DNA of 64,000 bases from an uncultured Clostridia bacterium. GTDB lineage: Bacteria > Bacillota > Clostridia > Oscillospirales > Ruminococcaceae. Under the pieces are notes generated by a model. It did no database searches and was not told the DNA's origin. It saw only the letters and a program-made list of their open reading frames with translations. Below, piece by piece: positions 1-64,000 of the stretch (positions are counted from its first letter, which is position 1; each line of letters opens with the position of its first letter). The position numbers and the translations under genes were made by a program. The stretch is taken from positions 124,001-188,000 of the forward strand of contig CAMCFA010000001.1 of NCBI GenBank assembly GCA_945873955.1. The letters are read 5' to 3'.

Positions 1-534
1 AGTGAAGCCCTTATCGCCTTTTATTTTTACGCGGCTGTAACCGAAAGGAGGAATATTGCCAACAAACTTCCCCTCTTTGACGGAGGCAATACGCCCGCGC
101 TGTAAGCGGCGGTTTATCGTCATATACTCGCGGCGGGACATAAAAAGCCCGAACTCAAAGTATTCCTCGTCAAATTCATTTCCGGGGTTGTACGTCTTGG
201 AGGGAGTGATAATCAAAGTACCGCTGAATTTGAATGTTTGGGCGACGATACCCTGGTCTGTTGTATCACCGCGAGCCAGACGCTCAACCTCCATAACGAG
301 AACGCCAGCCCATATCCCTTGTTCCACTTCCGACAGAAGATGTTGCATAACAGGACGGGCAGCAAGGGACTCGCCCGAAACAATCTCTTTGTAAATCTCG
401 GTTACATTTAACTGCTGACGCTTGGCGAGCTCCAGCAAGGTCCTCTCATGGCGGGCAAGAGTTTCTCCCTCTCCCCGCGCTTCTGCTTCCGCGTCAGCAC
501 GGGATTTTCGCAGATACAAACAGTATTGTTGCAT
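1..534 (-). CDS. Large serine recombinase (phage integrase), N-terminal 178 residues
   Basis: Catalyses site-specific integration and excision of the prophage. Translating the minus strand from ATG at 534 gives an unbroken frame to position 1. The N-terminal resolvase domain shows YLRKS with the expected catalytic Arg9 and nucleophile Ser11, and the conserved ERLARGD motif at residues 84-90. From about residue 142 the start of the Recombinase domain is visible (RRLQRGR, then IPPFGY at 161-166), so this is the large-serine-integrase architecture and not a small resolvase. A GGAGG ribosome site precedes the start. It is transcribed outward, towards the left attachment site, as expected for an integrase beside att. 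The C-terminal zinc and coiled-coil regions are outside the window. Identification is firm; partner att sequences are not visible. Confidence 0.93.
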   Translation of the reverse strand, partial: MQQYCLYLRKSRADAEAEARGEGETLARHERTLLELAKRQQLNVTEIYKEIVSGESLAARPVMQHLLSEVEQGIWAGVLVMEVERLARGDTTDQGIVAQTFKFSGTLIITPSKTYNPGNEFDEEYFEFGLFMSRREYMTINRRLQRGRIASVKEGKFVGNIPPFGYSRVKIKGDKGFT

Positions 535-555
535 AAAGACCTCCAACACAAACAA

Positions 556-576
556 CTCCCTGCACCGAGCAGGGAG
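556..576 (-). terminator. Hairpin between integrase and upstream small gene
   Basis: CTCCCTGC and GCAGGGAG form a perfect 8-bp stem around a 5-nt loop. On the minus strand the hairpin is followed by a moderately T-rich stretch and then the integrase ribosome site. It may partly terminate transcription from the 980-1552/597-977 operon before the integrase, or mask the integrase leader. The weak T tract makes full termination uncertain. Confidence 0.4.
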
Positions 577-596
577 CAGAGTATAGAAAGAGCGTA

Positions 597-977
597 TTAT
601 ATATTACAAGCCAGATGAACAGCTTGTTTTATGCCGCCGATTTTAGCGTGAAGAGAAACAGGCTCTACCAAAGGCAGACTCACGCAGGACTGCCCGCCGG
701 AACAGGAAGCAAGAACGGACGACCGCATAATGTAGAAGTCCCAATTTTTGCATTTTTTCACGGAGAAAACGCAAATGTCGGACGGGCGCTCGGACGCAGC
801 CCACCGAATGTTAAAAAGCGGCGGCTCTTGTTCGTCTATGTACTCGGAGGGTAACACCTCTACATACGAGCCGTCGTAAAGAAAACATGAGCCACAGCAG
901 GAGCGGTAAACGGTATCTACACCCAACTCACGAGAAATCAGCGCCTCAGCAGCGGCAAAAAGAACAGTATCTTCCAT
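597..977 (-). CDS. Cysteine-rich hypothetical protein (126 aa)
   Basis: No family recognised. The protein is rich in cysteine (for example CCGSCF near the N terminus, further Cys pairs mid-protein and near the C terminus), which could bind metal, but the spacing matches no zinc-binding motif I know. It starts 2 nt after the stop of the XRE regulator at 980-1552, with its GGGGGAG ribosome site inside the regulator's last codons. The two are therefore almost certainly co-transcribed. Position between repressor and integrase suggests a lysogeny-module accessory protein, for example a repressor partner; this is inference from location only. Confidence 0.6.
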   Translation of the reverse strand: MEDTVLFAAAEALISRELGVDTVYRSCCGSCFLYDGSYVEVLPSEYIDEQEPPLFNIRWAASERPSDICVFSVKKCKNWDFYIMRSSVLASCSGGQSCVSLPLVEPVSLHAKIGGIKQAVHLACNI

Positions 978-979
978 AA

Positions 980-1552
980 TTACTCCCCCTTATCTCCCAG
1001 GGCTACGCGCAAATCTTCTTCAAGCAAACGGTCGAGCAAAGACTCAACGTCGTATTTGAACTTATTCTGTGCGGCTAAGACGTCGGAAATTGAGAAAGCG
1101 CTATCGGGCTTCTCGTACCGAGCGGCTATTCCCTTAATGTATTCTCTGGACTCGGCTATCAGACTGAACAGGTCAAGCAGGATATTGAGCTTTTCGGAAC
1201 TGTCGGAAAGAATGCCGTCGCGGAGAATATCATAAAACGCGTTGTACGCTTTTACCACCGTATCACGCTGGGGAGCAGGCAGAGCAAGATACGCCCCCTT
1301 TATACGGGAATTAGCTTGAAAAAGAGCGTCGTCACGATTCCCCGCGCTATTTGAAAGACCGACAAGGTAGTCGGCAGATACGCCAAAAAACTCCGCGAAC
1401 TCGCAGAGCGTATCGAAATCCGGCTCTTTGCCGCCGGTCTCATATCCGGAGATAGTCGAGCGCTTTTTGTTAAGCGTTTCAGCCAACTGCGCCTGCGTTA
1501 ATCTTTTTTTGTTGCGCTGTTCCGCAAAACGCGCGGAGAAAGCGACAGACAT
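980..1552 (-). CDS. XRE-family transcriptional regulator (190 aa)
   Basis: The N-terminal helix-turn-helix of the HTH_3/Cro-C1 type spans about residues 8-62 (LTQAQLAETL, then KKRSTISGYETG). It is followed by a long, mostly helical C-terminal region of about 125 residues without a peptidase (LexA-like) or ImmA motif. Likely a DNA-binding repressor of the lysogeny module. It is divergent from the small XRE gene at 1594, with only 41 bp between the starts, too little for two separate promoters. At least one promoter must therefore lie inside a neighbouring gene. It is co-transcribed with the gene at 597-977. The DNA-binding role is well supported; which promoter it controls is not. Confidence 0.85.
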   Translation of the reverse strand: MSVAFSARFAEQRNKKRLTQAQLAETLNKKRSTISGYETGGKEPDFDTLCEFAEFFGVSADYLVGLSNSAGNRDDALFQANSRIKGAYLALPAPQRDTVVKAYNAFYDILRDGILSDSSEKLNILLDLFSLIAESREYIKGIAARYEKPDSAFSISDVLAAQNKFKYDVESLLDRLLEEDLRVALGDKGE

Positions 1553-1593
1553 AAAACCACCCTCTCAAACGCCACACGAAAGGAGGCGAAATA

Positions 1594-1830
1594 ATGCGAA
1601 TCAGATTAAAAGCCCTGCGTACCGCCCACGGATTTTCGCAGTACACATTTGCGGACGCGCTGGGAGTATCCCGCAGCCACTACTCGCAGATTGAGGCAGG
1701 CGAAAAGACACCCAGCCTGCCACTCGCTAGGAAAATCAAGAGCGTACTTGCTTACTCAAGCGACGACATTTTCGATAATGATTCGGCTTGCTTTTCCAAG
1801 CGCGGAGCGCCCAAAAAATTCAAAAAATAG
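1594..1830 (+). CDS. Small XRE-family regulator (78 aa)
   Basis: Almost the entire protein is one helix-turn-helix domain (LRTAHGFSQYTFADALGVSR, then YSQIEAGEKTPSL), followed by a short basic tail. The size fits a Cro-like or antirepressor-type phage regulator. A strong AAAGGAGG site sits 7 nt before the ATG. It faces away from the XRE gene at 980-1552 and ends in its own terminator at 1842-1873, so it is a monocistronic unit embedded between two minus-strand regulator operons. The target is unknown. Confidence 0.85.
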   Translation: MRIRLKALRTAHGFSQYTFADALGVSRSHYSQIEAGEKTPSLPLARKIKSVLAYSSDDIFDNDSACFSKRGAPKKFKK

Positions 1831-1841
1831 TGCTATGAACC

Positions 1842-1873
1842 GCCCTCGTTGTCAGCAACGGGGGCTATTTTTT
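1842..1873 (+). terminator. Intrinsic terminator after the 1594-1830 regulator
   Basis: GCCCTCGTTG and CAACGGGGGC form a 10-bp stem (one T-G pair) around a TCAG loop, followed by TATTTTTT. It lies 11 nt after the stop codon of the small XRE gene and overlaps the end of the convergent minus-strand gene. Confidence 0.85.
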
Positions 1874-2073
1874 CGCTGTTTGGCTTTGCGAGCAGACGGC
1901 TCAAGACCTTTAGACTCAATCAACATTTTGCGAACACCGAACTGCTCGTATTCTTCGGCTTTTTCAACAATGACCTCGGCAGGCGGGATTTCTTCACAGC
2001 GGCAGATGAGCTTAATTGCTGTAAAAAACTCCGCAGCTCCCGTACCATTGGACGGAGTTTCCGATATAATCAT
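1852..2073 (-). CDS. Small hypothetical protein downstream of the CI-like repressor
   Basis: About 73 residues, no recognised domain; the C-terminal end is strongly basic. The likely start is ATG at 2073 (a TTG one codon earlier at 2076 is possible). An AAAGGAG site lies about 15-20 nt upstream, within the gap of about 30 nt to the repressor gene at 2105-2485. It is probably co-transcribed with that repressor. The end overlaps the terminator of the convergent gene. Function unknown. Confidence 0.5.
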   Translation of the reverse strand: MIISETPSNGTGAAEFFTAIKLICRCEEIPPAEVIVEKAEEYEQFGVRKMLIESKGLEPSARKAKQRKNSPRC

Positions 2074-2104
2074 CAAGATAACTCAACTCCTTTCGGAGCC
2101 ATAG

Positions 2105-2485
2105 TCATTTCGCCTCGTCCTCTAAGGCAAAAGCCGCATTCAGCAACTTTGCCCGACCGCGAACATCAAGCGCCCGATATATGCGGAGCAGTTCGGACTC
2201 CTCTTTGGAAATTTTTTCTCCAATCGTGACCGAGCCGCTACCTTGAACTACGTTGCTTCCGCTTATGTTTTGGGCAATGTATGAATTGTTTCTGTCGTTA
2301 GTTCTACCAAGCAGGAAGTCCAAAGACACACCGAAAAAATCAGCAAGCGTATTGGCTACATCTTTATCAGGGGCAGTTCTCCCTAATTCCCATTGGCTCA
2401 CAGCCGTTTGAGTGACGTGCGCTTCTTTCGCAAGCTGCTCTTGCGAAAGCCCTTTCTCAACGCGGAGTAACTTAATATTGCTCAT
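2105..2485 (-). CDS. XRE-family phage repressor, CI-like (126 aa)
   Basis: Residues about 3-58 form a classic HTH_3 domain (KGLSQEQLAKEAHVTQTAVS, WELGRTAPD), and LADFFGVSLDFLLGRT closes it as in many Firmicutes phage repressors. The region after it carries the NISGSNVVQG-type linker often seen in XRE proteins and a short helical tail. The start is taken at 2485 because the ribosome site (GGGAG) fits there; upstream in-frame codons lie in the promoter. It is transcribed from TTGCAA-17-TATAAT on the minus strand, divergent from the Cro-like gene at 2660. The operator copies in the shared intergenic region make this the best candidate for the main immunity repressor. It has no LexA-type cleavage domain, so induction must use another route. 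Confidence 0.88.
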   Translation of the reverse strand: MSNIKLLRVEKGLSQEQLAKEAHVTQTAVSQWELGRTAPDKDVANTLADFFGVSLDFLLGRTNDRNNSYIAQNISGSNVVQGSGSVTIGEKISKEESELLRIYRALDVRGRAKLLNAAFALEDEAK

Positions 2486-2510
2486 AGTTCCACACTCCCT
2501 TGTGTCTTTT

Positions 2511-2539
2511 ATTATACAATACAATTTCCGCTATTGCAA
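2511..2539 (-). promoter_or_regulatory. Repressor promoter (minus strand)
   Basis: Read on the minus strand: -35 TTGCAA (2534-2539), 17-bp spacer, -10 TATAAT (2511-2516), leading to the repressor start at 2485. Its -35 box is inside operator copy 1 (2531-2545), so occupancy there would control the repressor's own transcription. Confidence 0.8.
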
Positions 2540-2643
2540 TAATAGAAAAATATTTTTGTAAAATAACAGGATAACTATTGACAAATAGAAAAACTTTTGC
2601 TATAATAGTAGCATAACTCATAAACAAACTATTAAAATAATAG
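2531..2643. promoter_or_regulatory. Three operator-like inverted repeats, CTATT-N4/5-AATAG
   Basis: Three copies of the same dyad lie in the divergent intergenic region: 2531-2545 (spacer GCAAT), 2575-2588 (spacer GACA) and 2629-2643 (spacer AAAAT). Copy 1 overlaps the -35 of the leftward promoter. Copy 2 overlaps the -35 of the rightward promoter. Copy 3 sits just before the ribosome site of the rightward gene. This is the layout of a lambda-type genetic switch; binding by the adjacent XRE proteins is inferred. Confidence 0.75.
2578..2606 (+). promoter_or_regulatory. Early (lytic) promoter, fully consensus
   Basis: TTGACA at 2578-2583, exactly 17 bp, TATAAT at 2601-2606. It drives the Cro-like gene at 2660 and presumably the early operon. 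Operator copy 2 overlaps the -35 box, so a bound repressor would block RNA polymerase. Confidence 0.88.
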
Positions 2644-2659
2644 AAAAGGAGGCAAAACA

Positions 2660-2899
2660 ATGTCAACACTTGCAGGACTGAGAGCAAGAGCGGGTCTGAC
2701 ACAGGCTGATGTAGCAAAAGCACTTGATGTAACCCAAGCCGCAATTTCCGTTTGGGAGCGCGGCGACGGGAAGCCAAAGCTTGCAAAAATCCCGATACTT
2801 GCAAGGCTCTACGGAACGACGGAGCAGGCAATCTTGGCGGCTTGTATGGAGAAGCCGAGTAAGAGTAGCTACTATGTGATGAAACGCAAAAGGGGCTAA
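2660..2899 (+). CDS. Cro-like XRE regulator (79 aa)
   Basis: Residues 4-58 form a helix-turn-helix (LRARAGLTQADVAKALDVTQ, AAISVWERGDGKP), followed by a short basic tail. As the first gene after the consensus early promoter and divergent from the CI-like repressor, it is positioned like Cro or the early repressor of lambdoid switches. The start ATG is preceded by AAAAGGAGG. It is separated by 45 nt from the next XRE gene, which probably shares its transcript. Confidence 0.85.
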   Translation: MSTLAGLRARAGLTQADVAKALDVTQAAISVWERGDGKPKLAKIPILARLYGTTEQAILAACMEKPSKSSYYVMKRKRG

Positions 2900-2944
2900 T
2901 CTTGCCTGCTATATACATTATAGCCCCGAAAGGAGGAATTGAGA

Positions 2945-3418
2945 ATGGCTGATGGCACCAAGTTATACTACAAAACTTGTCGGGAGCAAGCAGGATTGAC
3001 GCAGGAACAGGCAATCGTCCTGCTGAATATCGCAGACGTGAGTACGCTCTCGAAGTACGAGAACGGGCATTTACCCGTAAGCCCGGAGTTGGCGGCGGCT
3101 ATGGTTAAGGTATATAGGACACCGCTTCTCGCGAACTGGTATGTACGTTACACCAATCCCCAGCTTGCAGGGTATCTGCCGGAGCTGACAGAGCCGATTA
3201 CGGACGGAGATGTTAGTTTCCAAATGGAGCTGGCGGACGACGATATTACCGAAACAAGAGCAGCAGTTAAGGCGATACTCCGTGACGGTATAATCACTCC
3301 GGAGGAAGCGGAAACGCTGACAATCAAGGCGAAAACGCTCCGCGAAATCGCGAACAAGATTTTGAGCGCGGCAACCTACCTTGAAAGCAGAGAGGTAACA
3401 GACTGCGACGGTAAGTAA
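2945..3418 (+). CDS. XRE-family regulator with helical C-terminal domain (157 aa)
   Basis: The N-terminal HTH (REQAGLTQEQAIVLLNIADV, TLSKYENGHLPVS) covers about residues 12-62. The remainder contains a acidic, helical segment rich in Glu, Thr and Ala. ATG at 2945 is chosen because AAAGGAGG lies 7 nt upstream; an in-frame TTG two codons earlier is too close to that site. Likely an early-operon regulator read from the promoter at 2578. Its target is unknown. Confidence 0.82.
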   Translation: MADGTKLYYKTCREQAGLTQEQAIVLLNIADVSTLSKYENGHLPVSPELAAAMVKVYRTPLLANWYVRYTNPQLAGYLPELTEPITDGDVSFQMELADDDITETRAAVKAILRDGIITPEEAETLTIKAKTLREIANKILSAATYLESREVTDCDGK

Positions 3419-3467
3419 TAGGACATTCCAGCAACCTCATATTTTATAAGGAAAGGAGGCGGAGTAT

Positions 3468-3668
3468 ATGAATGTATTGGCAGAGCTGGAGCCGAAAGAG
3501 GTCGTAAGGGACTTTTATATTGGGAACACCCATGTTAGGATAGCGACCGACTATTGCAGACCGAGAGAAGAAGTACCCGAAATCCTGCGGAGGATAGCAA
3601 GGGACGCGCAAAGAGCTTTCGCAGCACAGCAGGCAGCGAAGCAGGGAGAGGAAGCGGAGGCTTCATAA
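3468..3668 (+). CDS. Small phage protein (66 aa), unknown function
   Basis: No domain recognised with confidence. The first half has a beta-rich look (FYIGNTHVRIATDYCRP), and the second half is an Arg/Ala-rich helix (ILRRIARDAQRAF). Similar tiny proteins follow the regulators in many Clostridia prophages. A strong AAAGGAGG site precedes the ATG. It is part of the early operon. Confidence 0.65.
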   Translation: MNVLAELEPKEVVRDFYIGNTHVRIATDYCRPREEVPEILRRIARDAQRAFAAQQAAKQGEEAEAS

Positions 3669-3691
3669 ACCTAGTGAAAGGAAGTGAAAAG

Positions 3692-3946
3692 ATGAAGAAA
3701 CGTATTTTTGCGGCGGCGATAGTCGCGGCGGTAAGCGCGGCTGTTTACCCTTTTATGGAGCAGACTGCAACCGCCGAAAGAGGCTACTCTGCGATAGGCG
3801 GCGAAGAAATACTGCTCGCGTTCGGAATTTTCCTCGCGATATATATACTCGCCGGAGGCTTTTCGCAGAGCAAAAAGAAAAGCGGCAACCGAACGGCTAC
3901 CGCTTCTCAAACCGAAAGCGAGCAAAGCGAGAGCAATTCGCTTTGA
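3692..3946 (+). CDS. Small membrane protein with signal-like N terminus (84 aa)
   Basis: It begins with a basic n-region and hydrophobic core (KKRIFAAAIVAAVSAAVYPF) like a signal anchor. A second hydrophobic stretch (ILLAFGIFLAIYILAGG) follows, then a polar Ser/Glu-rich tail. Probably two membrane passes or a signal peptide plus one. The start is placed at 3692, where GAAAGGAAGTG precedes it. Function unknown; it could be a superinfection-exclusion-type membrane protein, but nothing in the sequence proves this. Confidence 0.65.
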   Translation: MKKRIFAAAIVAAVSAAVYPFMEQTATAERGYSAIGGEEILLAFGIFLAIYILAGGFSQSKKKSGNRTATASQTESEQSESNSL

Positions 3947-3985
3947 CGCTAAGTTCATTATAGCAGAAAAGCGAGGATATGTCAA

Positions 3986-5031
3986 GTGGCTAATGGAAGA
4001 AAAAAGCAGGAAGTAAAGCACGAGATTTGGGAACTGCGGCAAATGCAGTCGCTCCCGCTTGATATAAAGGTCAAAATGACACAGCGCCGAATCATGGATT
4101 GGTACAATTACTGGGGAGGCGAAGTTTACGTCAGCTTTAGCGGCGGGAAAGACAGCACGGTCTTGCTACACATTGCAAGGGAGCTGTTCCCGGATATTCC
4201 TGCGGTTTTCGTGAACACAGGGCTTGAATATCCTGAAATTCGGGAGTTTGCGAAGAGTTTTGAAAACGTCGCAGTAGTTTACCCGGAAATGTCGTTCGAT
4301 AAAGTGATAAGTCGTTTTGGATACCCCGTTCTCGGCAAAGAGATTTGCCACAAACTGGAGTACGCAAGAAAGGGAGCGGACTGGGCGTTAAAGTTTGTAA
4401 ACGGAGAAGCGCTTGACGAACGCGGGGAGAAGAGCAGATACAACATATCAAAGTACAAGCCCATACTGGATTTGGATTTCAAAGTGTCGAGCGCTTGTTG
4501 CGACATTACGAAGAAAGCTCCAGCGCACAGCTACGAAAAGGAAACAGGCAGGAAGCGTATAACCGCACAATTGGCTTGCGAAAGCACTTTGAGGACGCAG
4601 CAATGGCTATTCAACGGTTGCAACGGCTTTGATATGAAGTCCCCCGTAAGCAACCCTATGAGCTTTTGGACGGAACAGGACATTCTGCAATACATAGTCC
4701 AAAATGATTTACCGCTGGCGAGCGTTTACGGGGAGATTGAAAGCGAGTCCCAACAACTGTGCTTGGAGGGCTGCGGACAGGACAAGCTCCGAACGACAGG
4801 GTGTGAGCGGACAGGCTGTATATTCTGCGGCTTTGGGTGTCACTTGGAGAAAGAATCGCGGTTTGTGCGGTTAAAACAGACACACCCCAGGCAGTATGAA
4901 TATTGTATCGGGGGGGGGGGGAGTACGGTGCGGACGGACTTTGGAAGCCTAACAAAACCGGCTTAGGTATGGGACACGTTTTTGATGTACTTAACAAGGT
5001 ATATGGCGAGGGCTTTATAAAATACAAGTAA
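3986..5031 (+). pseudogene. PAPS-reductase-family (PP-loop) enzyme, frameshifted in a G12 tract
   Basis: The family uses a PP-loop to activate sulfate or sulfur nucleotides; phage members are often linked to DNA modification. The PP-loop SFSGGKDST is at residues 50-58, and a cysteine cluster (GCGQDK, GCERTGCIFCGFGCH) follows near residues 261-285. Reading from GTG 3986, the frame enters twelve G at 4910-4921 and then stops at 4966 after unrelated residues. In the other frame after the tract the sequence continues as EYGADGLWKPNKTGLGMG to a stop at 5031, 12 nt before the next gene. That looks like the genuine C terminus. A tract of 10 or 13 G would restore the full protein (about 348 aa). This is either a real slippage mutation, a phase-variable switch or an assembly error. 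Confidence 0.8.
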
Positions 5032-5042
5032 GGAGGGCAAAG

Positions 5043-5489
5043 ATGAACAATAGCAAGTGGTTTTACTGCTTTAACTCTGATTGTGGCGACTGTTTCTCAG
5101 AATTGGAATGCGAAATTAAGGAAAATCCAAGTTATGAGGAACTGAATGCAATCGCGCAGGAGCTTCTTCGCGATTATGGCTACACCAGCGAATTTGATTA
5201 TGTGAGCATTGGCAAAGGTGAGCTTATCACAATCGAGGACTTGGGCGGCTGTTTAGGTAATGAGATTATCGAAATGCTTGAAAACAAAGCAATCGACTGT
5301 TACGACTGCGAAGAGCTTTTTTCCGGTGTAAGCAGAGAGGATATAAAAGACCTTGACAGCAGAATTAAGCAGGCACTCAAAGAATGGGCAAAAGAACGCA
5401 AAGGCGCTATGAGCTGCTACTACACAATCCCCGACCCGGAGTGTTTTTACTATCACGAGGATAAGGATAACGAGGAGGAACAGAAATGA
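5043..5489 (+). CDS. Acidic hypothetical protein (148 aa)
   Basis: No family recognised. The protein is strongly acidic, with several Cys residues near the N terminus (YCFNSDCGDC) and a Glu/Asp-rich C-terminal tail. It has a good AAGGAGGG site and its stop overlaps the start of the Rad50-like ATPase gene by 4 nt, so the two are translationally coupled. It may be an accessory of the recombination module. Confidence 0.65.
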   Translation: MNNSKWFYCFNSDCGDCFSELECEIKENPSYEELNAIAQELLRDYGYTSEFDYVSIGKGELITIEDLGGCLGNEIIEMLENKAIDCYDCEELFSGVSREDIKDLDSRIKQALKEWAKERKGAMSCYYTIPDPECFYYHEDKDNEEEQK

Positions 5490-7471
5490 AGCTTATCAGA
5501 ATGAAGCTTGAAAACTTCAAGGGAATTAAGAAAGCCGAATTTAACTTCGGAGGCTATGACGCGAACATCTACGGAGCGAATGGCACAGGCAAAACCACAG
5601 TTTTTGACGCGTTTACTTGGTTGCTGTTCGGCAAAGCGTCGGAGGAGCGGGCGAACTTCTCACCGAAAACCATTACGGCGGAGGGAGCGGCGCACAACCT
5701 CGACCACAGTGTGGAGTGCGATATCGAAATTGACGGCAATGTGACGACCTTTAAGCGCTCGTTCCACGAAGTCTACAAAAAGACAAGAGGAAACGCGGAG
5801 GCGGTTCTTTCGGGACACACGACCGACTACTGGATAAATGGCGTACCGAAAAAGGAAAAGGAATACCAGAAATTCTGGCAGGAGATTTTCGACAGCGACG
5901 AAGAAGTCAAATTGCTGACAATGCCCGCTTACTTCGCGGAACAGCTTCACTGGGAGAAACGCCGTGCAATTCTTCTTGAAATCTGCGGGAATATATCTGA
6001 TTTGGCGATAATGGAAACTGATACGGAGCTTAGAGAATTGTCCTTGCTGGTGGGAAATAACTCCGTTGACGAATACAAGAAGATAGTCAAGGCACAGAAA
6101 GCTACCGTCAACAAAAGGCTGGAGCTGATACCCGCGAGAATTGACGAAGCCACCAAAGCCATACCGGACAAGCTCCCGACCGATAGCAAGGAGATAATGG
6201 AGCAGCGGGCGGCAGACCTCCGAAAAGCCATCTCCGAAGCGGAGGAAGAGCGTGCCTCCATTATTGCAGGAAACGATAAGGCAGCGCATACAAGAACGGA
6301 GATAGCGGAGCAAAGCGCGGCTCTATCGGAAGCAAGAGCCAGATATTCGGAAAGACAGCGAGAAGCGACCGACGCGGCGCTTGAAAAAGTCCAGGAAATT
6401 CGGAAAAAGCTGGCAGTTGAAGAAAACGAACTGTTGCAGAATACACGGACATTAGAGCAATCAAGGCAGAGGATAGCCGATATTGAGAAGAAGCGCGAAC
6501 AGATAATGGCGTCCCACAGAGAAAAGCAGGCGGAATACGCAGAAGTGGAGCAAGAGCAATTCGACGAAACCTCCGCAGTATGCGACAAGTGCGGACAAGC
6601 CCTGCCGGAAAGCAAAGTACTTGACCTCAAATCTCTCTTCAACGAGCGTAAGAGTAACCGACTCACAGCACTTACAGAGGCTATGAACGCTTTAATTGAA
6701 GAGGGCAAAGCGAAAGCCTCAAAGACATTGCTTGCTGAAGAGCAGCAGAGAGCCGCCAATCTGGAAGCTGTTGTTGCGAAAAATAAGGAAATGATTGCCA
6801 AGCTCAACAGCAGCCTTGACGAGTATCAAAGAGAAGTTGAAGCAAGCAAACTCCCGCCTTTTGAAACCACCGACGAATACAAGCAGATTTCAGCGGCAAT
6901 TGAGGAGTTAAAAAGCCGCGAATACGAAACGCCCAGGACGGACAGCGTAGACGCGCTTATATCAGATTTGAGAACTGCGGAGGCGACTATATCGGCTTCT
7001 ATCGCAGCACTTGAAACAGAGGCGGTGCAGAAAGCGAGAATAGCAGAACTGGAGCAGGAAGAAAAGTCGCTCGGAGCGCAGTACGAAGAAGCTGAACACG
7101 CGCTTTACCTTTGCGATAAGTTCACGCGTGTTAAATCTGCTCTGCTCAACGACAAAATCAACGAGCATTTCAAGACCGTTAAATTCCAGTTGTTCAAACA
7201 GAATATCACGAACGACGGGATAGACGATATTTGCGACGTTCTTGTTCCGACCTCCGCAGGAGCGTTCGTACCATTCTCCGACGCAAACAAAGCGGCGCGG
7301 CTGAACGCAGGAATAGAGATTATCGGCGTTCTCGGAGAGTATTACGGAGTTGAACTTCCGATTTTTGTTGATAACGCGGAGAGCGTTACTCATATTATCC
7401 CCACAAAGGGACAACTCATAAGGCTTGTGGTAAGCGAAAGCGACAGCGAGCTTAGGCTCGAAACGCTTTGA
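5486..7471 (+). CDS. Rad50/SbcC-like AAA ATPase with zinc hook (661 aa)
   Basis: An SMC-type ATPase that in phages accompanies RecT-type annealing proteins, probably in DNA end processing. The N-terminal half-ATPase carries Walker A (GANGTGKTT, residues 30-38). Long coiled-coil arms surround a Rad50-style zinc hook, C366-D-K-C369. The C-terminal half has a Walker-B-like PIFVDN near residue 626. The length is short for SbcC (about 1,000 aa) but normal for phage forms. It overlaps the gene before it by 4 nt and lies directly upstream of recT. No separate Mre11/SbcD-like nuclease gene is seen beside it, so it may recruit a host nuclease. Confidence 0.85.
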   Translation: MKLIRMKLENFKGIKKAEFNFGGYDANIYGANGTGKTTVFDAFTWLLFGKASEERANFSPKTITAEGAAHNLDHSVECDIEIDGNVTTFKRSFHEVYKKTRGNAEAVLSGHTTDYWINGVPKKEKEYQKFWQEIFDSDEEVKLLTMPAYFAEQLHWEKRRAILLEICGNISDLAIMETDTELRELSLLVGNNSVDEYKKIVKAQKATVNKRLELIPARIDEATKAIPDKLPTDSKEIMEQRAADLRKAISEAEEERASIIAGNDKAAHTRTEIAEQSAALSEARARYSERQREATDAALEKVQEIRKKLAVEENELLQNTRTLEQSRQRIADIEKKREQIMASHREKQAEYAEVEQEQFDETSAVCDKCGQALPESKVLDLKSLFNERKSNRLTALTEAMNALIEEGKAKASKTLLAEEQQRAANLEAVVAKNKEMIAKLNSSLDEYQREVEASKLPPFETTDEYKQISAAIEELKSREYETPRTDSVDALISDLRTAEATISASIAALETEAVQKARIAELEQEEKSLGAQYEEAEHALYLCDKFTRVKSALLNDKINEHFKTVKFQLFKQNITNDGIDDICDVLVPTSAGAFVPFSDANKAARLNAGIEIIGVLGEYYGVELPIFVDNAESVTHIIPTKGQLIRLVVSESDSELRLETL

Positions 7472-7491
7472 TTTTGAAAGGAGAATTTATT

Positions 7492-8601
7492 ATGGCACAA
7501 ACCGAAAGCAAGCAGGAACTCACCAATGTTGAACAGACACCCACGGAACAGAAACAAACGCCCGTAGCGACACCCTCACAGCGGTTTACGAACCTTGTAA
7601 TCAGCGAGTTTGGGGCAGCAACGGCAAACCCTATTCAGCTCAGCGACAAGCAGAAGCGACTCATACAGGGCTATTTCATCATCATTGATAGACTTCTGAA
7701 AGACGCAGAGTCTAAGAGATTGGCGAAAAATGAGAGCAACACCAACCACCAGTACGACAATACTATTCCTTACGACTGGCAGCACGTTAATATGTCAGAC
7801 CTTGCGCTCGACGCCGTTCACGCAGCCAGAATGGGACTGGATATGCAGGAAGAAGCACATCTGTACCCTATTCCGTTCGCAAATAAGAAGAAAGGCTGTT
7901 ATGATATAGCGTTTATGGAGGGGTACGCGGGAAAGCAGTACAAAGCAGTAAAATACGCGCTTGTTCCCCCGAAAGCGGTCACTATTGAGGTCGTTTATAG
8001 TTCGGACAGATTCAAGGCTATAAAAAAGAGCAGGACGAACCCCTACGATACATACGAGTTTGAAATAACGCAGCCGTTCGACAGGGGAGAAATCGTCGGA
8101 GGCTTTGGGTATATTGAGTACAACGACCCCTATCAGAACGAGCTTGTCATATTAACGCTGAACGACATTAAAAAGCGGGCGCAAAAGGGCAGCGCTGAAT
8201 TTTGGGGAACGGAAATGACCGGCAAAAAGGTACAAATCTGGGAAAACGGAAACAAGACCTGGAGCAATGCGGAGGGCTGGCTCGACGAAATGGTGCGGAA
8301 AACTATAGTTCGCGAGGTTTACAGCAAGAAGCATATTCCGATTGACCCTGCGAAACTCGACGACGATTTCCAGTACTTCAAGGAGCGCGAAGTTGTATAT
8401 GCGCAGGCGGAAATTGACGAGGAGGCAGCCGAAAACGGCAACACAACACCGATAGACATACATCAGTCTGCTCCGCATGAACTTCCTCCAGCACCCATTG
8501 AGCAGCCTATGTCCGCACCTGCTGAACCCCAGCCGGTAGCGCAGGAACAGACGGACTTCACCACAGCACCGAGCGAAGCATACGAAGTACCTGACTTTTG
8601 A
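7492..8601 (+). CDS. recT: RecT-family single-strand annealing protein (369 aa)
   Basis: Promotes annealing of complementary single strands during phage recombination and replication. The core (about residues 40-300) has the family layout, including MSDLALDAVHAARMGLDMQE, the lysine-rich centre and the FDRGEIVGGFGYIEY segment. The C-terminal 70 residues are a Pro/Gln/Glu-rich disordered tail. ATG 7492 is used because GAAAGGAG lies just upstream. It follows the Rad50-like ATPase gene and precedes an MBL-fold gene, the usual order in Clostridia phage recombination modules. Confidence 0.9.
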   Translation: MAQTESKQELTNVEQTPTEQKQTPVATPSQRFTNLVISEFGAATANPIQLSDKQKRLIQGYFIIIDRLLKDAESKRLAKNESNTNHQYDNTIPYDWQHVNMSDLALDAVHAARMGLDMQEEAHLYPIPFANKKKGCYDIAFMEGYAGKQYKAVKYALVPPKAVTIEVVYSSDRFKAIKKSRTNPYDTYEFEITQPFDRGEIVGGFGYIEYNDPYQNELVILTLNDIKKRAQKGSAEFWGTEMTGKKVQIWENGNKTWSNAEGWLDEMVRKTIVREVYSKKHIPIDPAKLDDDFQYFKEREVVYAQAEIDEEAAENGNTTPIDIHQSAPHELPPAPIEQPMSAPAEPQPVAQEQTDFTTAPSEAYEVPDF

Positions 8602-8602
8602 T

Positions 8603-9304
8603 ATGGATATAAAGGTTATAGCGTCTGGGAGCAGCGGCAATGCCACGATAATAAGCGACGGCAAAACCGCGCTCCTGCTGGACGCAGGAATATCAATCAA
8701 AGACTTGGAGCGCGGGAGCGGCTTTACGCTCTCTCGCGTTTCTGCTTGTTTTGTTACGCACGAACACCAAGACCACAGCAAAGCTTGTAAAGACCTCGCA
8801 AAGCGCGGCATTGACATTTACGCAAGCGCGGGAACACTCCGAACAATCAACGCAGACGGACATAGATACAAGGCGGTTTTGCCTCTCACTACCTTTTCTG
8901 TCGGTACTTTCGACATTATGGGGTACGACGTTAAGCACGACGCAGCCGAACCGTTAGGGTATCTGCTTTACAGCAGACAAACGAGCGAAAAACTACTTTA
9001 TTTCGTAGACACCGCCTATGTACGATACTCTTTCTCCAACGTTGATTATTTCGTGGTTGAATGTAACCACGGAGAACAGGAGCTACGCGATAGCGTAAGC
9101 AGCGGCATAATATCGCCGGAGCTTGCCGCCAGAATTGCCAAGAACCATTTCAGCTTAGAAAGGCTTTTGAATTTTCTCAAAGCGAATGACTTGTCAAAAG
9201 TGAGAGAGATACACCTCGTTCACCTTTCCGACAATAACAGCAATGAGCGGAGGTTTAAGCAGGAAGTCCAAAGAGCGACGGGCGTACAAGTTTATATCCA
9301 TTAG
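8603..9304 (+). CDS. MBL-fold metallo-hydrolase, YycJ/WalJ-like (233 aa)
   Basis: A metallo-beta-lactamase-fold protein; phage members beside recT are thought to act as nucleases in recombination. The metal-binding THEHQDH motif is at about residues 51-57. The N terminus SGSSGN is typical of the YycJ/WalJ branch. It starts 1 nt after the recT stop with little ribosome site of its own, which suggests translational coupling. Exonuclease activity is inferred from the family and the neighbours. Confidence 0.85.
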   Translation: MDIKVIASGSSGNATIISDGKTALLLDAGISIKDLERGSGFTLSRVSACFVTHEHQDHSKACKDLAKRGIDIYASAGTLRTINADGHRYKAVLPLTTFSVGTFDIMGYDVKHDAAEPLGYLLYSRQTSEKLLYFVDTAYVRYSFSNVDYFVVECNHGEQELRDSVSSGIISPELAARIAKNHFSLERLLNFLKANDLSKVREIHLVHLSDNNSNERRFKQEVQRATGVQVYIH

Positions 9305-9320
9305 AGAGGAGGTATGCAAA

Positions 9321-10142
9321 GTGGCAGTAGCGGTAACACTCTACGAAACCGAGATTGGAGTGCTTTTGTCCTTGTCAGAGGAACAGCGCGGACGCATACT
9401 CACAGCGATACTCTGCGATACAACAGGAAAAGAACTTCCCGAAATGGACGCGTCGGACAACGCTATATTCACTCTCGTTAATGCACAGGTTAAAAGAGCA
9501 GCCGAATTGTCGAACAAACGTAAGCAAAGCGCTAAATCGCGTTGGCAAAACCAAGCAACCGACGACAGTAACGGCGAACAGGAAGAACAAGGCGATACAA
9601 CGGCAATGCAAAACGATACAAACAATCTGCAAAACGATACAAGCGGAGATATTTGCACAGATTTGCATAATACAAACCAATGCACTATAACGAATACGAA
9701 TACCATAACCAAGACGAATACGAATACGATAACCACGACGGAAACGGGAACGAATACGGAAGCCACACCTGCGCCCGCTAATTCTGACGAAAGCAAACCC
9801 AAAAAGCCTAAAAAATCTGCTCCCGAAAAGAAGCGCTATGCTGATTTCGTCACTTTGACGGAGGAGGAATACAACAAACTCGTAGAGCAATACGGAACAG
9901 AAGCTGTAAAATGGTGCATACAAAAGCTGGATAACTACAAAGGCTCGACAGGAAAGAAATACGCCAGCGATTACAGAACTATTCTCTCGTGGGTAATTGC
10001 AAGTTACAACGAAGAACAGGCGAAGCACAATCAGCCGGCGCAAACTATACCGCCAAGAGGCTTAAAGCTGGAACAACAGCAAGCCAAGAGCCGAAACCCG
10101 TTTATAAACGCGGTTCTGAACGGAGGCGGCGACAATGGGTGA
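9321..10142 (+). CDS. Phage replication initiator-like protein (273 aa)
   Basis: Probably the origin-binding or helicase-recruiting replication protein. Start GTG 9321 is set by GAGGAGG 8 nt upstream. The N-terminal domain resembles the DUF6291-type N terminus of phage replication proteins. Then comes a low-complexity linker rich in Thr and Asn (repeats of TNT) encoded by repeated ACGAATACGAATAC-type DNA. The C-terminal domain (LTEEEYNKLVEQYGTEAV, then KLDNYKGSTGKKYASDYR) is the DnaD-like conserved C terminus of phage initiators. It lies directly before the helicase-loader-like gene, with an 8-nt overlap. Confidence 0.72.
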   Translation: MAVAVTLYETEIGVLLSLSEEQRGRILTAILCDTTGKELPEMDASDNAIFTLVNAQVKRAAELSNKRKQSAKSRWQNQATDDSNGEQEEQGDTTAMQNDTNNLQNDTSGDICTDLHNTNQCTITNTNTITKTNTNTITTTETGTNTEATPAPANSDESKPKKPKKSAPEKKRYADFVTLTEEEYNKLVEQYGTEAVKWCIQKLDNYKGSTGKKYASDYRTILSWVIASYNEEQAKHNQPAQTIPPRGLKLEQQQAKSRNPFINAVLNGGGDNG

Positions 10143-10704
10143 CGAATACAAAATTATCCCGACAGACAAGACCTGGCTATCAATCCAAACTGAGAATGCG
10201 CTCCCGATTGAAATCATAAACTCACAGCTTCTTGTATTACAAACGGCGTTTCCGACAATCGTAAGAAATTACGACGAATACGAAGTCCAAGCCTTACAGC
10301 AATTATGGTACGACATATTCAAAAACGTGCCGGAACAGCTAATGAGGGAGGCTATTAAGCGGTTTATCATCAACGACCGAAAAGGCTTTTTCCCCTCTCC
10401 AGGACAGATTGTCGGAGAGATTGAGCAAATCGTCGCGGAGCAGAAAGAGGCGGAGTTGATGAAGCGTATGCTTGAACACCAAGAAGCAATGTGGGAATAT
10501 GATAGGCTCGTCGAAAAGGGAGAGAACTGCTCCAACTGCGAATTTTGCAGGAGGGAAACGGAATACGGTAGCGAAAAGATGTTCTGCAAAAATGCGCAAA
10601 GCATTAACTACGAGGGAACGAGAAAAGTGGAAGTTTGCAAGAGCCTCCGCTGTGAGTTCTTCAACTGGGCAAAGGCAGCTATTGAGGAGGGAGAGCAGAC
10701 GTGA
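10135..10704 (+). CDS. Replicative helicase loader/inhibitor-like protein (189 aa)
   Basis: The central part (FPSPGQIVGEI and flanking helices) resembles the G40P-loader family that delivers the replicative helicase to the origin. A C-terminal four-cysteine cluster (CSNCEFC, then CKN, CKSLRCEF) probably binds zinc. It overlaps the initiator-like gene upstream and the RusA gene downstream (GTGA overlap), so it sits in a tightly coupled replication operon. No helicase gene is visible in the window, so the phage probably uses the host helicase. Confidence 0.7.
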   Translation: MGDEYKIIPTDKTWLSIQTENALPIEIINSQLLVLQTAFPTIVRNYDEYEVQALQQLWYDIFKNVPEQLMREAIKRFIINDRKGFFPSPGQIVGEIEQIVAEQKEAELMKRMLEHQEAMWEYDRLVEKGENCSNCEFCRRETEYGSEKMFCKNAQSINYEGTRKVEVCKSLRCEFFNWAKAAIEEGEQT

Positions 10705-11117
10705 TTAGTTTTGTAGTTGCGGGAAAGCCGCAGGGCAAAGCGCGACCGAGATTTGACAGCCGCAGGAAAATCACCTATACACCAAAAAAGACCAAAAGTT
10801 ACGAATCGCTTGTGCGCACCAGTTATCTAACACAATGCCGAAACGAGTCTCCGCTGCGCGGAGCAGTCAAAGCAAATATAATCGCATACTTCCCTATCCC
10901 CAAGAGCGCAACGAAAGCAGAACGCGAGAAAATGCTGGCAGGGGAATTAAGACCCACGGTTAAGCCGGATATGGATAACATCATCAAGGCTATTCTCGAC
11001 GCGCTGAACGGATATGCGTACAAGGACGACGCGGCGGTGGTTGAGGTGGAAGCCGAAAAATGGTATTCGGACACTCCGAGAGTCGCGGTAATACTTACGG
11101 ACGGAGGTACACTATGA
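10701..11117 (+). CDS. rusA: RusA-family Holliday junction resolvase (138 aa)
   Basis: Cuts branched DNA intermediates during phage replication and packaging. The family signature KPDMDNIIKAILDALNG and the following YKDDAAV supply the catalytic aspartates. The N terminus (GKPQGKARPRF) is also typical, and the length is normal. The GTG start overlaps the previous stop as GTGA, and the following HNH gene starts inside its stop (ATGA). Confidence 0.92.
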   Translation: MISFVVAGKPQGKARPRFDSRRKITYTPKKTKSYESLVRTSYLTQCRNESPLRGAVKANIIAYFPIPKSATKAEREKMLAGELRPTVKPDMDNIIKAILDALNGYAYKDDAAVVEVEAEKWYSDTPRVAVILTDGGTL

Positions 11118-11488
11118 GCGAACATAAGCGACGCAGGCTGTCGAAAGACGAACGGCGAAATATACTCAGAAAGACTGATGGGCATTGCGCCTACTGCGGT
11201 TGCAAACTCAAATACAACGAAATGCAGATAGACCACATTGTCCCGATACACGCAGGCGGAGAAGATAACGAATACAATATGCTCCCTGCTTGCAAAAGCT
11301 GTAATCACTACAAGGGTGGAAGCAGCCTCGAAACATTTCGAAAGTTTGTTGAGAAAATGCCGGACACATTGAAGCGGGACAGCGTTACATATCGCAATGC
11401 GGTTAGATTTGGGCTTGTTGTTCCGAAACCGAGAAAGGTCATATTTTACTACGAAAAGATGAAAAACAGGAGGAAGCCGAATGAATAG
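11114..11488 (+). CDS. HNH endonuclease (124 aa)
   Basis: A compact HNH nuclease: CAYCG, then DHIVPIHAGG with the catalytic His, then NMLPACKSCNHYKGG completing the zinc-binding CxxC pairs. The start is ATG 11114, preceded by GGAGGT and overlapping the rusA stop. The C-terminal 50 residues are a basic helical extension. In this setting it may assist recombination or packaging rather than homing, since it is embedded in an operon without self-splicing features. Confidence 0.88.
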   Translation: MSEHKRRRLSKDERRNILRKTDGHCAYCGCKLKYNEMQIDHIVPIHAGGEDNEYNMLPACKSCNHYKGGSSLETFRKFVEKMPDTLKRDSVTYRNAVRFGLVVPKPRKVIFYYEKMKNRRKPNE

Positions 11489-11912
11489 AATTATACTTAT
11501 GGGACGAATTGCCAATGACCTGGAGCTTAAAACCACTCCGACCGGAACAACGGTATGTTCGTTTAGACTTGCTGTTGACCGCAATCATCAGAAAAAGGAC
11601 GTGGAAAAAGCGACCGACTTTTTCAATGTTGTTTGCTGGAGGGCAACAGCGGAGTTTGTTACGAGATGGTTCAACAAAGGAAATCTCATTATTGTTGAGG
11701 GCGAAATGCAGACGCGGCAGTACACTGACAAAAACGGCAATCCGCAGACGTGGTACGAAGTTGTTGCGCAGAATGTCCATTTCACCGGAGAGAAAACAGG
11801 TAATACAAGCGCGGAAGCACCGAAAGCACCGCAGGCTGGCACAACTGCTCCTGTTGAAAATCCCGCAAACACAGCAACAGAGCCACCAGCAGATGATGAT
11901 TACCCATTCTAA
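11481..11912 (+). CDS. ssb: Single-stranded DNA-binding protein (143 aa)
   Basis: An OB-fold SSB starting with the classic MNRIILMGRIANDLELK, with FFNVVCWRATAEFV and GNLIIVEGEMQTRQYTDK in the expected places. A Pro/Ala-rich linker ends in the acidic DDDYPF tip that binds partner proteins. It coats single-stranded DNA at phage forks and works with the RecT annealing protein. It overlaps the HNH gene by 8 nt. Confidence 0.95.
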   Translation: MNRIILMGRIANDLELKTTPTGTTVCSFRLAVDRNHQKKDVEKATDFFNVVCWRATAEFVTRWFNKGNLIIVEGEMQTRQYTDKNGNPQTWYEVVAQNVHFTGEKTGNTSAEAPKAPQAGTTAPVENPANTATEPPADDDYPF

Positions 11913-11924
11913 CAGGAGGTTACT

Positions 11925-12128
11925 ATGGAATCGCAGGAAATTATAGAAGCCGCAAAGAAGCGGCTGCCCGTTGTTTATGACGGCACTGTTTACAAGGAAA
12001 TTCTGGAATATATCTTGTGGTTTGACAGCAACAGGAACAAGCAGCGCTCGGTAGTGTTGCTCGACCAGAACGGACATACCACGGTCCGCGTTCTCGCAAG
12101 CAAAATCAGCCTTGCGGAGAACGTATAG
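11925..12128 (+). CDS. Small hypothetical protein (67 aa)
   Basis: No family recognised. It has an N-terminal helix followed by a beta-rich segment (SVVLLDQNGHTTVRVLASKI). A good ACAGGAGG site stands 7 nt upstream. Between ssb and the DNA methyltransferase gene; small proteins of this type are frequent here in Clostridia phages. Confidence 0.65.
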   Translation: MESQEIIEAAKKRLPVVYDGTVYKEILEYILWFDSNRNKQRSVVLLDQNGHTTVRVLASKISLAENV

Positions 12129-12143
12129 GAAAGGAGCGGTCAA

Positions 12144-13964
12144 ATGAAAACCGAAAGCGACAAGCGACTCACGCTCGGAAGCCTTTTCGACGGCATAGGC
12201 GGTTTTCCGTTTTGCGCGGCTCTTTCGGGAATTACCCCGATATGGGCGGCAGAGGTTGACCCCGCTTGCGTGGCAGTTACGAAGCAGAGATTTCCGAATA
12301 TGAAACATCTCGGCGACGTTTCCAAAATCAACGGTGCGGAGATACCGCCGGTGGATATTATAACGTTCGGAAGCCCCTGCCAAGACCTGTCGGTCGCAGG
12401 CGAAAGAAAAGGCTTGAAGCACGTTGATAACGGCAGCGACGAAACCACGCGGAGCGGGCTGTTTATTGACGCGATAAGAATTGTTTACGAGATGAGGGAG
12501 GCAACAAATGGACGCTATCCAACTTACATTGTTTGGGAGAACGTCGAGGGAGCTTTCAACTCCCGCGGTGGCAGAGATTTTCAAACGGTGTTGGAAAAAA
12601 TCACAAAGACCGATATTCCAGTACCTCAATCTGGAAAATGGGCAAAAGCAGGAGTGGTTCGAGGGGGGGGAGTTTGCGCAGCCTGGCGACTCCTCGACGC
12701 TCAATATTGGGGAGTCCCCCAGCGTCGAAAGCGTATCTACCTTATCGGAAGTTTTGGAAGCGATAGTTCCGCTGAAATACTTTTTGAGTGCGACAGCGTG
12801 CAACGGTATCTTGCGCCGCGCAAGGAACAGGCACAAACCTCTCCCGACGTTGTTGGAAAAGGCGTTACAAGAGCAAGCGGATTTTTGGATAGAAATTCAG
12901 CAAAAGCCAGGGGAATAGGTTATCAAGAAGAATGCTCACCGACATTAAGAGCAGGAATGCTACCGTCCGTAGTAAAAGAAAATGTTTTGCTTTATGACGC
13001 GCGTGGGAACGGCGACGGGATAATAAGTCCGACGATAACAGGCGACCACAACAACCGGGTCACGGATTATACGGCACTGGTAGTTCAAAATTACCCTTTC
13101 CAAAAAGGTACACGCCCTCATTCAGCAGACGAAGCCCCCTCATACAAAGAAGCAGTAGTAGCAAACACGCTTAATTGCTTTGACGTGGGAGAAAGCCGTT
13201 GTAATGAGCTTATTGTTCAATCAGCAGGCTTTCACGGTCAGAACAGTATAACGGCGGCGGGGGTTGAACTGCGGGAGGAGCAATCTCCCACATTGACGAC
13301 TACCAAGAACGCAGATGTTGTGTATGCCATAGGAAACGGGCAATCAGCCCAGACCGACCTCCACAAATTAACCTACGCGCTTGATTGTATGCACGACCAG
13401 CAGGCGGTGATATATACGATTGACCGTGCCGCCTTTAACCAGGGCGAAAACGCGCTCTACGAGCCGAGAATAAGCGACGACGGCACAAACTCTACGCTCG
13501 TCGCAAAAGGACCGGGAGCGGTTGCGTATAGCATAGATTGCCGAAATTTCAAGGAAAACGAAGAATTGTTCCCTACATTACAGGCAAAGGAAAACGGAGG
13601 TATTTCCCTTAACTTTTGCGGAGCGGTAATGTACAAGCTGTATCTGACGCTGAAATGGATAGTCCGCAGGCTGACACCACGGGAATGCGAACGCTTGCAG
13701 GGCTATCCAGACGATTGGACAGTATTGCCGAAAATCTCGGAGATGAACGACGAAGATTACGAGTTCTACAAAGCGGTTTTTCTGCTTGACAAATCTATCA
13801 GAGGTAAGGCTACCACCAAAGAGCCGGACAAGAAGAAGCTTATCCGCTGGTACAACGGTCTTGACAACGACGGAGCGAGATACCGTATGCTTGGAAATTC
13901 GCTTGCTATCCCCTGCGCGTTGCGTGTTATCGGGTACATAGCAGACTATGAGAGGGGGAATTGA
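12144..13964 (+). CDS. C5-cytosine DNA methyltransferase with long SPTL-repeat insert (606 aa)
   Basis: Transfers a methyl group from AdoMet to C5 of cytosine in DNA. Motif I (LFDGIGG, about residues 14-20), motif IV GSPCQ with catalytic Cys79, motif VI ENV (132-134), motif VIII QRRKR (193-197), motif IX RECERLQGYPDDW (about 512) and motif X GNSLAIPCAL (about 582) are all present. Between VIII and IX, in the target-recognition region, is an insert of about 270 residues with at least four repeats of the type SPTLRAG/SPTITGD/SPTLTTT/FPTLQAK. The eight-G run at 12663-12670 leaves the frame intact. It probably protects phage DNA from host restriction, and could supply 5-methylcytosine for further modification by the cassette at 20023-25861 (inference). 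Confidence 0.9.
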   Translation: MKTESDKRLTLGSLFDGIGGFPFCAALSGITPIWAAEVDPACVAVTKQRFPNMKHLGDVSKINGAEIPPVDIITFGSPCQDLSVAGERKGLKHVDNGSDETTRSGLFIDAIRIVYEMREATNGRYPTYIVWENVEGAFNSRGGRDFQTVLEKITKTDIPVPQSGKWAKAGVVRGGGVCAAWRLLDAQYWGVPQRRKRIYLIGSFGSDSSAEILFECDSVQRYLAPRKEQAQTSPDVVGKGVTRASGFLDRNSAKARGIGYQEECSPTLRAGMLPSVVKENVLLYDARGNGDGIISPTITGDHNNRVTDYTALVVQNYPFQKGTRPHSADEAPSYKEAVVANTLNCFDVGESRCNELIVQSAGFHGQNSITAAGVELREEQSPTLTTTKNADVVYAIGNGQSAQTDLHKLTYALDCMHDQQAVIYTIDRAAFNQGENALYEPRISDDGTNSTLVAKGPGAVAYSIDCRNFKENEELFPTLQAKENGGISLNFCGAVMYKLYLTLKWIVRRLTPRECERLQGYPDDWTVLPKISEMNDEDYEFYKAVFLLDKSIRGKATTKEPDKKKLIRWYNGLDNDGARYRMLGNSLAIPCALRVIGYIADYERGN

Positions 13965-13967
13965 GAA

Positions 13968-14156
13968 ATGCCCCAAATCATAGGAAGCGCTGTCTCCATT
14001 TCAGAGGAGGAAGTAGAAGCCGTTATCAAGGTCAATAAGGTTTTCGACCTGTTTTTTGAGCTGGATAGGCTTATCAAATCTATGAGCGACAAGGAGTTCC
14101 GAATGCTTGAAAGGTCGCTCGAATTAACAAAGGAGGAACTGGAGAATGGCAAGTGA
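13968..14156 (+). CDS. Small helical protein (62 aa), unknown
   Basis: Predicted mostly helical and acidic, with an LFFELDRLIKSMSDKEFRML core. It starts 3 nt after the methyltransferase stop and overlaps the next gene by 11 nt, so it is coupled to both. No family recognised. Confidence 0.6.
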   Translation: MPQIIGSAVSISEEEVEAVIKVNKVFDLFFELDRLIKSMSDKEFRMLERSLELTKEELENGK

Positions 14157-14481
14157 TGAATACAAAGGCAAAGAGGCGGCAGCGGAAAGACTGACAGTCA
14201 AATCCGAAATTATCGACGGGCATTACACGCTGAAATGTATGTGCAGTTTTGGCAGGGACGGAGTGCCGGACGACGAGGACGCTTGTTACGAATACTGCGA
14301 ACTTTGGGGAGATGAGGGGAACAAGCAATGCGAACAATGCGGCATACAGCAAGCGTTTGACCGACTCGCCGCCTATGAGGATAGTGGGCTTTCCCCAGAG
14401 GAAATCAAGGCACTGCAGGCGGATAATGCAAGACTGCATGAACTCGTGGACATAATCGAACGCACAATCAAGGAACTATGA
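14146..14481 (+). CDS. Cysteine-rich phage protein (111 aa), unknown
   Basis: It carries a likely zinc-binding set of cysteines (CMCSFG, then CYEYCELW, then CEQCG) in its middle. It ends in a coiled-coil helix (LSPEEIKALQADNARLHELV) typical of small phage proteins of the DUF-type 'AYEDSGLSPEEI' group. Function unknown; it is part of the early accessory operon. Confidence 0.65.
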   Translation: MASDEYKGKEAAAERLTVKSEIIDGHYTLKCMCSFGRDGVPDDEDACYEYCELWGDEGNKQCEQCGIQQAFDRLAAYEDSGLSPEEIKALQADNARLHELVDIIERTIKEL

Positions 14482-14500
14482 GAAAGGTCGGTGAGTAGGA

Positions 14501-15076
14501 ATGAAAGCAGTTATGCTAAGCATACACCCTAAATGGTGCGGACTTATAGCAAGCGGGAAAAAGACGGTTGAAGTCCGTAAGACTAGACCGAAGATTGAAA
14601 CTCCGTTCAAGTGTTATATTTATTGCACCAAAGACCGACAGCAGCACTTCTGGACAGGCAAGCGATATTCCTATGCTGACGACCGCAGCCACAACGCATT
14701 TGACAGGTGCGGGAACGGCAAAGTTATAGGAGAGTTTGTGTGTGATGAAATAACAACGTTTCCGGACGAATGCTCGACAGGTTGGCTTGTGGCAAATAGC
14801 CGTGTTACAGCAATCGAACTTGGAAGATACGCAGGCGACAACGACAATCTTTATGCTTGGCACATATCCGAACCGAAAATCTACGACCAGCCCAAAGAAA
14901 TAGAGCATTTCAGAAGCGTGTGCAGATACAGGAATAATGACGGTTCGTGTCAGTACGAAAAAGTCGAGTGCGGCTGTGTTAAGTTGGATTTTAACCCGGA
15001 CGGTTCGATAAATCTTGCTGAATGTTTAGACTGTATGTCAAGACCGCCGCAGTCGTGGTGTTATGTGGAGGTGTGA
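14501..15076 (+). CDS. ASCH-domain protein (191 aa)
   Basis: The N terminus MLSIHPKWCGLIASGKKTVE is the ASCH-domain opening, a PUA-like fold that binds RNA or modified nucleotides. VIGEFVCDEITTF and the WHISEP segment complete it. The C-terminal third holds at least six cysteines (CRYRNNDGSCQYEKVECGC and others) that may bind metal. Phage ASCH proteins have been proposed to act in RNA processing or as readers of modified bases, which would suit a phage with candidate DNA-modifying genes; this is inference. Confidence 0.82.
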   Translation: MKAVMLSIHPKWCGLIASGKKTVEVRKTRPKIETPFKCYIYCTKDRQQHFWTGKRYSYADDRSHNAFDRCGNGKVIGEFVCDEITTFPDECSTGWLVANSRVTAIELGRYAGDNDNLYAWHISEPKIYDQPKEIEHFRSVCRYRNNDGSCQYEKVECGCVKLDFNPDGSINLAECLDCMSRPPQSWCYVEV

Positions 15077-15079
15077 TAC

Positions 15080-15754
15080 ATGAAAACCAAAGCAGAGCAA
15101 GCTCGAAATCTCCGTTTTAAAAAGGGCATAGCGCAGGGGTTCAACCTATCAGAAATACAGGACGAATTGTACGAAATCAGCAACCAGTGTGCAGATATAC
15201 GCTGGATAGCCGAGGGCGACGAGGATACACTCATAGCGGCGCTGGACGGCAACGAGGAGGACGCTTACGAGTTCCGCATGATGTTCTCTGACCTTGACTA
15301 CGAGTGCGAACAAATCAGCACTTTACTGAACGAGGAACACGTCACGGAATACTTTGACGATTTCTTCTGCCGAGTCGCTGGCGGGTGTATGGATATTCTC
15401 GGATATGATACAGTTGAGGAAGATTATTTCGAGCTTACCAGATTTGAGGGTGGATTAGCACAGGAAGAAAGCGAGAAGCGGCTCATTCGGCTGACTAAGC
15501 AGGAGCTTTTGAAAGCAGCGGAGCAGTGCTTTGGTATCGCTTCGGCATTCCTCAATGTCCGGTATAAATTCGACTACCTTAAAGCGACCTTTGACATTAT
15601 TCGGGAGGAGAACACCTCGTACCTGGAAACCATAAAGGGCATTGAGAACGCTTACGAAAAGGCGGCGGCGCAGGATTTCTCCTTGTACGGAAAAGAAACG
15701 CGGGAGTTTGAGCGACTTGTCGCGGAGCTACCGCCACGGGCGTGGATTGAGTGA
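15080..15754 (+). CDS. Hypothetical phage protein (224 aa)
   Basis: An acidic protein with no family I can name. Visible features are an N-terminal helix (LRFKKGIAQGFNLSEIQDEL), an Asp/Glu-rich middle, and a C-terminal helical region ending in LVAELPPRAWIE. The gene has a GAGGTG site and is followed closely by the zinc-ribbon gene at 15767. Similar proteins are common in the early region of gut Clostridia phages. Confidence 0.65.
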   Translation: MKTKAEQARNLRFKKGIAQGFNLSEIQDELYEISNQCADIRWIAEGDEDTLIAALDGNEEDAYEFRMMFSDLDYECEQISTLLNEEHVTEYFDDFFCRVAGGCMDILGYDTVEEDYFELTRFEGGLAQEESEKRLIRLTKQELLKAAEQCFGIASAFLNVRYKFDYLKATFDIIREENTSYLETIKGIENAYEKAAAQDFSLYGKETREFERLVAELPPRAWIE

Positions 15755-15766
15755 GGAGGTGTAGGA

Positions 15767-16069
15767 ATGACAGCAGAAGAAGCAGTCCAAAAAATAGATG
15801 AGGTCTTATCCTCTGATTTACATTATGACGAAACGTTAGATTATCATCTCACATCAGATGATTTTGAATGGCTAAAGAAAGCAAAACAAGCCCTAGAAAA
15901 GCAGATTCCGATAAAGCCAGAGGAAAGGCATAGCACAAAATTTAGAGATGGTTACAACGACGGCAATTGTTCGGTTTGTGGAGCAGCATATAGCGACTGC
16001 CTTTCAGATACTCCGTTATTTTGTTCCCAATGCGGTCAGCTTTTTGATTGGGGTGAAAATAGTGAGTGA
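15767..16069 (+). CDS. Small protein with C-terminal zinc ribbon (100 aa)
   Basis: The last 35 residues contain CSVCG and CSQCG, two CxxC knuckles 20 residues apart, as in zinc-ribbon proteins. The N-terminal 60 residues are helical and acidic. Codon use here is more AT-rich than in flanking genes, suggesting separate acquisition. The stop overlaps the next gene's GTG start. Confidence 0.68.
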   Translation: MTAEEAVQKIDEVLSSDLHYDETLDYHLTSDDFEWLKKAKQALEKQIPIKPEERHSTKFRDGYNDGNCSVCGAAYSDCLSDTPLFCSQCGQLFDWGENSE

Positions 16070-16331
16070 AAGACATATCGAGTTAGCAAAGCACGCGATA
16101 GGGCTTGATTATAAAAAGCCATATACACGGCATGGAAAGCTGTTCTACAAACCGTATCGAAATCATTTTGCAACGTTCACTACGGACAAAATATGGACAG
16201 AGCTTGCCGCCAAAGGCTATGCGGAACACGACGAACCGAATGAACACGGTACGATTTTCCGGCTTACGAACAAGGGGCTTGAATGGCTTGGCAACGAGCT
16301 GGGAATAAAGATTTATGGAGAAAAGAGGTGA
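16062..16331 (+). CDS. Small phage protein (89 aa), winged-helix-like
   Basis: Start GTG 16062 follows GGTGAAAA and overlaps the previous stop. The sequence (ISERHIELAKHAIG-type N terminus, KPYTRHGKLFYKPYRNHF, then FRLTNKGLEWLGNELG) belongs to a recurring small-protein type of Clostridia phages. The C-terminal LTNKGLEWL resembles the end of a winged helix. DNA binding is possible but unproven. Confidence 0.6.
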   Translation: MSERHIELAKHAIGLDYKKPYTRHGKLFYKPYRNHFATFTTDKIWTELAAKGYAEHDEPNEHGTIFRLTNKGLEWLGNELGIKIYGEKR

Positions 16332-16335
16332 CAGA

Positions 16336-16629
16336 ATGAAAGTAAAGGTTTACAGCATTCATATCAGCCAGGAAAACAGTGTGCAAACCATAATGGACAG
16401 GGGGTTTGCGAGATTTACGGAGAGCCACGGAGCAGCACTTGTGCTGAACGGAAAGAATCCCGTAAAATACTTCGCGAGCTTTATCCTGCCAACAAGGGAA
16501 AAGCAGGAAGCGTTTGCCGACGCGTTGAAGAAGCGCGGCGTTAAATTCGACGCAGATAAAGAACCGGCTTTTGTTGATAAGGCATACGCTGAAAAATACC
16601 TTGGTAGCGACTGGTTTAGCGCTGAATAA
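16336..16629 (+). CDS. Small hypothetical protein (97 aa)
   Basis: No family recognised. A mixed alpha/beta protein beginning MKVKVYSIHISQ, with GAALVLNGKNPVKYFASFIL and a basic helix after it. The ATG at 16336 has AGAGGTGA upstream. It is in the early accessory run between 15767 and 17621. Confidence 0.6.
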   Translation: MKVKVYSIHISQENSVQTIMDRGFARFTESHGAALVLNGKNPVKYFASFILPTREKQEAFADALKKRGVKFDADKEPAFVDKAYAEKYLGSDWFSAE

Positions 16630-16650
16630 CGAACTGAAAGGGTTACATAT

Positions 16651-17409
16651 ATGAATAAATCAAAAATCGAATGGTGCGACAGCACTTGGAATCCTGTTAC
16701 AGGCTGTCTGCACGAGTGCGAATACTGCTATGCAAGGCGGATAGCAAATAGATTTAAGGGATATGACAAAATCACACTCCCCGATTTAAGCATAAGCAAA
16801 GGGCTAAACGTTTTGGAAGTACCCGCAGTGAAAAACGGGGGAGTCGCCCCGTACCCGTTTGACTTCAAGCCAACGTTTCACAAGTACCTGCTTGATAAAC
16901 CGCAGAGCTGGAAGAAGCCGCGCACCGTGTTTGTATGCAGTATGGCAGACCTTTTCGGAGAATGGGTGCCGGATAGCTGGATTGAGGAGGTTTTCGCGGC
17001 TTGCGAGAAAGCTCCACAGCACCGTTATCTGTTCCTCACGAAAAATCCGCAGAGGTACGGAGAGCTGGCACGAGCCGGGAAACTCCCGAAAAAGGATAAT
17101 ATGTGGTACGGCTCGACGCTTGACAGTATGAGAGCCAAAAGATACCCCGGCAGACTTTCGGATAACACTTTCGTAAGCATTGAACCTCTTACCGAGTATA
17201 TGGACGTTGGATTGGGGAGTTTTGGCAGCGCTGAGTGGGTAATAATTGGAGCAGAAACAGGAAATCGAAAGGGTAAGGTCACGCCAGAGAAAGAGTGGAT
17301 AGACAAAATCTGCGAAGCGGCAGACATTACCCACGCGGCGGTCTTTATGAAAGACAGCCTCCTCCCGATTGTTGGTGAAGCGAATATGAGGAGGGAGTTT
17401 CCGTGGTGA
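16651..17409 (+). CDS. Gp37/Gp68-family (DUF5131) radical-SAM-like protein (252 aa)
   Basis: The N terminus IEWCDSTWNPVTGCLHECEY and CYARR carry the CX3CX2C-type iron-sulfur motif of this phage/mobile-element family, and FKPTFHKYLLDKPQSWKKPR and FVCSMADLFGEWVP are equally characteristic. The reaction is not known; the fold suggests a radical SAM enzyme acting on nucleic acid or protein. Length is normal and all motifs look intact. It overlaps the next small gene by 7 nt. Confidence 0.88.
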   Translation: MNKSKIEWCDSTWNPVTGCLHECEYCYARRIANRFKGYDKITLPDLSISKGLNVLEVPAVKNGGVAPYPFDFKPTFHKYLLDKPQSWKKPRTVFVCSMADLFGEWVPDSWIEEVFAACEKAPQHRYLFLTKNPQRYGELARAGKLPKKDNMWYGSTLDSMRAKRYPGRLSDNTFVSIEPLTEYMDVGLGSFGSAEWVIIGAETGNRKGKVTPEKEWIDKICEAADITHAAVFMKDSLLPIVGEANMRREFPW

Positions 17410-17621
17410 AATACGAGAAGCCGGAGGTATTCGAGGTCAAAGCTACCAGGTGTCAGCGTTGCGGCGGAATACTTCTTTCAGAGTTTGGGCTGAAAAATGG
17501 AATGGGTCACGTCTGCAAACGGAAAGCCGACGCAGAGGCAGCAGCGCAGGAGATTGACGAGAATCAGCTTACGCTATTCGGAGACGAAAAGGAAGCGGAA
17601 AATGAAGAGGGGGTGATATAG
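17403..17621 (+). CDS. Small zinc-finger protein, DUF6011-like (72 aa)
   Basis: It contains CQRCGGILLS, then GMGHVCKRK, the Cys/Cys...Cys arrangement of the small phage DUF6011-type proteins. The acidic C-terminal tail includes QLTLFGDE, which resembles a beta-clamp-binding peptide (QLxLF). That would tether it to the host sliding clamp; this is an inference from the motif. It starts GTG within the end of the Gp37/Gp68 gene. Confidence 0.65.
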   Translation: MVKYEKPEVFEVKATRCQRCGGILLSEFGLKNGMGHVCKRKADAEAAAQEIDENQLTLFGDEKEAENEEGVI

Positions 17622-17625
17622 CATA

Positions 17626-18234
17626 ATGGGAAGATTTGAAAAAGTCAAACCGATAATCGTAAAAGCGGCGGCGTGTTTGGGGATTGTTGGAACTGCAATG
17701 CTCATTGTATCTCCTTATAGCTCGCAGGACGCTCCACAAGCAGCTTTTGAGAGTGAGCCAACAACTTATAACACTTGCGGCGAAACCCTCCTTAAAAGCG
17801 AAAATAAGAGCCATTATGTGTGCGTATCGGAAACATACCAAACAGAATTAGACTATGAAGAATATACGTCCGACTCTCGATACGCGATTACGGAAGAAGA
17901 ACGGGAGGAGATTGAGCGTATAGTGGCGAGTGAGGGCGGCTACTGCGATTACGAGTTCCAAGCGCTTGTTGCAGAATGTATACTTAACGGCTGTGAAGCG
18001 GAGGGTATGCGCCCTTTAGAACTGTTCAACCGTGGCGACTTCTGGCTTACAAATGACGTAGAGCCTACCGAAATCACAAAGAGAGCCGTATCGGACGTGT
18101 TCAACAAAGGAATATTACCGACAGACGAAAAGATACGCTATTACTACAATCCGAGTTACTGCCAGAGCGCGGTACACGAAGAAATGCGTTACGTCTTTAC
18201 GCATACCGGGTGTAGGTTTTTTACGGATTGGTGA
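17626..18234 (+). CDS. Membrane-anchored cell wall hydrolase, SleB-like (202 aa)
   Basis: An N-terminal hydrophobic segment (AAACLGIVGTAMLIVSPY, about residues 15-32) would anchor or export the protein. The C-terminal domain (IERIVASEGGYCDYEFQALV, AECILNG, then YYYNPSYCQ) resembles the SleB/Hydrolase_2 lytic transglycosylase-type domain that opens peptidoglycan. Its place among early genes and away from the holin/endolysin block suggests a role other than lysis, possibly in spore or cell-wall remodelling during infection. The catalytic Glu of the domain is probably in ASEGG. Confidence 0.7.
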   Translation: MGRFEKVKPIIVKAAACLGIVGTAMLIVSPYSSQDAPQAAFESEPTTYNTCGETLLKSENKSHYVCVSETYQTELDYEEYTSDSRYAITEEEREEIERIVASEGGYCDYEFQALVAECILNGCEAEGMRPLELFNRGDFWLTNDVEPTEITKRAVSDVFNKGILPTDEKIRYYYNPSYCQSAVHEEMRYVFTHTGCRFFTDW

Positions 18235-18237
18235 GAT

Positions 18238-18537
18238 ATGAGTGAACGAAAAAAGAACACCGACATAGACAACCGAAGCAGGAACGAAGTCCACGAACGC
18301 GACGGACGGAGATGTGTGTACTGTGGAAGAACAGACAAGCCAATTGAACTGGCTCATTTTATAAGCAGGGCGCAAGGCGGAGAGGGAGTACCAAGAAACC
18401 TCATAAGCCTTTGCGTTGATTGCCATAGGAAATTTGACGGAGCAGGAAGAAACAATATGCGGGATTTCCTTGTAGGCTACTTAAAGGCTCATTATTCCGA
18501 CTGGAACGAGCAAGACCAGGTATTCAGAAAGCGGTGA
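18238..18537 (+). CDS. HNH endonuclease (99 aa)
   Basis: A small HNH nuclease: RRCVYCGRT, then ELAHFISRAQGG with the catalytic His, then NLISLCVDCHRKF completing the zinc site. It starts 3 nt after the hydrolase gene's stop. Together with the NinB-like gene that follows, it forms the typical recombination-accessory pair before the late regulator. Confidence 0.88.
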   Translation: MSERKKNTDIDNRSRNEVHERDGRRCVYCGRTDKPIELAHFISRAQGGEGVPRNLISLCVDCHRKFDGAGRNNMRDFLVGYLKAHYSDWNEQDQVFRKR

Positions 18538-18541
18538 TAAC

Positions 18542-19054
18542 TTGAACATTAAAGGCTTTAGGATAAGCGGTGACGAGCTTATCTTGAAAACCACACACGC
18601 CGAAGCCCTGAGGTTCGCAATGAAAAATGACCCGTTCAAGCCCGGCGAGTTTGAAATCGTGCGGCAGCGGAAGAAACGCAGCCTAGAGGCAAACGCCTAT
18701 ATGTGGGCATTATGTACCGAGATTGCTAACGTAGTGGGCTGTACCAAAGAGGAAGTATATCGCAGGAACATACGCGAGGGGGGAGAGTACACTCCTCTCC
18801 CTATAAAAGCGATAGCCGTAGAGGAGTTCTCACGGATATGGGAGTCGCACGGCGTTGGCTGGTTCTGCGACGTGATAGACGACAGCAAGATACCGGGCTA
18901 CAAACTCATATTCGCATATCACGGTTCGAGTGCTTACGATACCAAGCAGATGTCGCGGCTTATCGACCGAGTGAAAGCGGACGCAGAGTCAGTAGGAATT
19001 ATCCCACTTCCGCCGGAGCAGATTGCGGCTATGGTGGAAGAATGGGGGAACTAG
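18542..19054 (+). CDS. NinB/Orf-like recombination protein (170 aa)
   Basis: It resembles the NinB (lambda Orf) recombination mediators, which load recombinases on single-stranded DNA: RQRKKRSLEANAYMWALCTE in the N-terminal half is the typical segment. The start is TTG 18542, with only a weak GGTGA site. It overlaps the next small gene by 13 nt. Function is inferred from the resemblance and from the HNH neighbour. Confidence 0.7.
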   Translation: MNIKGFRISGDELILKTTHAEALRFAMKNDPFKPGEFEIVRQRKKRSLEANAYMWALCTEIANVVGCTKEEVYRRNIREGGEYTPLPIKAIAVEEFSRIWESHGVGWFCDVIDDSKIPGYKLIFAYHGSSAYDTKQMSRLIDRVKADAESVGIIPLPPEQIAAMVEEWGN

Positions 19055-19221
19055 TAAACAAGAAGCACATCAAACGGGGAAATACGCGAGGAGGAGCGCA
19101 ATCGGGGCTAATTTCACGACTTGACATAAGGCAAGGAAAACAATACCATAAACATTTAACTGTCCTTAAATCGCAAGCTGGCGTTTTGAGGAGGCGTTTC
19201 ATCAAGGAGGGTAAAAGATGA
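19042..19221 (+). CDS. Small basic protein (59 aa)
   Basis: It begins ATG 19042 inside the end of the NinB-like gene, with GGTGGAAG upstream, and ends overlapping the start of the late-regulator gene by 4 nt. Very basic (Lys/Arg about a quarter of residues), with SGLISRLDIRQGKQYHKHL in the middle. The coupled overlaps on both sides support it as a real gene. A nucleic-acid-binding role is plausible. Confidence 0.5.
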   Translation: MGELVNKKHIKRGNTRGGAQSGLISRLDIRQGKQYHKHLTVLKSQAGVLRRRFIKEGKR

Positions 19222-19874
19222 ACAACAATGCGGATATAGAAAAACTTGTGCAGGCTGCTGTAAACACGGCTATTGAGAGCAAGCTGGGCGACTTGGAGGA
19301 GAAGATTCAAGCGGCGCTAAATCTGGGGGCAACGGTCGGAGCGCAGGCTGGCGCGGAGGTAGGAGCAGCCGCCGCAATCAAAGCCATAGAGCGGGAACAG
19401 GATAAATACCGTAAAAGGAGGTTAGACCGCAAACTCCACAACACCAAGCTGCTGTTGAAAAATTACCGCACGTTGCAAGCGCATTATAAACACGCGGTTT
19501 ACGACGTTGACAGCGCGGAGGAAACCGACACGGATTTTGCGGAAATCCTCGCCCGAATGAACAGCGGTATCTATGACGACGATATGTACATAGAGAGCAT
19601 TAAGCAGAGCTGTGTCCGCACGAAAATCATAATGACGCACGTCAACAGTATGCTGAATATTTACGAGGCGGCTTGCAACAAGTCAGGAAAGTTTGAAAGC
19701 CAGCGCCGGTGGAGAGTTTTACACGACCTTTATTTAGCCCCAGACTCAAAGACAGTCGGTGAGATTGCGATTGCGGAAAATATCGGAGAAAGAACTGTTT
19801 ACAAGGATATTGATGCCTGCGTGAACGACTTATCTACCCTGTTCTTCGGAATAGGAGCGCTTGAAAACCTGTAA
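19218..19874 (+). CDS. Late-gene transcription regulator, ArpU/sigma-like (218 aa)
   Basis: The last gene of the early operon, where Firmicutes phages place their late activator. The C-terminal 45 residues form a sigma-region-4-like HTH (VGEIAIAENIGERTVYKDID, then ACVNDLSTLFFG). The N-terminal part has an Ala/Gly-rich helix and a long helical middle. It probably acts at the promoter or terminator at 19901-20003 just downstream. The family call rests on the HTH and the position. Confidence 0.72.
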   Translation: MNNNADIEKLVQAAVNTAIESKLGDLEEKIQAALNLGATVGAQAGAEVGAAAAIKAIEREQDKYRKRRLDRKLHNTKLLLKNYRTLQAHYKHAVYDVDSAEETDTDFAEILARMNSGIYDDDMYIESIKQSCVRTKIIMTHVNSMLNIYEAACNKSGKFESQRRWRVLHDLYLAPDSKTVGEIAIAENIGERTVYKDIDACVNDLSTLFFGIGALENL

Positions 19875-19900
19875 CGTTTGTCGAGGGCAAAAATTGGGCA

Positions 19901-19930
19901 TTGACAGGGCGAAACCTCCTGTGCTATAAT
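19901..19930 (+). promoter_or_regulatory. Consensus promoter before the cassette and late genes
   Basis: TTGACA at 19901-19906, 18-bp spacer, TATAAT at 19925-19930. It is the first strong promoter after the late-regulator gene and points into the modification cassette and terminase. It needs no activator by sequence, so control is probably exerted at the terminator that follows. Confidence 0.82.
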
Positions 19931-19960
19931 GTAAAGTGAAAAAATATAATAAGAGGCAAA

Positions 19961-20003
19961 AAGCCGCCCACGAGTAAATCTGTGGGCGGCTTGCTTGTTT
20001 TTC
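19961..20003 (+). terminator. Leader terminator/attenuator
   Basis: AAGCCGCCCAC and GTGGGCGGCTT form an 11-bp stem around a 10-nt loop, then TTGCTTGTTTTT. It is about 25 nt downstream of the expected transcription start, and the next gene's ribosome site begins right after it. A transcript ending here would be about 65 nt: a small RNA or an attenuated leader that must be overcome by antitermination. Confidence 0.85.
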
Positions 20004-20022
20004 CAAAAAGGAGATGAAACCG

Positions 20023-21006
20023 TTGGCGGAGCTTGAAGTGAAAGCAAGAGAGTTTAATCACACTGTTTTGGACGAAAACCGAGGAACAGTCACCAAGACC
20101 AGCAGCAACAGTCAAAAGTTGATACAGGAAATTGAGTGGTACATCAAACTCCCGAACGAGTTTCACGACCTTATACCGAACATAGAAAGCTGTTCGCCTG
20201 ACGCAAAAAAGCCGTTTGTTGTTATGGAATACATTAAGTGGCACACGTTACACGAGCTTCTTTTAAGCGGCAGCCTTGACAGGAAAAGCTGGCAGAAAGT
20301 TTTCAAATGTTTAGGTGGAATCCTCGAAAGATTTTCTACTTACTTTTCCGTAAGCAGAAAGGGCTACCACTCAATGCAGAGAATGTATCTCGCAAAGACG
20401 TTGAGCAGGTTAGAGCAGTTAAGAGAAAGCCCAGATTTCAGAAAATTCTTTGACTGCACGATAACCGTAAACGGAGAGATGTATTTATCTCTAACCGAAA
20501 TCGAGGAAAAGCTGGAAGAAGCTGTTCTTGGAAAATTGAACAAGGTAGATAAATTCCCGATTATACACGGGGATTTTTGCTTTTCCAATATTCTGATAAG
20601 CGACGATTTTACCGCCGCCAAGCTGATAGACCCCAGAGGAAGTTTCGGAGATTTTGACATATACGGCGACAGCCGATACGACATAGCCAAGCTGTTCCAC
20701 AGCGTTGACGGCAAGTATGACTATATAATCGGCGACCGATTTTCGGTTAATTACAAGCCGGACGACGCGGCGATAACTTTTGAGATACACGACGACGGAA
20801 AGAGCGGAGATGTATTCAGCGCTCTTAAAAATACTCTCAAATACGCGATAGGCAGTGAGCAGGAAAACATAGAGCTTATTGAGGCTTTATTGTTTTTGAG
20901 CATGATACCGCTCCACAGCGACAGCATAAAGCGCCAAATGGTTATGCTGGGAACAGGAATAGAGATATTGAACAGAATTATTGACATTACCGTGAAAGAA
21001 GAATGA
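20023..21006 (+). CDS. APH-like small-molecule kinase (327 aa), first gene of cassette
   Basis: A protein-kinase-like phosphotransferase of the aminoglycoside/choline kinase class. The catalytic loop HGDFCFSNIL and the metal-binding DPRG are intact, and FGDFDIYGDSRYDIAKLFHS follows. Such proteins are best known in capsule and surface-polysaccharide clusters, where they phosphorylate small alcohols or sugars. AAGGAG abuts ATG 20014 with no spacing, so TTG 20023, 9 nt after it, is the better start. It overlaps the HAD gene by 4 nt. It probably makes the phosphorylated precursor used by the cytidylyltransferase two genes on (inference). Confidence 0.78.
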   Translation: MAELEVKAREFNHTVLDENRGTVTKTSSNSQKLIQEIEWYIKLPNEFHDLIPNIESCSPDAKKPFVVMEYIKWHTLHELLLSGSLDRKSWQKVFKCLGGILERFSTYFSVSRKGYHSMQRMYLAKTLSRLEQLRESPDFRKFFDCTITVNGEMYLSLTEIEEKLEEAVLGKLNKVDKFPIIHGDFCFSNILISDDFTAAKLIDPRGSFGDFDIYGDSRYDIAKLFHSVDGKYDYIIGDRFSVNYKPDDAAITFEIHDDGKSGDVFSALKNTLKYAIGSEQENIELIEALLFLSMIPLHSDSIKRQMVMLGTGIEILNRIIDITVKEE

Positions 21007-21404
21007 CAATGTTCAGCGAATACACGCTCGTTTTTGACATAGACGGGACGATTTGCCCGATAAAGAAGCCGGAGGAAAGATATGAGGATTTAATACCGTA
21101 TCAGCCAATGGTGGAGAAAATGCGCTATTATAAGGAAAACGGAGCGCGAATTGTTCTGTACACCTCCCGAAATATGAGGACATACGGAGGAAATATAGGG
21201 CTTATAAACAAAAACACTGCGAAAACCCTCTTGGATTGGCTCGAAAAGTGGGAAATTCCTTACGACGAAATTCATTACGGAAAACCGTGGGCAGGGCGAA
21301 AAGGCTTCTATATTGATGATAGAGCCGTTAGACCTAGCGAATTTCTCGAAAAGAGCGCGGATGAGTTGGAGAACATTTGTAAAACGGAGGCGGAGAAATG
21401 GTAA
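21003..21404 (+). CDS. HAD-family phosphatase (133 aa)
   Basis: Haloacid-dehalogenase fold: motif I FDIDGTI (nucleophile and acid Asp), motif II LYTSRN, and motif IV YIDDRAV are all visible. The protein is minimal, without a cap domain, like phosphatases of capsule clusters. Start ATG 21003 overlaps the kinase stop; ATG 21009 is an alternative. It overlaps the cytidylyltransferase gene by 7 nt. It probably removes a phosphate from an intermediate made by the neighbours. Confidence 0.82.
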   Translation: MTMFSEYTLVFDIDGTICPIKKPEERYEDLIPYQPMVEKMRYYKENGARIVLYTSRNMRTYGGNIGLINKNTAKTLLDWLEKWEIPYDEIHYGKPWAGRKGFYIDDRAVRPSEFLEKSADELENICKTEAEKW

Positions 21405-21859
21405 TCGGTTTTACTTCTGTTGTTGGAGATTTGCTCCACGCAGGACACGCGCTAATGCTTGACGAATGCAAGCAGCATTGCGACTATTTGTATGTTGGCA
21501 TTATTGCAGACCCCACCATTGACCGACCGCAAAAAAACAAGCCGGTACAGTCGTTATTCGAGAGATATGCGCAACTTGTAGCACACAGAGCCGTTGACGA
21601 GGTTATACCGCTGGGGGGGGAAGCCGATTTGGATTTGGCGCTACGCTCTCTCCCGATTGATATAAGATTTGTTGGCGAGGACTACATAGGAAAGGACTTC
21701 ACGGGAAAAACGACCTGTGAGGAGCGCGGAATAAAAATATTTTACAATAACCGCGCTCACGGATTAAGCTCAACCGAATTAAGGAGGAGGATTGAAAATG
21801 CAGGAGTTCGTAATTGCGATACCGTCATACAAAAGAGCGGGAGCGCAAAGAACACTTGA
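21398..21859 (+). CDS. Cytidylyltransferase-like nucleotidyltransferase (153 aa)
   Basis: Catalyses transfer of a nucleotide, usually CMP, to a phosphorylated small molecule. The HAGH signature near residue 15 and the C-terminal LSSTELRRRI (the ISTT-type motif of glycerol-3-phosphate/ethanolamine-phosphate cytidylyltransferases) are intact. An eight-G run at 21613-21620 does not break the frame. The last 60 nt overlap the first glycosyltransferase-like gene. With the kinase and HAD genes it forms a pathway that could build an activated (CDP-type) donor. Confidence 0.82.
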   Translation: MVIGFTSVVGDLLHAGHALMLDECKQHCDYLYVGIIADPTIDRPQKNKPVQSLFERYAQLVAHRAVDEVIPLGGEADLDLALRSLPIDIRFVGEDYIGKDFTGKTTCEERGIKIFYNNRAHGLSSTELRRRIENAGVRNCDTVIQKSGSAKNT

Positions 21860-22568
21860 TTACCTATCAAGAATAGGTATAAAAAAAGAAAGGATTTTCA
21901 TATTCGTCCAAACCGAGCAAGATTTAGCAGACTACCAAATACACGCAGACAGGAGCAACATCATATACGCCCCAGCAAGCGGGATAGCGAAAGCCAGAAA
22001 TAACATACTTAACGAACTTAGCGAACAGTACAACGTACTTATGCTTGACGACGACGTCAGAGCAATAGGCGAGCTGAAAGGCGAGAACATTAAAATGATT
22101 GATAACGCGCAGGCAATGGACGAACTGTTCTCAAAATGCTTCGAGATGTGCGGGAAAACAGGTATAAGCATTTTTGGCATATACCCAGTTTTTAATGCCT
22201 TTTTTATGGAAAGGTCAATTAGCACGTTATCACCGATAAATACAGTATTCGGATTTACAAAAGGCTTTAAGTTGAGATACGACGAAAGCTACGACACGAA
22301 AGAGGACGCAGAGTTATGCGCAAAAATATTATCTTTTGGTAAGAAAATATTGCGCTTTAATTTTATAACCGTAGACGCAGACCACAGGAAAACAAAGCAC
22401 GGGTACATTGACGATTGGCACCAAGAAGAAAATGTGAGATGCGTCAAAAAACTGGTATCAAATTACCCGAAAATCTATAAGCCTCAGAAAAACAAGCCGT
22501 GGGAAATAAGAACGCTAATCAAAGATAGCAAGATACATTTAGACAAGAAAGGCGGCACGGCAAAATGA
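21798..22568 (+). CDS. Glycosyltransferase-like protein 1, TAGT/GT-A type (256 aa)
   Basis: It opens with IPSYKRAGAQRTLDYL and has a metal-binding DxD-like site VLMLDDDVRAIG, the layout of GT-A enzymes. The closest type I can name is the phage TET-associated glycosyltransferase (TAGT) group, thought to decorate modified bases in DNA, but no TET/JBP oxygenase is seen in the window. It is a paralogue of the next gene. ATG 21798 has GGAGG 7 nt upstream. It is more AT-rich than its neighbours in its middle part. Substrate could be DNA or a cell-surface polymer. Confidence 0.65.
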   Translation: MQEFVIAIPSYKRAGAQRTLDYLSRIGIKKERIFIFVQTEQDLADYQIHADRSNIIYAPASGIAKARNNILNELSEQYNVLMLDDDVRAIGELKGENIKMIDNAQAMDELFSKCFEMCGKTGISIFGIYPVFNAFFMERSISTLSPINTVFGFTKGFKLRYDESYDTKEDAELCAKILSFGKKILRFNFITVDADHRKTKHGYIDDWHQEENVRCVKKLVSNYPKIYKPQKNKPWEIRTLIKDSKIHLDKKGGTAK

Positions 22569-23350
22569 GCGAGGCATACGAAATCTGTATACCAAGTTAT
22601 AGGCGAGCAAAGACGCAGCGGACGCTGGACTATCTTGAACAAATCGGAGCGCCAAAGGAACACATAACCCTGTCTGTACAGACGATTGACGACTTGAACA
22701 AGTACAGAGAGGCAGGAGTGGCGGAGCGCGTTAATGAAATCATATACCGCGAGGGAGAGTGCGTGGCAGATAACAGGAATACACTACTCGACCATTTTCC
22801 AGCAGGAAAGAAACTCGTGCTTATGGAAGATGATGTTGACAAGGTGCAGGCTCTCACGATTGAACGCGGGACGGGCAAAAAGAAGCTTCGGACAATCAAA
22901 ACCTGGGCGGAGCTTCGCCAGGTGATAGAAAAAGGCTTTGCCGCAGCGAGTTTATACGGAACAGTCGCATTCGGGTTAAACCTTGTGTCAAACCCATTCT
23001 ATATGCAGACAGGCTGTCACCGAATAAAATTGTGCGGCTTTGGCTTATACGGGATAGTCAATACGGCTCTCCGCTTTGATAGGACGTTCACGCTGTACGA
23101 CGACCCGGAATTTGAAGCAAGAGTTATCAAAAAATACGGAGCGCACCCAGTGCTTGACGGGTACACAGCAATCAACACTTCGCTTAAAGCAAATTTCACC
23201 CTAGACGGGGGCTGTCATGAACTATGGAACGGACAGAGCGATTTGCGTAACGATATGCTACGTTTGATGAAAGCAAAGCACGGCGATATATTCAATATTG
23301 ACCCAGCAAAGGAGAATTGCATAACCTTAAAACGGAAGAAAGGACGATAA
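22565..23350 (+). CDS. Glycosyltransferase-like protein 2, TAGT/GT-A type (261 aa)
   Basis: It starts with IPSYRRAKTQRTLDYLEQIG, nearly the same as gene 1, followed by a VLMEDDVDK acidic site and the ADNRNTLL segment. Similarity runs along the N-terminal half; the C-terminal halves diverge. Two tandem paralogues suggest two successive transfers or two acceptors. It overlaps gene 1 by 4 nt and ends 4 nt before the first ParB-fold gene. Confidence 0.65.
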   Translation: MSEAYEICIPSYRRAKTQRTLDYLEQIGAPKEHITLSVQTIDDLNKYREAGVAERVNEIIYREGECVADNRNTLLDHFPAGKKLVLMEDDVDKVQALTIERGTGKKKLRTIKTWAELRQVIEKGFAAASLYGTVAFGLNLVSNPFYMQTGCHRIKLCGFGLYGIVNTALRFDRTFTLYDDPEFEARVIKKYGAHPVLDGYTAINTSLKANFTLDGGCHELWNGQSDLRNDMLRLMKAKHGDIFNIDPAKENCITLKRKKGR

Positions 23351-23354
23351 ACAA

Positions 23355-23861
23355 ATGGAAACGGCGGTAATGAAACTTGACGAAATACAGCCCGCGAAAT
23401 ACAACCCGCGCATAATGCTAAAGCCGGGCGACGCAGAATACGAATCCTTGAAGAACTCATTGGAGAGGTCGGGAATGGTGCTGCCGCTTATTGTCAACAA
23501 GGCGACTGGAAACCTCGTTAGCGGACACCAGCGGCTGAACGTCCTCAAAGCTATGGGCGAGACCGAAACAGAGGTCGTGCTGATTGACGTAGACGCAGAC
23601 AAAGAGAAATTGCTGAATGTTGCGCTCAATAAGATTGACGGCGAATGGGACTACGGGAAGTTGGAAGAACTGTTCGCGGAATTTTCGGACGAGGATATTC
23701 AGTTTACAGGCTTTACGACAGAGGAGCTGGACGGGCTTTTCGGAAAGGAAACGGCTTCGCCGTCTTTTAGCTATGAGGACGATTCGGACGACGCAGAAGA
23801 AAGCGAGCCGAAAGAGGAGAAGTCCGAAAAGCCGGAAAAGGATTTCAAAATATTCTTTTAG
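23355..23861 (+). CDS. ParB/Srx-fold protein 1, cut short by an in-frame TAG (168 aa)
   Basis: The N-terminal ParB-like domain has IQPAKYNPRIML and the SGHQRLNVLKAMG motif of phage members; plasmid-partition CTP motifs are not obvious. The frame stops at TAG 23859-23861. Reading through the TAG, the same frame continues 40 codons to TAA 23982-23984 as FPSKEAAEKWLKDKGQ and DGTSHNITIKMEG. This aligns with the paralogue's end (FENNAAAKTWAEENGF, DGTNTTVIRIED). So the C-terminal domain is interrupted by one codon. The next gene's ribosome site lies in this tail. Either nonsense mutation or readthrough. Confidence 0.78.
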   Translation: METAVMKLDEIQPAKYNPRIMLKPGDAEYESLKNSLERSGMVLPLIVNKATGNLVSGHQRLNVLKAMGETETEVVLIDVDADKEKLLNVALNKIDGEWDYGKLEELFAEFSDEDIQFTGFTTEELDGLFGKETASPSFSYEDDSDDAEESEPKEEKSEKPEKDFKIFF

Positions 23862-23967
23862 TTCCCGTCAAAGGAGGCGGCTGAAAAATGGCTGAAAGAC
23901 AAAGGGCAGGAACGCGAGTTTGACGGGACTTCCCACAACATTACAATAAAAATGGAGGGCATTGAAT

Positions 23968-24555
23968 TTGGTACAGGAGATTAAAATCGAGGAACTGAAC
24001 CCCGCACCCTACAATCCGAGAGTAGAGCTTGAACCGGGAATGCCCGAATGGGAGAAGCTGAAACGAAGCATAGAGGAGTTAGGAAATGTAGAGCCGATTG
24101 TATGGAATAAAAGGACAGGGAACGTCGTAGGAGGACACCAAAGACTTGCTGTTCTGAAAAGCCTGGGGTATGAAACCGCGCCTTGCTCCGTAGTAGATAT
24201 GGACGAACACGAAGAAAAGCTGTTGAATGTCGCCTTGAATAAAATCAAGGGTAGGTGGGATTTCGACAAGCTGGAGAAAATGCTTCGCGATTTTGATTAC
24301 GAGGTTGCAAGCGTAACAGGATTTACGCCGGAGGAAATCGCCGTATTGCTCGCAGACAATGACGACCTTGAATACGACACCGACGATTACGGCGATTGGG
24401 ACGACGATTCAGAAGAACAGGTACTCGGAGGAAGTTGGGTCGTAACGCTCGTATTTGAAAACAATGCGGCAGCGAAAACCTGGGCGGAGGAAAACGGCTT
24501 TGAGAACCAGGTAAAAGACGGAACAAACACAACAGTAATTAGGATTGAGGATTGA
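23968..24555 (+). CDS. ParB/Srx-fold protein 2 (195 aa)
   Basis: A full-length paralogue of the gene before it: LNPAPYNPRVELEPG, then VGGHQRLAVLKSLGY, then LLNVALNKIKGRWDFDKLEK, an acidic linker, and a C-terminal alpha/beta domain. Phage ParB-fold proteins near terminase and DNA-modification genes have been proposed to act on or recognise modified DNA. No catalytic Cys of sulfiredoxin type is seen. The start is probably TTG 23968, 8-9 nt after GGAGGG (TTG 23962 is too close). Confidence 0.78.
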   Translation: MVQEIKIEELNPAPYNPRVELEPGMPEWEKLKRSIEELGNVEPIVWNKRTGNVVGGHQRLAVLKSLGYETAPCSVVDMDEHEEKLLNVALNKIKGRWDFDKLEKMLRDFDYEVASVTGFTPEEIAVLLADNDDLEYDTDDYGDWDDDSEEQVLGGSWVVTLVFENNAAAKTWAEENGFENQVKDGTNTTVIRIED

Positions 24556-24556
24556 T

Positions 24557-25861
24557 ATGGAAAAAGTAAAGCAAGATTACGGCTCGCCGCGCTGGAGTAT
24601 GGAAACACCAGACTGCTCTATGCCCATGAGCTTTGACACATACAGTAAATGCGCGTACAACTGCCTTTACTGCTTTTCATATTTCCAAAAGAGCCATACG
24701 CTCGACGGGTATATCGGCGGCGGACTGCCGAGAAGCGTAAATCCTAAGAAAGTAATAAACTTATTCGAGGCAGCAGCACGAAATGACCGAGCCGCTGTTT
24801 CTAAGTGTGAGGCACAATTTTTCCCCTACATACAGAACCGCCGCATAATGCAATGGGGTGGACTTGCTGATGAGTTCGACGAGTGGGAGCGGAGATTTGG
24901 GACGACGCTGGAATTGTTGAAGTATTTCGACAAGATAGATTATCCGCTGTCGTTCAGCACCAAAGCGGCGTGGTGGACAGAGGACGAACGCTATATGTTG
25001 CTTTTCCGAAAGCACACGCATAATTGGCACGTCAAAATTTCAATTATCACCGCCGACGCAGACAAGGCTCGGAGAATGGAGAAAGGCGTACCCTCCCCGC
25101 AGGAACGGCTCGCGGCAATAAAACGGCTTACGGATATAGGAATACACGTTACGCTCCGACTTCGCCCCTTTATCATAGGCGTATCAACCGACTTTAAGCA
25201 GTTAATTAAGCTTGCACATGAAGCCGGAGCAGATAGTGTGACGACCGAATTTTTCTGTATGGAGTCACGCGCGAACGACGACCTCAAACAGCGTTACGCG
25301 AAAATGAGTGAGATATGCGGATTTGATATTCACAAGTTCTATATGGACAACAGCAAGCAGAGCGGCTACAAGCGGCTGAATCGAGCAATCAAAGCCCCGA
25401 TAATTCACGAAATGAGAGATTTCGTACACAGTCTGGGTATGAGATTTCACGTCAGCGACGCATTCTGCCGCGAATGCAATGACGCTTGCAACTGTTGCGG
25501 CGTACCTCCCGAATGGGGAGTTAGCCAGCAAGGGAACATAGGGCAGGCAATCATCACCGCGAGGGAGAAAGGAGAGGTACATTTCTCCGATATAGCGGAC
25601 GAAATAAACAAGTATTTCGGATTTCCGTGGTGCGAAGCAGCAGGATACAACACGGGAAGCAACAGGGCGCGAGCGCTGAAATACGACACAACTATGGCGC
25701 AGTTTTTGAGAGATAACTGGAACAGCCCCGGCAAAGCGACAAGTCCCGCAAAGGGGTATGGCGGCATATTGCACCCTGTTCGACGCGACGAAAACGGCGA
25801 CGTAGTATACAAATACGCCGTCAAAGGAGAGGAGGATAATGGCGAGAAATGCGAAAAGTGA
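24557..25861 (+). CDS. Radical SAM enzyme (434 aa)
   Basis: The CX3CX2C cluster ligands are C32, C36 and C39 (KCAYNCLYCF). A second cysteine group near residue 303 (CRECNDACNCCG) could hold an auxiliary iron-sulfur cluster. The central part has the TIM-barrel pattern (IITADADKARRMEKGVPSP, LRLRPFIIG). It resembles the spore-photoproduct-lyase-like group of DNA-acting radical SAM proteins only loosely. It is the last gene of the cassette and overlaps the small terminase gene by 23 nt. It could modify a base or a base substituent; substrate unknown. ATG 24557 has GAGG just upstream. Confidence 0.82.
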   Translation: MEKVKQDYGSPRWSMETPDCSMPMSFDTYSKCAYNCLYCFSYFQKSHTLDGYIGGGLPRSVNPKKVINLFEAAARNDRAAVSKCEAQFFPYIQNRRIMQWGGLADEFDEWERRFGTTLELLKYFDKIDYPLSFSTKAAWWTEDERYMLLFRKHTHNWHVKISIITADADKARRMEKGVPSPQERLAAIKRLTDIGIHVTLRLRPFIIGVSTDFKQLIKLAHEAGADSVTTEFFCMESRANDDLKQRYAKMSEICGFDIHKFYMDNSKQSGYKRLNRAIKAPIIHEMRDFVHSLGMRFHVSDAFCRECNDACNCCGVPPEWGVSQQGNIGQAIITAREKGEVHFSDIADEINKYFGFPWCEAAGYNTGSNRARALKYDTTMAQFLRDNWNSPGKATSPAKGYGGILHPVRRDENGDVVYKYAVKGEEDNGEKCEK

Positions 25862-26330
25862 ATACACTTGGGAACGTCAACCAGGCGAGTCCACAAAAGC
25901 GTTTGAAGCCTTTGACCTCTACTGCAAACTCGGAGAAGAACGGAGTATAAGAAAAGTTGCACAAAAGTTGAACAAAAGTACGCAGCTTTTGGGTAGGTGG
26001 AGCAGCCAATGGAATTGGGTGAACCGCGCCCGCGATTACGACAACGAGATAAAGCGGAAAGAGATACAAGCCGAAAAGAAAGCATTTCAAGCAATGCGAA
26101 AACGGCAAATCGGAATGGCTGTGCAGTTTCAGAAAAAGGCGTATGAAGCGTTGCAAAGCCTACCGATAGAGGAAATGACACCAAAAGACATAAAGGAATT
26201 TATGAAACTCGGTGCGGAAATGGAGCGAGCCAATATGGGCTTAGCGGCACTGGAGCAGAGCCACGAGGAAAGCGACGAAACGACGGTCGATATTTATCTA
26301 CCTAAAAAGGACGGAGATAACGGTGAGTAG
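25839..26330 (+). CDS. Terminase small subunit-like protein (163 aa)
   Basis: Recognises phage DNA and starts packaging. The N-terminal part has an HTH (RSIRKVAQKLNKSTQLLGRW, then SSQWNWVNRARDYD) of the type seen in Terminase_2-like small subunits. A helical oligomerisation region and an acidic tail follow. It overlaps the radical SAM gene upstream and the large subunit gene downstream (8 nt), so cassette and packaging genes are on one coupled transcript. Confidence 0.8.
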   Translation: MARNAKSEYTWERQPGESTKAFEAFDLYCKLGEERSIRKVAQKLNKSTQLLGRWSSQWNWVNRARDYDNEIKRKEIQAEKKAFQAMRKRQIGMAVQFQKKAYEALQSLPIEEMTPKDIKEFMKLGAEMERANMGLAALEQSHEESDETTVDIYLPKKDGDNGE

Positions 26331-28236
26331 GATAATCAAACCGCAAAGAGGTCCGCAGGAACAGTTCTTGTCAACAAGTGCGAATATAGCCGTATACGGC
26401 GGAGCGGCTGGAGGCGGAAAGACATTCGCTCTCCTTATGGAACCGTTGCGGTATATAAATACGCGAGATTATCGCGCAGTGATTTTCCGACGCAATTACA
26501 CGCAGATATCCGTATCGGGAGGGCTTTGGGACGAAAGCGTGAGCATATACAGCGGGATAAAGGGCGCGGTTAGCGCCAAAAGCCCAAAGTATCACTGGAC
26601 GTTTTCAAAGAAAGCCACACTGTATTTCGATTATTTGGGGCGTGACGAAGATGTGCAGGACTGGCAAGGTTCGCAGATAACATTTATAGGCTTTGACGAA
26701 TTGACGCACTTCACCGAGCGCCAGTTCTTTTATATGCTGTCAAGAAACCGTTCGACCTGCGGTGTAGAGCCGTATGTGAGAGCGACGTGCAACCCGGACG
26801 CGGATAGCTGGGTTGCAAAACTTATCGAGTGGTGGATAGACCCCGAAACGGGCTACCCGATTAAAGAGCGGAGCGGGAAAATCCGATATATGGCGCGGCA
26901 AAATGAAGCAATAATTTGGGGCGATACAAGAGAAGAGTTAATCAAGCAAGGCGTAAAGCCCTCGTCAATTAAATCTTTCACTTTCATAGCAAGCACTTTG
27001 CAGGATAACCAATTGCTTATGCAGTTAGACCCGTCGTATTTGGCAAACCTCGAAGCACTTCCACTCGTCGAGAGGGAGCGCTTGTTATATGGCAACTGGA
27101 AAATTAAGAGCGCGGCGGGGCTTTTCTTCAACAGAAACCAAGTCGGGAATATGCTTCCCGTCGTACCGAGAGATGTTACAACATTTGTACGCGCGTGGGA
27201 TTTGGCGGCTACTTCCGAAACGGAGGGAGGAGAACCCGCTTATACCGCAGGCGTTCTTATGGGACGCAGAGCAGACGGCAGATTTATTGTTATAGACGTT
27301 ATCAACGTGAGGCAGTCAGCCGGAGAGGTCCGAGCGACCATTAAGCGCACCGCAATGACGGATAACGCGATATACGGGAACGTCAAAGTCAGATTGCCCC
27401 AAGACCCAGGGCAGGCAGGAAAAGACCAAGCGCAAAGTTTCGCGCTACTGCTTGCAGGACTTAATTTCCGAATATTGCCTGTAAGCGGAAGCAAGGAAAC
27501 GCGAGCAGAGCCAGTAGCGGCGCAGTGGCAGGCGGGCAATTTCGATATAGTTGTTGCAGGCTGGAACGAGGAATATTTCGCGCAATTAGAGAGCTTCCCA
27601 AGCAGTAAGTTCAAGGATATGGTGGACGCTACGAGCGACGCATTTTCCGAGCTTGTGCAAATCACAGAAAGGGATAAACTTGTTTATCCAGCCTTTAGCG
27701 AGAGCGAAAACACATATACAGGAGCAACCGCCGACAGCAGGAACGCCAATAGGTACAGGCGATATATTGCTGTCGGGTATGGCTCTGCTATACCTACGGT
27801 ATATCTTGAAATCCTCGACGACGGAGATATCGCCAGGGTAGAGAGCGAGTATTTCAGTGCAGGCAGGCTCTCCGACAGCGAATACTTGGCAGACTTCGAG
27901 GATTTTGCCGGTCGCGCGGAGGAAGTCGTGTACGTCACGATAAACGAGGAAGCGGAGGCGTTCAAGAACCTCCTGCGGAACAAAGGCTACCGCGTGAGAG
28001 TAGTTGACGAGGATTTGAGAAAGAGCATATCAAAGGTCGATACAATGTTTGCGCTGAACAAGCTACTTATCAACCAAGATTGCGAAAAGCTCATATCCGA
28101 GATAAAAGGCTATATATGGGACGAAAAGGCAGCGGAGCGCGGGCAAGAGAAGCCCGTCAAGACAAATTCAGCAGCTTGTGAGGCATTGAGAGAAGCCGTA
28201 GCAAGCGTTGTATATCGCAAGAGAAGATTTGAATAG
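26323..28236 (+). CDS. Terminase large subunit with extra C-terminal nuclease-like domain (637 aa)
   Basis: The packaging motor and DNA-cutting enzyme. ATPase: Walker A GGAAGGGKT (residues 26-34), Walker B FIGFDEL (about 120). First RNase-H-like nuclease: VRAWDLAAT (about 290), DPGQAGKDQA (about 360), MVDATSDAF (about 433). Unusually, 150 more residues follow. From about residue 480 (RYIAVGYGSAIPTVYLEILD) through VDTMFALNKLLI, WDEKAAERG and TNSAACEALREAV they follow the pattern of the PBSX/XtmB-type nuclease domain. Its usual Asp residues appear replaced (VGYG for VDYG). The enzyme therefore looks like a normal terminase fused to a second, probably inactive, nuclease domain. GTG start overlaps the small subunit gene. 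Confidence 0.9.
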   Translation: MSRIIKPQRGPQEQFLSTSANIAVYGGAAGGGKTFALLMEPLRYINTRDYRAVIFRRNYTQISVSGGLWDESVSIYSGIKGAVSAKSPKYHWTFSKKATLYFDYLGRDEDVQDWQGSQITFIGFDELTHFTERQFFYMLSRNRSTCGVEPYVRATCNPDADSWVAKLIEWWIDPETGYPIKERSGKIRYMARQNEAIIWGDTREELIKQGVKPSSIKSFTFIASTLQDNQLLMQLDPSYLANLEALPLVERERLLYGNWKIKSAAGLFFNRNQVGNMLPVVPRDVTTFVRAWDLAATSETEGGEPAYTAGVLMGRRADGRFIVIDVINVRQSAGEVRATIKRTAMTDNAIYGNVKVRLPQDPGQAGKDQAQSFALLLAGLNFRILPVSGSKETRAEPVAAQWQAGNFDIVVAGWNEEYFAQLESFPSSKFKDMVDATSDAFSELVQITERDKLVYPAFSESENTYTGATADSRNANRYRRYIAVGYGSAIPTVYLEILDDGDIARVESEYFSAGRLSDSEYLADFEDFAGRAEEVVYVTINEEAEAFKNLLRNKGYRVRVVDEDLRKSISKVDTMFALNKLLINQDCEKLISEIKGYIWDEKAAERGQEKPVKTNSAACEALREAVASVVYRKRRFE

Positions 28237-28253
28237 AAAGGATTTGAGTGTAT

Positions 28254-29744
28254 ATGAGCAAGAGAAAGCGCAATAACGCGGCACGGGCGCGTGATAAGCC
28301 CACTACGACTACTACAACCCCCGAAACCCATTCTAAGGGTGTTCCTCCTATTTTTGCCACAGACGCGTTCAGCAACCCCCTGGCGCGTCTGGGGTATGGA
28401 ACGCCTAACCTTATGGAATACACCGAGTACAACAAGACCAATTTCACCGCCGAATACAACACGCTCACGGCACTATACAGAGAAAATTGGATAGTAAAGC
28501 GTATTGTGGACGTTGTGGCGGAGGATATGACGAAGAACTGGTACAGCATAAAGTCACAGATTTCCCCCGAAAGCAAGAAGCAGATAGCACGGCTCGAAGC
28601 ACGAACAGCGGTAAGAACCAAAGTGCTGGAGGGCTTAAAATGGGGCAGATTGTACGGAGGCGCGGCGGCAGTCATTGTCATTGAGGGACAGGAAGATATG
28701 CTCGACCAGCCACTCAATTACGACCTCATAATGCCGGGGAGTTTCAAGGGCTTAATCGTTGTAGACAGGTGGAGCGGCATTTCGCCAAGTGCGGAGCTTG
28801 TCGAAAACATAAGCGACCCTGATTTCGGACTTCCGAAGTATTATACAGTTGCAGATGAGGCGTTCGGATTTGGCGTGAGAGTACACCACTCACGCATTAT
28901 TCGCTTTATAGGCAGACCATTACCGAATATTGAGGAGCAGTCCGAGCAGTATTGGGGTACGAGCGAGCTTGAACACGTTTATGCCGAGTTGAAAAAGTAC
29001 GACAACACCAGCTACAACATAGCCGCACTTGTTTTCTCGGCAAATCTGAAAGTTTACCAAATGGACGGCTTCGACCAGTTGGGAACACTTAACCCTAATG
29101 CGCTCCAAGACCTATACCAAATGCTTACGCTGATGAACTGGATGAGAAGCAGCCAGGGTATGCAGATTATCGGTCCGAAAGACGTGTTCAGCACACACCA
29201 GTATTCATTTAGCGGCTTGTCTGATATATACGAGATGTTTATGCTCGATATTTCGGGCGCGGCGGCTATCCCCGTGACAAAACTTTTCGGGCGCTCTCCT
29301 GCCGGAATGAACGCCACCGGCGAGAGTGATATGGCTAACTACTATGACAGCATAGAGGAACAGCAGGAAGCGACGCTCCGACCAATGCTGGATAGGCTAC
29401 TGCCGGTTATGTGCATTTCCGAGTTTGGAGCGATACCGGACGATTTGGAGTTCGAGTTCGAACCCGTCCGCAGACCGAGCGAGGAGGAGAAGAAAAACAT
29501 ACTCACGCAGACGACAACGGCGATTGTATCAACATACCAAGCGGGCATTATCTCACAGCAGATAGCCCTAAAGGAGTTGAGAGAGTCGTCGCGGGCAACG
29601 GGTATGTGGAACAACATCTCCGACGAAGATATAGAAAAGGCGGACTCCGACTTCGGCATAGGAGGAGAGCCGCCTGACATTATGGAAGTGTTAGGGCAGC
29701 CGGTTGAAGAAGCAGTTGAAAACAATGGTGGTGATACGGAGTGA
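28254..29744 (+). CDS. Portal protein, DUF1073 type (496 aa)
   Basis: Forms the dodecameric channel through which DNA enters and leaves the capsid. The family pattern is clear: NWIVKRIVDVVAEDMTKNWY, GGAAAVIVIEGQ, then HHSRIIRFIGRPLP and ISGAAAIPVTKLFGRSPAG. The first 30 residues are Thr/Arg-rich and disordered. ATG 28254 or GTG 28248 both fit AAAGG; the choice does not alter the domain. It lies between terminase and the MuF-like gene as in myo- and siphoviruses of Firmicutes. Confidence 0.9.
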   Translation: MSKRKRNNAARARDKPTTTTTTPETHSKGVPPIFATDAFSNPLARLGYGTPNLMEYTEYNKTNFTAEYNTLTALYRENWIVKRIVDVVAEDMTKNWYSIKSQISPESKKQIARLEARTAVRTKVLEGLKWGRLYGGAAAVIVIEGQEDMLDQPLNYDLIMPGSFKGLIVVDRWSGISPSAELVENISDPDFGLPKYYTVADEAFGFGVRVHHSRIIRFIGRPLPNIEEQSEQYWGTSELEHVYAELKKYDNTSYNIAALVFSANLKVYQMDGFDQLGTLNPNALQDLYQMLTLMNWMRSSQGMQIIGPKDVFSTHQYSFSGLSDIYEMFMLDISGAAAIPVTKLFGRSPAGMNATGESDMANYYDSIEEQQEATLRPMLDRLLPVMCISEFGAIPDDLEFEFEPVRRPSEEEKKNILTQTTTAIVSTYQAGIISQQIALKELRESSRATGMWNNISDEDIEKADSDFGIGGEPPDIMEVLGQPVEEAVENNGGDTE

Positions 29745-30562
29745 AAACCAACCCTAACAAAACCACGGAAAGCCGATTTATTCACGCTATGAACGGGCTT
29801 GTCACGGCAATGCAGAGGGCTGTAAGCAAAGCCGAAACCCCGCAGGAAGCTATGAGATTGCTGAAACGATATGCTCAAACGCTGGAATTTAGCGATTGGT
29901 GCGACAAACTCGCTTATAGTCTTACGGCTAAAATCGATAAAAGCAGCAGTCAAACCTGGAGAGAGGCGGCGGCAAAAGCCGGGCGCGGAAGTGAGATTTA
30001 CAAGCAGATACAGGAGGAATTGAACAAGCCTCGCGGCGGCGTTTTTTGGCTTAAAGTCAAAGAAAACGCAAGCCTTATAAAGACGTTCCCGATTACTATT
30101 TCGCAGACGCTTACTCCGTACATAGCAAGCGAGGGGCTGAAAGGACGACGTTCAACCGATATTCTCGACGACTTGATGAAAAAGTTTCCCGATACCGCAA
30201 AATCTCGCCTTAAACTTATCGCCAGAACAGAGGTAAGCAAGACGCAGACCGCGCTCATACAAGCAAGAGCCGCGTCGTTGGGAGTGGATTGGTACATCTG
30301 GAGAACGTCGGAAGATGAGCGTGTCAGAGGCTCACACACCAAAATGAACGGAGTTCTTGTGAACTGGAAAGACCCGCCAAGCCCAGAAGCATTAGCGGGA
30401 TTGAAAAGTGTCGGAAAGTATCACGCAGGCGATATATATAACTGCCGCTGTTACCCAGAACCCATAGTCAACATTGATTATGTGGATTTTCCTGCAAAGG
30501 TTTATTTTAACGGAGCAATCCGCACAATGAGCCGTAAGCAGTTTGAGAAGATAGCGGCATAA
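29741..30562 (+). CDS. Minor head protein, SPP1 gp7/MuF-like (273 aa)
   Basis: A head-morphogenesis protein carried inside the capsid. The C-terminal third shows the MuF signature: RTSEDERVRGSHTKMNG, NWKDPPSPE, then AGDIYNCRCYPEPI. The N-terminal part is helical. It overlaps the portal gene by 4 nt. No extra toxin domain is fused at its C terminus, unlike polymorphic-toxin MuF proteins. Confidence 0.9.
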   Translation: MKTNPNKTTESRFIHAMNGLVTAMQRAVSKAETPQEAMRLLKRYAQTLEFSDWCDKLAYSLTAKIDKSSSQTWREAAAKAGRGSEIYKQIQEELNKPRGGVFWLKVKENASLIKTFPITISQTLTPYIASEGLKGRRSTDILDDLMKKFPDTAKSRLKLIARTEVSKTQTALIQARAASLGVDWYIWRTSEDERVRGSHTKMNGVLVNWKDPPSPEALAGLKSVGKYHAGDIYNCRCYPEPIVNIDYVDFPAKVYFNGAIRTMSRKQFEKIAA

Positions 30563-30582
30563 CGAAAGGAGTGGTGCGGAAA

Positions 30583-31929
30583 ATGAGAGCGTATTTCGCA
30601 ACAAAGTTGTCCCCGAACATTTCCGAAATGCCGAACGGATTTCTTATCTGCAAGAACGTACCAATAGCGCGAACTGGTGAGCAGGAATATCTCGGAAGCG
30701 AGTTAGGCTTGCAAGACGGGCGCAGAGATGAGGTCGTTATTGTTACTCGTGAGGAAAGTGAGGTGTTTTCTCCCGAAACGTTAGCGTCGTTTGAGGGAAC
30801 GATATTCACCGACGAACACCCCTCCGAAGAAGTCACTACGCAGAATGTACAGTATCTGCAAAGGGGATTTGTGAAAGATGTTCGCCGCGGTAGTGGAGCA
30901 GACGCAGACAAAATCCTCGCGGATATTATCGTCACAGACTCCGTCACTATCGGGAAGATTGTGAACGACGGAAAGCGGGAAGTATCTTGCGGCTACAAGT
31001 GCGAATATGTAGAGCAAGACGGCAAAATCTACCAAAAGAATATTCGCGGAAACCACGTTGCACTCGTCGATTCAGGCAGAGCCGGAAAAGACGTTGCGAT
31101 AAAAGACAGCGCAGTCAAAAAAGACCGAAAGGAGAAATTTTTTATGGCGAAGAAGAACACAAGGCGTCAGAACATATTCTCGAAGCTTATGGGAATAGTT
31201 ACGCAGGACGCAGACCCGGAAATCGTTGGCGAGCTTATGGAGGAGCTTGCAAGCAAGCAGGAGGAATGCGACGAAGAACAGACTCCTGCACCTACCCCCG
31301 CTCCCGAGAAGAAAGAGGAAGCAGCACCCGCTCCAGCCACCGAAAAGAAAGAGCAGCCGAAAGACGAAGATGTTCCAACCTTGCTGAAAGGCATTATTGA
31401 ACGTCTTGACAAGCTCGAAGCGGGCTCAAAGGGTGCTGATGAAGACCCTCTCGCGGAACTGGAGAAAGAAGTCGAGGCAGCAGCCGGGGCGGAAGCCGCC
31501 GAAAAGCCCGTCGAGGAAATGGACGAAGAGGAAGCGGCTTGCGAAGAAACTGCTGACGAGGAGGGCGCGGCTCTTGACGAGGCGGGAAGCTGTGACGAAG
31601 AAGCAGCGTGTGAAGAAGCCACCGACGAGGAAGCACCGAAAACGACCTCCGCAGGCGACAGAGCCGCTATTAAGTCGGCTATAAGTGACGCGAAAAAGGC
31701 TGTTGCGGGCATTAAAGACCCGAAGCAGAAGAAGCGCGTCGCTGATAGTATGGCGAAAATCATTCGGCAGAGCTACGGCATAAAGCCTAGCACTCCGAAG
31801 AACAGCTACGCCGCTATTAACGCCGTCAAGAGCAAGAAAGCAAAGGCGGCAGACAGTGGCAAGTCAATTGACCTGCAGGCTCGCCAGAACGCGTATGACG
31901 CGAGAAATCCGCACATCAAGAAGAAGTAA
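30583..31929 (+). CDS. DUF2213 capsid protease fused to scaffold-like region (448 aa)
   Basis: The first 180 residues are the DUF2213 head-maturation domain (GRRDEVVIVTREESEVFSPE, TDEHPSEEV, VSCGYKCEYV, GNHVALVDSGRAG). After a short basic stretch, a long acidic Glu/Ala/Pro-rich region rich in EE and AA pairs follows, typical of phage scaffolding. A basic C terminus (KSIDLQARQNAYDARNP) ends it. Protease and scaffold are thus one polypeptide. The start at ATG 30583 is preferred because the AAAGGAG site touches the upstream GTG 30571. Confidence 0.82.
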   Translation: MRAYFATKLSPNISEMPNGFLICKNVPIARTGEQEYLGSELGLQDGRRDEVVIVTREESEVFSPETLASFEGTIFTDEHPSEEVTTQNVQYLQRGFVKDVRRGSGADADKILADIIVTDSVTIGKIVNDGKREVSCGYKCEYVEQDGKIYQKNIRGNHVALVDSGRAGKDVAIKDSAVKKDRKEKFFMAKKNTRRQNIFSKLMGIVTQDADPEIVGELMEELASKQEECDEEQTPAPTPAPEKKEEAAPAPATEKKEQPKDEDVPTLLKGIIERLDKLEAGSKGADEDPLAELEKEVEAAAGAEAAEKPVEEMDEEEAACEETADEEGAALDEAGSCDEEAACEEATDEEAPKTTSAGDRAAIKSAISDAKKAVAGIKDPKQKKRVADSMAKIIRQSYGIKPSTPKNSYAAINAVKSKKAKAADSGKSIDLQARQNAYDARNPHIKKK

Positions 31930-31943
31930 GGAGGACAAACACA

Positions 31944-32453
31944 ATGGCAGGAAAAGTAATAGGCAAATCGTTAAACCACGGCTTTGCGGGTAACTTTGCA
32001 AGAAACCCCGACCTTATCGCCGTGACAAGACCGAACAACGCAGAAACAAATATTATCTTTGGCTCTGCGCTTATGGCAGACAGCGCCGGAGGCGTTATCC
32101 CTATCAACGGAGAATTTACCGCTGATAAGTTCGTCGGCGTAGCAGGAAGCGAACATAAGTCCGCGTTTGACTACCTCAACCAGAACAAGGGCGGCGAATA
32201 TGAGCCTAAAGAGGCGGTTACGGTTATTCAGCGCGGCAGTGTTTCCGTAATCTGTTCGCAGGGAGAACCCGTAATCGGCGGTGATGTCTATGTAAGAAAA
32301 GTTGAGAACAAGGACGCAGGAAAGAATATCGGAGATTTTGAGGCTGTTGCTGACGGCGAAAACAGCGTCAAGCTGACTAATGCCCAGTGGGGCGGTTCTG
32401 CTGACGTGAACGGAGTCACCGAGCTTGTTCTGCTCACGAGAAACAGAGCGTAA
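31944..32453 (+). CDS. Capsid decoration/cement protein (169 aa)
   Basis: A small beta-rich protein immediately before the major capsid gene, in the place of Gp24/DUF2190-type structural cement proteins. The segment GDVYVRKVENKDAGKNIGDF is typical. It has a strong AAGGAGG site as expected for a highly expressed structural gene. Function is inferred from position and composition. Confidence 0.75.
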   Translation: MAGKVIGKSLNHGFAGNFARNPDLIAVTRPNNAETNIIFGSALMADSAGGVIPINGEFTADKFVGVAGSEHKSAFDYLNQNKGGEYEPKEAVTVIQRGSVSVICSQGEPVIGGDVYVRKVENKDAGKNIGDFEAVADGENSVKLTNAQWGGSADVNGVTELVLLTRNRA

Positions 32454-32465
32454 GGAGGATAATCA

Positions 32466-33506
32466 ATGAAGTACAAGGAAATGAAAGCATTTGACGGAGG
32501 CGTGTTCTCTCCCTCCGCTTCGGCGACCGGCTTTATGAAAGAGAGAGCCGTGAAGATGAACGACGCGGCAATCGCGAACGGGAACGCCTTTCTTGCTTCC
32601 GAGCTTGAAAAACTCGACCCGAAAATTTCCGAACCGCTTACGAGCGTTACATACCCTCGTGATATTCGCGTGAGAGTCGGCGGCGGCTGGATTGATACCA
32701 TTGCGAAAATGGACGTTGATTACGGCGTAAGCAACGGCAGCGGCGACGGAGCAGTAGCGGCGGCTGGAGCAAACACGGGCAATATCGTACAGGCACAGTT
32801 CGGTAAGGAAACGTTTGGTACTCACATCTATACCACAACCCTCCGTATTCCCTTTGTAGATATGCAGAGAGGGCAGATAGTGGGTAGAAGTCTTGAATCG
32901 CTCCTTACAGACGCTATACGCCTTAACTACGATAAGCACCAGGAGATAAACGTCTACACGGGCTTTAAGACCTACGGAACAACCGGCTTGATTAACAATC
33001 CCGACGTAGTAACGCAGGGCGTAAAGGCAAACGCTGCTGGCAAGACCAAGTGGGAAGATAAGACCGCTGATGAAATCCTTACTGATATAAACGCGGCGAT
33101 TATGGCAGGCTGGGCGGCGGCAGAATACGACCTCTCCGCTATTCCGAACCACATTCTTATCCCCTATCAGCAGTACACGCTGTTGCAGACCAAGAGAGTA
33201 TCCGAGCTTGCCGAAAAGACCCTTATGCAGTTCCTTATGGAAAACAACGTTGCTACTCTGAACGGCGGAGAGCTTGTTATCGGAGCGACTTCTTTCTGCA
33301 AGGGCGCGGGAGCAGGCGACACAGACAGAATGGTAGCGTATGTAAACAACGACAGATTTGTCGCTGTTGAGGAGCTCGTTCCTCTTGCAAGGACTATGAC
33401 AGCGCCGAACACCGATAAGCTGTCCTACGACAGCGTATATATGGCTAATCTTTCGGAGGTTGAGTTCTTCTACACGCAGCCTATCACCTATTGGGACGGA
33501 ATTTAA
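32466..33506 (+). CDS. Major capsid protein, DUF2184 type (346 aa)
   Basis: HK97-fold shell protein of the DUF2184 kind that accompanies DUF1073 portals and DUF2213 proteases. Landmarks are FGTHIYTTTLRIPFVDMQRG, the Asp/Ala-rich central helix, IPNHILIPYQQYTLL and the C-terminal VEFFYTQPITYWDGI. Codon use is strongly biased and the ribosome site is AAGGAGG, which agrees with high expression. Confidence 0.9.
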   Translation: MKYKEMKAFDGGVFSPSASATGFMKERAVKMNDAAIANGNAFLASELEKLDPKISEPLTSVTYPRDIRVRVGGGWIDTIAKMDVDYGVSNGSGDGAVAAAGANTGNIVQAQFGKETFGTHIYTTTLRIPFVDMQRGQIVGRSLESLLTDAIRLNYDKHQEINVYTGFKTYGTTGLINNPDVVTQGVKANAAGKTKWEDKTADEILTDINAAIMAGWAAAEYDLSAIPNHILIPYQQYTLLQTKRVSELAEKTLMQFLMENNVATLNGGELVIGATSFCKGAGAGDTDRMVAYVNNDRFVAVEELVPLARTMTAPNTDKLSYDSVYMANLSEVEFFYTQPITYWDGI

Positions 33507-33518
33507 GGAGGAAGCAAG

Positions 33519-33839
33519 ATGTTTGTAAAATGCTCAAAAAGGGTACGATTTACACACCCCGAAAACAGTAAAGTGACTTGGGAAATGCCCGCTGGTTATA
33601 TCGGCGACGTTCCTAGCTGGGTTGAAAAGGAGTGGTATTTCACCGCCTGCTGTAAGGACGGTATTATTACCACGATAAAGAGCAAGAGCGACCGCGATAT
33701 TCAGAACGCTACCGACAATAAGCAGCAGGGCGAGGAGGGCGAACCCACCGTTCCTAATGACAATGGGCAGGGTGCGGAGGAAGAAAACGAGCCTCCCAAG
33801 CAGTCTGGCACTAAGAAAGACACTGGTGGTAAAAAGTGA
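33519..33839 (+). CDS. Small structural-region protein (106 aa)
   Basis: The N-terminal 60 residues are beta-rich (FVKCSKRVRFTHPENSKVTW), and the rest is a highly charged Gln/Glu/Lys/Gly-rich tail. It follows the capsid gene and overlaps the next gene by 4 nt. A head-decoration or connector role is possible; no family is recognised. Confidence 0.65.
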   Translation: MFVKCSKRVRFTHPENSKVTWEMPAGYIGDVPSWVEKEWYFTACCKDGIITTIKSKSDRDIQNATDNKQQGEEGEPTVPNDNGQGAEEENEPPKQSGTKKDTGGKK

Positions 33840-34324
33840 CAGGCGGCGTACCCGCGCCGGCAATAATTGCAGGAGCAGCTAATATAAAAGGCGGCGTAAA
33901 TCCGCCTTTTACTGCCGACGATTTCAAGGAAATATATCCGCAGTTTTGGGGAGCAGACGATAAACCGCTTGTTCCCCAGGCTGTAATGGATATGTACATA
34001 GCGTTCGCAGACAGTTTTGTCAAGGAAGCAAGATACCACGACGCTTGGCGAGTCTGTATGAGCCTCGCTATCGCGCATTTTCTGGTCCTCTATTTGAGAA
34101 CTATGAGTGCAGACCCCGATAGCGGAGCAGTCGGAGTTATAAAGGCGGCGGAAACAAAAGGGCTTGTAGCGAGCAAATCTGTTGACGGCGTAAGCGTAAG
34201 CTACGACTTTTCAACAGCGCTCGCAGACCTTGACGGCTGGGCAGATTGGAAAACAACCGAGTACGGAATACAATTTGTCACGCTCGCGAAAAACTATATG
34301 CGCGGCGGAATGTATGTATGGTGA
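33836..34324 (+). CDS. Head-tail adaptor, DUF4054 type (162 aa)
   Basis: FTADDFKEIYPQFWGADDKP opens the DUF4054 domain, and a helical core with HAWR...AHFLVLYLRTM and a final WKTTEYGIQFVTLAKNYMRG close it. In this phage type DUF4054 proteins form the ring between portal and neck. A GTG start overlaps the previous gene. Confidence 0.85.
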   Translation: MTGGVPAPAIIAGAANIKGGVNPPFTADDFKEIYPQFWGADDKPLVPQAVMDMYIAFADSFVKEARYHDAWRVCMSLAIAHFLVLYLRTMSADPDSGAVGVIKAAETKGLVASKSVDGVSVSYDFSTALADLDGWADWKTTEYGIQFVTLAKNYMRGGMYVW

Positions 34325-34333
34325 GGTGATTTT

Positions 34334-34807
34334 ATGGGATTTTTCGCTGATGTAATTTCCACTGACGAAACACTGAAAGCGATTGAAGCGTCAATCAAAG
34401 AGCTGAAAAAGCACGAAGTCCTCGTCGGAGTTACGCAGGAAAAAAGCAGCAGACAAGGCGGCAAAGCAACCAATGCAGAGTTACTGTTTATTCACACAAA
34501 CGGAAGCCCGGCAAAAGGCATTCCCGCACGACCCGTCTTAAAGCCTGCGATTGCGGACGATAAGGAGCGTATCGGAGAAATGCTCGGCAAAGCTGTTGAC
34601 GCTGCGACAAGCGGAAAGAAAGAGGAGATTGTTCCTGCTCTGGAAAGAGCAGGAATGTACGCGTCCGGCAAATGCAAGGCGTGGTTTACGAATCCTAGCA
34701 ACGGTTGGAAGCCTAACAGCGAGGAAACCATAGCACGGAAGAAATCCTCCAGACCTCTTATTGACACGGGCGAAATGCGGAAATCAATCACATACGTTGT
34801 GAAATAA
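34334..34807 (+). CDS. Head completion protein, HK97 gp10-like (157 aa)
   Basis: A neck or tail-completion protein of the gp10 kind: KHEVLVGVTQEKSSRQGG near the N terminus, IPARPVLKPAI, and the C-terminal RPLIDTGEMRKSITYVV that is characteristic of the family. The gene order adaptor, gp10-like, stopper, terminator is standard. Confidence 0.85.
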   Translation: MGFFADVISTDETLKAIEASIKELKKHEVLVGVTQEKSSRQGGKATNAELLFIHTNGSPAKGIPARPVLKPAIADDKERIGEMLGKAVDAATSGKKEEIVPALERAGMYASGKCKAWFTNPSNGWKPNSEETIARKKSSRPLIDTGEMRKSITYVVK

Positions 34808-34821
34808 AAGGCGGTGCAATT

Positions 34822-35277
34822 ATGATTGATGTAAGCGAGCTGATAACTGACCCCGATTTTGCCGCACCCTATAAGGTTTATAGGAGAACTGGAAAATGGG
34901 TAAAAGGACGGTTTGAGGTTAGCGAACCCGAAGTCTTGAATTTCTATGGAGCGGTTCAGCCTGCATCCGTCCGAGAAATTCAGCAATTGCACATAGGAGA
35001 TACTGAACACGGGGTAATGAAATTCTTCACGCGAAAGCCGAATGACCTTTATATCACAAAGGAATTTTCGGAAAGCGAGGAAATTCAAATCTCAGATGAA
35101 ATCGAGTTTGACGGGAGAATTTACAAGGTGTTACAAGTTATGCCCTGGCACCACGGAGGCTGGTGCAGAGCGTTTGCGTCGCTAAAGGAGGACACGAATG
35201 GCAGAGAGAATACTGACGCTCCGACAGGCGGAGGACTTGTTTCTGGAAGCGACGCGGGAAATACTGGAGATACCTGA
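34822..35277 (+). CDS. Head-tail joining/stopper-like protein (151 aa)
   Basis: Beta-rich protein (APYKVYRRTGKWVKGRFEVS, EIQISDEIEFDGRIYKVL) in the stopper position. The conserved part ends near ASLKED; the last 27 residues (Gly/Asp/Thr-rich) are encoded in the 80-nt overlap with the next gene and are probably unstructured. Confidence 0.72.
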   Translation: MIDVSELITDPDFAAPYKVYRRTGKWVKGRFEVSEPEVLNFYGAVQPASVREIQQLHIGDTEHGVMKFFTRKPNDLYITKEFSESEEIQISDEIEFDGRIYKVLQVMPWHHGGWCRAFASLKEDTNGRENTDAPTGGGLVSGSDAGNTGDT

Positions 35278-35755
35278 TGATAATTCGACAGTGAGGCTCG
35301 CGTATGGAGCAGGCTCGAAAACAGGAAGCGCACCAATGCACGATACGAAAAGTAGCGTGTGTTATGTTACTGTAAATCCTACAAACGACGGATACGGAAA
35401 CCAGCACCACATACGCTACGATAGCGCGGAGGAAAGCGAACTGCTAACGGAGGTTGACGAGTACACCGAGGAATATTCCGTGATATTTTCTTGTTACGGA
35501 ACAGATTCCTACGACAAGGCACGGAAAATACGCGACGGGCTGTATGGAGAAAAGAGCAAGAAGCTCCTGCGCGGCTACAAGATTTATCTAGTGGTCGGTT
35601 CTCCACAGCTTATCCCCGCAAGAGAACTCATTGACACTCGCTGGGTAGAGCGCTGTGACCTTACGGCAACGTTTTATTCAACCGTCCGTGTCGAAAGAGC
35701 AAACACAGTAGGTCGCATTGATGAAGTCAACATCAAATTTACGCCTACAGAATAG
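35198..35755 (+). CDS. Phage neck/tail terminator protein, LIC_12616-like (185 aa)
   Basis: It resembles the neck terminator proteins of contractile phages: QAEDLFLEATREILEIPDDN, VRLAYGAGS, the YSVIFSCYGTDSYDKARKIR core and RWVERCDLTATFYSTVRVE. It caps the tail tube at the neck. The 80-nt overlap with the upstream gene is long for this genome but both frames have good coding character and this start has AAAGGAGG. Confidence 0.8.
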   Translation: MAERILTLRQAEDLFLEATREILEIPDDNSTVRLAYGAGSKTGSAPMHDTKSSVCYVTVNPTNDGYGNQHHIRYDSAEESELLTEVDEYTEEYSVIFSCYGTDSYDKARKIRDGLYGEKSKKLLRGYKIYLVVGSPQLIPARELIDTRWVERCDLTATFYSTVRVERANTVGRIDEVNIKFTPTE

Positions 35756-35769
35756 AAAGGAGTTATTAA

Positions 35770-36882
35770 ATGGCAGTATTACCCTTAAAGGACGTTGTAG
35801 ACGTCATTGTTAATCTCTCTCCGCGTTCTGCGGTGCGGTCGGGATTTAATCTTTCGCTGCTGATAGGCGATAGCGCAGTTCTGACAGCAGAAAAAAGAGT
35901 AGCCGTATATTCGAGTATGGAGGCTATGAAAGACGACGGCTTCACAGCCGATATGCCCGAATACCAGGCGGCACAGATTTATTTCTCGCAGAGTTCAAAC
36001 CCCAGCAAGGTGGCTATTGGCTTTTGGAACAGCTCCAGCGAGTCTTTAGCGGAGGCTATTGCGGCTTGCAGAGCGTTTAACCTTGAATGGTGGGGCTGCG
36101 TTCCTCTTGGGAAAAAGGGTGAAACAGGAAAAATCGTACCGGCAACAGCAGAAGACCTTATGAGTGCTGCACTCACAGTTGAAAGCGCTACTCCCGACAC
36201 TGTTATGGTATGCGCGCTTGCAGACCTTACTTTCTTGGGAGAGCTTAAAGCGAAAAGCTACCGGCGAACACTCGGAATCTTCTCCGAAGATGTAAACAAG
36301 GCGGTCGCTGTAACCGGCTATGCTATGGGAGCAAATACAGGGCTTGCAAACAGCGCATTTACGCTGAAGTTTAAGAAACTCGTCGGCGTAGTAGCAGACC
36401 CGTTGACAGAGGCACAGGTATCAGACGCAGAAGCGGTCAATGCAAACGTATATGTCAACAGAGGAGCGACATACGACCTGTTTGAGCAGGGTACAATGGC
36501 GGACGGCACTTGGTTTGATGAGATGATAAATCTCGATATGCTGTCAAATTATATCCAGCTTTCCGTAATGGATATTCTCTGCAAGACACCCAAAATCCCG
36601 CAGACAGAAGCAGGCGTTGCGACGATTATCAACGCATTTTTACCCGACCTCGACAACGCGGTAAAAATCGGATTTCTTGCTCCCGGCATTTGGAGTGCGC
36701 CCGGATTTATGGATATTGAGCAGGGTGACGCTATCGAAAAGGGCTACCAGGTTATGTCTGAACCGATTGACAACCAGACGGCGGCAGACAGGGACGCTCG
36801 TATCTGTCCGCCTATTTACGTCGCTTTGAAGCTCGCAGGGGCTATCCACAGCGTCGTTATTCAGCTTAACGTGAACAGATAA
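35770..36882 (+). CDS. Tail sheath protein, DUF3383 type (370 aa)
   Basis: Forms the contractile sheath; its presence marks the phage as a myovirus. The DUF3383 pattern is clear from the N-terminal VVDVIVNLSPRSAVRSGFN and SLLIGDSAVL, the YFSQSSNPSKVAIGFW segment, and the C-terminal QTAADRDARICPPIYVALKL. Length is normal. It is followed at once by the tube gene. Confidence 0.9.
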   Translation: MAVLPLKDVVDVIVNLSPRSAVRSGFNLSLLIGDSAVLTAEKRVAVYSSMEAMKDDGFTADMPEYQAAQIYFSQSSNPSKVAIGFWNSSSESLAEAIAACRAFNLEWWGCVPLGKKGETGKIVPATAEDLMSAALTVESATPDTVMVCALADLTFLGELKAKSYRRTLGIFSEDVNKAVAVTGYAMGANTGLANSAFTLKFKKLVGVVADPLTEAQVSDAEAVNANVYVNRGATYDLFEQGTMADGTWFDEMINLDMLSNYIQLSVMDILCKTPKIPQTEAGVATIINAFLPDLDNAVKIGFLAPGIWSAPGFMDIEQGDAIEKGYQVMSEPIDNQTAADRDARICPPIYVALKLAGAIHSVVIQLNVNR

Positions 36883-36896
36883 GGAGGAAGTACACA

Positions 36897-37340
36897 ATGG
36901 CAAATAACGTAAGCTATAGCACATACGCCTTTGAGGACGTTAATTGTATCGTATCTCACCCCTCCGTAGGCAGTTACAGCTTCAACGGAGCAGGAACAGG
37001 AAGCATTACCATAGCAAAGGCGAACGATATGTCGTCGCACGACTTAGCGGCGGACGGCTCTGTAATGACAAGTAAAATCAGAGCCGGCAATGGCACTGTT
37101 ACAATCGCAGTCCAGCAGACAAGCCCCGGCGCGGCGTTTTTGCGCAAACTCAATGCGTATTGCGATACGGCAGGGTCGGGAGAATTTACGCGAACGATTA
37201 TATCCGTTGTATCAAAGGAGCAGGGCATAGACATCACCTGCACAGGTGTATCTCCGCAGAAATCTCCCGATACAGGTTTCCAGCAGGCGGGACAGCAGAT
37301 TTCGTTCGCGTATTTAGCGCAAAGAATAACCGGAATGTGA
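36897..37340 (+). CDS. Tail tube protein, DUF3277 type (147 aa)
   Basis: Inner tube subunit partnered with the sheath. The pattern YSTYAFEDVNCIVSHPSVG, GSITIAKANDMSSHDLAADG and the C-terminal SFAYLAQRITGM fits DUF3277 tube proteins. It has AAGGAGG upstream and lies directly after the sheath gene and before the tail chaperone pair. Confidence 0.87.
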   Translation: MANNVSYSTYAFEDVNCIVSHPSVGSYSFNGAGTGSITIAKANDMSSHDLAADGSVMTSKIRAGNGTVTIAVQQTSPGAAFLRKLNAYCDTAGSGEFTRTIISVVSKEQGIDITCTGVSPQKSPDTGFQQAGQQISFAYLAQRITGM

Positions 37341-37354
37341 GAAAGGAATAGAGC

Positions 37355-37876
37355 ATGGAAGCAAGAGTAGTCACAAAAAATATCGAGGTTGAGGGAAGAA
37401 AATTTGTCGTAAAGAAGTATACCGCAATGGACGGCTTGAAAGTTGCGAAGCTTATTTTGGCAAAGGTAATACCGATTTTCCAAGACTTCATTCCGCTTTT
37501 AACGAAAATGACCGATAGCAGGAAGCAGCCTCTTGCATTAAACAAGGACGGCACGGACGCTCCCGCAAATGGCAACATTTCGGCTTCGGAACTTGTTGAC
37601 AACATTTCTCTCGATACGATAGGTTTGGCGCTTGAAAAAATCAGCGAAGAGGATTTTGATTATATCGTAACAAAGTCCCTCCAGAACATTTCAGAGGTGC
37701 TTCCCGCAGGAGAAGCGCCTGTTATGTACAGCAACGGCACATACGGCGTAGAGGGCATTGAATACGACCCTATTCTCGTATTAAGGCTGACTTGCGAAGC
37801 TGTTATGTGGAGCTGCGGGGATTTTTTCGACGGAAGCCGCTTGACTTCCGTTATGAGTCCCCTGTTCAATGGATAA
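37355..37876 (+). CDS. Tail assembly chaperone, short form (173 aa)
   Basis: Located between tube and tape-measure genes, the position of lambda gpG and its relatives. Helical protein with ISLDTIGLALEKISEEDFDY. Near its end, at 37822-37828, is a T TTT TTC heptamer in the proper phase for -1 frameshifting. Ribosomes that do not shift stop at 37876. The short form probably coats the tape measure during tail assembly. Confidence 0.82.
   Translation: MEARVVTKNIEVEGRKFVVKKYTAMDGLKVAKLILAKVIPIFQDFIPLLTKMTDSRKQPLALNKDGTDAPANGNISASELVDNISLDTIGLALEKISEEDFDYIVTKSLQNISEVLPAGEAPVMYSNGTYGVEGIEYDPILVLRLTCEAVMWSCGDFFDGSRLTSVMSPLFNG
37822..37828 (+). other. -1 ribosomal frameshift site (T TTT TTC)
   Basis: The zero frame reads GAT TTT TTC GAC. 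The heptamer T TTT TTC fits X XXY YYZ exactly, with perfect re-pairing after a -1 slip. The -1 frame is open from here to 38070 and includes the likely second domain. Location just before the end of the short chaperone is the same as in G-GT type genes. Confidence 0.82.
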
Positions 37877-38070
37877 CAGCAGAGCCAACAAACCTTGACA
37901 ATTATTTATTTGCGCCCGTTCAGTCAAAGCACTGGAAGCAGCACGAATTGTGGGACGGGACGTATACGCTGGACGACTTGGCAGACTACCACGAGATGGC
38001 GCAGGTGGCAGCGGAAAACGAAAAACGGGCGCAGGAAGCCATACGGCTACACCAACAATTAACATCATAG
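37828..38070 (+). CDS. Tail assembly chaperone, -1 frameshift extension (80 codons)
   Basis: After slippage at 37822-37828, reading continues as RRKPLDFRYESPVQWITAEP and on to KRAQEAIRLHQQLTS. The fusion with the short form would be about 238 residues, equivalent to lambda gpGT. The extension is helical and ends 16 nt before the tape-measure start. Independent translation from an ATG upstream (37792) lacks a convincing ribosome site, which favours the frameshift model. Confidence 0.78.
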   Translation, partial: RRKPLDFRYESPVQWITAEPTNLDNYLFAPVQSKHWKQHELWDGTYTLDDLADYHEMAQVAAENEKRAQEAIRLHQQLTS

Positions 38071-38086
38071 AAAGGGGGCAAACCAA

Positions 38087-41000
38087 TTGATACTGAAAGA
38101 ATTTCTAGTAGCGTTAGGGCTTAAAGACGATATGAGCGAAAAACTGAAATCGTCAATGGATAACGCTGACAGCACGGTATCGCACTTCACGAACGGTTTT
38201 GCAAAGAAGTTTGCCCTCGCCGGAACAGCGGTTGTTACGTTTGCCGCAACAGCCGCGACCGGTCTAGCAAAGTTCGCTACGTCGCTTGTAAAGTCTGATG
38301 ATGAGCTGACCGCATTTCAGAGAAAATTCGGTTTGAGCCGCGACGAAGCCTATAAAACAAAATCCGCGTTGGACGTTATGGGGAAAAGCCTAGAAGAAGT
38401 CCAGCTTGACCCCAAACTCCTCGCGCAGTTTAACGAGCTGAAAGAAAACGCAGCCGACCTCAAAGTTCCCGATAACACGGAGGGACTGAAAACCGTAAGA
38501 GCAATTACGACAAGCGTACTCGCGCTAAAGCAGACTGCCACAAACGCGTTACAGTGGGTCGGTCACAGTTTTTTGAAATATGTGCAAAAGCCTATGGAGG
38601 ACGTTCAGAACCTCCTAAAAGGCTTTAACGACAAGCTGAAAAAGAATATCCCCGACTGGGCAGACAAGATAGGAAAAGCCTTGTCTTGGGTGGTTCAGCT
38701 TGGAGGAACAATTATCCGAGCCGGAGCGCAAATGCTGGGAGCGCTCAAGAAAGTATTCGACGCTATACCGAGCGGAGTTAAGGTCGCTATGGCTGCTTTA
38801 GGTGGACTTGCGGCGTTTATTAAAATGGGTCCGATAGGCAAATTGATAACGATTATATCGCTTGCTCTTTTGCTCCTGGACGACTTTTTCACATTTTTGG
38901 ACGGAGGCGATAGCTTACTCGGTCCAGTATGGAAAACGCTCACGGACTTTTTCGGCGGATTTGAGGAAAGCGGGAAAACCGCGCTATCTTTCTTTACGGA
39001 AGATTTTCTCCCGAAACTCGTTGACTACATATCGGGAATTTTCCCGAAACTGGTTGAGAAAGTTTTATCGTATGTAGACCCCTTTGTCGAATGGGCGGTT
39101 GAAGTTCTTAGCGGAATTATTGACGCAATAGCGGCAGCGATACCCGAACTGATTAAACTCGCGGGAAATATTGCGCTGGCTATTCTGGACGGGCTGTTAT
39201 CAAAACTCCCTACATTGCTTGACGGTGTTACAGAAGTAATACGGTCGCTCATAGAAGCCGTAAGAGAGATGATACCGGCGCTTTTGGCGGTCATAGGGGA
39301 CATTGTTTCTCGTCTGATAGATATTATCACCGAATCGCTACCGGACATTTTAGACGCTGCCATAGAGCTTGTTATGGCGGTTGTGGACGGCATAACAGAC
39401 GCGCTTCCAGACATTTTGGCAGCAATTGTAGAATTGCTCGACAAACTTTTAACCGCAATAATCAACGCGCTCCCGAAGATTGTTGAATCGGGTGTTAAAA
39501 TCGTTGAAAAGCTGGTTGAGGGGATTTTACAAGCCCTGCCCAAAATACTCGACGCGGTTTTGACTTTGATAAAACAGCTTGTAGCACAGCTTACCAAGCA
39601 GTTACCGCAACTGATAAAAGCAGGAATACAGATAATTCAGTCGCTAATTAACGGCATAGTTCAAATGCTGCCGGAGATTATAGAAGCGGCGATAGAGCTT
39701 GTTACACAGCTTTTGGAAGCAATAGCAGATATGCTCCCCGAAATCATAGATATGGGAATTGAAATTCTCCTGTCGTTGATTGACGGTATTTTGAATATGC
39801 TTCCGAAACTTATTGAGGCGGCAATTATCCTAGTAACAAAAATTCTTACAGCTATTGTTGAGAATTTGCCGAAAATTATACAGGCAGGAATTAAAATCCT
39901 TGTATCGTTAATTCAAGGCATTGTGGACGCAATTCCGAAGCTTGTGGAACAAATTGTAGCACTCATTCCGGTTATCGTGCAGGCGATTGTTGACAATCTC
40001 CCGAAAATCATAGAAGCAGGAATTAACATTTTGCTTTCTTTGATAAACGGAATTGTAGAGTCGATACCCCAGCTCGTCCAAGCGGTTGTAGACCTTATCC
40101 CAGTTATCGTACAAACAGTAATCGATAATCTCCCCAAGATTATTGAAGCGGGAATACAGGTAGTTATTTCCCTTATTGGCGGCTTGATACAGGCTATACC
40201 AAAGCTGATAGAAGCCATACCGCAAATAGTAGGAGCGATTATTAACGGGTTAGGCTCTGCCTTGTCAGGCGCACTTGATATAGGCAAAAGCATTGTCGAG
40301 GGCTTGTGGGACGGCATTTGCGGAATGGGAAACTGGATAACGGAGAAAGTCGGCGGGTTCTTTTCGAATATCTTCGGCGGTATCGGAGACTTTTTCGGTG
40401 GGTTGTTTGGAGGAAACGACACCTCCGGCGAATCTCCCGAGGGTCACGCAGAGGGCGGCGTATTTACCAAAGAGCATTACGCTGAATTTGCGGAGGACGA
40501 TAAGCCGGAGGCTGTTATCCCTCTAACAAAACCTAAAAGGGCGGCGGACGTTCTAAAACAAGCGGCGGACTATATGACGGGAGATATTCCTGCAATGTCC
40601 AATGGAAGCAATCAGACGCGCGCTAGCGCAACTACGCCCTCTTCCGAAAGCAATACCGAGCAGGCAACGGTAGAAGCCGATAAGAAACCCAACGCGGGTA
40701 AAAGCGTAAGCAAGCTGGAAAGCATTTTGCAGACCATTTTAAGCGTATTGCAGAAAATCAGCGCCGTTTTGCTCAAAGCGCCAAAGGATAAGCAAGACAG
40801 AGGCGAGCAAAAGCCTAACATTGTTGAGAAAATCAAGTCTACTGCGGAAAATCTTCCTGTTGTAGGAAATCTTCTAAAAGCAGGGAGCGCGAACGAGGAA
40901 AGCAAGACCGATTATTCGGAAATAGCAAATAGAATTTTAACGTTTCTTGATAATGCGGAGCAAGTTATGGCACAAATGGTGCAAGTGTCACAAAGCACAG

Positions 41001-41170
41001 TCGCGTACAATTCGGTGTCTAATTCCAGCGTAAGTTACAACACCACGAACATAGACAACAAGCAGAACTACACCATTAACGACACGTCGGGCAATCCCAG
41101 AACGACGGCAGATATGGTAGGCAGGACACAGGAGCTTCACAGCAGAAATCTGAAAGGGGTGTTTGCGTAA
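38087..41170 (+). CDS. Tape measure protein (1027 aa)
   Basis: Sets tail length and helps DNA entry. By far the longest gene. The N-terminal 150 residues are helical; about residues 330-730 consist of many near-repeats of about 20-40 residues of the kind LPKIIEAGIQIIxSLIxGI, strongly amphipathic. A Gly-rich membrane-active segment (WDGICGMGNWITEKVGGFF) follows, then a Ser/Thr/Glu-rich linker. The TTG start at 38087 has AAAGGGGG upstream. A length of about 1,000 aa predicts a tail of about 150 nm by the usual rule of thumb (inference). Confidence 0.9.
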   Translation: MILKEFLVALGLKDDMSEKLKSSMDNADSTVSHFTNGFAKKFALAGTAVVTFAATAATGLAKFATSLVKSDDELTAFQRKFGLSRDEAYKTKSALDVMGKSLEEVQLDPKLLAQFNELKENAADLKVPDNTEGLKTVRAITTSVLALKQTATNALQWVGHSFLKYVQKPMEDVQNLLKGFNDKLKKNIPDWADKIGKALSWVVQLGGTIIRAGAQMLGALKKVFDAIPSGVKVAMAALGGLAAFIKMGPIGKLITIISLALLLLDDFFTFLDGGDSLLGPVWKTLTDFFGGFEESGKTALSFFTEDFLPKLVDYISGIFPKLVEKVLSYVDPFVEWAVEVLSGIIDAIAAAIPELIKLAGNIALAILDGLLSKLPTLLDGVTEVIRSLIEAVREMIPALLAVIGDIVSRLIDIITESLPDILDAAIELVMAVVDGITDALPDILAAIVELLDKLLTAIINALPKIVESGVKIVEKLVEGILQALPKILDAVLTLIKQLVAQLTKQLPQLIKAGIQIIQSLINGIVQMLPEIIEAAIELVTQLLEAIADMLPEIIDMGIEILLSLIDGILNMLPKLIEAAIILVTKILTAIVENLPKIIQAGIKILVSLIQGIVDAIPKLVEQIVALIPVIVQAIVDNLPKIIEAGINILLSLINGIVESIPQLVQAVVDLIPVIVQTVIDNLPKIIEAGIQVVISLIGGLIQAIPKLIEAIPQIVGAIINGLGSALSGALDIGKSIVEGLWDGICGMGNWITEKVGGFFSNIFGGIGDFFGGLFGGNDTSGESPEGHAEGGVFTKEHYAEFAEDDKPEAVIPLTKPKRAADVLKQAADYMTGDIPAMSNGSNQTRASATTPSSESNTEQATVEADKKPNAGKSVSKLESILQTILSVLQKISAVLLKAPKDKQDRGEQKPNIVEKIKSTAENLPVVGNLLKAGSANEESKTDYSEIANRILTFLDNAEQVMAQMVQVSQSTVAYNSVSNSSVSYNTTNIDNKQNYTINDTSGNPRTTADMVGRTQELHSRNLKGVFA

Positions 41171-41685
41171 TGGCTAAAACGAGTATCGGCGGTCTTGTAT
41201 TTGACGCTGTATTGAAAACAGACCACACGAGCAAGGTAACAGCCACTTCTCACCCCGTAGAGTCGGGAGCGAATATTTCCGACCATGCTTTTGTTGAACC
41301 GGCAGAGATTTCGTTAGAGGTCGGGGTGTCCGACTGCGAAACGAGAAACGGTACATTTGGGAGCGGAAATCGCTCCCAAAAAGCCTTTTCTGAATTGCTT
41401 AAATTGCAGGCTTCAAGGCAGCTTATAACCGTCGTAACGAGATTTAAGACGTATCGCAATATGCTGATTACGAGCGTTTCCGTTCCCGACGACTACACAA
41501 CAATGTTTGCGTTTAAGGCAAATATCATGTTGAGAGAAATCCCGATAGTAAGCACCAGCAGGGTAAGCGTAACCAGCAGCGACCAGTCGCAAAAGACAGG
41601 AAGCACTAACAGCGGTACAGTACAGGCGACCGCACCGAAACAGTCTGTATTGAAGCAAGCCACGGCAACGCTGAAAGGAGCGTAA
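41170..41685 (+). CDS. Baseplate/distal tail protein, Dit N-terminal-like (171 aa)
   Basis: A beta-rich tail protein following the tape measure: NISDHAFVEPAEISLEVGVS and MLITSVSVPDDYTTMFAFKA resemble the Dit-like/DUF6046 phage baseplate domain. Its start overlaps the tape-measure stop. It probably links tube and hub. The C-terminal tail is Ser/Thr/Gln-rich. Confidence 0.75.
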   Translation: MAKTSIGGLVFDAVLKTDHTSKVTATSHPVESGANISDHAFVEPAEISLEVGVSDCETRNGTFGSGNRSQKAFSELLKLQASRQLITVVTRFKTYRNMLITSVSVPDDYTTMFAFKANIMLREIPIVSTSRVSVTSSDQSQKTGSTNSGTVQATAPKQSVLKQATATLKGA

Positions 41686-41688
41686 GAG

Positions 41689-42030
41689 ATGTATGTTATA
41701 CCATTGACGACAGCTCCAAACCAGACTTTTAATTGCACAGTACCGATAGACGGGAAAAACCGTCCGCTGTCTTTTCAGTTGAGATACAACAGTATAGCTA
41801 AATACTGGAATTTGACAGTCATAGACGCGCTGACAAAGGAAACGCTGATAGACGCGCTGCCTATTATGGTTGGAGAATACCCTGCGGCTAATCTTTTAGA
41901 GCAATTCGGATATATGAATTTGGGAAGCGCGGTTGTAGTGAAAGAGGGAGATTTGCAAGGAGCAGAGAACCCAGACGACACCAATCTCGGCACGGAATAC
42001 TATCTCGTATGGGGTGATACGATTGAGTAA
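41689..42030 (+). CDS. Small baseplate protein, DUF6983-like (113 aa)
   Basis: A compact beta-barrel-type protein (NQTFNCTVPIDGKNRPLSFQ, LRYNSIAKYWNLTVID, then GTEYYLVWGDTI at the end) that commonly sits between the Dit-like and hub genes. Function within the baseplate is not known. Confidence 0.75.
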   Translation: MYVIPLTTAPNQTFNCTVPIDGKNRPLSFQLRYNSIAKYWNLTVIDALTKETLIDALPIMVGEYPAANLLEQFGYMNLGSAVVVKEGDLQGAENPDDTNLGTEYYLVWGDTIE

Positions 42031-42916
42031 ATTATTTGGGCGGAAATATAAGATTATTGTTTCCACCAAAGGAACAAGCGGCATTGATATTACGGGGCTT
42101 AGGGCGGTTTTCACTATTGAGAAATCAATGTCAGCCGAACCGAACAGGAGTACAATCCAAATTTATAACCTTTCGCCTGCGACGCAGAATTTCATACTGT
42201 CAGAGGCAAAGAGAATTATCATTGAGGCAGGGTATGAAAATTCGGAGCAATATGGGCTGATTTTCGACGGGGATATTGTTAAAGCAATTCGCAGAGCAGC
42301 GCAGAGCATTGACAAGGTTACGGAGGTTATCGCCCAAGACGGCGATATGTTTCTTAATTCGGGCTTTATTTCTGTTTCTTACAGCGCAGGACAGACTACT
42401 CAAAGCGTATTGTCGCAAATGCAAGGCATAGCGGACGACGAAATGACTTTGGGAAGTGTTTCAAGTGACCTCAAAGGAACGAAGCTCGCAAGGGGCAAAG
42501 CAATGTTTGGGCAGCCGAAAGACTACGCGACAATGCTTGCCAAAAGCGAGGGAGCGCTATTCTATGTGAACGACCGCAAAATCAACCTTGTAAAGCCCGG
42601 AGATTTACCAGATGGACAAATCGTAGACTTATCTCCGAGCAGTGGATTGATAGGCACACCAGAGCAGAATGACAGCACCGTCAGCGGAAAGTGTTTGTTA
42701 AATCCGTTGCTGAACGTGAACAAGCTGATACACATAAGCAACGAATTTGTGCATGAAACTAACGAAATAGGAAAAGCGACTTTGAGTTCGGGAGTTTACA
42801 AAATAATCAAACTGAAGCACACAGGCGATACGCTAGGCAACGACTGGTACACGGAGTTTGACGCAGTGGCGCAGCCCGGAACAATCCCCCTTACGGGTGA
42901 TTCCTATAAAACATAA
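42014..42916 (+). CDS. Baseplate hub protein (300 aa)
   Basis: Hub protein of the gpD/gp27 kind, a trimer that joins tube to spike. The first half (VFTIEKSMSAEPNRSTIQIY, NLSPATQNFI) and the second (LLNPLLNVNKLIHISN, GVYKIIKLKHTGDTLGNDWY) match phage hub proteins. The start may be GTG 42014 or TTG 42023; GGGGTGATA favours the TTG. Confidence 0.82.
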   Translation: MIRLSKLFGRKYKIIVSTKGTSGIDITGLRAVFTIEKSMSAEPNRSTIQIYNLSPATQNFILSEAKRIIIEAGYENSEQYGLIFDGDIVKAIRRAAQSIDKVTEVIAQDGDMFLNSGFISVSYSAGQTTQSVLSQMQGIADDEMTLGSVSSDLKGTKLARGKAMFGQPKDYATMLAKSEGALFYVNDRKINLVKPGDLPDGQIVDLSPSSGLIGTPEQNDSTVSGKCLLNPLLNVNKLIHISNEFVHETNEIGKATLSSGVYKIIKLKHTGDTLGNDWYTEFDAVAQPGTIPLTGDSYKT

Positions 42917-42960
42917 CTTGCTGTAAATTTTGCGGCAACTTGAAATATACGGAGGGTAAT

Positions 42961-43551
42961 ATGTCGCAAGGAATAACCGAAAGACTTCATAGTGAGGAAG
43001 AACAACAGAGAGCAGCCGCATTTAACAACTCCGCTCAACTTCGCGTAGCAATCCCCGCTATTATTGAGAGCTTTGATGCAGGAAAGCAGACTGTAAGCGT
43101 ACAACCGGCGATAACCGAGAATATACAAGTGGGAGAAGAAGCCACAAAAGCCACGAAATTGCCTATACTCACGGACATACCGATATGTTTTCCGCGAGCA
43201 GGAGGATATTCGATAACGCTCCCAATAAAAAAAGGCGACGAATGCCTGCTTGTTTTTGCGGATATGTGCATTGACGGTTGGTGGCAGAGCGGAGGCGTAC
43301 AAGACCAAATGGAAACGCGGCGGCACGACTTGTCCGACGCATTCGCTATTATAGGAACAACGAGCCAGCCGCGAAAGGTTGCTGCCTATTCTACGGAAAA
43401 TATGCAGATAAGGACGGACGACGGCAATATCGTTATTGAGCTTGAAAAGAGCAGCGGAAATGTAAATGTGCAATGCAAGGGGGATTTCAAGGTAAATGCA
43501 GGGGGTGACATTAAAATCAAGGGAGCAAACGGTGTGAATATCGGAGGTTGA
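42961..43551 (+). CDS. Baseplate spike, Gp138 N-terminal OB-fold type (196 aa)
   Basis: The membrane-piercing spike. N-terminal OB-fold of the gp138/gpV kind (ICFPRAGGYSITLPIKKGDE, CLLVFADMCIDGWWQSGG). A beta-helical tip follows, with repeats such as NVNVQCKGDFKVNAGGDIKI ending in NGVNIGG. The ATG at 42961 has GGAGGG upstream. Confidence 0.85.
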   Translation: MSQGITERLHSEEEQQRAAAFNNSAQLRVAIPAIIESFDAGKQTVSVQPAITENIQVGEEATKATKLPILTDIPICFPRAGGYSITLPIKKGDECLLVFADMCIDGWWQSGGVQDQMETRRHDLSDAFAIIGTTSQPRKVAAYSTENMQIRTDDGNIVIELEKSSGNVNVQCKGDFKVNAGGDIKIKGANGVNIGG

Positions 43552-43552
43552 T

Positions 43553-43945
43553 ATGAAATACAGGAGGCTAGATGAAAACGAAGATTACACAATCGGTCGC
43601 CGTGACGAAATGTACGAGGGAACAGAGGCAGTTGCGCAGGCAGTTAAAACGCGCCTGTTACTCCTTTTGGGCGAATGGTGGGAGAACCGGCAAGACGGTA
43701 CGCCGCTGTTCGAGAAAGTTTTGGGGCAAAGGCTGCGGGTAGACGAAACGCCGGACGAAATTGACCTTGTGTTTTCGGAGAGGATAAGCGGTACGCAGGG
43801 AGTTTCCGAGATAACAAGGTTTGAAAGCAAGATTGACGCAGAAAGCAGAGCGTACACGGCAGAAATCACTATAAAGACTGTATATGATACGGAATTTTCT
43901 GTTTCTATATCAAGCGGAGCAAACCCGCTTGAAATCAAAATGTAG
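43553..43945 (+). CDS. Baseplate wedge protein, gp25/DUF2634-like (130 aa)
   Basis: Small wedge-type protein related to gp25/gpW: AVAQAVKTRLLLLLGEWWEN and GTPLFEKVLGQ are the family core, and VSEITRFESKIDAESRAYTA completes it. It directly precedes the J-like gene, as usual. Confidence 0.85.
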   Translation: MKYRRLDENEDYTIGRRDEMYEGTEAVAQAVKTRLLLLLGEWWENRQDGTPLFEKVLGQRLRVDETPDEIDLVFSERISGTQGVSEITRFESKIDAESRAYTAEITIKTVYDTEFSVSISSGANPLEIKM

Positions 43946-43956
43946 GAGGCGCGGGA

Positions 43957-45150
43957 ATGTCATATTTTAAGCCGTATATTGACGAAACGGGAATACATCT
44001 TCCGCTGTATCAGGACGTACTGGACAAAATCAACGACGATTGCCGCCGTATTTTTGGCGCTGATGTATATTTAGAGCCGGACTCACAAGATTACCAAGTG
44101 AACGCAGAAGTCGCTGATTTATGGGCTGACGTTGCAAATTTGGCACAGCTTGTTTACAACAACCGAAGTATTCAGTTCGCGAAAGGAGTATCGGTTGACG
44201 GACTCTTGAAAATCAACGGATTGAAAAGGCTTAAAGCCTCGCAGAGCGTTGTTGTAGTGACTTGCACCGGAGAGCCGGGAACAGTTATCAACGGAGGAAT
44301 TGTAACCGACGCAGCTGGAGATGTTTTGTGGGAACTCGAAGATACTGTTATACCAGAAAGCGGAAGCGTAGACGTATTCGCGACTTGCAAAACCACTGGG
44401 AAGATTTATGCAGACGCAGGCACACTCAATAAGATTGTTACCCAGACTCGCGGTTGGGAAAGCGTAACCAACAAGGCAAACGCTATTGTCGGGAAAGACG
44501 TTGAGAGCGACGCGGCGGCGAAAGCTCGTCAAGCAATATCTACCGCCAGACCGAGCAAGACAGTGTTGCAGGGCTTGGAGGGCGGTATAGCTGAAACGAA
44601 CGGCGTATTAAGATACAAGGTATACGAGAACGATACGGGCGAAACAGACGAACACGGAATACCGGGGCATTCTGTGTGTTGCGTTATAGAGGGAGGAGAT
44701 ACGGAGGATATAGGAAATGAGATATATCTGCGGAAAACTCCCGGCTGTGGCACTTACGGAGATGTAAAGGTCATTGTCGTACCACCGAACCCAGAACTAG
44801 ACAACCCGCCGCCAATCTCCTTTTACAGACCGTCTTATGTTGACATTTTCGTCCGCGTAACGGTAAGGAAAAGGGCGGGATTTGTAGATACGCTGACAGA
44901 CCAGATAAAGGAAAGCGTGACGGCGTTTATAAATTCTCTCAATATAGGAGAGAGCGTAAGTATATCGCTGTTGGAAGCCATAGCGCAGTCGGTCACTCCC
45001 GATTTGCGTTCCCCGTCTTTCACGTTATCTCCTGCCGTCCCGTTGGTTATAGGCACAAGCACAAAGAGCTTGCAAGAAGCGGACGTTGAAATCGGTTTCC
45101 GAGAAGCAGCTAGATGTATTCTCGAAAATGTGGAGGTGGTTTTTGAGTGA
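43957..45150 (+). CDS. Baseplate J-like protein (397 aa)
   Basis: A wedge component that connects hub to tail fibres. Recognisable by the N-terminal QLVYNNRSIQFAKGVSVDGL, the GTVINGGIVTDAAGDVLWEL domain and the central VESDAAAKARQAIST, then GYYKV-like segment and the C-terminal helical repeat. Length and order (gp25-like, J-like, DUF2612) are standard. Confidence 0.9.
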   Translation: MSYFKPYIDETGIHLPLYQDVLDKINDDCRRIFGADVYLEPDSQDYQVNAEVADLWADVANLAQLVYNNRSIQFAKGVSVDGLLKINGLKRLKASQSVVVVTCTGEPGTVINGGIVTDAAGDVLWELEDTVIPESGSVDVFATCKTTGKIYADAGTLNKIVTQTRGWESVTNKANAIVGKDVESDAAAKARQAISTARPSKTVLQGLEGGIAETNGVLRYKVYENDTGETDEHGIPGHSVCCVIEGGDTEDIGNEIYLRKTPGCGTYGDVKVIVVPPNPELDNPPPISFYRPSYVDIFVRVTVRKRAGFVDTLTDQIKESVTAFINSLNIGESVSISLLEAIAQSVTPDLRSPSFTLSPAVPLVIGTSTKSLQEADVEIGFREAARCILENVEVVFE

Positions 45151-46004
45151 TTGACATTTCCACTTACCTAAACCGCATTACGAGCGAGCATAAGGTCAGA
45201 CCAAAGTTTATGGCACTCGTGGAAGCAAGATTAAAGCCATTCGTTGAGCTTTTCGAGCTTTTGGAGGAAATCGACAAAGCATTCGACCTAGATACAGCGG
45301 AGGGAAACCAGCTTGACATAATAGGGCAATACGTCGGCGTTAGCAGGCTATTAGATTTCCAGCCGAATAACGCAGAACCACTACTCCCAGACCCATATTA
45401 CCGAATGCTGCTGAAAGCGCGTATCAGTTTGAACAATTGGGACGGGAGCATTGAGGGCATAAAAAAGATTTGGGGAGATGTGTTCCCCGAATACGAAATC
45501 CAAATTGTCGATAACCAAGATATGACAATGGAAGCCCGCATTATAGGGCTTGAAACGCTGTTCGAAAACGAGCTTGTTCAGCACGGATATATTACGCCAA
45601 AGCCTATGGGCGTACTGATTGATTACTCCGTTGTGTTCTCAATCAAGCTAGATACCAGGCTGTTTATCGGGAATATGGTATATAACAGGCACTTAGAAAA
45701 GACCTTGCCAACTCCTGCACCTCCGGCGGATAACAGTAAGCCGCCCGGAATAGTTTACGCAATGGGTGTAAACGCTGCAAATTCCGTAACAATGCAGACG
45801 CAGGGAAAACCGCCGCCCGATAAAATCACCTTTGAGGAAGAAGCGCTGTTCCTTGGAGGGGCGAAAGCCGACAGCAGCGTTACAGTCACCTTGCAAGCAA
45901 AGCCTCCGTCAAGCGGGGTAATGGTAGGAAATGAGAAATTTTTTGCGGGAGGCGCTTTAGTAGCAAATTCAATACGAAGCACAATTGAAACACAAATTCA
46001 GTAA
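45147..46004 (+). CDS. Baseplate protein, DUF2612 type (285 aa)
   Basis: The N-terminal 180 residues are DUF2612: FDLDTAEGNQLDIIGQYVGV, then NWDGSIEGIKKIWGDVFPEY. It takes the place of the tail protein I. The C-terminal third is Pro/Ser-rich with two beta repeats (ANSVTMQTQGKPPPDK, DSSVTVTLQAKPPSSG). It overlaps the J-like gene by 4 nt. Confidence 0.82.
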   Translation: MIDISTYLNRITSEHKVRPKFMALVEARLKPFVELFELLEEIDKAFDLDTAEGNQLDIIGQYVGVSRLLDFQPNNAEPLLPDPYYRMLLKARISLNNWDGSIEGIKKIWGDVFPEYEIQIVDNQDMTMEARIIGLETLFENELVQHGYITPKPMGVLIDYSVVFSIKLDTRLFIGNMVYNRHLEKTLPTPAPPADNSKPPGIVYAMGVNAANSVTMQTQGKPPPDKITFEEEALFLGGAKADSSVTVTLQAKPPSSGVMVGNEKFFAGGALVANSIRSTIETQIQ

Positions 46005-46016
46005 GGAGATGAAAAA

Positions 46017-46889
46017 ATGGCAAATGTTGTAACGCAATGGAACCCTTTTATTATTACGAACAAGGGACTTGAACTGCGCCAGCGGTCAATCGCTACGGGA
46101 GCAACCATAACATTCAACTACGCCAAAATCGGACAGGGAGTACCCAGCAACCCCGCGAACATTCCGTTAATGACGGATATTGTTTCGGCAGCGGAGCAAG
46201 TACCTGTTGTGAGGTCTGAGTCAGACGGCGTGACACACTATGTCGGAATACGGATTGACAATGTTACTTTCAATCAGCCCGTCCTTATGACGGAAATCGG
46301 ACTTTTCGCTTCAATCGGCGGAGAAGCTCCCGTACTGTACGGATATACATACGCTACACAGGGCTATGACAGTATACCGGCAGGAAGCACCAGTCACTAC
46401 ATCTGGACGGTAAGCATTGATACGGTAATATCGAGGGCGCAGAGCATTTCTTTCTCTTACGACGGGAGCAAGGTATACGTCACCGAAGCCGAAATGGACG
46501 CTTTAATTCAAGCGTGGGAAGCCTACAAAGATGAAGTCGGAAGCGACGACCTCCACGGAGCAGTAAACCAGCACTCCACCGATATTGGCTATCTGTTCAA
46601 GGTGGCAGAGAACAATCGAGAGCTTGTTATGAACGTTGAGTTGAGAAACACGGAAACCGAGCCGCTGTGGTTCAACAATTCGGCGGCTACCGTAGCTTTT
46701 CCGAGCGGTCAAAACCGAAACAACCTCGATTACACAGTCCAGAGCGAAATCGTGAAAGCCACGGGCGGCGACGCAGGAGAAATTGTTGTTTCTGCCAAGC
46801 AGCTTAACGGATTCACGGTCAGCTATACAGGAACAGCGTCGGAAGTGGCGCTGAAACTCTATGTAAAAGGAGGATTGTGGAAATGCTGA
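46017..46889 (+). CDS. Tail fibre protein, N-terminal attachment domain (290 aa)
   Basis: It has the start of the phage tail-fibre/collar family (WNPFIITNKGLELRQRS, YAKIGQGVPSNPANIP and a VLMTEIGLFASIGGEAPVLY core), so it attaches to the baseplate. The C-terminal third is short and beta-rich, without a long shaft, so it may act as an adaptor for the DGR-diversified protein encoded next but two. Confidence 0.82.
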   Translation: MANVVTQWNPFIITNKGLELRQRSIATGATITFNYAKIGQGVPSNPANIPLMTDIVSAAEQVPVVRSESDGVTHYVGIRIDNVTFNQPVLMTEIGLFASIGGEAPVLYGYTYATQGYDSIPAGSTSHYIWTVSIDTVISRAQSISFSYDGSKVYVTEAEMDALIQAWEAYKDEVGSDDLHGAVNQHSTDIGYLFKVAENNRELVMNVELRNTETEPLWFNNSAATVAFPSGQNRNNLDYTVQSEIVKATGGDAGEIVVSAKQLNGFTVSYTGTASEVALKLYVKGGLWKC

Positions 46890-47056
46890 TTAAAAGCAAG
46901 AGCGACGAACAGAAACGGGAAGAAGCGAAAATTATACACGACTTCCACGGAAACCCTAACAGCTCCATTCATCAGGAGGCTGCGGAGGCTATAGCCAGAC
47001 ACAGCCGCGAACAGGTAAAGGAGCTTAACGACAGAGAGGAAAGGTATCGCAGATGA
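46883..47056 (+). CDS. Small helical protein (57 aa) in the tail-fibre operon
   Basis: ATG 46883 follows AAGGAGG 7 nt upstream and overlaps the fibre stop; the stop overlaps the next ATG (ATGA). The sequence is charged and helical (SDEQKREEAKIIHDFHGN, EAIARHSREQVKELND). The coupled overlaps on both sides make it a probable gene despite its size. It could be a fibre chaperone; function unknown. Confidence 0.6.
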   Translation: MLIKSKSDEQKREEAKIIHDFHGNPNSSIHQEAAEAIARHSREQVKELNDREERYRR

Positions 47057-47400
47057 ATATTGTGTACAAAACCCCCGAAGCCGAAAACAATCACATTGCT
47101 TATTCAATTAAGGGAAGCAAGATTACATTCGGCGACGACGAAAAAATGCTGAATTTGGCAAAGTACGAGAAAGACGACGCGGTGCATATCACGGACAGCG
47201 TGGACGCAAACGGAAACCTCGTAGGCAATAGCAACGGCTTGTATTACGCCTATGAGATTGATATTCCCGCGCGGGAATACAAGTATGTGACAGACGAAAG
47301 CGGAGAGCAGGACGAAAGCGGAACGTCCAAGACGCAGAAAATCCCCGTTCCTTTCGATATGGACAAATGCACACTTACACTTTGGAAACTGGAGGTATGA
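47053..47400 (+). CDS. Tail-region hypothetical protein (115 aa)
   Basis: No family recognised. A beta-rich protein (IKGSKITFGDDEKMLNLAKY, YAYEIDIPAREYKYVTDESG) that starts in the stop of the 57-aa gene and ends 4 nt before the DGR target gene. It is probably part of the tail tip or a chaperone for it. Confidence 0.62.
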   Translation: MNIVYKTPEAENNHIAYSIKGSKITFGDDEKMLNLAKYEKDDAVHITDSVDANGNLVGNSNGLYYAYEIDIPAREYKYVTDESGEQDESGTSKTQKIPVPFDMDKCTLTLWKLEV

Positions 47401-47404
47401 AAGA

Positions 47405-48442
47405 ATGTCGAGAATTTCTGATATGCAGTATGCGGCGGCGCAGTTTGGAGCGTCAAACCGCGTAATTGTGGACGACACAGGTATGGGCGGATTTTACGTC
47501 GCTGTTCCCAAAATGACAAATGCGCAGCTTATGACAGGCGGTGATAGCGCTGTACACCCTGCTTTTATCGTTGGCGGGGAGGAAAAGAGCGAGATATTGA
47601 TTGCGAAATATCCGGCTTTTGTTAAAAACAACCGCGCTTACAGCCTGCCCGGTGTAGACCCAAGTGTATATGTAAACTTCGACCAGGCGCTCTCTTATTG
47701 CAGGAACAAGGGCAAAGGACATCACTTGATTACAAATGCAGAGAGGGCTATGCTCGCGCTGTGGTGCAAGATGAATAACACTATGCCGAGAGGTAATACA
47801 AACCACGGCTCAAGCTCCGACAGCCCCACGGAGATAGGTATTCCGGTTGCGACAAATTCTGGGGCGACAAAGACCGGTCCCGCATACCCCGGTTGGTATC
47901 ACAACGGAGATTTAAGCGGAATTTCCGACCTTGCGGGAAACGTGTGGGATTGGTGCGCGGGACTTAGGTTAATGAACGGAAAGATACAGGTAATTCCCAA
48001 CAACGACGCGGCGCTCGATACGGCGGATATGGGAGCAGCGAGTACGCAGTGGAAAGAAATTCTTGCCGCAGACGGAAGTCTTGTTGACCCCGGAACAGCG
48101 GGAACGCTGGGCTTCGACTGGCTGTCGAACAAGATTACTATGACTTCTAACGCAATCACAGACACTTCCGGCGCTTCGAGAAGCACCGGATTTGAGGCGC
48201 TTGCTTTGGACACAGGACTTGCAGCAGTTCCGCAGATTATAAAGTCGCTCTGCTTATACAAGAACGACGAAAGCGGCTACAATACGGACAACGTTTGGGC
48301 TAATTTGAGCGGCGAGAGAATGCCGCTTCGCGGCGGCTCCTTCGGCGTTGGTGCGGGCGCGGGTGTGTTCGCGCTGTCCCTCGACTCTGTGCGGTCGCGT
48401 GTCTCCGACCCCCTTGGCTTCCGCGCCGCTTTTGTATCTTAG
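47405..48442 (+). CDS. DGR target: tail-tip protein with FGE/C-type-lectin fold (345 aa)
   Basis: The receptor-binding protein that the retroelement diversifies. The C-terminal 200 residues have the formylglycine-generating-enzyme-type CLec fold seen in DGR targets: FDQALSYCRNKGKG, LSGISDLAGNVWDWCAG, then the RGGSF...GFRAAF ending. Residues 307-343 are encoded by the variable repeat; only Val-Ser follow before the stop. Relative to the template, residues 312, 314, 315, 318, 325, 327, 328, 332, 334, 336 and 337 are changed (template Tyr, nine Asn, Ile), 319 is silent, and 335 is unchanged. The N-terminal 100 residues probably fix it to the baseplate. Located at the end of the tail genes, just before avd. 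Confidence 0.92.
   Translation: MSRISDMQYAAAQFGASNRVIVDDTGMGGFYVAVPKMTNAQLMTGGDSAVHPAFIVGGEEKSEILIAKYPAFVKNNRAYSLPGVDPSVYVNFDQALSYCRNKGKGHHLITNAERAMLALWCKMNNTMPRGNTNHGSSSDSPTEIGIPVATNSGATKTGPAYPGWYHNGDLSGISDLAGNVWDWCAGLRLMNGKIQVIPNNDAALDTADMGAASTQWKEILAADGSLVDPGTAGTLGFDWLSNKITMTSNAITDTSGASRSTGFEALALDTGLAAVPQIIKSLCLYKNDESGYNTDNVWANLSGERMPLRGGSFGVGAGAGVFALSLDSVRSRVSDPLGFRAAFVS
48323..48433 (+). repeat. DGR variable repeat (VR), 111 bp
   Basis: It aligns without gaps to the template repeat at 48918-49028. The 20 differences all fall on template adenines (A to G, C or T); no other base differs. The first 16 bp (CCGCTTCGCGGCGGCT) and the last 20 bp (TTGGCTTCCGCGCCGCTTTT) are adenine-free and identical. 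The 3' identical block is the likely initiation-of-mutagenic-homing site. It ends 9 nt before the target gene's stop, including the stop codon. Confidence 0.95.
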
Positions 48443-48463
48443 TTCTTTGCGGCTTGCGTTTTG

Positions 48464-48487
48464 TTTGCTCCGCGATAGCGGAGTAAA
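48464..48487. other. Hairpin/cruciform with GATA tetraloop downstream of VR
   Basis: TTTGCTCCGC and GCGGAGTAAA form a 10-bp stem (one G-T) around GATA. Stems of this size with a GRNA-type tetraloop are known just downstream of VR in phage DGRs, where they mark the target for homing. Here it is 30 bp after VR. It lies in the gap between the target's stop and the avd start. Confidence 0.65.
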
Positions 48488-48521
48488 CTCCGCAGGCAGT
48501 GAGAGAAAGGGAAAACTCCAA

Positions 48522-48884
48522 ATGCAGGAAATAAAGGAATTGTCAATCCTCACCAAAATTCACGATATGGCAAAATATGCCTACCCAGCCTTAATGCAGT
48601 TCCCCAAAAGCGAGAAATTCGCGCTGGCGGCTGACATAAAGCGGTGTATAGATTTTGTTTTGGAAAAAGCCATAGAGGGAACAAAGGGCTACTATAAAAA
48701 GACAACTCTCCGCGATATGGACGTTGGACTGCTTAAACTCCGACATTACATACGGCTTTCGGCAGAGCTTGGATTTCTACCGACGAAAAAGTATGAAATC
48801 TGGGCTGGAATGGTAACGGAAATCGGGAAAATGCTCGGAGGCTGGATAAAGCAAGAGCAGGAAAGCGACAAATACAAACAATAG
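48522..48884 (+). CDS. avd: DGR accessory variability determinant, four-helix bundle (120 aa)
   Basis: Avd-type protein that binds the reverse transcriptase and template RNA in phage DGRs. All-helical sequence of the right length, with the characteristic KIHDMAKYAYPALMQFPKSE and KFALAADIKRCIDFVLEKAI helices and LKLRHYIRLSAELGFL later on. The start is ATG 48522, preceded by GAGAGAAAGGG; longer upstream frames run back through the VR and are not credible. The order target-VR-avd-TR-RT is the same as in the Bordetella phage element. Confidence 0.9.
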   Translation: MQEIKELSILTKIHDMAKYAYPALMQFPKSEKFALAADIKRCIDFVLEKAIEGTKGYYKKTTLRDMDVGLLKLRHYIRLSAELGFLPTKKYEIWAGMVTEIGKMLGGWIKQEQESDKYKQ

Positions 48885-48917
48885 GCGAAAGCCTTTTGTT
48901 TTGGGGACAAGCTGTTT

Positions 48918-49028
48918 CCGCTTCGCGGCGGCTACTTCAACAATGGTGCGAACGCAGGTGTGTTCGCGCTGAACCTCAACAATGTGCGGTCGAATGTCAA
49001 CGACAACATTGGCTTCCGCGCCGCTTTT
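48918..49028 (+). repeat. DGR template repeat (TR), 111 bp, and TR-RT spacer
   Basis: Template for mutagenic cDNA. It has 22 adenines, arranged mainly as nine AAC/AAT codons in the VR reading frame, plus one TAC, GCA, GAC and ATT. Twenty of the 22 positions differ in the current VR. Because nearly all adenines are in codon positions 1-2 followed by C or T, mutation cannot produce a stop at AAY sites. The 222 bp from 49029 to the RT start hold no gene; a small inverted repeat (GACG...CGTC near 49132-49145) is visible. In other DGRs this spacer is part of the priming RNA, and the same is likely here. Confidence 0.95.
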
Positions 49029-49250
49029 TCTCGTAGTCAGATGTTGCAAGTTTACGGACTTGTTTCCAGTACAGAGAAGAAAAAGGAGCTTGTTTCCGCG
49101 CCAAAAGCAGAAGTGAAGTATTGACGAGCGACACGTCGTTAAACAGAGAGCGTACTCTCGGAGAGCCGGAGGCGAAAAATACAACAGCCGCGAAGTCTGT
49201 AATAGGTGTAATCCGAATCATACGAAGTGCGGCAATTTGAGGAGCAATTT

Positions 49251-50465
49251 GTGAAACCGATAAAAGGACTATGGGAACAGATTGTATCGTATGAAAATCT
49301 GCTCGAAGCGTATAAATCAGCAGCGAAAGGCAAGAGATTTCGTCCAGAGGTACTTATCTACACAGACGACCTTGAACACAATCTCTCCCGCCTGCAAAGC
49401 GATTTGATGAATGGCACATACAAGACGGGACGCTATCACGAGTTCTATGTTTACGAGCCGAAAAAGCGCCTCGTTATGGCACTGCCTTTTTACGACAGAG
49501 TAGCGCAATGGGCGATATATAGAGTTCTTAACCCCTATTTGGCAAAGGGTTATATCAAAGACAGTTACGCCTGCATTGACGGCAGGGGCATACACGCAGC
49601 GTCGGCTAGACTGAAATATTTTGCGGGATTGATTGAGAGAGAAAACGGCGGAAAGGGCTATTATTTGAAGCTCGATATAAGCAAGTATTTCTACCGTATA
49701 AATCACGAGGTTTTGTTGAAACTGTTGCGGAAACGTTTCGGTGACAGGGAGCTTATCTCCGTTCTCGAACGGATTGTATGTTCTGATGTACCGTTTGGAT
49801 TGCCGTTAGGAGCAAGCCCTGGTGAAGCGAAACGGATATATGGCGTAGGTATGCCGATTGGCAACCTCACCAGCCAGATGTTCGCGAACTTTTATTTGAA
49901 CGAGGTAGACCAATATATAAAGCGCGAACTGAAAGCACACTGCTATGTGCGGTATATGGACGATATGATAATCGTTGCGAAAGAGAAAAGCGAACTGCAC
50001 GAGTACCGCCGAAAAATTGAACGGTTTTTGAACAGAGAGCTGAAACTGAACTTGAACGAAAAGACTACCGTACGTCCGTTATCGCTCGGCATTGATTTCT
50101 GTGGCTATAAGGTGTGGTCAACACATATTAAGCTACGGAAGCAGACAGCACTAAAGATGAAGCGACGATTGAAGAAGCTGGAGAAAGACTACGCGGTCGG
50201 AGCTGCCTCCTTAGATGATGTTAAGAGAACGTTAGCGTCGTATAACGGCGCATTATCCCATTGCGACGGCTATTTGTTGAGCCGAGAGGTATTCGGAATT
50301 TACGAAGAAAACGGAGGCGAATGGTACAATGGTTGGTTCACCCTCCGTCGCCGTCAGCAAGTGGAAAATGAAAGCGAGAGCAGGAATGTTGAGCAGCACA
50401 AAAATCATAGAAGATTTAAGCGCTATTATCGAGAAGCAGACACAGATAATTCTCGATATGTATAA
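49251..50465 (+). CDS. DGR reverse transcriptase (404 aa)
   Basis: Copies the TR RNA with adenine-specific infidelity. Fingers/palm motifs are in order: LVMALPFYDRVAQWAIY, KLDISKYFYRINHEVLL, then GMPIGNLTSQMFANFYLNEV with the DGR-typical IGNLTSQ (203-209), and catalytic YMDD at 235-238. The thumb region follows (LNLNEKTTVRPLSLGIDFCG). GTG 49251 is chosen since GAGGAG lies 6 nt upstream; the in-frame GTG at 49227 has no site. The 3' end overlaps the next small gene by 137 nt. All catalytic residues are intact, so the element should be active. Confidence 0.95.
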   Translation: MKPIKGLWEQIVSYENLLEAYKSAAKGKRFRPEVLIYTDDLEHNLSRLQSDLMNGTYKTGRYHEFYVYEPKKRLVMALPFYDRVAQWAIYRVLNPYLAKGYIKDSYACIDGRGIHAASARLKYFAGLIERENGGKGYYLKLDISKYFYRINHEVLLKLLRKRFGDRELISVLERIVCSDVPFGLPLGASPGEAKRIYGVGMPIGNLTSQMFANFYLNEVDQYIKRELKAHCYVRYMDDMIIVAKEKSELHEYRRKIERFLNRELKLNLNEKTTVRPLSLGIDFCGYKVWSTHIKLRKQTALKMKRRLKKLEKDYAVGAASLDDVKRTLASYNGALSHCDGYLLSREVFGIYEENGGEWYNGWFTLRRRQQVENESESRNVEQHKNHRRFKRYYREADTDNSRYV

Positions 50466-50559
50466 AACCTTATCCCAGCACGACGCGGCGGAGGCTTACG
50501 ACAATGCTCTGCGGGAAATCCAAGAGGCAAAATACGCGGCGGAAAACGAAAGGAGGTGA
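50329..50559 (+). CDS. Small helical protein overlapping the RT gene end (76 aa)
   Basis: It starts at ATG 50329 (GGAGG 11 nt upstream) inside the 3' end of the RT gene in another frame. The N terminus MVGSPSVAVSKWKMKARAG is followed by a long helix (IIEDLSAIIEKQTQIILDMY, KTLSQHDAAEAYDNA). Similar short proteins are found after fibre genes in Clostridia phages. ATG 50368 is an alternative. Role unknown. Confidence 0.55.
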   Translation: MVGSPSVAVSKWKMKARAGMLSSTKIIEDLSAIIEKQTQIILDMYKTLSQHDAAEAYDNALREIQEAKYAAENERR

Positions 50560-50563
50560 TTAT

Positions 50564-50929
50564 ATGGATAGCGCGATTGTAGTTGCACTGATTTCGGGAG
50601 CGTTTACGGTTTTCAACGTGATTTTCACTACACTCTCCGCGCGTTCTGCAAAAAAGCAGACGGAGAAGTTCGCTGAAGAAAGCAAGTTCAACGAGGAACA
50701 CCGTAATATCGGGGACGGCGTACAGTGCCTTTTGAGGGCGGAGATTATACGCTGCCACGATAAATACACGGCTCGGAAGTATTGCCCTGTTTACGCGAAA
50801 GAGAACCTAAACAGAGCATACACAGCATACCACAACTTGGGCGGAAACGACATAGCAACGGCGTTATATGATGCTTGTATGGAATTGCCGGAACAGCCGC
50901 CAAACGAGGAGAACGAAGATGAGGAGTAG
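50564..50929 (+). CDS. Small membrane-anchored phage protein (121 aa)
   Basis: An N-terminal hydrophobic segment (VVALISGAFTVFNVIFTTL) followed by a soluble helical domain and acidic tail. Location just before the holin gene suggests a lysis accessory protein, such as a spanin-like or holin-regulating membrane protein. The start is ATG 50564 after GGAGGTG. Family not recognised. Confidence 0.65.
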   Translation: MDSAIVVALISGAFTVFNVIFTTLSARSAKKQTEKFAEESKFNEEHRNIGDGVQCLLRAEIIRCHDKYTARKYCPVYAKENLNRAYTAYHNLGGNDIATALYDACMELPEQPPNEENEDEE

Positions 50930-50944
50930 GGAGGCATAACCAAT

Positions 50945-51250
50945 ATGTGTATCAAAGAAAAGAAAGACGCTGGAACAACAACCAGCAAAAAGATACTTAT
51001 CGCGTCCTATATCATAGCGGGCATTCTTACAGTGCTTGTGGTTGTCGGAATGATATTCGGCTACGACGTTTCCGCACTGAGTATCATCACCAGCGCGGCA
51101 TACGCAGAGGTCGGTGTCAGTAACGGTTTTTACTACAATAAGGCAAAGAAAGAGAACGTTATGAAAATAGCGATTGGCTGTGTACGCGAAACTCCCGAAC
51201 AAGCCGCCGACCTGGCGGCGATAATCTCTGCATTAGGAGGGGTATTATGA
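50945..51250 (+). CDS. Putative holin or lysis membrane protein (101 aa)
   Basis: One clear transmembrane helix (ILIASYIIAGILTVLVVVGM) and a second, weaker hydrophobic stretch, with a basic N terminus. It overlaps the next holin gene by 4 nt and precedes the endolysin. The two membrane proteins probably form the holin pair; which is the pore former is uncertain. Confidence 0.68.
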   Translation: MCIKEKKDAGTTTSKKILIASYIIAGILTVLVVVGMIFGYDVSALSIITSAAYAEVGVSNGFYYNKAKKENVMKIAIGCVRETPEQAADLAAIISALGGVL

Positions 51251-51555
51251 TTGATATTACAGCTATCATAAACGCGGCTGTTGCGCTTATAGCGGCGGTT
51301 ATTACGGCTTTTGTTATCCCGTGGATAAAGTCGAAAACAACGGCACAGCAGCGCGAGGAGCTTATTGCTTGGACAAAAATCGCGGTATCTGCGGCGGAGC
51401 AGATATACAAAGGCAACCAACGCGGCGCGAAGAAAAAGCAGTATGTGCTTAACTTCCTCGAAAAAAACGGATTTTCCGTTGACGAGGTGGCTGTAGACGC
51501 GGCTATCGAAGCGGCGGTGAAACAGCTTAACAGCGAGGGTATTATTATCTCGTAA
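51247..51555 (+). CDS. Phage holin, LL-H type (102 aa)
   Basis: N-terminal transmembrane helix (AAVALIAAVITAFVIPWI) followed by a helical domain with the family pattern AWTKIAVSAAEQIYKGNQRG and VLNFLEKNGFSVDEVAVDAA. LL-H holins release the endolysin to the cell wall. It is followed 81 nt later by the endolysin gene. Confidence 0.85.
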   Translation: MIDITAIINAAVALIAAVITAFVIPWIKSKTTAQQREELIAWTKIAVSAAEQIYKGNQRGAKKKQYVLNFLEKNGFSVDEVAVDAAIEAAVKQLNSEGIIIS

Positions 51556-51636
51556 TAAGTTTGAAAGGATTTGGCAGACGCGGCGGCTACCAAAGCCCAA
51601 AACAAACCGCCGCGATACCGATAAGGAGGTAGAAAT

Positions 51637-52626
51637 ATGGCACTGAACATACAGGGAGTAGACATCAGCTATTGCCAGCATGGGCTGAACTACGAAAAGC
51701 TTAAGAAAGACGGCATTAAATTTGCGATTATCCGTTCGAGTGCAACGGGAATAGGAACGCACAAGCAGTATGTGGACAGTCTGCTCCACCGACACGTCAA
51801 CGGCTGTGTCTCGCAGGGAATAGACTACGGATTCTATCACTACTCCTGCGCCCGTTCCATAGAGGAGGCGAAAGCCGAAGCGCGTTTTTGCGTGGAGCAG
51901 ATAAAGAAATACCCGCTCCCTACATATCCCGTGTTCTTCGACGCAGAGGAGGGGCAAATCGCCGATATGGGCAAAAAGGTTGCTACCGATATTGCCCTGG
52001 CGTTCATTGATGAGGTGGAACGGCTGGGCTATCCGTCTGGAATTTATGCAAATCCGGCTTGGATTGAGAGCTTCCTTGACAAGGAGCGCATACTCGGCAA
52101 AAAGGATTTGTGGCTTGCGCATTGGGTCAAATCTCCCAGCCAGTACGGTCAGAAGATTTGGCAGAGCGGAACGCGCTACTCGGCGGGTATGAAAATCGAT
52201 TCCGATTGGTGCTACGTTGACTATCCTGCGGAAACGGCAGCGTGGTACAAGGCACATGGAAAGACCGTAGCCACACCCGTGAAAAAGACTATCGACGAAC
52301 TTGTGCAGGAAGTCCTCGCCGGAAACTGGGGAAACGGTCAGCAGAGGTTTGACGACCTTACCGCAGCAGGTTACGACTATTACACCGTACAGGACGCAGT
52401 AAACAAGAAAGTCGCGGAGTTGGAGAAAGGTTCAAACGAGCCTATCAAGGTAGGCAGTAAGGTTATGCTTAAAAAGGGAGCAAAGACCTACACCGGCGGA
52501 TATCTTGCTCCGTTTGTGTACAACCGACCGCACACCGTCACGGAGATTATTCGCGACCGCGCTGTAATAAGTTACGGAGCAGTCGTAATAGCGGCAGTCA
52601 AGACAAGCGACCTTACGCTCGCATAA
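51637..52626 (+). CDS. Endolysin: GH25 muramidase with Cpl-7-type and C-terminal binding domains (329 aa)
   Basis: Cleaves peptidoglycan glycan strands. GH25 domain, residues about 5-195: GVDISYCQHG with the first catalytic Asp, and PVFFDAEEG with the DxE pair. Next is a Cpl-7-like wall-binding module (residues about 222-262: TIDELVQEVLAGNWGNGQQR, FDDLTAAGYDY). A C-terminal SH3-like region (KVGSKVMLKKGAKTYTGG) completes it. All catalytic residues are in place. A strong terminator follows at 52641. Confidence 0.92.
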   Translation: MALNIQGVDISYCQHGLNYEKLKKDGIKFAIIRSSATGIGTHKQYVDSLLHRHVNGCVSQGIDYGFYHYSCARSIEEAKAEARFCVEQIKKYPLPTYPVFFDAEEGQIADMGKKVATDIALAFIDEVERLGYPSGIYANPAWIESFLDKERILGKKDLWLAHWVKSPSQYGQKIWQSGTRYSAGMKIDSDWCYVDYPAETAAWYKAHGKTVATPVKKTIDELVQEVLAGNWGNGQQRFDDLTAAGYDYYTVQDAVNKKVAELEKGSNEPIKVGSKVMLKKGAKTYTGGYLAPFVYNRPHTVTEIIRDRAVISYGAVVIAAVKTSDLTLA

Positions 52627-52640
52627 GGAAAACACTCTCA

Positions 52641-52678
52641 ATCCCCCTGCGGAACAGACTCCGCAGGGGGATTTTTTT
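52641..52678 (+). terminator. Strong intrinsic terminator ending the late operon
   Basis: ATCCCCCTGCGG and CCGCAGGGGGAT form a 12-bp perfect stem with an 8-nt loop, then TTTTTTT. It lies 15 nt after the endolysin stop. It separates the late genes from the promoter at 52785. Confidence 0.95.
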
Positions 52679-52784
52679 ACCCCGGAATGCGGCAAACCAC
52701 CGGCATAACCGCCAAAAACCACACTCAAAAACCAGTCAATTCAAACAAATAATCCTCAAAACGGGGCAAATATAAATTAAACTA

Positions 52785-52813
52785 TTGACAAAGCCGCTCA
52801 AAGGGGCTATAAT
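52785..52813 (+). promoter_or_regulatory. Consensus promoter of the right-end accessory operon
   Basis: TTGACA at 52785-52790, 17-bp spacer, TATAAT at 52808-52813. It lies about 80 nt before the first gene. Such a fully consensus promoter after the late terminator would allow expression in the lysogen, independent of the lytic programme. Confidence 0.87.
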
Positions 52814-52895
52814 ATAATTACAGAAGCGAAATTCCCCAAAACGAAACAAACGGTCTGATATTTACAGGTCGCAACAACCGAAAGGAGCAAACGAT

Positions 52896-53420
52896 ATGAG
52901 CATTTACGACAAGATTACAACGGCGAAAGACCTTGTTTTGGAGGTTAAGGCGCACGGGTTAAGCACCAATCTTGAGGATATGTGCAGAGCGCAGGACATC
53001 TTCGGAAACAGCACGGTAGAAGAACTTGAAGCACTCGCAACGGACAACGGTCGCCGCGATACTGACGGCAATCCCGACCAGTTTGGAAGCTGGAGTAGCG
53101 GTAAGGAGGGTACGCAGAAAATCTTCTACCAGATTATCTTCACTATATGGAGCTGGGAGGAAGCAACAAAGTATTACAACGAGCATAGCAATCCATTTTA
53201 CATTGAGGGGCGCGAGGCAGTTAAAACGTGTGACGCGCAGAAAGCAGAGATTGCTCGCAAAGACGACAGCATATCAGTTCTCAACGGCGCTGTCACAGAG
53301 TACAAAGAAGCCCTCAATGAGCAGTTTGAACTCAACGAGAATCTTAAAGCGGAACTCGAAGCAAAGGACGCAGAGATAATCAAGCTCAAAGCAAGGCTGT
53401 ACGACTTAATGAGCAAGTAA
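52896..53420 (+). CDS. Coiled-coil accessory protein (174 aa)
   Basis: N-terminal 100 residues are mixed and polar; residues about 108-172 form a coiled coil (KEALNEQFELNENLKAELEA, then IIKLKARLYDLMSK). No family recognised. First gene behind the consensus promoter at 52785, so probably expressed in the lysogen. Confidence 0.68.
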   Translation: MSIYDKITTAKDLVLEVKAHGLSTNLEDMCRAQDIFGNSTVEELEALATDNGRRDTDGNPDQFGSWSSGKEGTQKIFYQIIFTIWSWEEATKYYNEHSNPFYIEGREAVKTCDAQKAEIARKDDSISVLNGAVTEYKEALNEQFELNENLKAELEAKDAEIIKLKARLYDLMSK

Positions 53421-53478
53421 AGCAACGGCGGCGCGGTTGAAACCGCGCCGCCCAAATGGCTCAAAAGCAAGGAGGATT

Positions 53479-53727
53479 ATGATGTACACAGTCACTTGGC
53501 ACAGATACCCGCACGGTATTGAGGGCGAAGAAATGGATTGCCACTGGAGAGAATTTGACGATATTGAAAAGGCTATCCGTTTTCTGGAAGGAAGAGCAAA
53601 TCTCATAAAGAGCATAAACTGGGCAGGCGGTTATATCGAGGACGAGAACGGCAAAGAGCTCTATGCCATTTACGACAGCGGCGAATCAGAAGATTTAAGG
53701 TCAGGCACAGAACTAAAAGGGAGATAA
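53479..53727 (+). CDS. Small acidic protein (82 aa)
   Basis: Starts at ATG 53479 or 53482 after AAGGAGG. YTVTWHRYPHGIEGEEMDCH at the N terminus and GGYIEDENGKELYAIYDSGE later suggest a small alpha/beta protein, possibly of the group of short proteins carried by plasmids and phages with DUF3560 genes. Function unknown. Confidence 0.6.
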   Translation: MMYTVTWHRYPHGIEGEEMDCHWREFDDIEKAIRFLEGRANLIKSINWAGGYIEDENGKELYAIYDSGESEDLRSGTELKGR

Positions 53728-53735
53728 AACAAATT

Positions 53736-53879
53736 ATGCATTATTTGGTAAACCGTAAAGTGTTTGAAACCAAAGCAGAGGCAATGGCTTACGCAGATAG
53801 CTACTTCGCCAAAACCGGAGTCCTGCTAGGGATAACAGAAACCACGCGCAAAGTAACTCACATCTATACCGTAAAGTAG
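53736..53879 (+). CDS. Very small protein (47 aa)
   Basis: ATG 53736 to TAG 53879, with AAAGGGAG 13 nt upstream. Sequence contains VFETKAEAMAYADSYFAKTG and ends in a beta-like TRKVTHIYTVK. It follows 53727 by 8 nt and fits the run of small genes. From 53880 to 53999 no gene is seen; a GCGGC/GCCGC inverted repeat lies near 53934-53949. Confidence 0.5.
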   Translation: MHYLVNRKVFETKAEAMAYADSYFAKTGVLLGITETTRKVTHIYTVK

Positions 53880-53999
53880 TGAACCTTTATAGCTTGCGGG
53901 AGGCTACACAATATCCCGCATACACAGTCCAGAGCGGCGCATGAGCCGCAAAGGGCGACCAATACAAGCAAATAAATCAAAGTAAAGGAGGTTTGAGAT

Positions 54000-54251
54000 A
54001 TGGATAGGCAGGAAAACAACGTGTTCTTGCTGGCGCTCGCGACTATGGAAGCATACAGACTGAGCCACAGCGACCGCCCCGACTTCGACGTCAGAATTTG
54101 CGAGGCTATTCTAGCCAGGGCTTTGGGTTATGAGTCGCGGACAATGTGGGTAGCAAGAATCCAGCAGGACGGTCTATTCGATTATGCGAATGACACTATG
54201 CAGCAGCAGTACAAGACTCTCTTTGAGCGAATACAGAATGAGGTGAAATGA
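54000..54251 (+). CDS. Small hypothetical protein (83 aa)
   Basis: Helical protein (VFLLALATMEAYRLSHSDRP, FDVRICEAILARALGYESRT) with AAAGGAGG upstream of ATG 54000. It ends 1 nt before the next gene. No family recognised. Confidence 0.62.
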   Translation: MDRQENNVFLLALATMEAYRLSHSDRPDFDVRICEAILARALGYESRTMWVARIQQDGLFDYANDTMQQQYKTLFERIQNEVK

Positions 54252-54252
54252 A

Positions 54253-54477
54253 ATGACGAAAGAGGCTTTAGGCAAGCTGAACGAAAAGCAACTGCACTAT
54301 TGCAAGGTGCTTTCCTGCTTAATCAGCAGAGGAAAGAGTAAAGGAATTAGCGTAGACAACGAATGCGGAAAGCTGAGAGGCTATTTGGAGTGTCTGGCTG
54401 ATATGGGAGTTATTACAGCTAACGAAATGAAAAGCCTTTACCTTTGGTTTTTCAGCGAAAACAGTTTCGACCAATAA
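54253..54477 (+). CDS. Small hypothetical protein (74 aa)
   Basis: Helical, with LGKLNEKQLHYCKVLSCLIS at the N terminus and LECLADMGVITANEMKSLYL near the end. Coupled to the gene before it. No family recognised. Confidence 0.62.
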   Translation: MTKEALGKLNEKQLHYCKVLSCLISRGKSKGISVDNECGKLRGYLECLADMGVITANEMKSLYLWFFSENSFDQ

Positions 54478-54491
54478 GGAGGTACAAACCT

Positions 54492-55712
54492 ATGACCGAA
54501 AGCAGAGCATACATATTCAATCTCGAAACAACGAAAATCGAGTTGCACTTCGAGAAAGCAGAGTACGACGCGTTAAGCGCGGAGCAGAAGCAGGAGCTGA
54601 AAAGCAATTTTCTGTGGAGCAATCGCGGGAAGTGCTGGGTAAGCCGCGCGAAAGAGCCGAACCTCTGGAGAGCAATCCGCGCCGCTAAGTCGTTAGGATT
54701 TACGGAGGAGCAGCGAGAGGGCGAACGCCTAACATTCGCGGAGCAGGTGGAGCGGCAGTCCGAACGGGCAGAAGCAAGGGCTGAACGCTATGAGAGCTAT
54801 TCCGAAAACGCAGAGAAGCGAGCCGAAAGCCTGCAAAAGCCCATAACCGATATGCACGGGGATATTGCTTTTTTTACTCAACCAAACATAAATACTTCCG
54901 CTGGCAGAGCGTTCACACGCAGGCGCGAAAAAATGTGGGAGCAGTACACGAACGGATTTGAAGAATATCGCAAGAGCAGCTATTTCAAAGAAAAGGCGGC
55001 TACGGCGCGAAATACGGCAGAGCAGGCTCAATACCGCGACCCTGCATATCTCGACCGCCGTATAAAAGAATGCAAGAAAGAAATTGAGAAGCGGAACAAG
55101 AACGCCCTGTACTACGAGGAAATGATACAAGCTATTGAGCGCGGGGAGATACGGAAGCGTTTTAGCGGGGAGATTATCACGGCTGACGAGGCTCGCGGCT
55201 GGTACGAAAAAGAGCTGGAGCTTATCGAGGTTGCCATAGACAAGCAGGCGTACCTCGAAAATTGCCTTGAAGAGCTGGGAGGCGTGAAGTTCAACCGCGA
55301 CAACATTAAGCCCGGATATATCGTCAAAATTCAGCGGTGGGGGCTTTGTGAGATTATCAGCACGGGTCCGCAGAATGTAACCTACAAGGTAATGGGCAGT
55401 AGAGGAGGTTTCGCTCTAAAAGCCGCATACGCCGAAATTGTGGAGGTAGTAGAAGCAAGGGAGCAGGAAAAAGCGGCTCAACCATTTAAGGTCGGTGAGA
55501 GATTCACGGCGCGTATTTTTGAGAACGGCAAAAGAGCGGAGGCTGTTTATGAGATTGTGAAAGCGACAAGTTCCACTATCCAACTCAAACGCGAAAGCAG
55601 TGATGAAAAGCCGCTAACAAGGAAGCCGAAAGTTGTAGATACCGTCAACGGGAAAAAGTGGAAGTTTTTGCTTGATGATTACAACTGTTTCTACAAGGAG
55701 GCGCAGGAATGA
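54492..55712 (+). CDS. DUF3560-domain protein (406 aa)
   Basis: The DUF3560 signature occupies roughly residues 60-200: a long Arg/Glu-rich helix (AERYESYSENAEKRAESLQK, then a GRAFTRRREKMWEQY segment). The N-terminal 55 residues resemble the short domain that often precedes it. The C-terminal third is a beta-rich domain (VKIQRWGLCEIISTGPQNVT). DUF3560 proteins are typical of plasmids and integrative elements more than of phages, which hints that this operon was acquired. Function unknown; ATG 54492 has AAGGAGG. Confidence 0.78.
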   Translation: MTESRAYIFNLETTKIELHFEKAEYDALSAEQKQELKSNFLWSNRGKCWVSRAKEPNLWRAIRAAKSLGFTEEQREGERLTFAEQVERQSERAEARAERYESYSENAEKRAESLQKPITDMHGDIAFFTQPNINTSAGRAFTRRREKMWEQYTNGFEEYRKSSYFKEKAATARNTAEQAQYRDPAYLDRRIKECKKEIEKRNKNALYYEEMIQAIERGEIRKRFSGEIITADEARGWYEKELELIEVAIDKQAYLENCLEELGGVKFNRDNIKPGYIVKIQRWGLCEIISTGPQNVTYKVMGSRGGFALKAAYAEIVEVVEAREQEKAAQPFKVGERFTARIFENGKRAEAVYEIVKATSSTIQLKRESSDEKPLTRKPKVVDTVNGKKWKFLLDDYNCFYKEAQE

Positions 55713-56149
55713 AGAAATACGAGATGTTCCAGGAAAACGTCAAGGAGGGCGACAAGATTACAGTTGTCACGCAAGGTTCTCTCGGAGGTGTAACGGTCTC
55801 CGAAATGGTGTACATCAGCAGTTCCCCCTCCGACCACTATTATAATTGTCCGCAGGATATGCGTGGCGTTACGCTCACATTCAAGCCGAAAGGGAGGCGT
55901 ACCCACTGCAAAATGACGGTAGATTACATTACGCCGCTGATTGTGTACAGGGGATATGTGGACATAGACGCAGACAGCATTGTGTTTCTGACGTGCGGAA
56001 ATGCGAAAATCAGCAGATATGGAATGCACGACCCGCGCTACTTCACGGAGATTTTGGAGAAATACCCCAAAGGCATTATCTTTTGTGATATTCCAACATC
56101 AGATGTTTCCCTAAGCGACATCCCGACAGCTAAGGAGGCAACCAAATGA
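55709..56149 (+). CDS. Hypothetical protein (146 aa)
   Basis: Beta-rich (EGDKITVVTQGSLGGVTVSE, FKPKGRRTHCKMTVDYITPL). Overlaps the DUF3560 gene and the next small gene by 4 nt each. No family recognised. Confidence 0.62.
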   Translation: MKKYEMFQENVKEGDKITVVTQGSLGGVTVSEMVYISSSPSDHYYNCPQDMRGVTLTFKPKGRRTHCKMTVDYITPLIVYRGYVDIDADSIVFLTCGNAKISRYGMHDPRYFTEILEKYPKGIIFCDIPTSDVSLSDIPTAKEATK

Positions 56150-56313
56150 AGTATATGAAGCTGACGGCGAAAGAGCGCAACCGTCACCCCTCAATTCATT
56201 ACACTGGAAGCGTAAGCGGTATGAAGAAACTTGGATATTGGGGGAAGAATGACATCTGCGTAAGGTGTGGAGCATATATCTACAATTTGACTATTATCAT
56301 TAAAGGAGGATAA
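56146..56313 (+). CDS. Very small basic protein (55 aa)
   Basis: ATG 56146 overlaps the previous stop, and the TAA at 56311-56313 is 3 nt before the next gene. CVRCGAYIYN holds a CxxC pair. The ribosome site of the following gene (AAAGGAGG) is inside its last codons. Real by context; function unknown. Confidence 0.55.
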   Translation: MKYMKLTAKERNRHPSIHYTGSVSGMKKLGYWGKNDICVRCGAYIYNLTIIIKGG

Positions 56314-56316
56314 GCA

Positions 56317-56952
56317 ATGGGAAGAATAATAGAACTAACGGCGGCAGACTTCGTGAAAAGGGCTAAAGCTCTGGACGTGGGAGAATATTTCAGATTTGCC
56401 GCCGATTACGAAAGCACCGGAGAACCGCAAAAAGAGGAGGAGTTGACGGAGTGGTACGGTGTTCAGAAACTGTTCCTTTTCGATAATGAAATGGTTATTG
56501 TATCGAAGTACGGAGGAACGGGTTGCGCAATTTTTTCAGCCGAAACCGACCACCTCACAACCGGTGCGGAGGAGATGTTTAGCTTGTGCTTTGGAGGCAG
56601 CGTGTACATAGTTGACAAGGAAGCCCAGAAGCAGGAACTCTCGGTAAGTCTTACGCTTGGCTATTGCCTTGATATAAGGGGATGTACCAATTGTGGCGAG
56701 AGCGTTCTTATTCCGTCGTCAAAAGTACACGACCTTATAACCGAAATCGAAGAGCGAAACGCAGAGTCAGACCTCACGGGCAAAATTGTAGACTTCGAAG
56801 AAAGCGTGAACTACTCCCCGGAGGATTTAAGGCGAATGGCGAAAGAGGTTATCCGCAGGCGCGACAACTGCGACGGGATTTCCGAGAGATACTGGAGCAT
56901 AGTTGTTGAAGTTATAAGAGATTTTTCGCCGAAAAAGGAGCAGGGAGCATAA
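56317..56952 (+). CDS. Last phage gene, hypothetical protein (211 aa)
   Basis: Acidic protein with FLFDNEMVIVSKYGGTGCAI, a CLDIRGCTNCGESVLIPSSK segment (possible CxxC), and a helical C terminus. No family recognised. It is the last phage gene before the interrupted host gene. Confidence 0.62.
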   Translation: MGRIIELTAADFVKRAKALDVGEYFRFAADYESTGEPQKEEELTEWYGVQKLFLFDNEMVIVSKYGGTGCAIFSAETDHLTTGAEEMFSLCFGGSVYIVDKEAQKQELSVSLTLGYCLDIRGCTNCGESVLIPSSKVHDLITEIEERNAESDLTGKIVDFEESVNYSPEDLRRMAKEVIRRRDNCDGISERYWSIVVEVIRDFSPKKEQGA

Positions 56953-56990
56953 GTTCATTGATAACCTCTTGGAACACACGAACTTGCTCA
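56953..56990. other. Right prophage-host junction (attR region)
   Basis: Phage coding ends at 56952. The manganese-catalase frame is open from 56965, after an in-frame TAA at 56962, and conserved residues (ELAHLE) begin at 56980. The crossover should therefore lie in this interval. Serine-integrase cores are only a few bases and need the left junction or an empty site to be fixed. Confidence 0.6.
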
Positions 56991-57348
56991 TCTAGAGATA
57001 ATTGGCAGCATAGTCGGTCAGCTTACCGACGGCGAGGGCGCACGCAGCTTTGACAAATACGGCAGGGCTGATTATTACGTAGATCACGCGAACGGCGTAT
57101 ATGCTGCCAGTGCGGCTGGAATTCCGTTCACCGCATCGTATTTCCAAGTCAAGGCAGACCCCATAGCTGATATCGTAGAGGATATGGCGGCGGAGCAGAA
57201 AGCCCGGGCTACCTACGACAATATACTTCGCCTGTCGGACGATCCCGACGTGAATGAGGTCATAAGATTCCTACGGGAGCGCGAGGTTGTGCATTTCCAG
57301 AGGTTCGGCGAGCTGCTGAACCACTACCAGAGCCAGATCAAGTGCTAG
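56965..57348 (+). pseudogene. cotJC: 3' part of manganese catalase (CotJC-type) gene, interrupted by prophage
   Basis: About 127 residues of a di-manganese catalase/spore-coat CotJC protein without a start. The fragment keeps the ligand motifs ELAHLE and REREVVHFQRF, GADY-like VDHANGVYAASAAG and the ending FGELLNHYQSQIKC. Manganese catalases remove hydrogen peroxide; CotJC forms are made in the mother cell of sporulating Firmicutes. The first half of the gene should lie to the left of the integrase, outside this window. Precise excision would restore the gene. A weak hairpin with T6 at 57388-57404 may be its terminator. Confidence 0.82.
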
Positions 57349-57567
57349 TAAATTCCCACCGGCGTTGTAAGTGGATTTATGGATAACGCGTGAAACGCTT
57401 TTTTACTGATTTGGTCTTCTTCCAGTTGGTTATGTATGTACCCTGCTATTCCCTTTGTCATTCATAAAGCATTCCTCCTCTGGTTTTGCTGTGCAGTTGC
57501 CGGACCGCACTTCCATTATACCAGTTGGAGGAATTTTTTCTACCCGCCGCTAAAGCTCCAAAAGAAA

Positions 57568-57601
57568 ACCACTCCCAGCCGATCAATAGGCTGAGAGTGG
57601 T
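57568..57601 (-). terminator. Terminator of the GGDEF gene
   Basis: ACCACTCCCAGCC and GGCTGAGAGTGGT form a 13-bp stem with one mismatch and an 8-nt loop. On the minus strand a T-rich stretch (TTTTCTTTT) follows. It lies 18 nt beyond the cyclase stop. Confidence 0.85.
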
Positions 57602-57618
57602 GGGATTATTCTTTGCAA

Positions 57619-58941
57619 TTATTCGGAGGTCTTCTCCAATGTCTTTGCAGTCACGATCTGGTTCCTGCCGTTGTTCTTGCCATAATAGAGCAGTTCGTCC
57701 GCTGCATTTATGGTCTTTTCCGGTTCGCTGCCGTCCGTGGAATCGGCTATTCCGAGGGTAATTGTCACCTCAATATTCCTGCCCTCATACTCCAGCTTTG
57801 CTGCCCTTACCTCAGAAAGCACCTCGGCAGCCAGTGGATACGTTCCCTTCGCAGTAAGTCCGGGGAATATCATCAGGAACTCCTCGCCGCCCCAGCGCAC
57901 AGCAAATCCACCGTTAGAATCGGTGTGCTGTTTCAGTATAGCGGATACTTTTTTCAGCACATGATCCCCGGCAGAATGTCCGTAGGTGTCGTTTATCTTC
58001 TTGAAGAAGTCGATATCCCCCATTACCACGGTGTAGCAGGTATGATTTCTGCACAGCTCGTCCAGCCTTTTGTGGCAGGTGCGCCTGTTTAGCAGAGTGG
58101 TGAGAGGATCGCGCTCTACCATATCCCGGAGATTTTCCATGACCCGATGAGAATACTGCGCCAGTTCGCCAATCTCGTCAGTTCGGTTCAGCGTCCTTCT
58201 GTCCAGATGAATTGAAAAGTCACCCTGTGCAAGCCTGCCGAGATAGCACTTGATATTGTCGATGTCCGCCACCACTCTGCGTATGAACAGCATACACAGA
58301 AGTGAAGAAGCCACCAGCGTCAGGATCGCCAGCACAAGGAATTTCACAACCGCCTGCACTGCGTTTCTTTCCGCGCTGTCCAATGGCTTTCCTGCGAACA
58401 GCATTCCGACCACTCCGTTGCTTTCCGACTCAATGGGGATATAATAGCCCTTGTAGTACTTTTCGTTTACAAGCACCTTTGAGCTTATGTAGTCTTTGCC
58501 GCCGTTCAGCACATTCTCCACTACGTCCGGCGCGGCTTTAGTTCCTACTGCAAAGGTTTCATCAGAATTACGCACACTGGTGAAAATGCGGGTATCTCCG
58601 TAGAACAAAGTAAAGTCCACATCGTCCTTGCAACTGATACAGTTGGTCATCAGCGAAAAGTCAGAATACCCGAACTCACTTCCGCCTATCCGGCAGACCT
58701 CGCCGTCATAGGTCAGCTCGCCATTATAGAGCGTTCTGTAAAGATTGCTCATAGTCCGCGCCGCCATGCTTATTTCGGTTTCTATACCTTTTTCTGTGGA
58801 CTTGTATATCGTCGAGGCACCGGCGGTGATTATCACGCTTCCGAGGATAAGACCAGTTAAAGCTATCATCATCAGAATTTTATGAAGAATGCTGTGTTGT
58901 TTTCTCAAATGCTTCACTCTCCCCTGGCCGGGACGACCCAT
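57619..58941 (-). CDS. Membrane diguanylate cyclase (sCache-like sensor, HAMP, GGDEF; 440 aa)
   Basis: Makes cyclic di-GMP in response to an extracellular signal. Transmembrane helix 1 is near residues 22-44 (MMIALTGLILGSVIITAGA), followed by an extracytoplasmic single-Cache-like domain (CISCKDDVDFTLFYGDTRIF, then YYKGYYIPI). Transmembrane helix 2 (FLVLAILTLVASSLLCMLFI), a HAMP linker and the GGDEF domain follow (RDPLTTLLNRR, DIDFFKKINDTYGHSAGDHV). The active site RWGGEEF near residue 346 is intact. Host gene, single transcription unit with its own promoter and terminator. The exact start is uncertain; a downstream GTG or TTG also fits. Confidence 0.9.
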   Translation of the reverse strand: MGRPGQGRVKHLRKQHSILHKILMMIALTGLILGSVIITAGASTIYKSTEKGIETEISMAARTMSNLYRTLYNGELTYDGEVCRIGGSEFGYSDFSLMTNCISCKDDVDFTLFYGDTRIFTSVRNSDETFAVGTKAAPDVVENVLNGGKDYISSKVLVNEKYYKGYYIPIESESNGVVGMLFAGKPLDSAERNAVQAVVKFLVLAILTLVASSLLCMLFIRRVVADIDNIKCYLGRLAQGDFSIHLDRRTLNRTDEIGELAQYSHRVMENLRDMVERDPLTTLLNRRTCHKRLDELCRNHTCYTVVMGDIDFFKKINDTYGHSAGDHVLKKVSAILKQHTDSNGGFAVRWGGEEFLMIFPGLTAKGTYPLAAEVLSEVRAAKLEYEGRNIEVTITLGIADSTDGSEPEKTINAADELLYYGKNNGRNQIVTAKTLEKTSE

Positions 58942-58969
58942 TTTTTATAAGAAAAATTATTATATTTTC

Positions 58970-58998
58970 ATTATAGCATATCATGAGATAAATTTCAA
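58970..58998 (-). promoter_or_regulatory. Promoter of the GGDEF gene
   Basis: On the minus strand: TTGAAA (58993-58998), 17-bp spacer, TATAAT (58970-58975), 29 nt upstream of the start at 58941. Confidence 0.78.
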
Positions 58999-59171
58999 GC
59001 ACATAATGTAAATTATTAGCTGTCCTATTCAACGGCGCATTTTGTTTTACAGCTATTTCCATTTCTATTGCTGAAGAATTGCCGATCTGCCTTTACTTTT
59101 AGCACTTTGAAAACACTGATAAAACCACGCCGCCAAAGGCTTTGAGCTTGTTTGCCCGAATTGCTGATTAA

Positions 59172-59209
59172 GGCAAGCTGCTTAATTACTATCAGAGCCA
59201 GATCGAGTG
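59172..59209 (+). repeat. Decayed copy of the cotJC 3' end
   Basis: 38 nt match the last codons of the catalase fragment (57308-57345) at about 32 positions and would encode GKLLNYYQSQIE and a stop, against GELLNHYQSQIKC. An upstream in-frame TAA shows it is a remnant. The stretch 58942-59248 holds the GGDEF promoter, this remnant and a terminator, and no credible gene. Confidence 0.5.
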
Positions 59210-59210
59210 A

Positions 59211-59241
59211 AAAATAATGCTGCCCAAACAAGTGGACAGCA
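59211..59241 (-). terminator. Terminator after the small membrane protein gene
   Basis: TGCTGCCC and GGACAGCA pair over 8 positions (one mismatch) around an 8-nt loop. Read on the minus strand the stem is followed by TTATTTTT. It ends the transcript that includes 59249-59452 and possibly the aro genes. Confidence 0.75.
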
Positions 59242-59248
59242 TCTCGCT

Positions 59249-59452
59249 TTATTGTTCAGTTTTATCGTTTTTTTTCGTAGCTTCAAGCTCCGCTTTGACT
59301 GCGGCTTCACTTGCCTTGATCCTCTCTTCAGCAGCGCGCTGTTTCTTTCGTTTCCGCAGGAAGAAGTACAGCGACATTGCCCCCCATATTATGAGCAGAG
59401 CGCCTATGGCGATCCCCATTATCATCAGTGAAAGCGCTAAATAATCGTCCAT
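59249..59452 (-). CDS. Small single-span membrane protein (67 aa)
   Basis: One transmembrane helix (LMIMGIAIGALLIIWGAMSL) followed by a basic, Lys/Glu-rich cytoplasmic coiled tail. ATG 59452 has GGAGG 8 nt upstream. It starts 2 nt after the DUF4364 stop, so it is co-transcribed with that gene. Function unknown. Confidence 0.68.
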   Translation of the reverse strand: MDDYLALSLMIMGIAIGALLIIWGAMSLYFFLRKRKKQRAAEERIKASEAAVKAELEATKKNDKTEQ

Positions 59453-59454
59453 GT

Positions 59455-60012
59455 TCAGTCCTCCGTACCGCAATCAAAGTAATGCTCCAGATACTGCCGG
59501 AATCCCTCCGGGCTTCGCTGGATCTTTTTCTTTACCGCGTCTGCCTCCGCCTTATCCTCAGCGGATATGGAAAGATAGTATTTCTGCCTGCCGGTCTTTT
59601 CCGATTTAATGGTGACGCCGATCGTGCAGGTGCCGTTTTCGTGCTCGGCATAGCGTACCGAAACAAGCGAATCCTTCTTGATCTCGTCACGGGTGTAGAC
59701 CTTCACGGCTTCTTCAAACATCTTTTCGCGTATCGACTGTGGAAGCTCTCCGCCGAATTCACGGGCGGCGGCGTCCCCTAAAGGAGTGTTGGAATATACC
59801 GTCGTGCCGTTTATCTCCTGCGAGGTGCAAAGCCGTCCGGTGATACCGTCAAGCGCTTCCATAAGGTCGAAGTAATTCACCGCCTGTTCCAGCGAGGTGA
59901 TTTCAACAAGCTGCTCTTTTGTGAGCGGGCAGCCCAGACTGTATATCAAATGACAGACAAGTATCCGTATCTGATTTACGTCGTCTATTTTTATTCTAGG
60001 TAGTTCTTTCAT
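59455..60012 (-). CDS. DUF4364 protein (185 aa)
   Basis: A Firmicutes-specific protein with an N-terminal winged-helix-like region (IRILVCHLIYSLGCPLTKEQ, TSLEQAVNYFDLMEALDGIT) and a C-terminal beta domain. It may be a transcription regulator, but the role is not established. Start ATG 60012 after AGGTGA; it lies downstream of aroC on the same strand, with an 88-bp gap. Confidence 0.78.
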   Translation of the reverse strand: MKELPRIKIDDVNQIRILVCHLIYSLGCPLTKEQLVEITSLEQAVNYFDLMEALDGITGRLCTSQEINGTTVYSNTPLGDAAAREFGGELPQSIREKMFEEAVKVYTRDEIKKDSLVSVRYAEHENGTCTIGVTIKSEKTGRQKYYLSISAEDKAEADAVKKKIQRSPEGFRQYLEHYFDCGTED

Positions 60013-60100
60013 ATTTTCACCTGTTTTTTTTAGGACAGAACGCCGCACATACCGCATTTTTTGCGTGTATTCCCCGTGCAGGTCTGCTTATGGTTTGAAA

Positions 60101-61189
60101 TTACAGCTTTCCCTCGGCGGCAAGCGCAGAAACCAGCGCGATATTCAGCGCCGACTCCACGCAGGGGACTGCCCGCGGTACAACGCAGGGGTCGTGCCTG
60201 CCCTTGATAAGAAGCTGCTGTTCGGTCATTTCCTTGAAGTCCACGCTGTTCTGCGTGCGGGAGATCGACGGCGTTGGCTTGAACGCTGCGCGGAAGATTA
60301 TCGGCATACCAGAGCTTATTCCACCAAGTATTCCGCCGTGATTGTTCGTGAGGGTGACTACTTTCCCGTTCCGGAGTGCGAACTCGTCGTTGTTTTCGCT
60401 ACCGAATAAATCGGCGCAGCCGAACCCTACTCCGAACTCGATTCCCTTGACCGCCGGAATAGCGAACACCAGCCGGGATATCACATTTTCCAGCCCGTCC
60501 AGCATGGGAGAACCGACTCCCGCCGGGAATCCTACTGCCGCGCACTCCACGATTCCGCCTACGCTGTCCTGCGCCTCTCTTGCGGCTAATATCTCCCCGC
60601 GCATTTTCTGTTCAGCGTCGTCGGAGATAACCGGGAAGCTGCGTGATTTCACGGTTTCAAGCTGCTCGGCTGTGATATTCATAGGGTCAAAGCTCTCGTC
60701 TGAGATACCCTTTATTGAGCGAATGTGCGCTCCGGTGGTGATACCGCGTTGCTTTAATATCTGTGCGCAGACCGCTCCCGCAAACACAAGGGGCGCGGTG
60801 ATCCTGCCGGAGAAATGACCGCCGCCGCGGGGATCGTTAGCGCCGTTATAACGGAGATACCCGGTGTAATCAGCGTGCGCCGGTCTTGCAACGTGGGAGA
60901 TGTTCCCGTAATCCTGCGAATGCTGGTCGGTGTTGAAGATAACTGCGGCAAGCGGAGTGCCGGTGGTTTTCCCCTCGTAGAAGCCTGACAGGATATCCGG
61001 GATATCTTTTTCGCTGCGCATGGTGCTGGTGCCGTCCTTTTTGGGGGCTCTGCGCGCCATGAATACGCCTATTTCATCAAGGTCGAGGGGTTCGCCTGCG
61101 GGGAGGTTGTCCAGTACAACGCCGATACCCTTGCCGTGGCTTTCGCCGAACAGGGAAACGGAGATCCCGCCGTTAAACAATGACGACAT
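60101..61189 (-). CDS. aroC: Chorismate synthase (362 aa)
   Basis: Last step of the shikimate pathway: EPSP to chorismate, with reduced FMN. Signatures include FGESHGKGIGVVLDNLPAG, RPAHADYTGYLRYNGANDPR and GGGHFSGR, and the C-terminal KGRHDPCVVPRAVPCVES. Length is normal. ATG 61189 (MSSLFNGG) has GGGAGGTGAG upstream and overlaps the end of aroA by 17 nt, so the two are coupled. Host gene. Confidence 0.97.
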   Translation of the reverse strand: MSSLFNGGISVSLFGESHGKGIGVVLDNLPAGEPLDLDEIGVFMARRAPKKDGTSTMRSEKDIPDILSGFYEGKTTGTPLAAVIFNTDQHSQDYGNISHVARPAHADYTGYLRYNGANDPRGGGHFSGRITAPLVFAGAVCAQILKQRGITTGAHIRSIKGISDESFDPMNITAEQLETVKSRSFPVISDDAEQKMRGEILAAREAQDSVGGIVECAAVGFPAGVGSPMLDGLENVISRLVFAIPAVKGIEFGVGFGCADLFGSENNDEFALRNGKVVTLTNNHGGILGGISSGMPIIFRAAFKPTPSISRTQNSVDFKEMTEQQLLIKGRHDPCVVPRAVPCVESALNIALVSALAAEGKL

Positions 61190-62399
61190 CGTACTCACCT
61201 CCCAATGATCTGAAATCCTCAAAGAATGTGGGATAGCTCTTTGCCACGCACTCCGCACCGGTGATAGTCAGAGTATCGGTGCAGCGCTGTGAAGCTATCG
61301 CCAGCGACATAGCGATCCTGTGGTCGTTGAAGCTGGAGCAAACGCCGCCGGAAAGCTCCTTGACGCCGGTTATCTCAAGCTCGTCGTTCGCTACCCGGAC
61401 ATCTGCGCCGAGGGAATTCAGCACGGTCGAGATAGAAACCAGCCTGTCGCTTTCTTTAAGCCGCAGACGCCTGCACCCGCGTATGTGGGAGTCACCCTCC
61501 GCAAACGCGGCAAGAACTGTCAGAATCGGCACAAGATCCGGGATATCTGAAGCGTCGATATCAAATCCGGAGTAGTTACCGTTTATTTTTATAGCCCGGT
61601 CGATTATATCGAACACAGCGCGGTCGCCCTGTACGCTGTTTCGGTTGATTCCCGCAAGCTCGATATTGCTGCCAAGTTCGTTCGCTACTGCGAAGAATGC
61701 AGCTTGTGAGCAGTCGCCCTCAACGGTGAACTTTGTTGGAACGTATTTCTGCACGCCCTTAATATTATAGTTCCCGTTGAATTCCAGCGTTTCGATACCG
61801 AATGCGCGCATGCAGTGAACAGTGATATCAGCGTAAGGCTTAGATTGAAGCGGGGAAGTGAGCATTATCGTGCTGTTTCCCTCCATAAGCGGCATTGCGA
61901 ACATCAGCCCGGTTATAAACTGCGAGGAGATATCTCCGGTCACGGGGTATACTCCGGCGGTGAGTTTTCCCTTAATATGGTATGGAAAAATGTCCGAAAC
62001 GAACGTCACACCATGCTTGGGGAATTCCTCGAGATAGGGAGTTATCGGGCGGGTAGGGAGCTTCCCGCAGCCGGTGAACACTGCCTCAACGCCCAGCGCC
62101 GCCGCAACGGGTATCATAAAGCGCAGCGTAGAACCGGATTCGCGGCAGTTTATCTCTGCGTATTCCGGCGGGTTTTCGATACCCTTGACGTAGGTGATGT
62201 TGTTTTCGGTATGTATCTCAGCGCCGAGGGCGATGAGTGCTTCCGTCGTGGCGTCGGTGTCCTCACACTGAAGAACTCCGGTTATCTCGCTTTTTCCCTT
62301 GCAAAGAGCGGCGCAGATGAGCGCCCGGTGGGAAATGCTCTTTGACGGCGGGATAACTACTTTTCCCGCAAGAGGTTTTGGTGTGATCACTATATTCAT
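61173..62399 (-). CDS. aroA: 3-phosphoshikimate 1-carboxyvinyltransferase, EPSP synthase (408 aa)
   Basis: Transfers enolpyruvate from PEP to shikimate 3-phosphate. Visible motifs are LAGKVVIPPSKSISHRALIC, ESGSTLRFMIPVAA, KPYADITVHCM, DASDIPDLVPIL and the final SFNDHRIAMSLAIAS. It is a full-length, intact enzyme. AAGGAG lies 9 nt before the ATG. Between aroB and aroC in a three-gene shikimate operon. Confidence 0.97.
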   Translation of the reverse strand: MNIVITPKPLAGKVVIPPSKSISHRALICAALCKGKSEITGVLQCEDTDATTEALIALGAEIHTENNITYVKGIENPPEYAEINCRESGSTLRFMIPVAAALGVEAVFTGCGKLPTRPITPYLEEFPKHGVTFVSDIFPYHIKGKLTAGVYPVTGDISSQFITGLMFAMPLMEGNSTIMLTSPLQSKPYADITVHCMRAFGIETLEFNGNYNIKGVQKYVPTKFTVEGDCSQAAFFAVANELGSNIELAGINRNSVQGDRAVFDIIDRAIKINGNYSGFDIDASDIPDLVPILTVLAAFAEGDSHIRGCRRLRLKESDRLVSISTVLNSLGADVRVANDELEITGVKELSGGVCSSFNDHRIAMSLAIASQRCTDTLTITGAECVAKSYPTFFEDFRSLGGEYDVVIV

Positions 62400-62467
62400 T
62401 AGTTCGCTCCTTGAAATATGTTATGTCCGTATTATCTTCGGCGATCGCGTTTGTTGTATATCATGGG

Positions 62468-63517
62468 TCATACACCCAGAAATGCTTTATATTCCTCAAT
62501 TGACATAGGATAGCCGCCGCTCTTGCCTATCTCCGGGCAGAGTACTATGCTGATCCCTGCGGAATCACGTTTTTTGTCGCCGAGAGAGTACTTAAACAGC
62601 ACGTCAATCGGGGCGTCAGTGATGAGGGGAAGTTTGCACTTTGTCAGCAGAGTATCCAGCTTTTCGGACATTCCCGCCTCGCACATTCCTTTTTTCTCGG
62701 CAATGTGGGTGAAAGTGCTCATGCCTATCGCGACTGCACAGCCGTGGGAAATGCCGGTGTAGTTGTAGTACTTCTCAATGGCGTGACCGAGTGTGTGACC
62801 GAAATTAAGCACCATGCGCTCTCCGGTATCGCGTTCGTCGTGCTCCACGACCTGCGCCTTTATTGACACGCAGCGGGTGATTATATCCTCCAGATTCTCA
62901 TGAACGTCCTTTTCAGAGAGCAGGTCAAACAGCTCCCGCGACTTTATCATGCCGTACTTCACGACCTCCGCCATGCCGTCCGCAAAGAACTCCGGCGTAA
63001 GGCTGGACAGCGTTTCAGTGTCGCACAGCACAAGCTGCGGCTGATAGAATGCTCCGACAAGGTTCTTGCCCCCTGCGATATCCACAGCGGTTTTACCGCC
63101 GACGGAGCTGTCGGTCTGGGCAAGCACGGTGGTGGGTATCTGCACGAAGCCGATTCCTCGCATATAGCTTGCCGCCGCGAAGCCGGTGAGGTCGCCGCAT
63201 ACGCCTCCGCCGAGGGCAATCAGCGCGTCTGAGCGGGTGAAGCTGTGCTCCGCAAGGAAGTCGTAGAGGGAAAGCAAGGTCTTGTGGCACTTCTGTGCTT
63301 CGCCGTGGGGGAACACGAATTTTTCGGCGGTGAAGCCGTTCTTTCCGAGGGAATCCAGCAGCCGCGCGGAATACAGCCCGTCCACGTTGTCGTCGGTGAC
63401 AACGCACACATGCCGGGACTTTATCGCCGCTGCTATGTACTCTCCCGCGTTATCCAGAAGCCCGCCGCCGACAAATATGTCGTAGCTGCGGCTGGCGTTT
63501 ACATGCACTTTATTCAT
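62468..63517 (-). CDS. aroB: 3-dehydroquinate synthase (349 aa)
   Basis: Converts DAHP to 3-dehydroquinate using NAD and a metal. Signatures: FPHGEAQKCHKTL, DALIALGGGVCGDLTGFAAA, YMRGIGFVQIPTTVLAQTDS, SVGGKTAVDIAGGKNLVGAF, FYQPQLVLCD, and the metal ligands in NFGHTLGHAIE. First gene of the aroBAC operon, behind the promoter at 63553. Confidence 0.97.
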   Translation of the reverse strand: MNKVHVNASRSYDIFVGGGLLDNAGEYIAAAIKSRHVCVVTDDNVDGLYSARLLDSLGKNGFTAEKFVFPHGEAQKCHKTLLSLYDFLAEHSFTRSDALIALGGGVCGDLTGFAAASYMRGIGFVQIPTTVLAQTDSSVGGKTAVDIAGGKNLVGAFYQPQLVLCDTETLSSLTPEFFADGMAEVVKYGMIKSRELFDLLSEKDVHENLEDIITRCVSIKAQVVEHDERDTGERMVLNFGHTLGHAIEKYYNYTGISHGCAVAIGMSTFTHIAEKKGMCEAGMSEKLDTLLTKCKLPLITDAPIDVLFKYSLGDKKRDSAGISIVLCPEIGKSGGYPMSIEEYKAFLGV

Positions 63518-63552
63518 AGGGGTCTGTCCTTTCCTTTGGTATATACCTCTTT

Positions 63553-63581
63553 ATTATAGCGCAATTTCGGGAAAAAGTCAA
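63553..63581 (-). promoter_or_regulatory. Promoter of the aroB-aroA-aroC operon
   Basis: On the minus strand: TTGACT (63576-63581), 17-bp spacer, TATAAT (63553-63558), 36 nt before the aroB start. Confidence 0.85.
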
Positions 63582-63674
63582 CCGGGTGAGGTAAAACTTG
63601 CCTGATGTGTCGGGGACAAAGGTAATGTAACCGTTATCATACTCTCACTCCACTGAAAAAAAGTGTAAAAGCTC

Positions 63675-63703
63675 TTTACACAAATCAAAAAAAGTGCTAT
63701 AAT
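63675..63703 (+). promoter_or_regulatory. Promoter of leuC
   Basis: TTTACA (63675-63680), 17-bp spacer, TATAAT (63698-63703). The leader to the start is about 60 nt and contains a GTATGC/GCATAC hairpin (63716-63735); no T-box or leader peptide is evident in this short leader. Confidence 0.82.
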
Positions 63704-63762
63704 ATATTTTGGTATTGTATGCGATAATCAGCATACGCAAACAATAAGGAGGACTAAACAAC

Positions 63763-64000
63763 ATGGGTATGACAATGACACAGAAGATTCTTGCGAAGCA
63801 CGCGGGTCTTGAAACTGTCGTTCCGGGACAGCTGATCAGAGCGAAGCTGGACATGGTGCTGGGCAATGACATCACCAGTCCGGTAGCTATCAACGAATTT
63901 GAGAAAAGCGGCTTTGACAGCGTTTTTGACCGCACAAAGATATCTCTTGTAATGGATCACTTCACCCCGAACAAGGACATCAAGGCGGCAAAGCAGTGCC
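63763..64000 (+). CDS. leuC: 3-isopropylmalate dehydratase large subunit, N-terminal 79 residues
   Basis: Leucine biosynthesis: isomerises 2- to 3-isopropylmalate with a 4Fe-4S cluster. The visible part ([20 protein letters not shown], then [18 protein letters not shown] and [17 protein letters not shown]) is the start of the LeuC/aconitase family. AAGGAGG stands 9 nt before ATG 63763. The rest lies beyond the window. Divergent from the aro operon. Confidence 0.95.

What the first reader, a model, noticed from the sequence alone, without database searches (positions are those of the whole stretch)
48323..50465. Complete, apparently active diversity-generating retroelement in the prophage tail module
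VR (48323-48433) and TR (48918-49028) are both 111 bp, align without gaps and differ at 20 positions. All 20 are adenines in the TR; zero differences are at other bases. 20 of 22 TR adenines are changed, which means a strongly diversified copy and probably several rounds of homing. An avd-type gene lies between VR and TR and an intact reverse transcriptase (IGNLTSQ, YMDD) follows. The arrangement target-VR-avd-TR-RT is that of the Bordetella phage DGR. The element should vary the phage's receptor-binding tip at 11 residues.
Basis: partly seen in the sequence, partly recalled or inferred. Interest (0 to 1): 0.9.

Follow-up and report, generated by a model that had tools for sequence, protein, structure and literature searches.

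The report
Phage gene-mutating retroelement in a prophage
A bacterial virus dormant in a Clostridia genome carries a complete, well-known type of gene-diversifying machine that rewrites the end of one of its tail-region proteins, probably to change which cells it can grip; the machine is ordinary of its kind, but its RNA part helps give a role to an RNA family known mainly by a number.

Summary
VR (48323-48433) and TR (48918-49028) are 111 bp, ungapped, with 20 differences, all at the TR's 22 adenines. This is a canonical Avd-type diversity-generating retroelement (DGR): FGE/C-type-lectin target, VR, avd, TR, spacer RNA, reverse transcriptase, in a contractile-tail prophage. No other VR copy was found in the 3.47-Mb assembly. 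'Several rounds of homing' does not follow, since each event overwrites VR; 20/22 is high against 325/631 in 24 related pairs. Activity of this copy is inferred, not shown. Class: new member of a known kind. By-product: of 26 RT-14 loci found by RNA model alone, 24 hold a homologue of this RT and 16 a TR ending within 25 nt of the RNA's start, so RT-14 is probably the RNA of this DGR lineage.

The parts
47405..48442 (+). Target gene (345 aa), FGE-type C-type-lectin protein homologous to TaqVP; VR codes residues 307-343, two residues before the end
   Evidence: Pfam FGE-sulfatase 1.2e-7; PHROG 2889 (unknown function) 4.7e-113; PDB 5vf4 1.4e-60, with a profile 1.6e-104 over nearly the full length; 5VF4 = T. 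aquaticus DGR variable protein
48323..48433 (+). Variable repeat (VR), 111 bp, 20 differences from TR
48463..48488 (+). Hairpin/cruciform GTTTGCTCCGC-GATA-GCGGAGTAAAC (11-bp stem with one G.T, GRNA-type tetraloop), beginning at base 30 after VR
   Evidence: like the GRNA-loop element described for phage DGRs (PMC3240598 passages)
48522..48884 (+). avd, accessory variability determinant (120 aa)
   Evidence: Pfam bAvd 3e-27; PHROG 3206 'Avd protein of DGR' 7.9e-34; NCBIfam DivGenRetAVD above cut-off
48918..49028 (+). Template repeat (TR), 111 bp; 13 adenine-bearing codons, none able to become a stop
49024..49223 (+). Spacer RNA, Rfam RF02921 (RT-14), between TR and RT; candidate priming adenine 49039 in a GUCAG motif (inferred)
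   Evidence: 48.7 bits against gathering 48.1, E 9.6e-6 in a 451-base scan; not reported in the whole-window scan and 40.4 bits, under the cut-off, with stricter filters; helix pairing 0 of 5000 permutations; motif survey
49227..50465 (+). Reverse transcriptase of DGR type (412 aa; start may be GTG 49251)
   Evidence: RVT_1 2.2e-20; PHROG 1423 2.7e-134; PDB 8ub7_A 8.6e-49; IGNLTSQ and YMDD; tree
47053..47400 (+). Small gene (115 aa, PHROG 8734) just before the target, with homologues in many related loci
   Evidence: 14 other loci by tblastn, 13 distinct as L012 and L023 are the same sequence
46017..46889 (+). Tail-fibre-like protein upstream of the target module
   Evidence: PHROG 7037 tail fiber 8.3e-22, C-terminus PHROG 9010

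Best explanation
A complete phage DGR of the BPP-1 kind. The TR region is transcribed; the spacer RNA (RT-14 type) after TR recruits the RT-Avd complex and starts cDNA synthesis into the TR; the RT misreads template adenines; the cDNA replaces VR, 37 codons near the C-terminus of the target gene, guided by the shared 3' end and by the GATA-loop hairpin after VR. TR stays unchanged. Twelve of the 13 adenine-bearing codons can change their residue, which allows about 2.5e12 protein variants and no stop codon. The target, a TaqVP-like lectin-fold protein encoded between tail-fibre and lysis genes of a contractile-tail prophage, most probably binds the host surface. Shown here: anatomy, adenine-only signature, family membership of each part, conserved spacer RNA and hairpin. 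Inferred: transcription, priming, homing, receptor binding, present activity.
For: 20/20 differences at TR adenines, chance 4e-20. Avd above NCBIfam cut-off. RT nearest in PDB to 8ub7_A, whose partner chain 8ub7_B is named Avd, and on the DGR side (33 rows, incl. BPP-1) of a 97/96 branch from 7 group-II-like RTs. Of 24 other pairs kept, 18 have the full order VR-avd-TR-RT and 19 have no non-adenine difference. Five named phages incl. BPP-1 have A-biased pairs (BPP-1 17/23 A, 0 other; three of five with 0 other). Hairpin after VR in 17 of 25 pairs, window included, against 0.5% of shuffles and 1 of 25 after TR. Spacer RNA RT-14. No stop reachable from TR. Target homologous to TaqVP. DGR activity has been reported for phage Lagaffe, whose RT is 47% identical (statement in PMC11792537 passages). 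Prophage: integrase PHROG 95, HTH protein and host genes at right, terminase, portal, protease, head, sheath, tape measure, baseplate, endolysin, holin-like protein under its cut-off.
Against: No near-identical relative or reads were found, so activity of this copy is untested; closest RTs are 67-69% identical. Six of the 24 other pairs do not have the full order: in L030, L038 and L040 VR lies after the RT, and in L041, L042 and L011 no avd homologue was found between VR and TR; five of 24 have 1-2 non-adenine differences. The RT-14 score is only just over its cut-off here, and below it under stricter filters. Direct Avd likeness to the solved BPP-1 Avd is weak (0.0024 and 0.017). No attachment repeat was found.
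Confidence: 0.96

Rival explanations
1. A DGR that is complete in anatomy but no longer works (a fossil): VR was diversified in the past and is now frozen.
For: No variation data for this copy; one related Anaerovorax locus (L004) shows such decay, having lost VR and avd, unless the assembly collapsed there.
Against: The genes are open, the hairpin and spacer RNA are present, and TR and VR show 0 non-adenine differences in 111 bp, so no ordinary mutations have built up since the last homing.
Confidence: 0.15
2. Duplicate repeats of a tail gene that diverged by chance or by ordinary selection, with a reverse transcriptase nearby by coincidence.
For: TR and VR are alike and both close to the RT.
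Against: Adenine-only pattern has chance 4e-20; the same order in 18 of 24 other pairs; specific Avd and DGR-type RT.
Confidence: 0.005
3. The target is not the host-receptor binder but another surface-exposed virion protein (for instance one that sticks to mucus or other matter).
For: PHROG 2889 is of unknown function; the target is homologous to TaqVP, for which I saw no receptor role (passages only).
Against: It follows a tail-fibre-like gene and baseplate genes, and the related FP_Lagaffe target is annotated as BPP-1 Mtd-like.
Confidence: 0.2

Closest known systems
Bordetella phage BPP-1 DGR (mtd-avd-TR-brt)
   Same: Order target(VR)-avd-TR-spacer-RT; adenine-only TR/VR differences (17/23, 0 other); GRNA-loop hairpin after VR (passages; sequence); motif PIGxLTSQ and YMDD; structured RNA between TR and RT.
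   Different: RT only 33% identical; spacer RNA belongs to another Rfam family (RF03022 Phage_DGR in BPP-1, RF02921 RT-14 here); target resembles TaqVP by sequence, and no Mtd chain appeared up to E 1 in the PDB sequence search.
Faecalibacterium phage FP_Lagaffe DGR (MG711461/NC_047911)
   Same: Same layout with Mtd-like target, Avd-like protein, RT and lysis gene after it; RT 47% identical; A-only TR/VR pair 13/25.
   Different: PMC11792537 passages report two variable regions for Lagaffe_CP; only one VR was found in the window's genome. No RT-14 match in L061 up to E 1.
Bacillus phage BalMu-1 RT cassette
   Same: RT 51% identical; TR/VR pair 10/22 A, 1 other; RT-14 RNA above cut-off.
   Different: The gene is annotated only as retron-type RT; that it is a Mu-type phage is read from its name.
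TaqVP, Thermus aquaticus DGR variable protein (PDB 5VF4)
   Same: Homologous over nearly the whole length, VR at the C-terminus.
   Different: Other host; sequences of the variable regions differ.

Membership tests
Diversity-generating retroelement (DGR) | TR/VR pair whose differences face adenines of the TR | tested here: met
   20 of 20 differences at A
Diversity-generating retroelement (DGR) | RT of the DGR clade ([I/V/L]GxxxSQ in place of QGxxxSP) | tested here: met
   PIGNLTSQ, YMDD; on the DGR side of a 97/96 branch, 40 rows. The motif rule is recalled
Diversity-generating retroelement (DGR) | VR inside a protein-coding gene, usually in a C-type-lectin fold | tested here: met
Diversity-generating retroelement (DGR) | Avd or other accessory protein | tested here: met
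   NCBIfam DivGenRetAVD 109.4 bits, cut-off 80
Diversity-generating retroelement (DGR) | Shared 3' end (IMH-like) and hairpin after VR | tested here: met
   last 20 bp identical, 12 of 20 G or C; hairpin 48463-48488
Diversity-generating retroelement (DGR) | Unidirectional transfer TR to VR with new variants arising | not testable with these tools
   no reads, no sister strain of this phage found
Rfam RF02921 RT-14 RNA | Score at or above the gathering cut-off | tested here: met
   48.7 against 48.1 bits in a 451-base scan; not reported in the whole-window scan, 40.4 bits under stricter filters
Rfam RF03022 Phage_DGR RNA | Match to the BPP-1 type spacer RNA | tested here: not met
   no match up to E 10 in 48880-49330; BPP-1 scores 104.7 bits

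The most novel reading that the evidence does not exclude
Rfam's RT-14 RNA is the template-launching RNA of a broad Avd-type DGR lineage in Bacillota and, by sub-threshold matches, in some gammaproteobacterial phages: it begins at the last bases of TR, folds by a helix that spans the TR/spacer border, holds the RT-Avd complex, and offers the adenine of its GUCAG/GCCAG motif (49039 here) as the primer nucleotide, as a spacer adenine does in BPP-1.
Probability: 0.55. Interest if true: 0.45.

Novelty: new member of a known kind. Interest (0 to 1): 0.33.

Why it matters
By itself it is one more phage DGR, a well-studied kind. It adds a genome that carries two complete, related DGRs with homologous targets on two contigs, so that cross-talk can be asked: none is visible, since each VR is fully explained by its own TR. 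It also ties an RNA family known mainly by a number (RT-14) to a concrete job in DGRs, which would make RNA control of mutagenic copying testable outside BPP-1, and gives 25 natural TR/VR pairs for comparing error spectra with the one enzyme studied closely at the bench.

Tried and rejected
Further VR copies in the host genome: blastn of TR against the whole assembly gave only TR and VR. Close relatives for an activity test: none found; nearest RT 69%, best IMG/VR 54%, phage records share only short pieces at 60-80%.

'Several rounds of homing': rejected as an inference. Under the error rates quoted in PMC12875486 (30.65% in E. coli, 51.2% in vitro; passages) a single copy gives 20 or more of 22 with probability 6e-9 or 9e-5; even with all four bases equally likely it is 0.06. 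Rounds do not cure this, because each overwrites the last (my reasoning).

Cross-talk of the two DGRs in this genome: in simple global alignments TR1 and VR2 share 64 bases and TR2 and VR1 62, the longer repeat being 114, against 0 non-adenine differences within each pair: no trace.

Activity within one genome in Anaerovorax: L005 and L006 carry identical VRs, so they give no evidence. Prophage ends: no convincing direct repeat; the only match of 14 or more bases between the flanks searched was a 16-mer far outside. Rfam scan of the whole window at gathering threshold gave nothing; the short scan did. RNAalifold on the MAFFT alignment missed the outer helix; own-against-cross pairing found it. 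A strict hairpin search (perfect stem) found 11 of 25, 7 of them with GRNA loops; the tolerant one 17 of 25, 13 with GRNA loops.

Rows dropped before the pair count of 25: L001, L002, L033 (the window again), L034 (part of L003), L006 (same VR as L005), L023 (same sequence as L012), L009 and L045 (doubtful pairs), the second pair of L041 (84 bp, 17/19 A, 3 other) and reverse-strand echoes in L008, L009, L029. The first scan gave no pair in the remaining loci held at that time: L004, L010, L013-L015, L017, L020, L021, L031, L035, L037, L039, L043, L044 and L046-L052, several of them cut short or not DGRs; a looser scan of most of these added only doubtful pairs in L010. Tree rows dropped: L007, L049, L051 (short or weak). 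For the motif survey I took the 25 pairs and 13 more loci: 4 phages and 9 of the RNA-model loci on the + strand.
Full report
Observation. The window was read at 46000-51000 and VR and TR aligned. Both are 111 bp without gaps. A script counted 22 A in the TR and 20 differences, all at A (C 8, G 8, T 4); the two unchanged adenines are TR positions 62 and 86. If 20 differences fell anywhere in 111 positions, the chance of all being at the 22 A is 4e-20. VR is in frame with the target gene (47405-48442) and codes residues 307-343 of 345; 12 codons differ and 11 residues change.

Parts. Target: FGE-sulfatase domain, PHROG 2889, PDB 5vf4 with E 1.4e-60, and with a 15-sequence profile 1.6e-104 over nearly the full length including the VR. 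Passages of PMC6328139 state that 5VF4 is TaqVP, a T. [quoted passage not shown] Avd: Pfam bAvd, PHROG 3206, NCBIfam equivalog above cut-off. RT: PHROG 1423; best solved relative 8ub7_A at 8.6e-49, against 2.2e-18 for the best group II intron RT; the same entry's second chain is named Avd. In a tree of 40 RTs the window's RT pairs with L003 (100/99) and lies with BPP-1 and 31 other rows apart from seven group-II-like RTs (branch 97/96).

After VR, at 48463-48488, is an 11-bp imperfect stem with a GATA loop. Passages of PMC3240598 describe for phage DGRs GC-rich stems of 7-10 bp, 4-nt loops of consensus GRNA, 4-34 bp after VR, and show the structure to be needed for homing in BPP-1. In my 25 pairs (window included) 17 have such a hairpin within 90 nt after VR (13 with GRNA loops), 1 has one after TR, and 0.5% of shuffled flanks do. 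Between TR and RT the sequence 49024-49223 matches Rfam RF02921, RT-14, just over its cut-off. The whole-window scan had not reported it, and stricter filters score it 40.4 bits, below the cut-off.

Comparison set. Of the 25 pairs, 22 have VR upstream of TR, 19 have an avd homologue between VR and TR with the RT after TR, and 20 have no non-adenine difference; L003, L008, L024 and L038 have one and L011 two. In L030, L038 and L040 the VR lies after the RT. Five named phages, fetched as yardsticks, have pairs with 17/23, 10/22, 13/25, 7/24 and 15/26 adenines changed and 0, 1, 0, 0 and 2 other differences.

Spacer RNA. RT-14 matches lie at the same place in the relatives: above cut-off in 6 of the 9 non-phage loci scanned and in BalMu-1 (BPP-1 scores RF03022 Phage_DGR instead), 6 of 8 loci above cut-off, L003 just under it, L008 without a match, L032 and L025 above, L053, L062, L063 and L065 below, L061, L029 and L040 without, L041 with RT-18. 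Pairing of the strand at the TR/spacer border with the strand before AAAGG is better within than between 17 sequences (0 of 5000 permutations as good), and an inner hairpin shows compensatory changes in 5 of 9 predicted pairs. As an independent test I searched three sets of whole genomes with the RNA model alone: 3 of 394, 12 of 398 and 12 of 391 genomes matched at E 0.001 (1, 10 and 10 over the cut-off), the window's own genome being one of each set. Leaving the window out, 27 loci were examined: 25 have a homologue of the window's RT (tblastn E up to 1e-3) in the stretch held, about 1.5 kb either side, and 17 have a TR ending within 25 nt of the RNA's start. L064 lies within L007, which had come from the RT search, so the independent figures are 24 of 26 and 16 of 26; L073 and L078 are two RT-14 copies 593 bp apart on one contig, so they are not independent of each other. 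L084 and L085 show no RT in the stretch held; L073, L077-L081, L084, L086, L087 and L089 no TR/VR pair at that place by my scan. In L079-L081 and L083 the RT lies upstream, in L089-L091 (L087 apart) on the other strand where an RT was found. The SQ motif was seen in 16 of 27 by a crude pattern that looked only downstream and has at least one false match (L074). G[T/C]CAG occurs within 30 nt after TR in 24 of 38 DGRs surveyed, about 0.05 expected per locus. In BPP-1 position 56 of the spacer is the A of GUCAG; that A56 is the priming nucleotide is recalled, while the introduction of PMC12875486 (that section read) says that an internal spacer adenine primes. The link to 49039 here is inference. 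A search for RT-14 RNA, RF02921, Phage_DGR or RF03022 gave no paper in the held library; the paper that I recall as the source of the family is not held, so I cannot say whether the DGR link is in print.

Degree of change. In the 24 other pairs 325 of 631 adenines are changed (0.32 to 0.79 per pair); the window has 20 of 22, the highest (Fisher 2.6e-4; heterogeneity p 0.0035 with and 0.073 without it). Several rounds cannot explain it, since each homing event rewrites VR from TR; a higher error rate of this RT, or selection on the target, could. In the pooled VRs (window included) the second A of AAC became G 70 times and C 13 times, while BPP-1's enzyme in E. coli raises G in the cDNA, that is C in the sense strand, in that context (PMC12875486 passages); the window's own VR has C 3 and G 2 there. 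Natural VRs are selected, so this is a lead only. The TR's 13 adenine codons cannot become stops; 4 of 381 such codons in all 25 TRs can.

Setting. The prophage has an integrase (PHROG 95) at window -1052 to 555, read by me as the large serine type, an HTH protein on the minus strand at 980-1552 that looks like a repressor, terminase, portal, protease, head, tail sheath, tape measure and baseplate, tail fibre, DGR and endolysin, and a holin-like protein under its family's cut-off. Host genes begin at about 57.6 kb (GGDEF protein, chorismate synthase and others); the exact ends were not found. The DGR and its neighbours follow the order of FP_Lagaffe. The nearest RT (69%) is in an uncultured Clostridia genome of the same genus (L003, of which G019's L034 is part).

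Second DGR. On contig C8 of the same genome are a homologous target (VR 6246-6359 of L053), avd, TR 6889-7002 (14 of 22 A changed, 0 other) and RT, between baseplate and lysis genes. Its RT is 41% identical to the first. Several DGR loci in one genome are not new: Anaerovorax sp. IOR16 has three RT loci of this kind, and PMC11792537 passages report DGRs with two variable regions.

Verdict. PMC8144416 passages report over 30,000 DGRs, broadly active, with three mainly phage-borne lineages that seem to diversify attachment proteins, which makes activity here likely but not shown.

Noticed in passing
L053:5275-8264 (G000:C8): A second complete, related DGR (target, VR, avd, TR, RT) beside baseplate and lysis genes on another contig of the same genome.
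   Followed up: yes
L004:3743-6193 against L005:3174-6193: One of three Anaerovorax sp. IOR16 DGR loci has lost VR and avd; the single remaining repeat carries three adenine changes in its first 39 nt and then follows TR, as if VR and TR had recombined (or the assembly collapsed).
   Followed up: partly
L065, L067-L091: Rfam RT-14 RNAs found by the RNA model alone sit near homologues of the DGR RT in 24 of 26 loci; in L079-L081, L083 and L089-L091 the RT lies upstream or on the other strand, so other layouts exist.
   Followed up: partly
L073/L078 (G666:C59:7394-8135): Two RT-14 RNA copies 593 bp apart on one contig, with an avd homologue before them and an RT after them; possibly a DGR with two templates.
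   Followed up: no
L041:1422-1503: A DGR spacer here matches Rfam RT-18 (74 bits) instead of RT-14, so other numbered RT RNAs may also be DGR RNAs.
   Followed up: no
L012:9440-9505: Type II hammerhead ribozyme about 3.4 kb after the DGR RT of Selenomonas ruminantium; a weak, sub-threshold one lies on the other strand in L019.
   Followed up: no
47053-47400: A 115-aa gene of unknown function (PHROG 8734) precedes the DGR target, with homologues in 13 distinct related loci; possibly a linker or chaperone for the target.
   Followed up: partly
3986-13964: PAPS-reductase-like protein, SMC/AAA-type ATPase with weak likeness to defence ATPases, and an orphan C5 DNA methylase in the left part of the prophage.
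   Followed up: partly
25 TR/VR pairs, window included: Second adenine of AAC goes to G more often than to C in natural VRs (70 against 13), unlike the spectrum reported for the BPP-1 enzyme in E. coli.
   Followed up: partly
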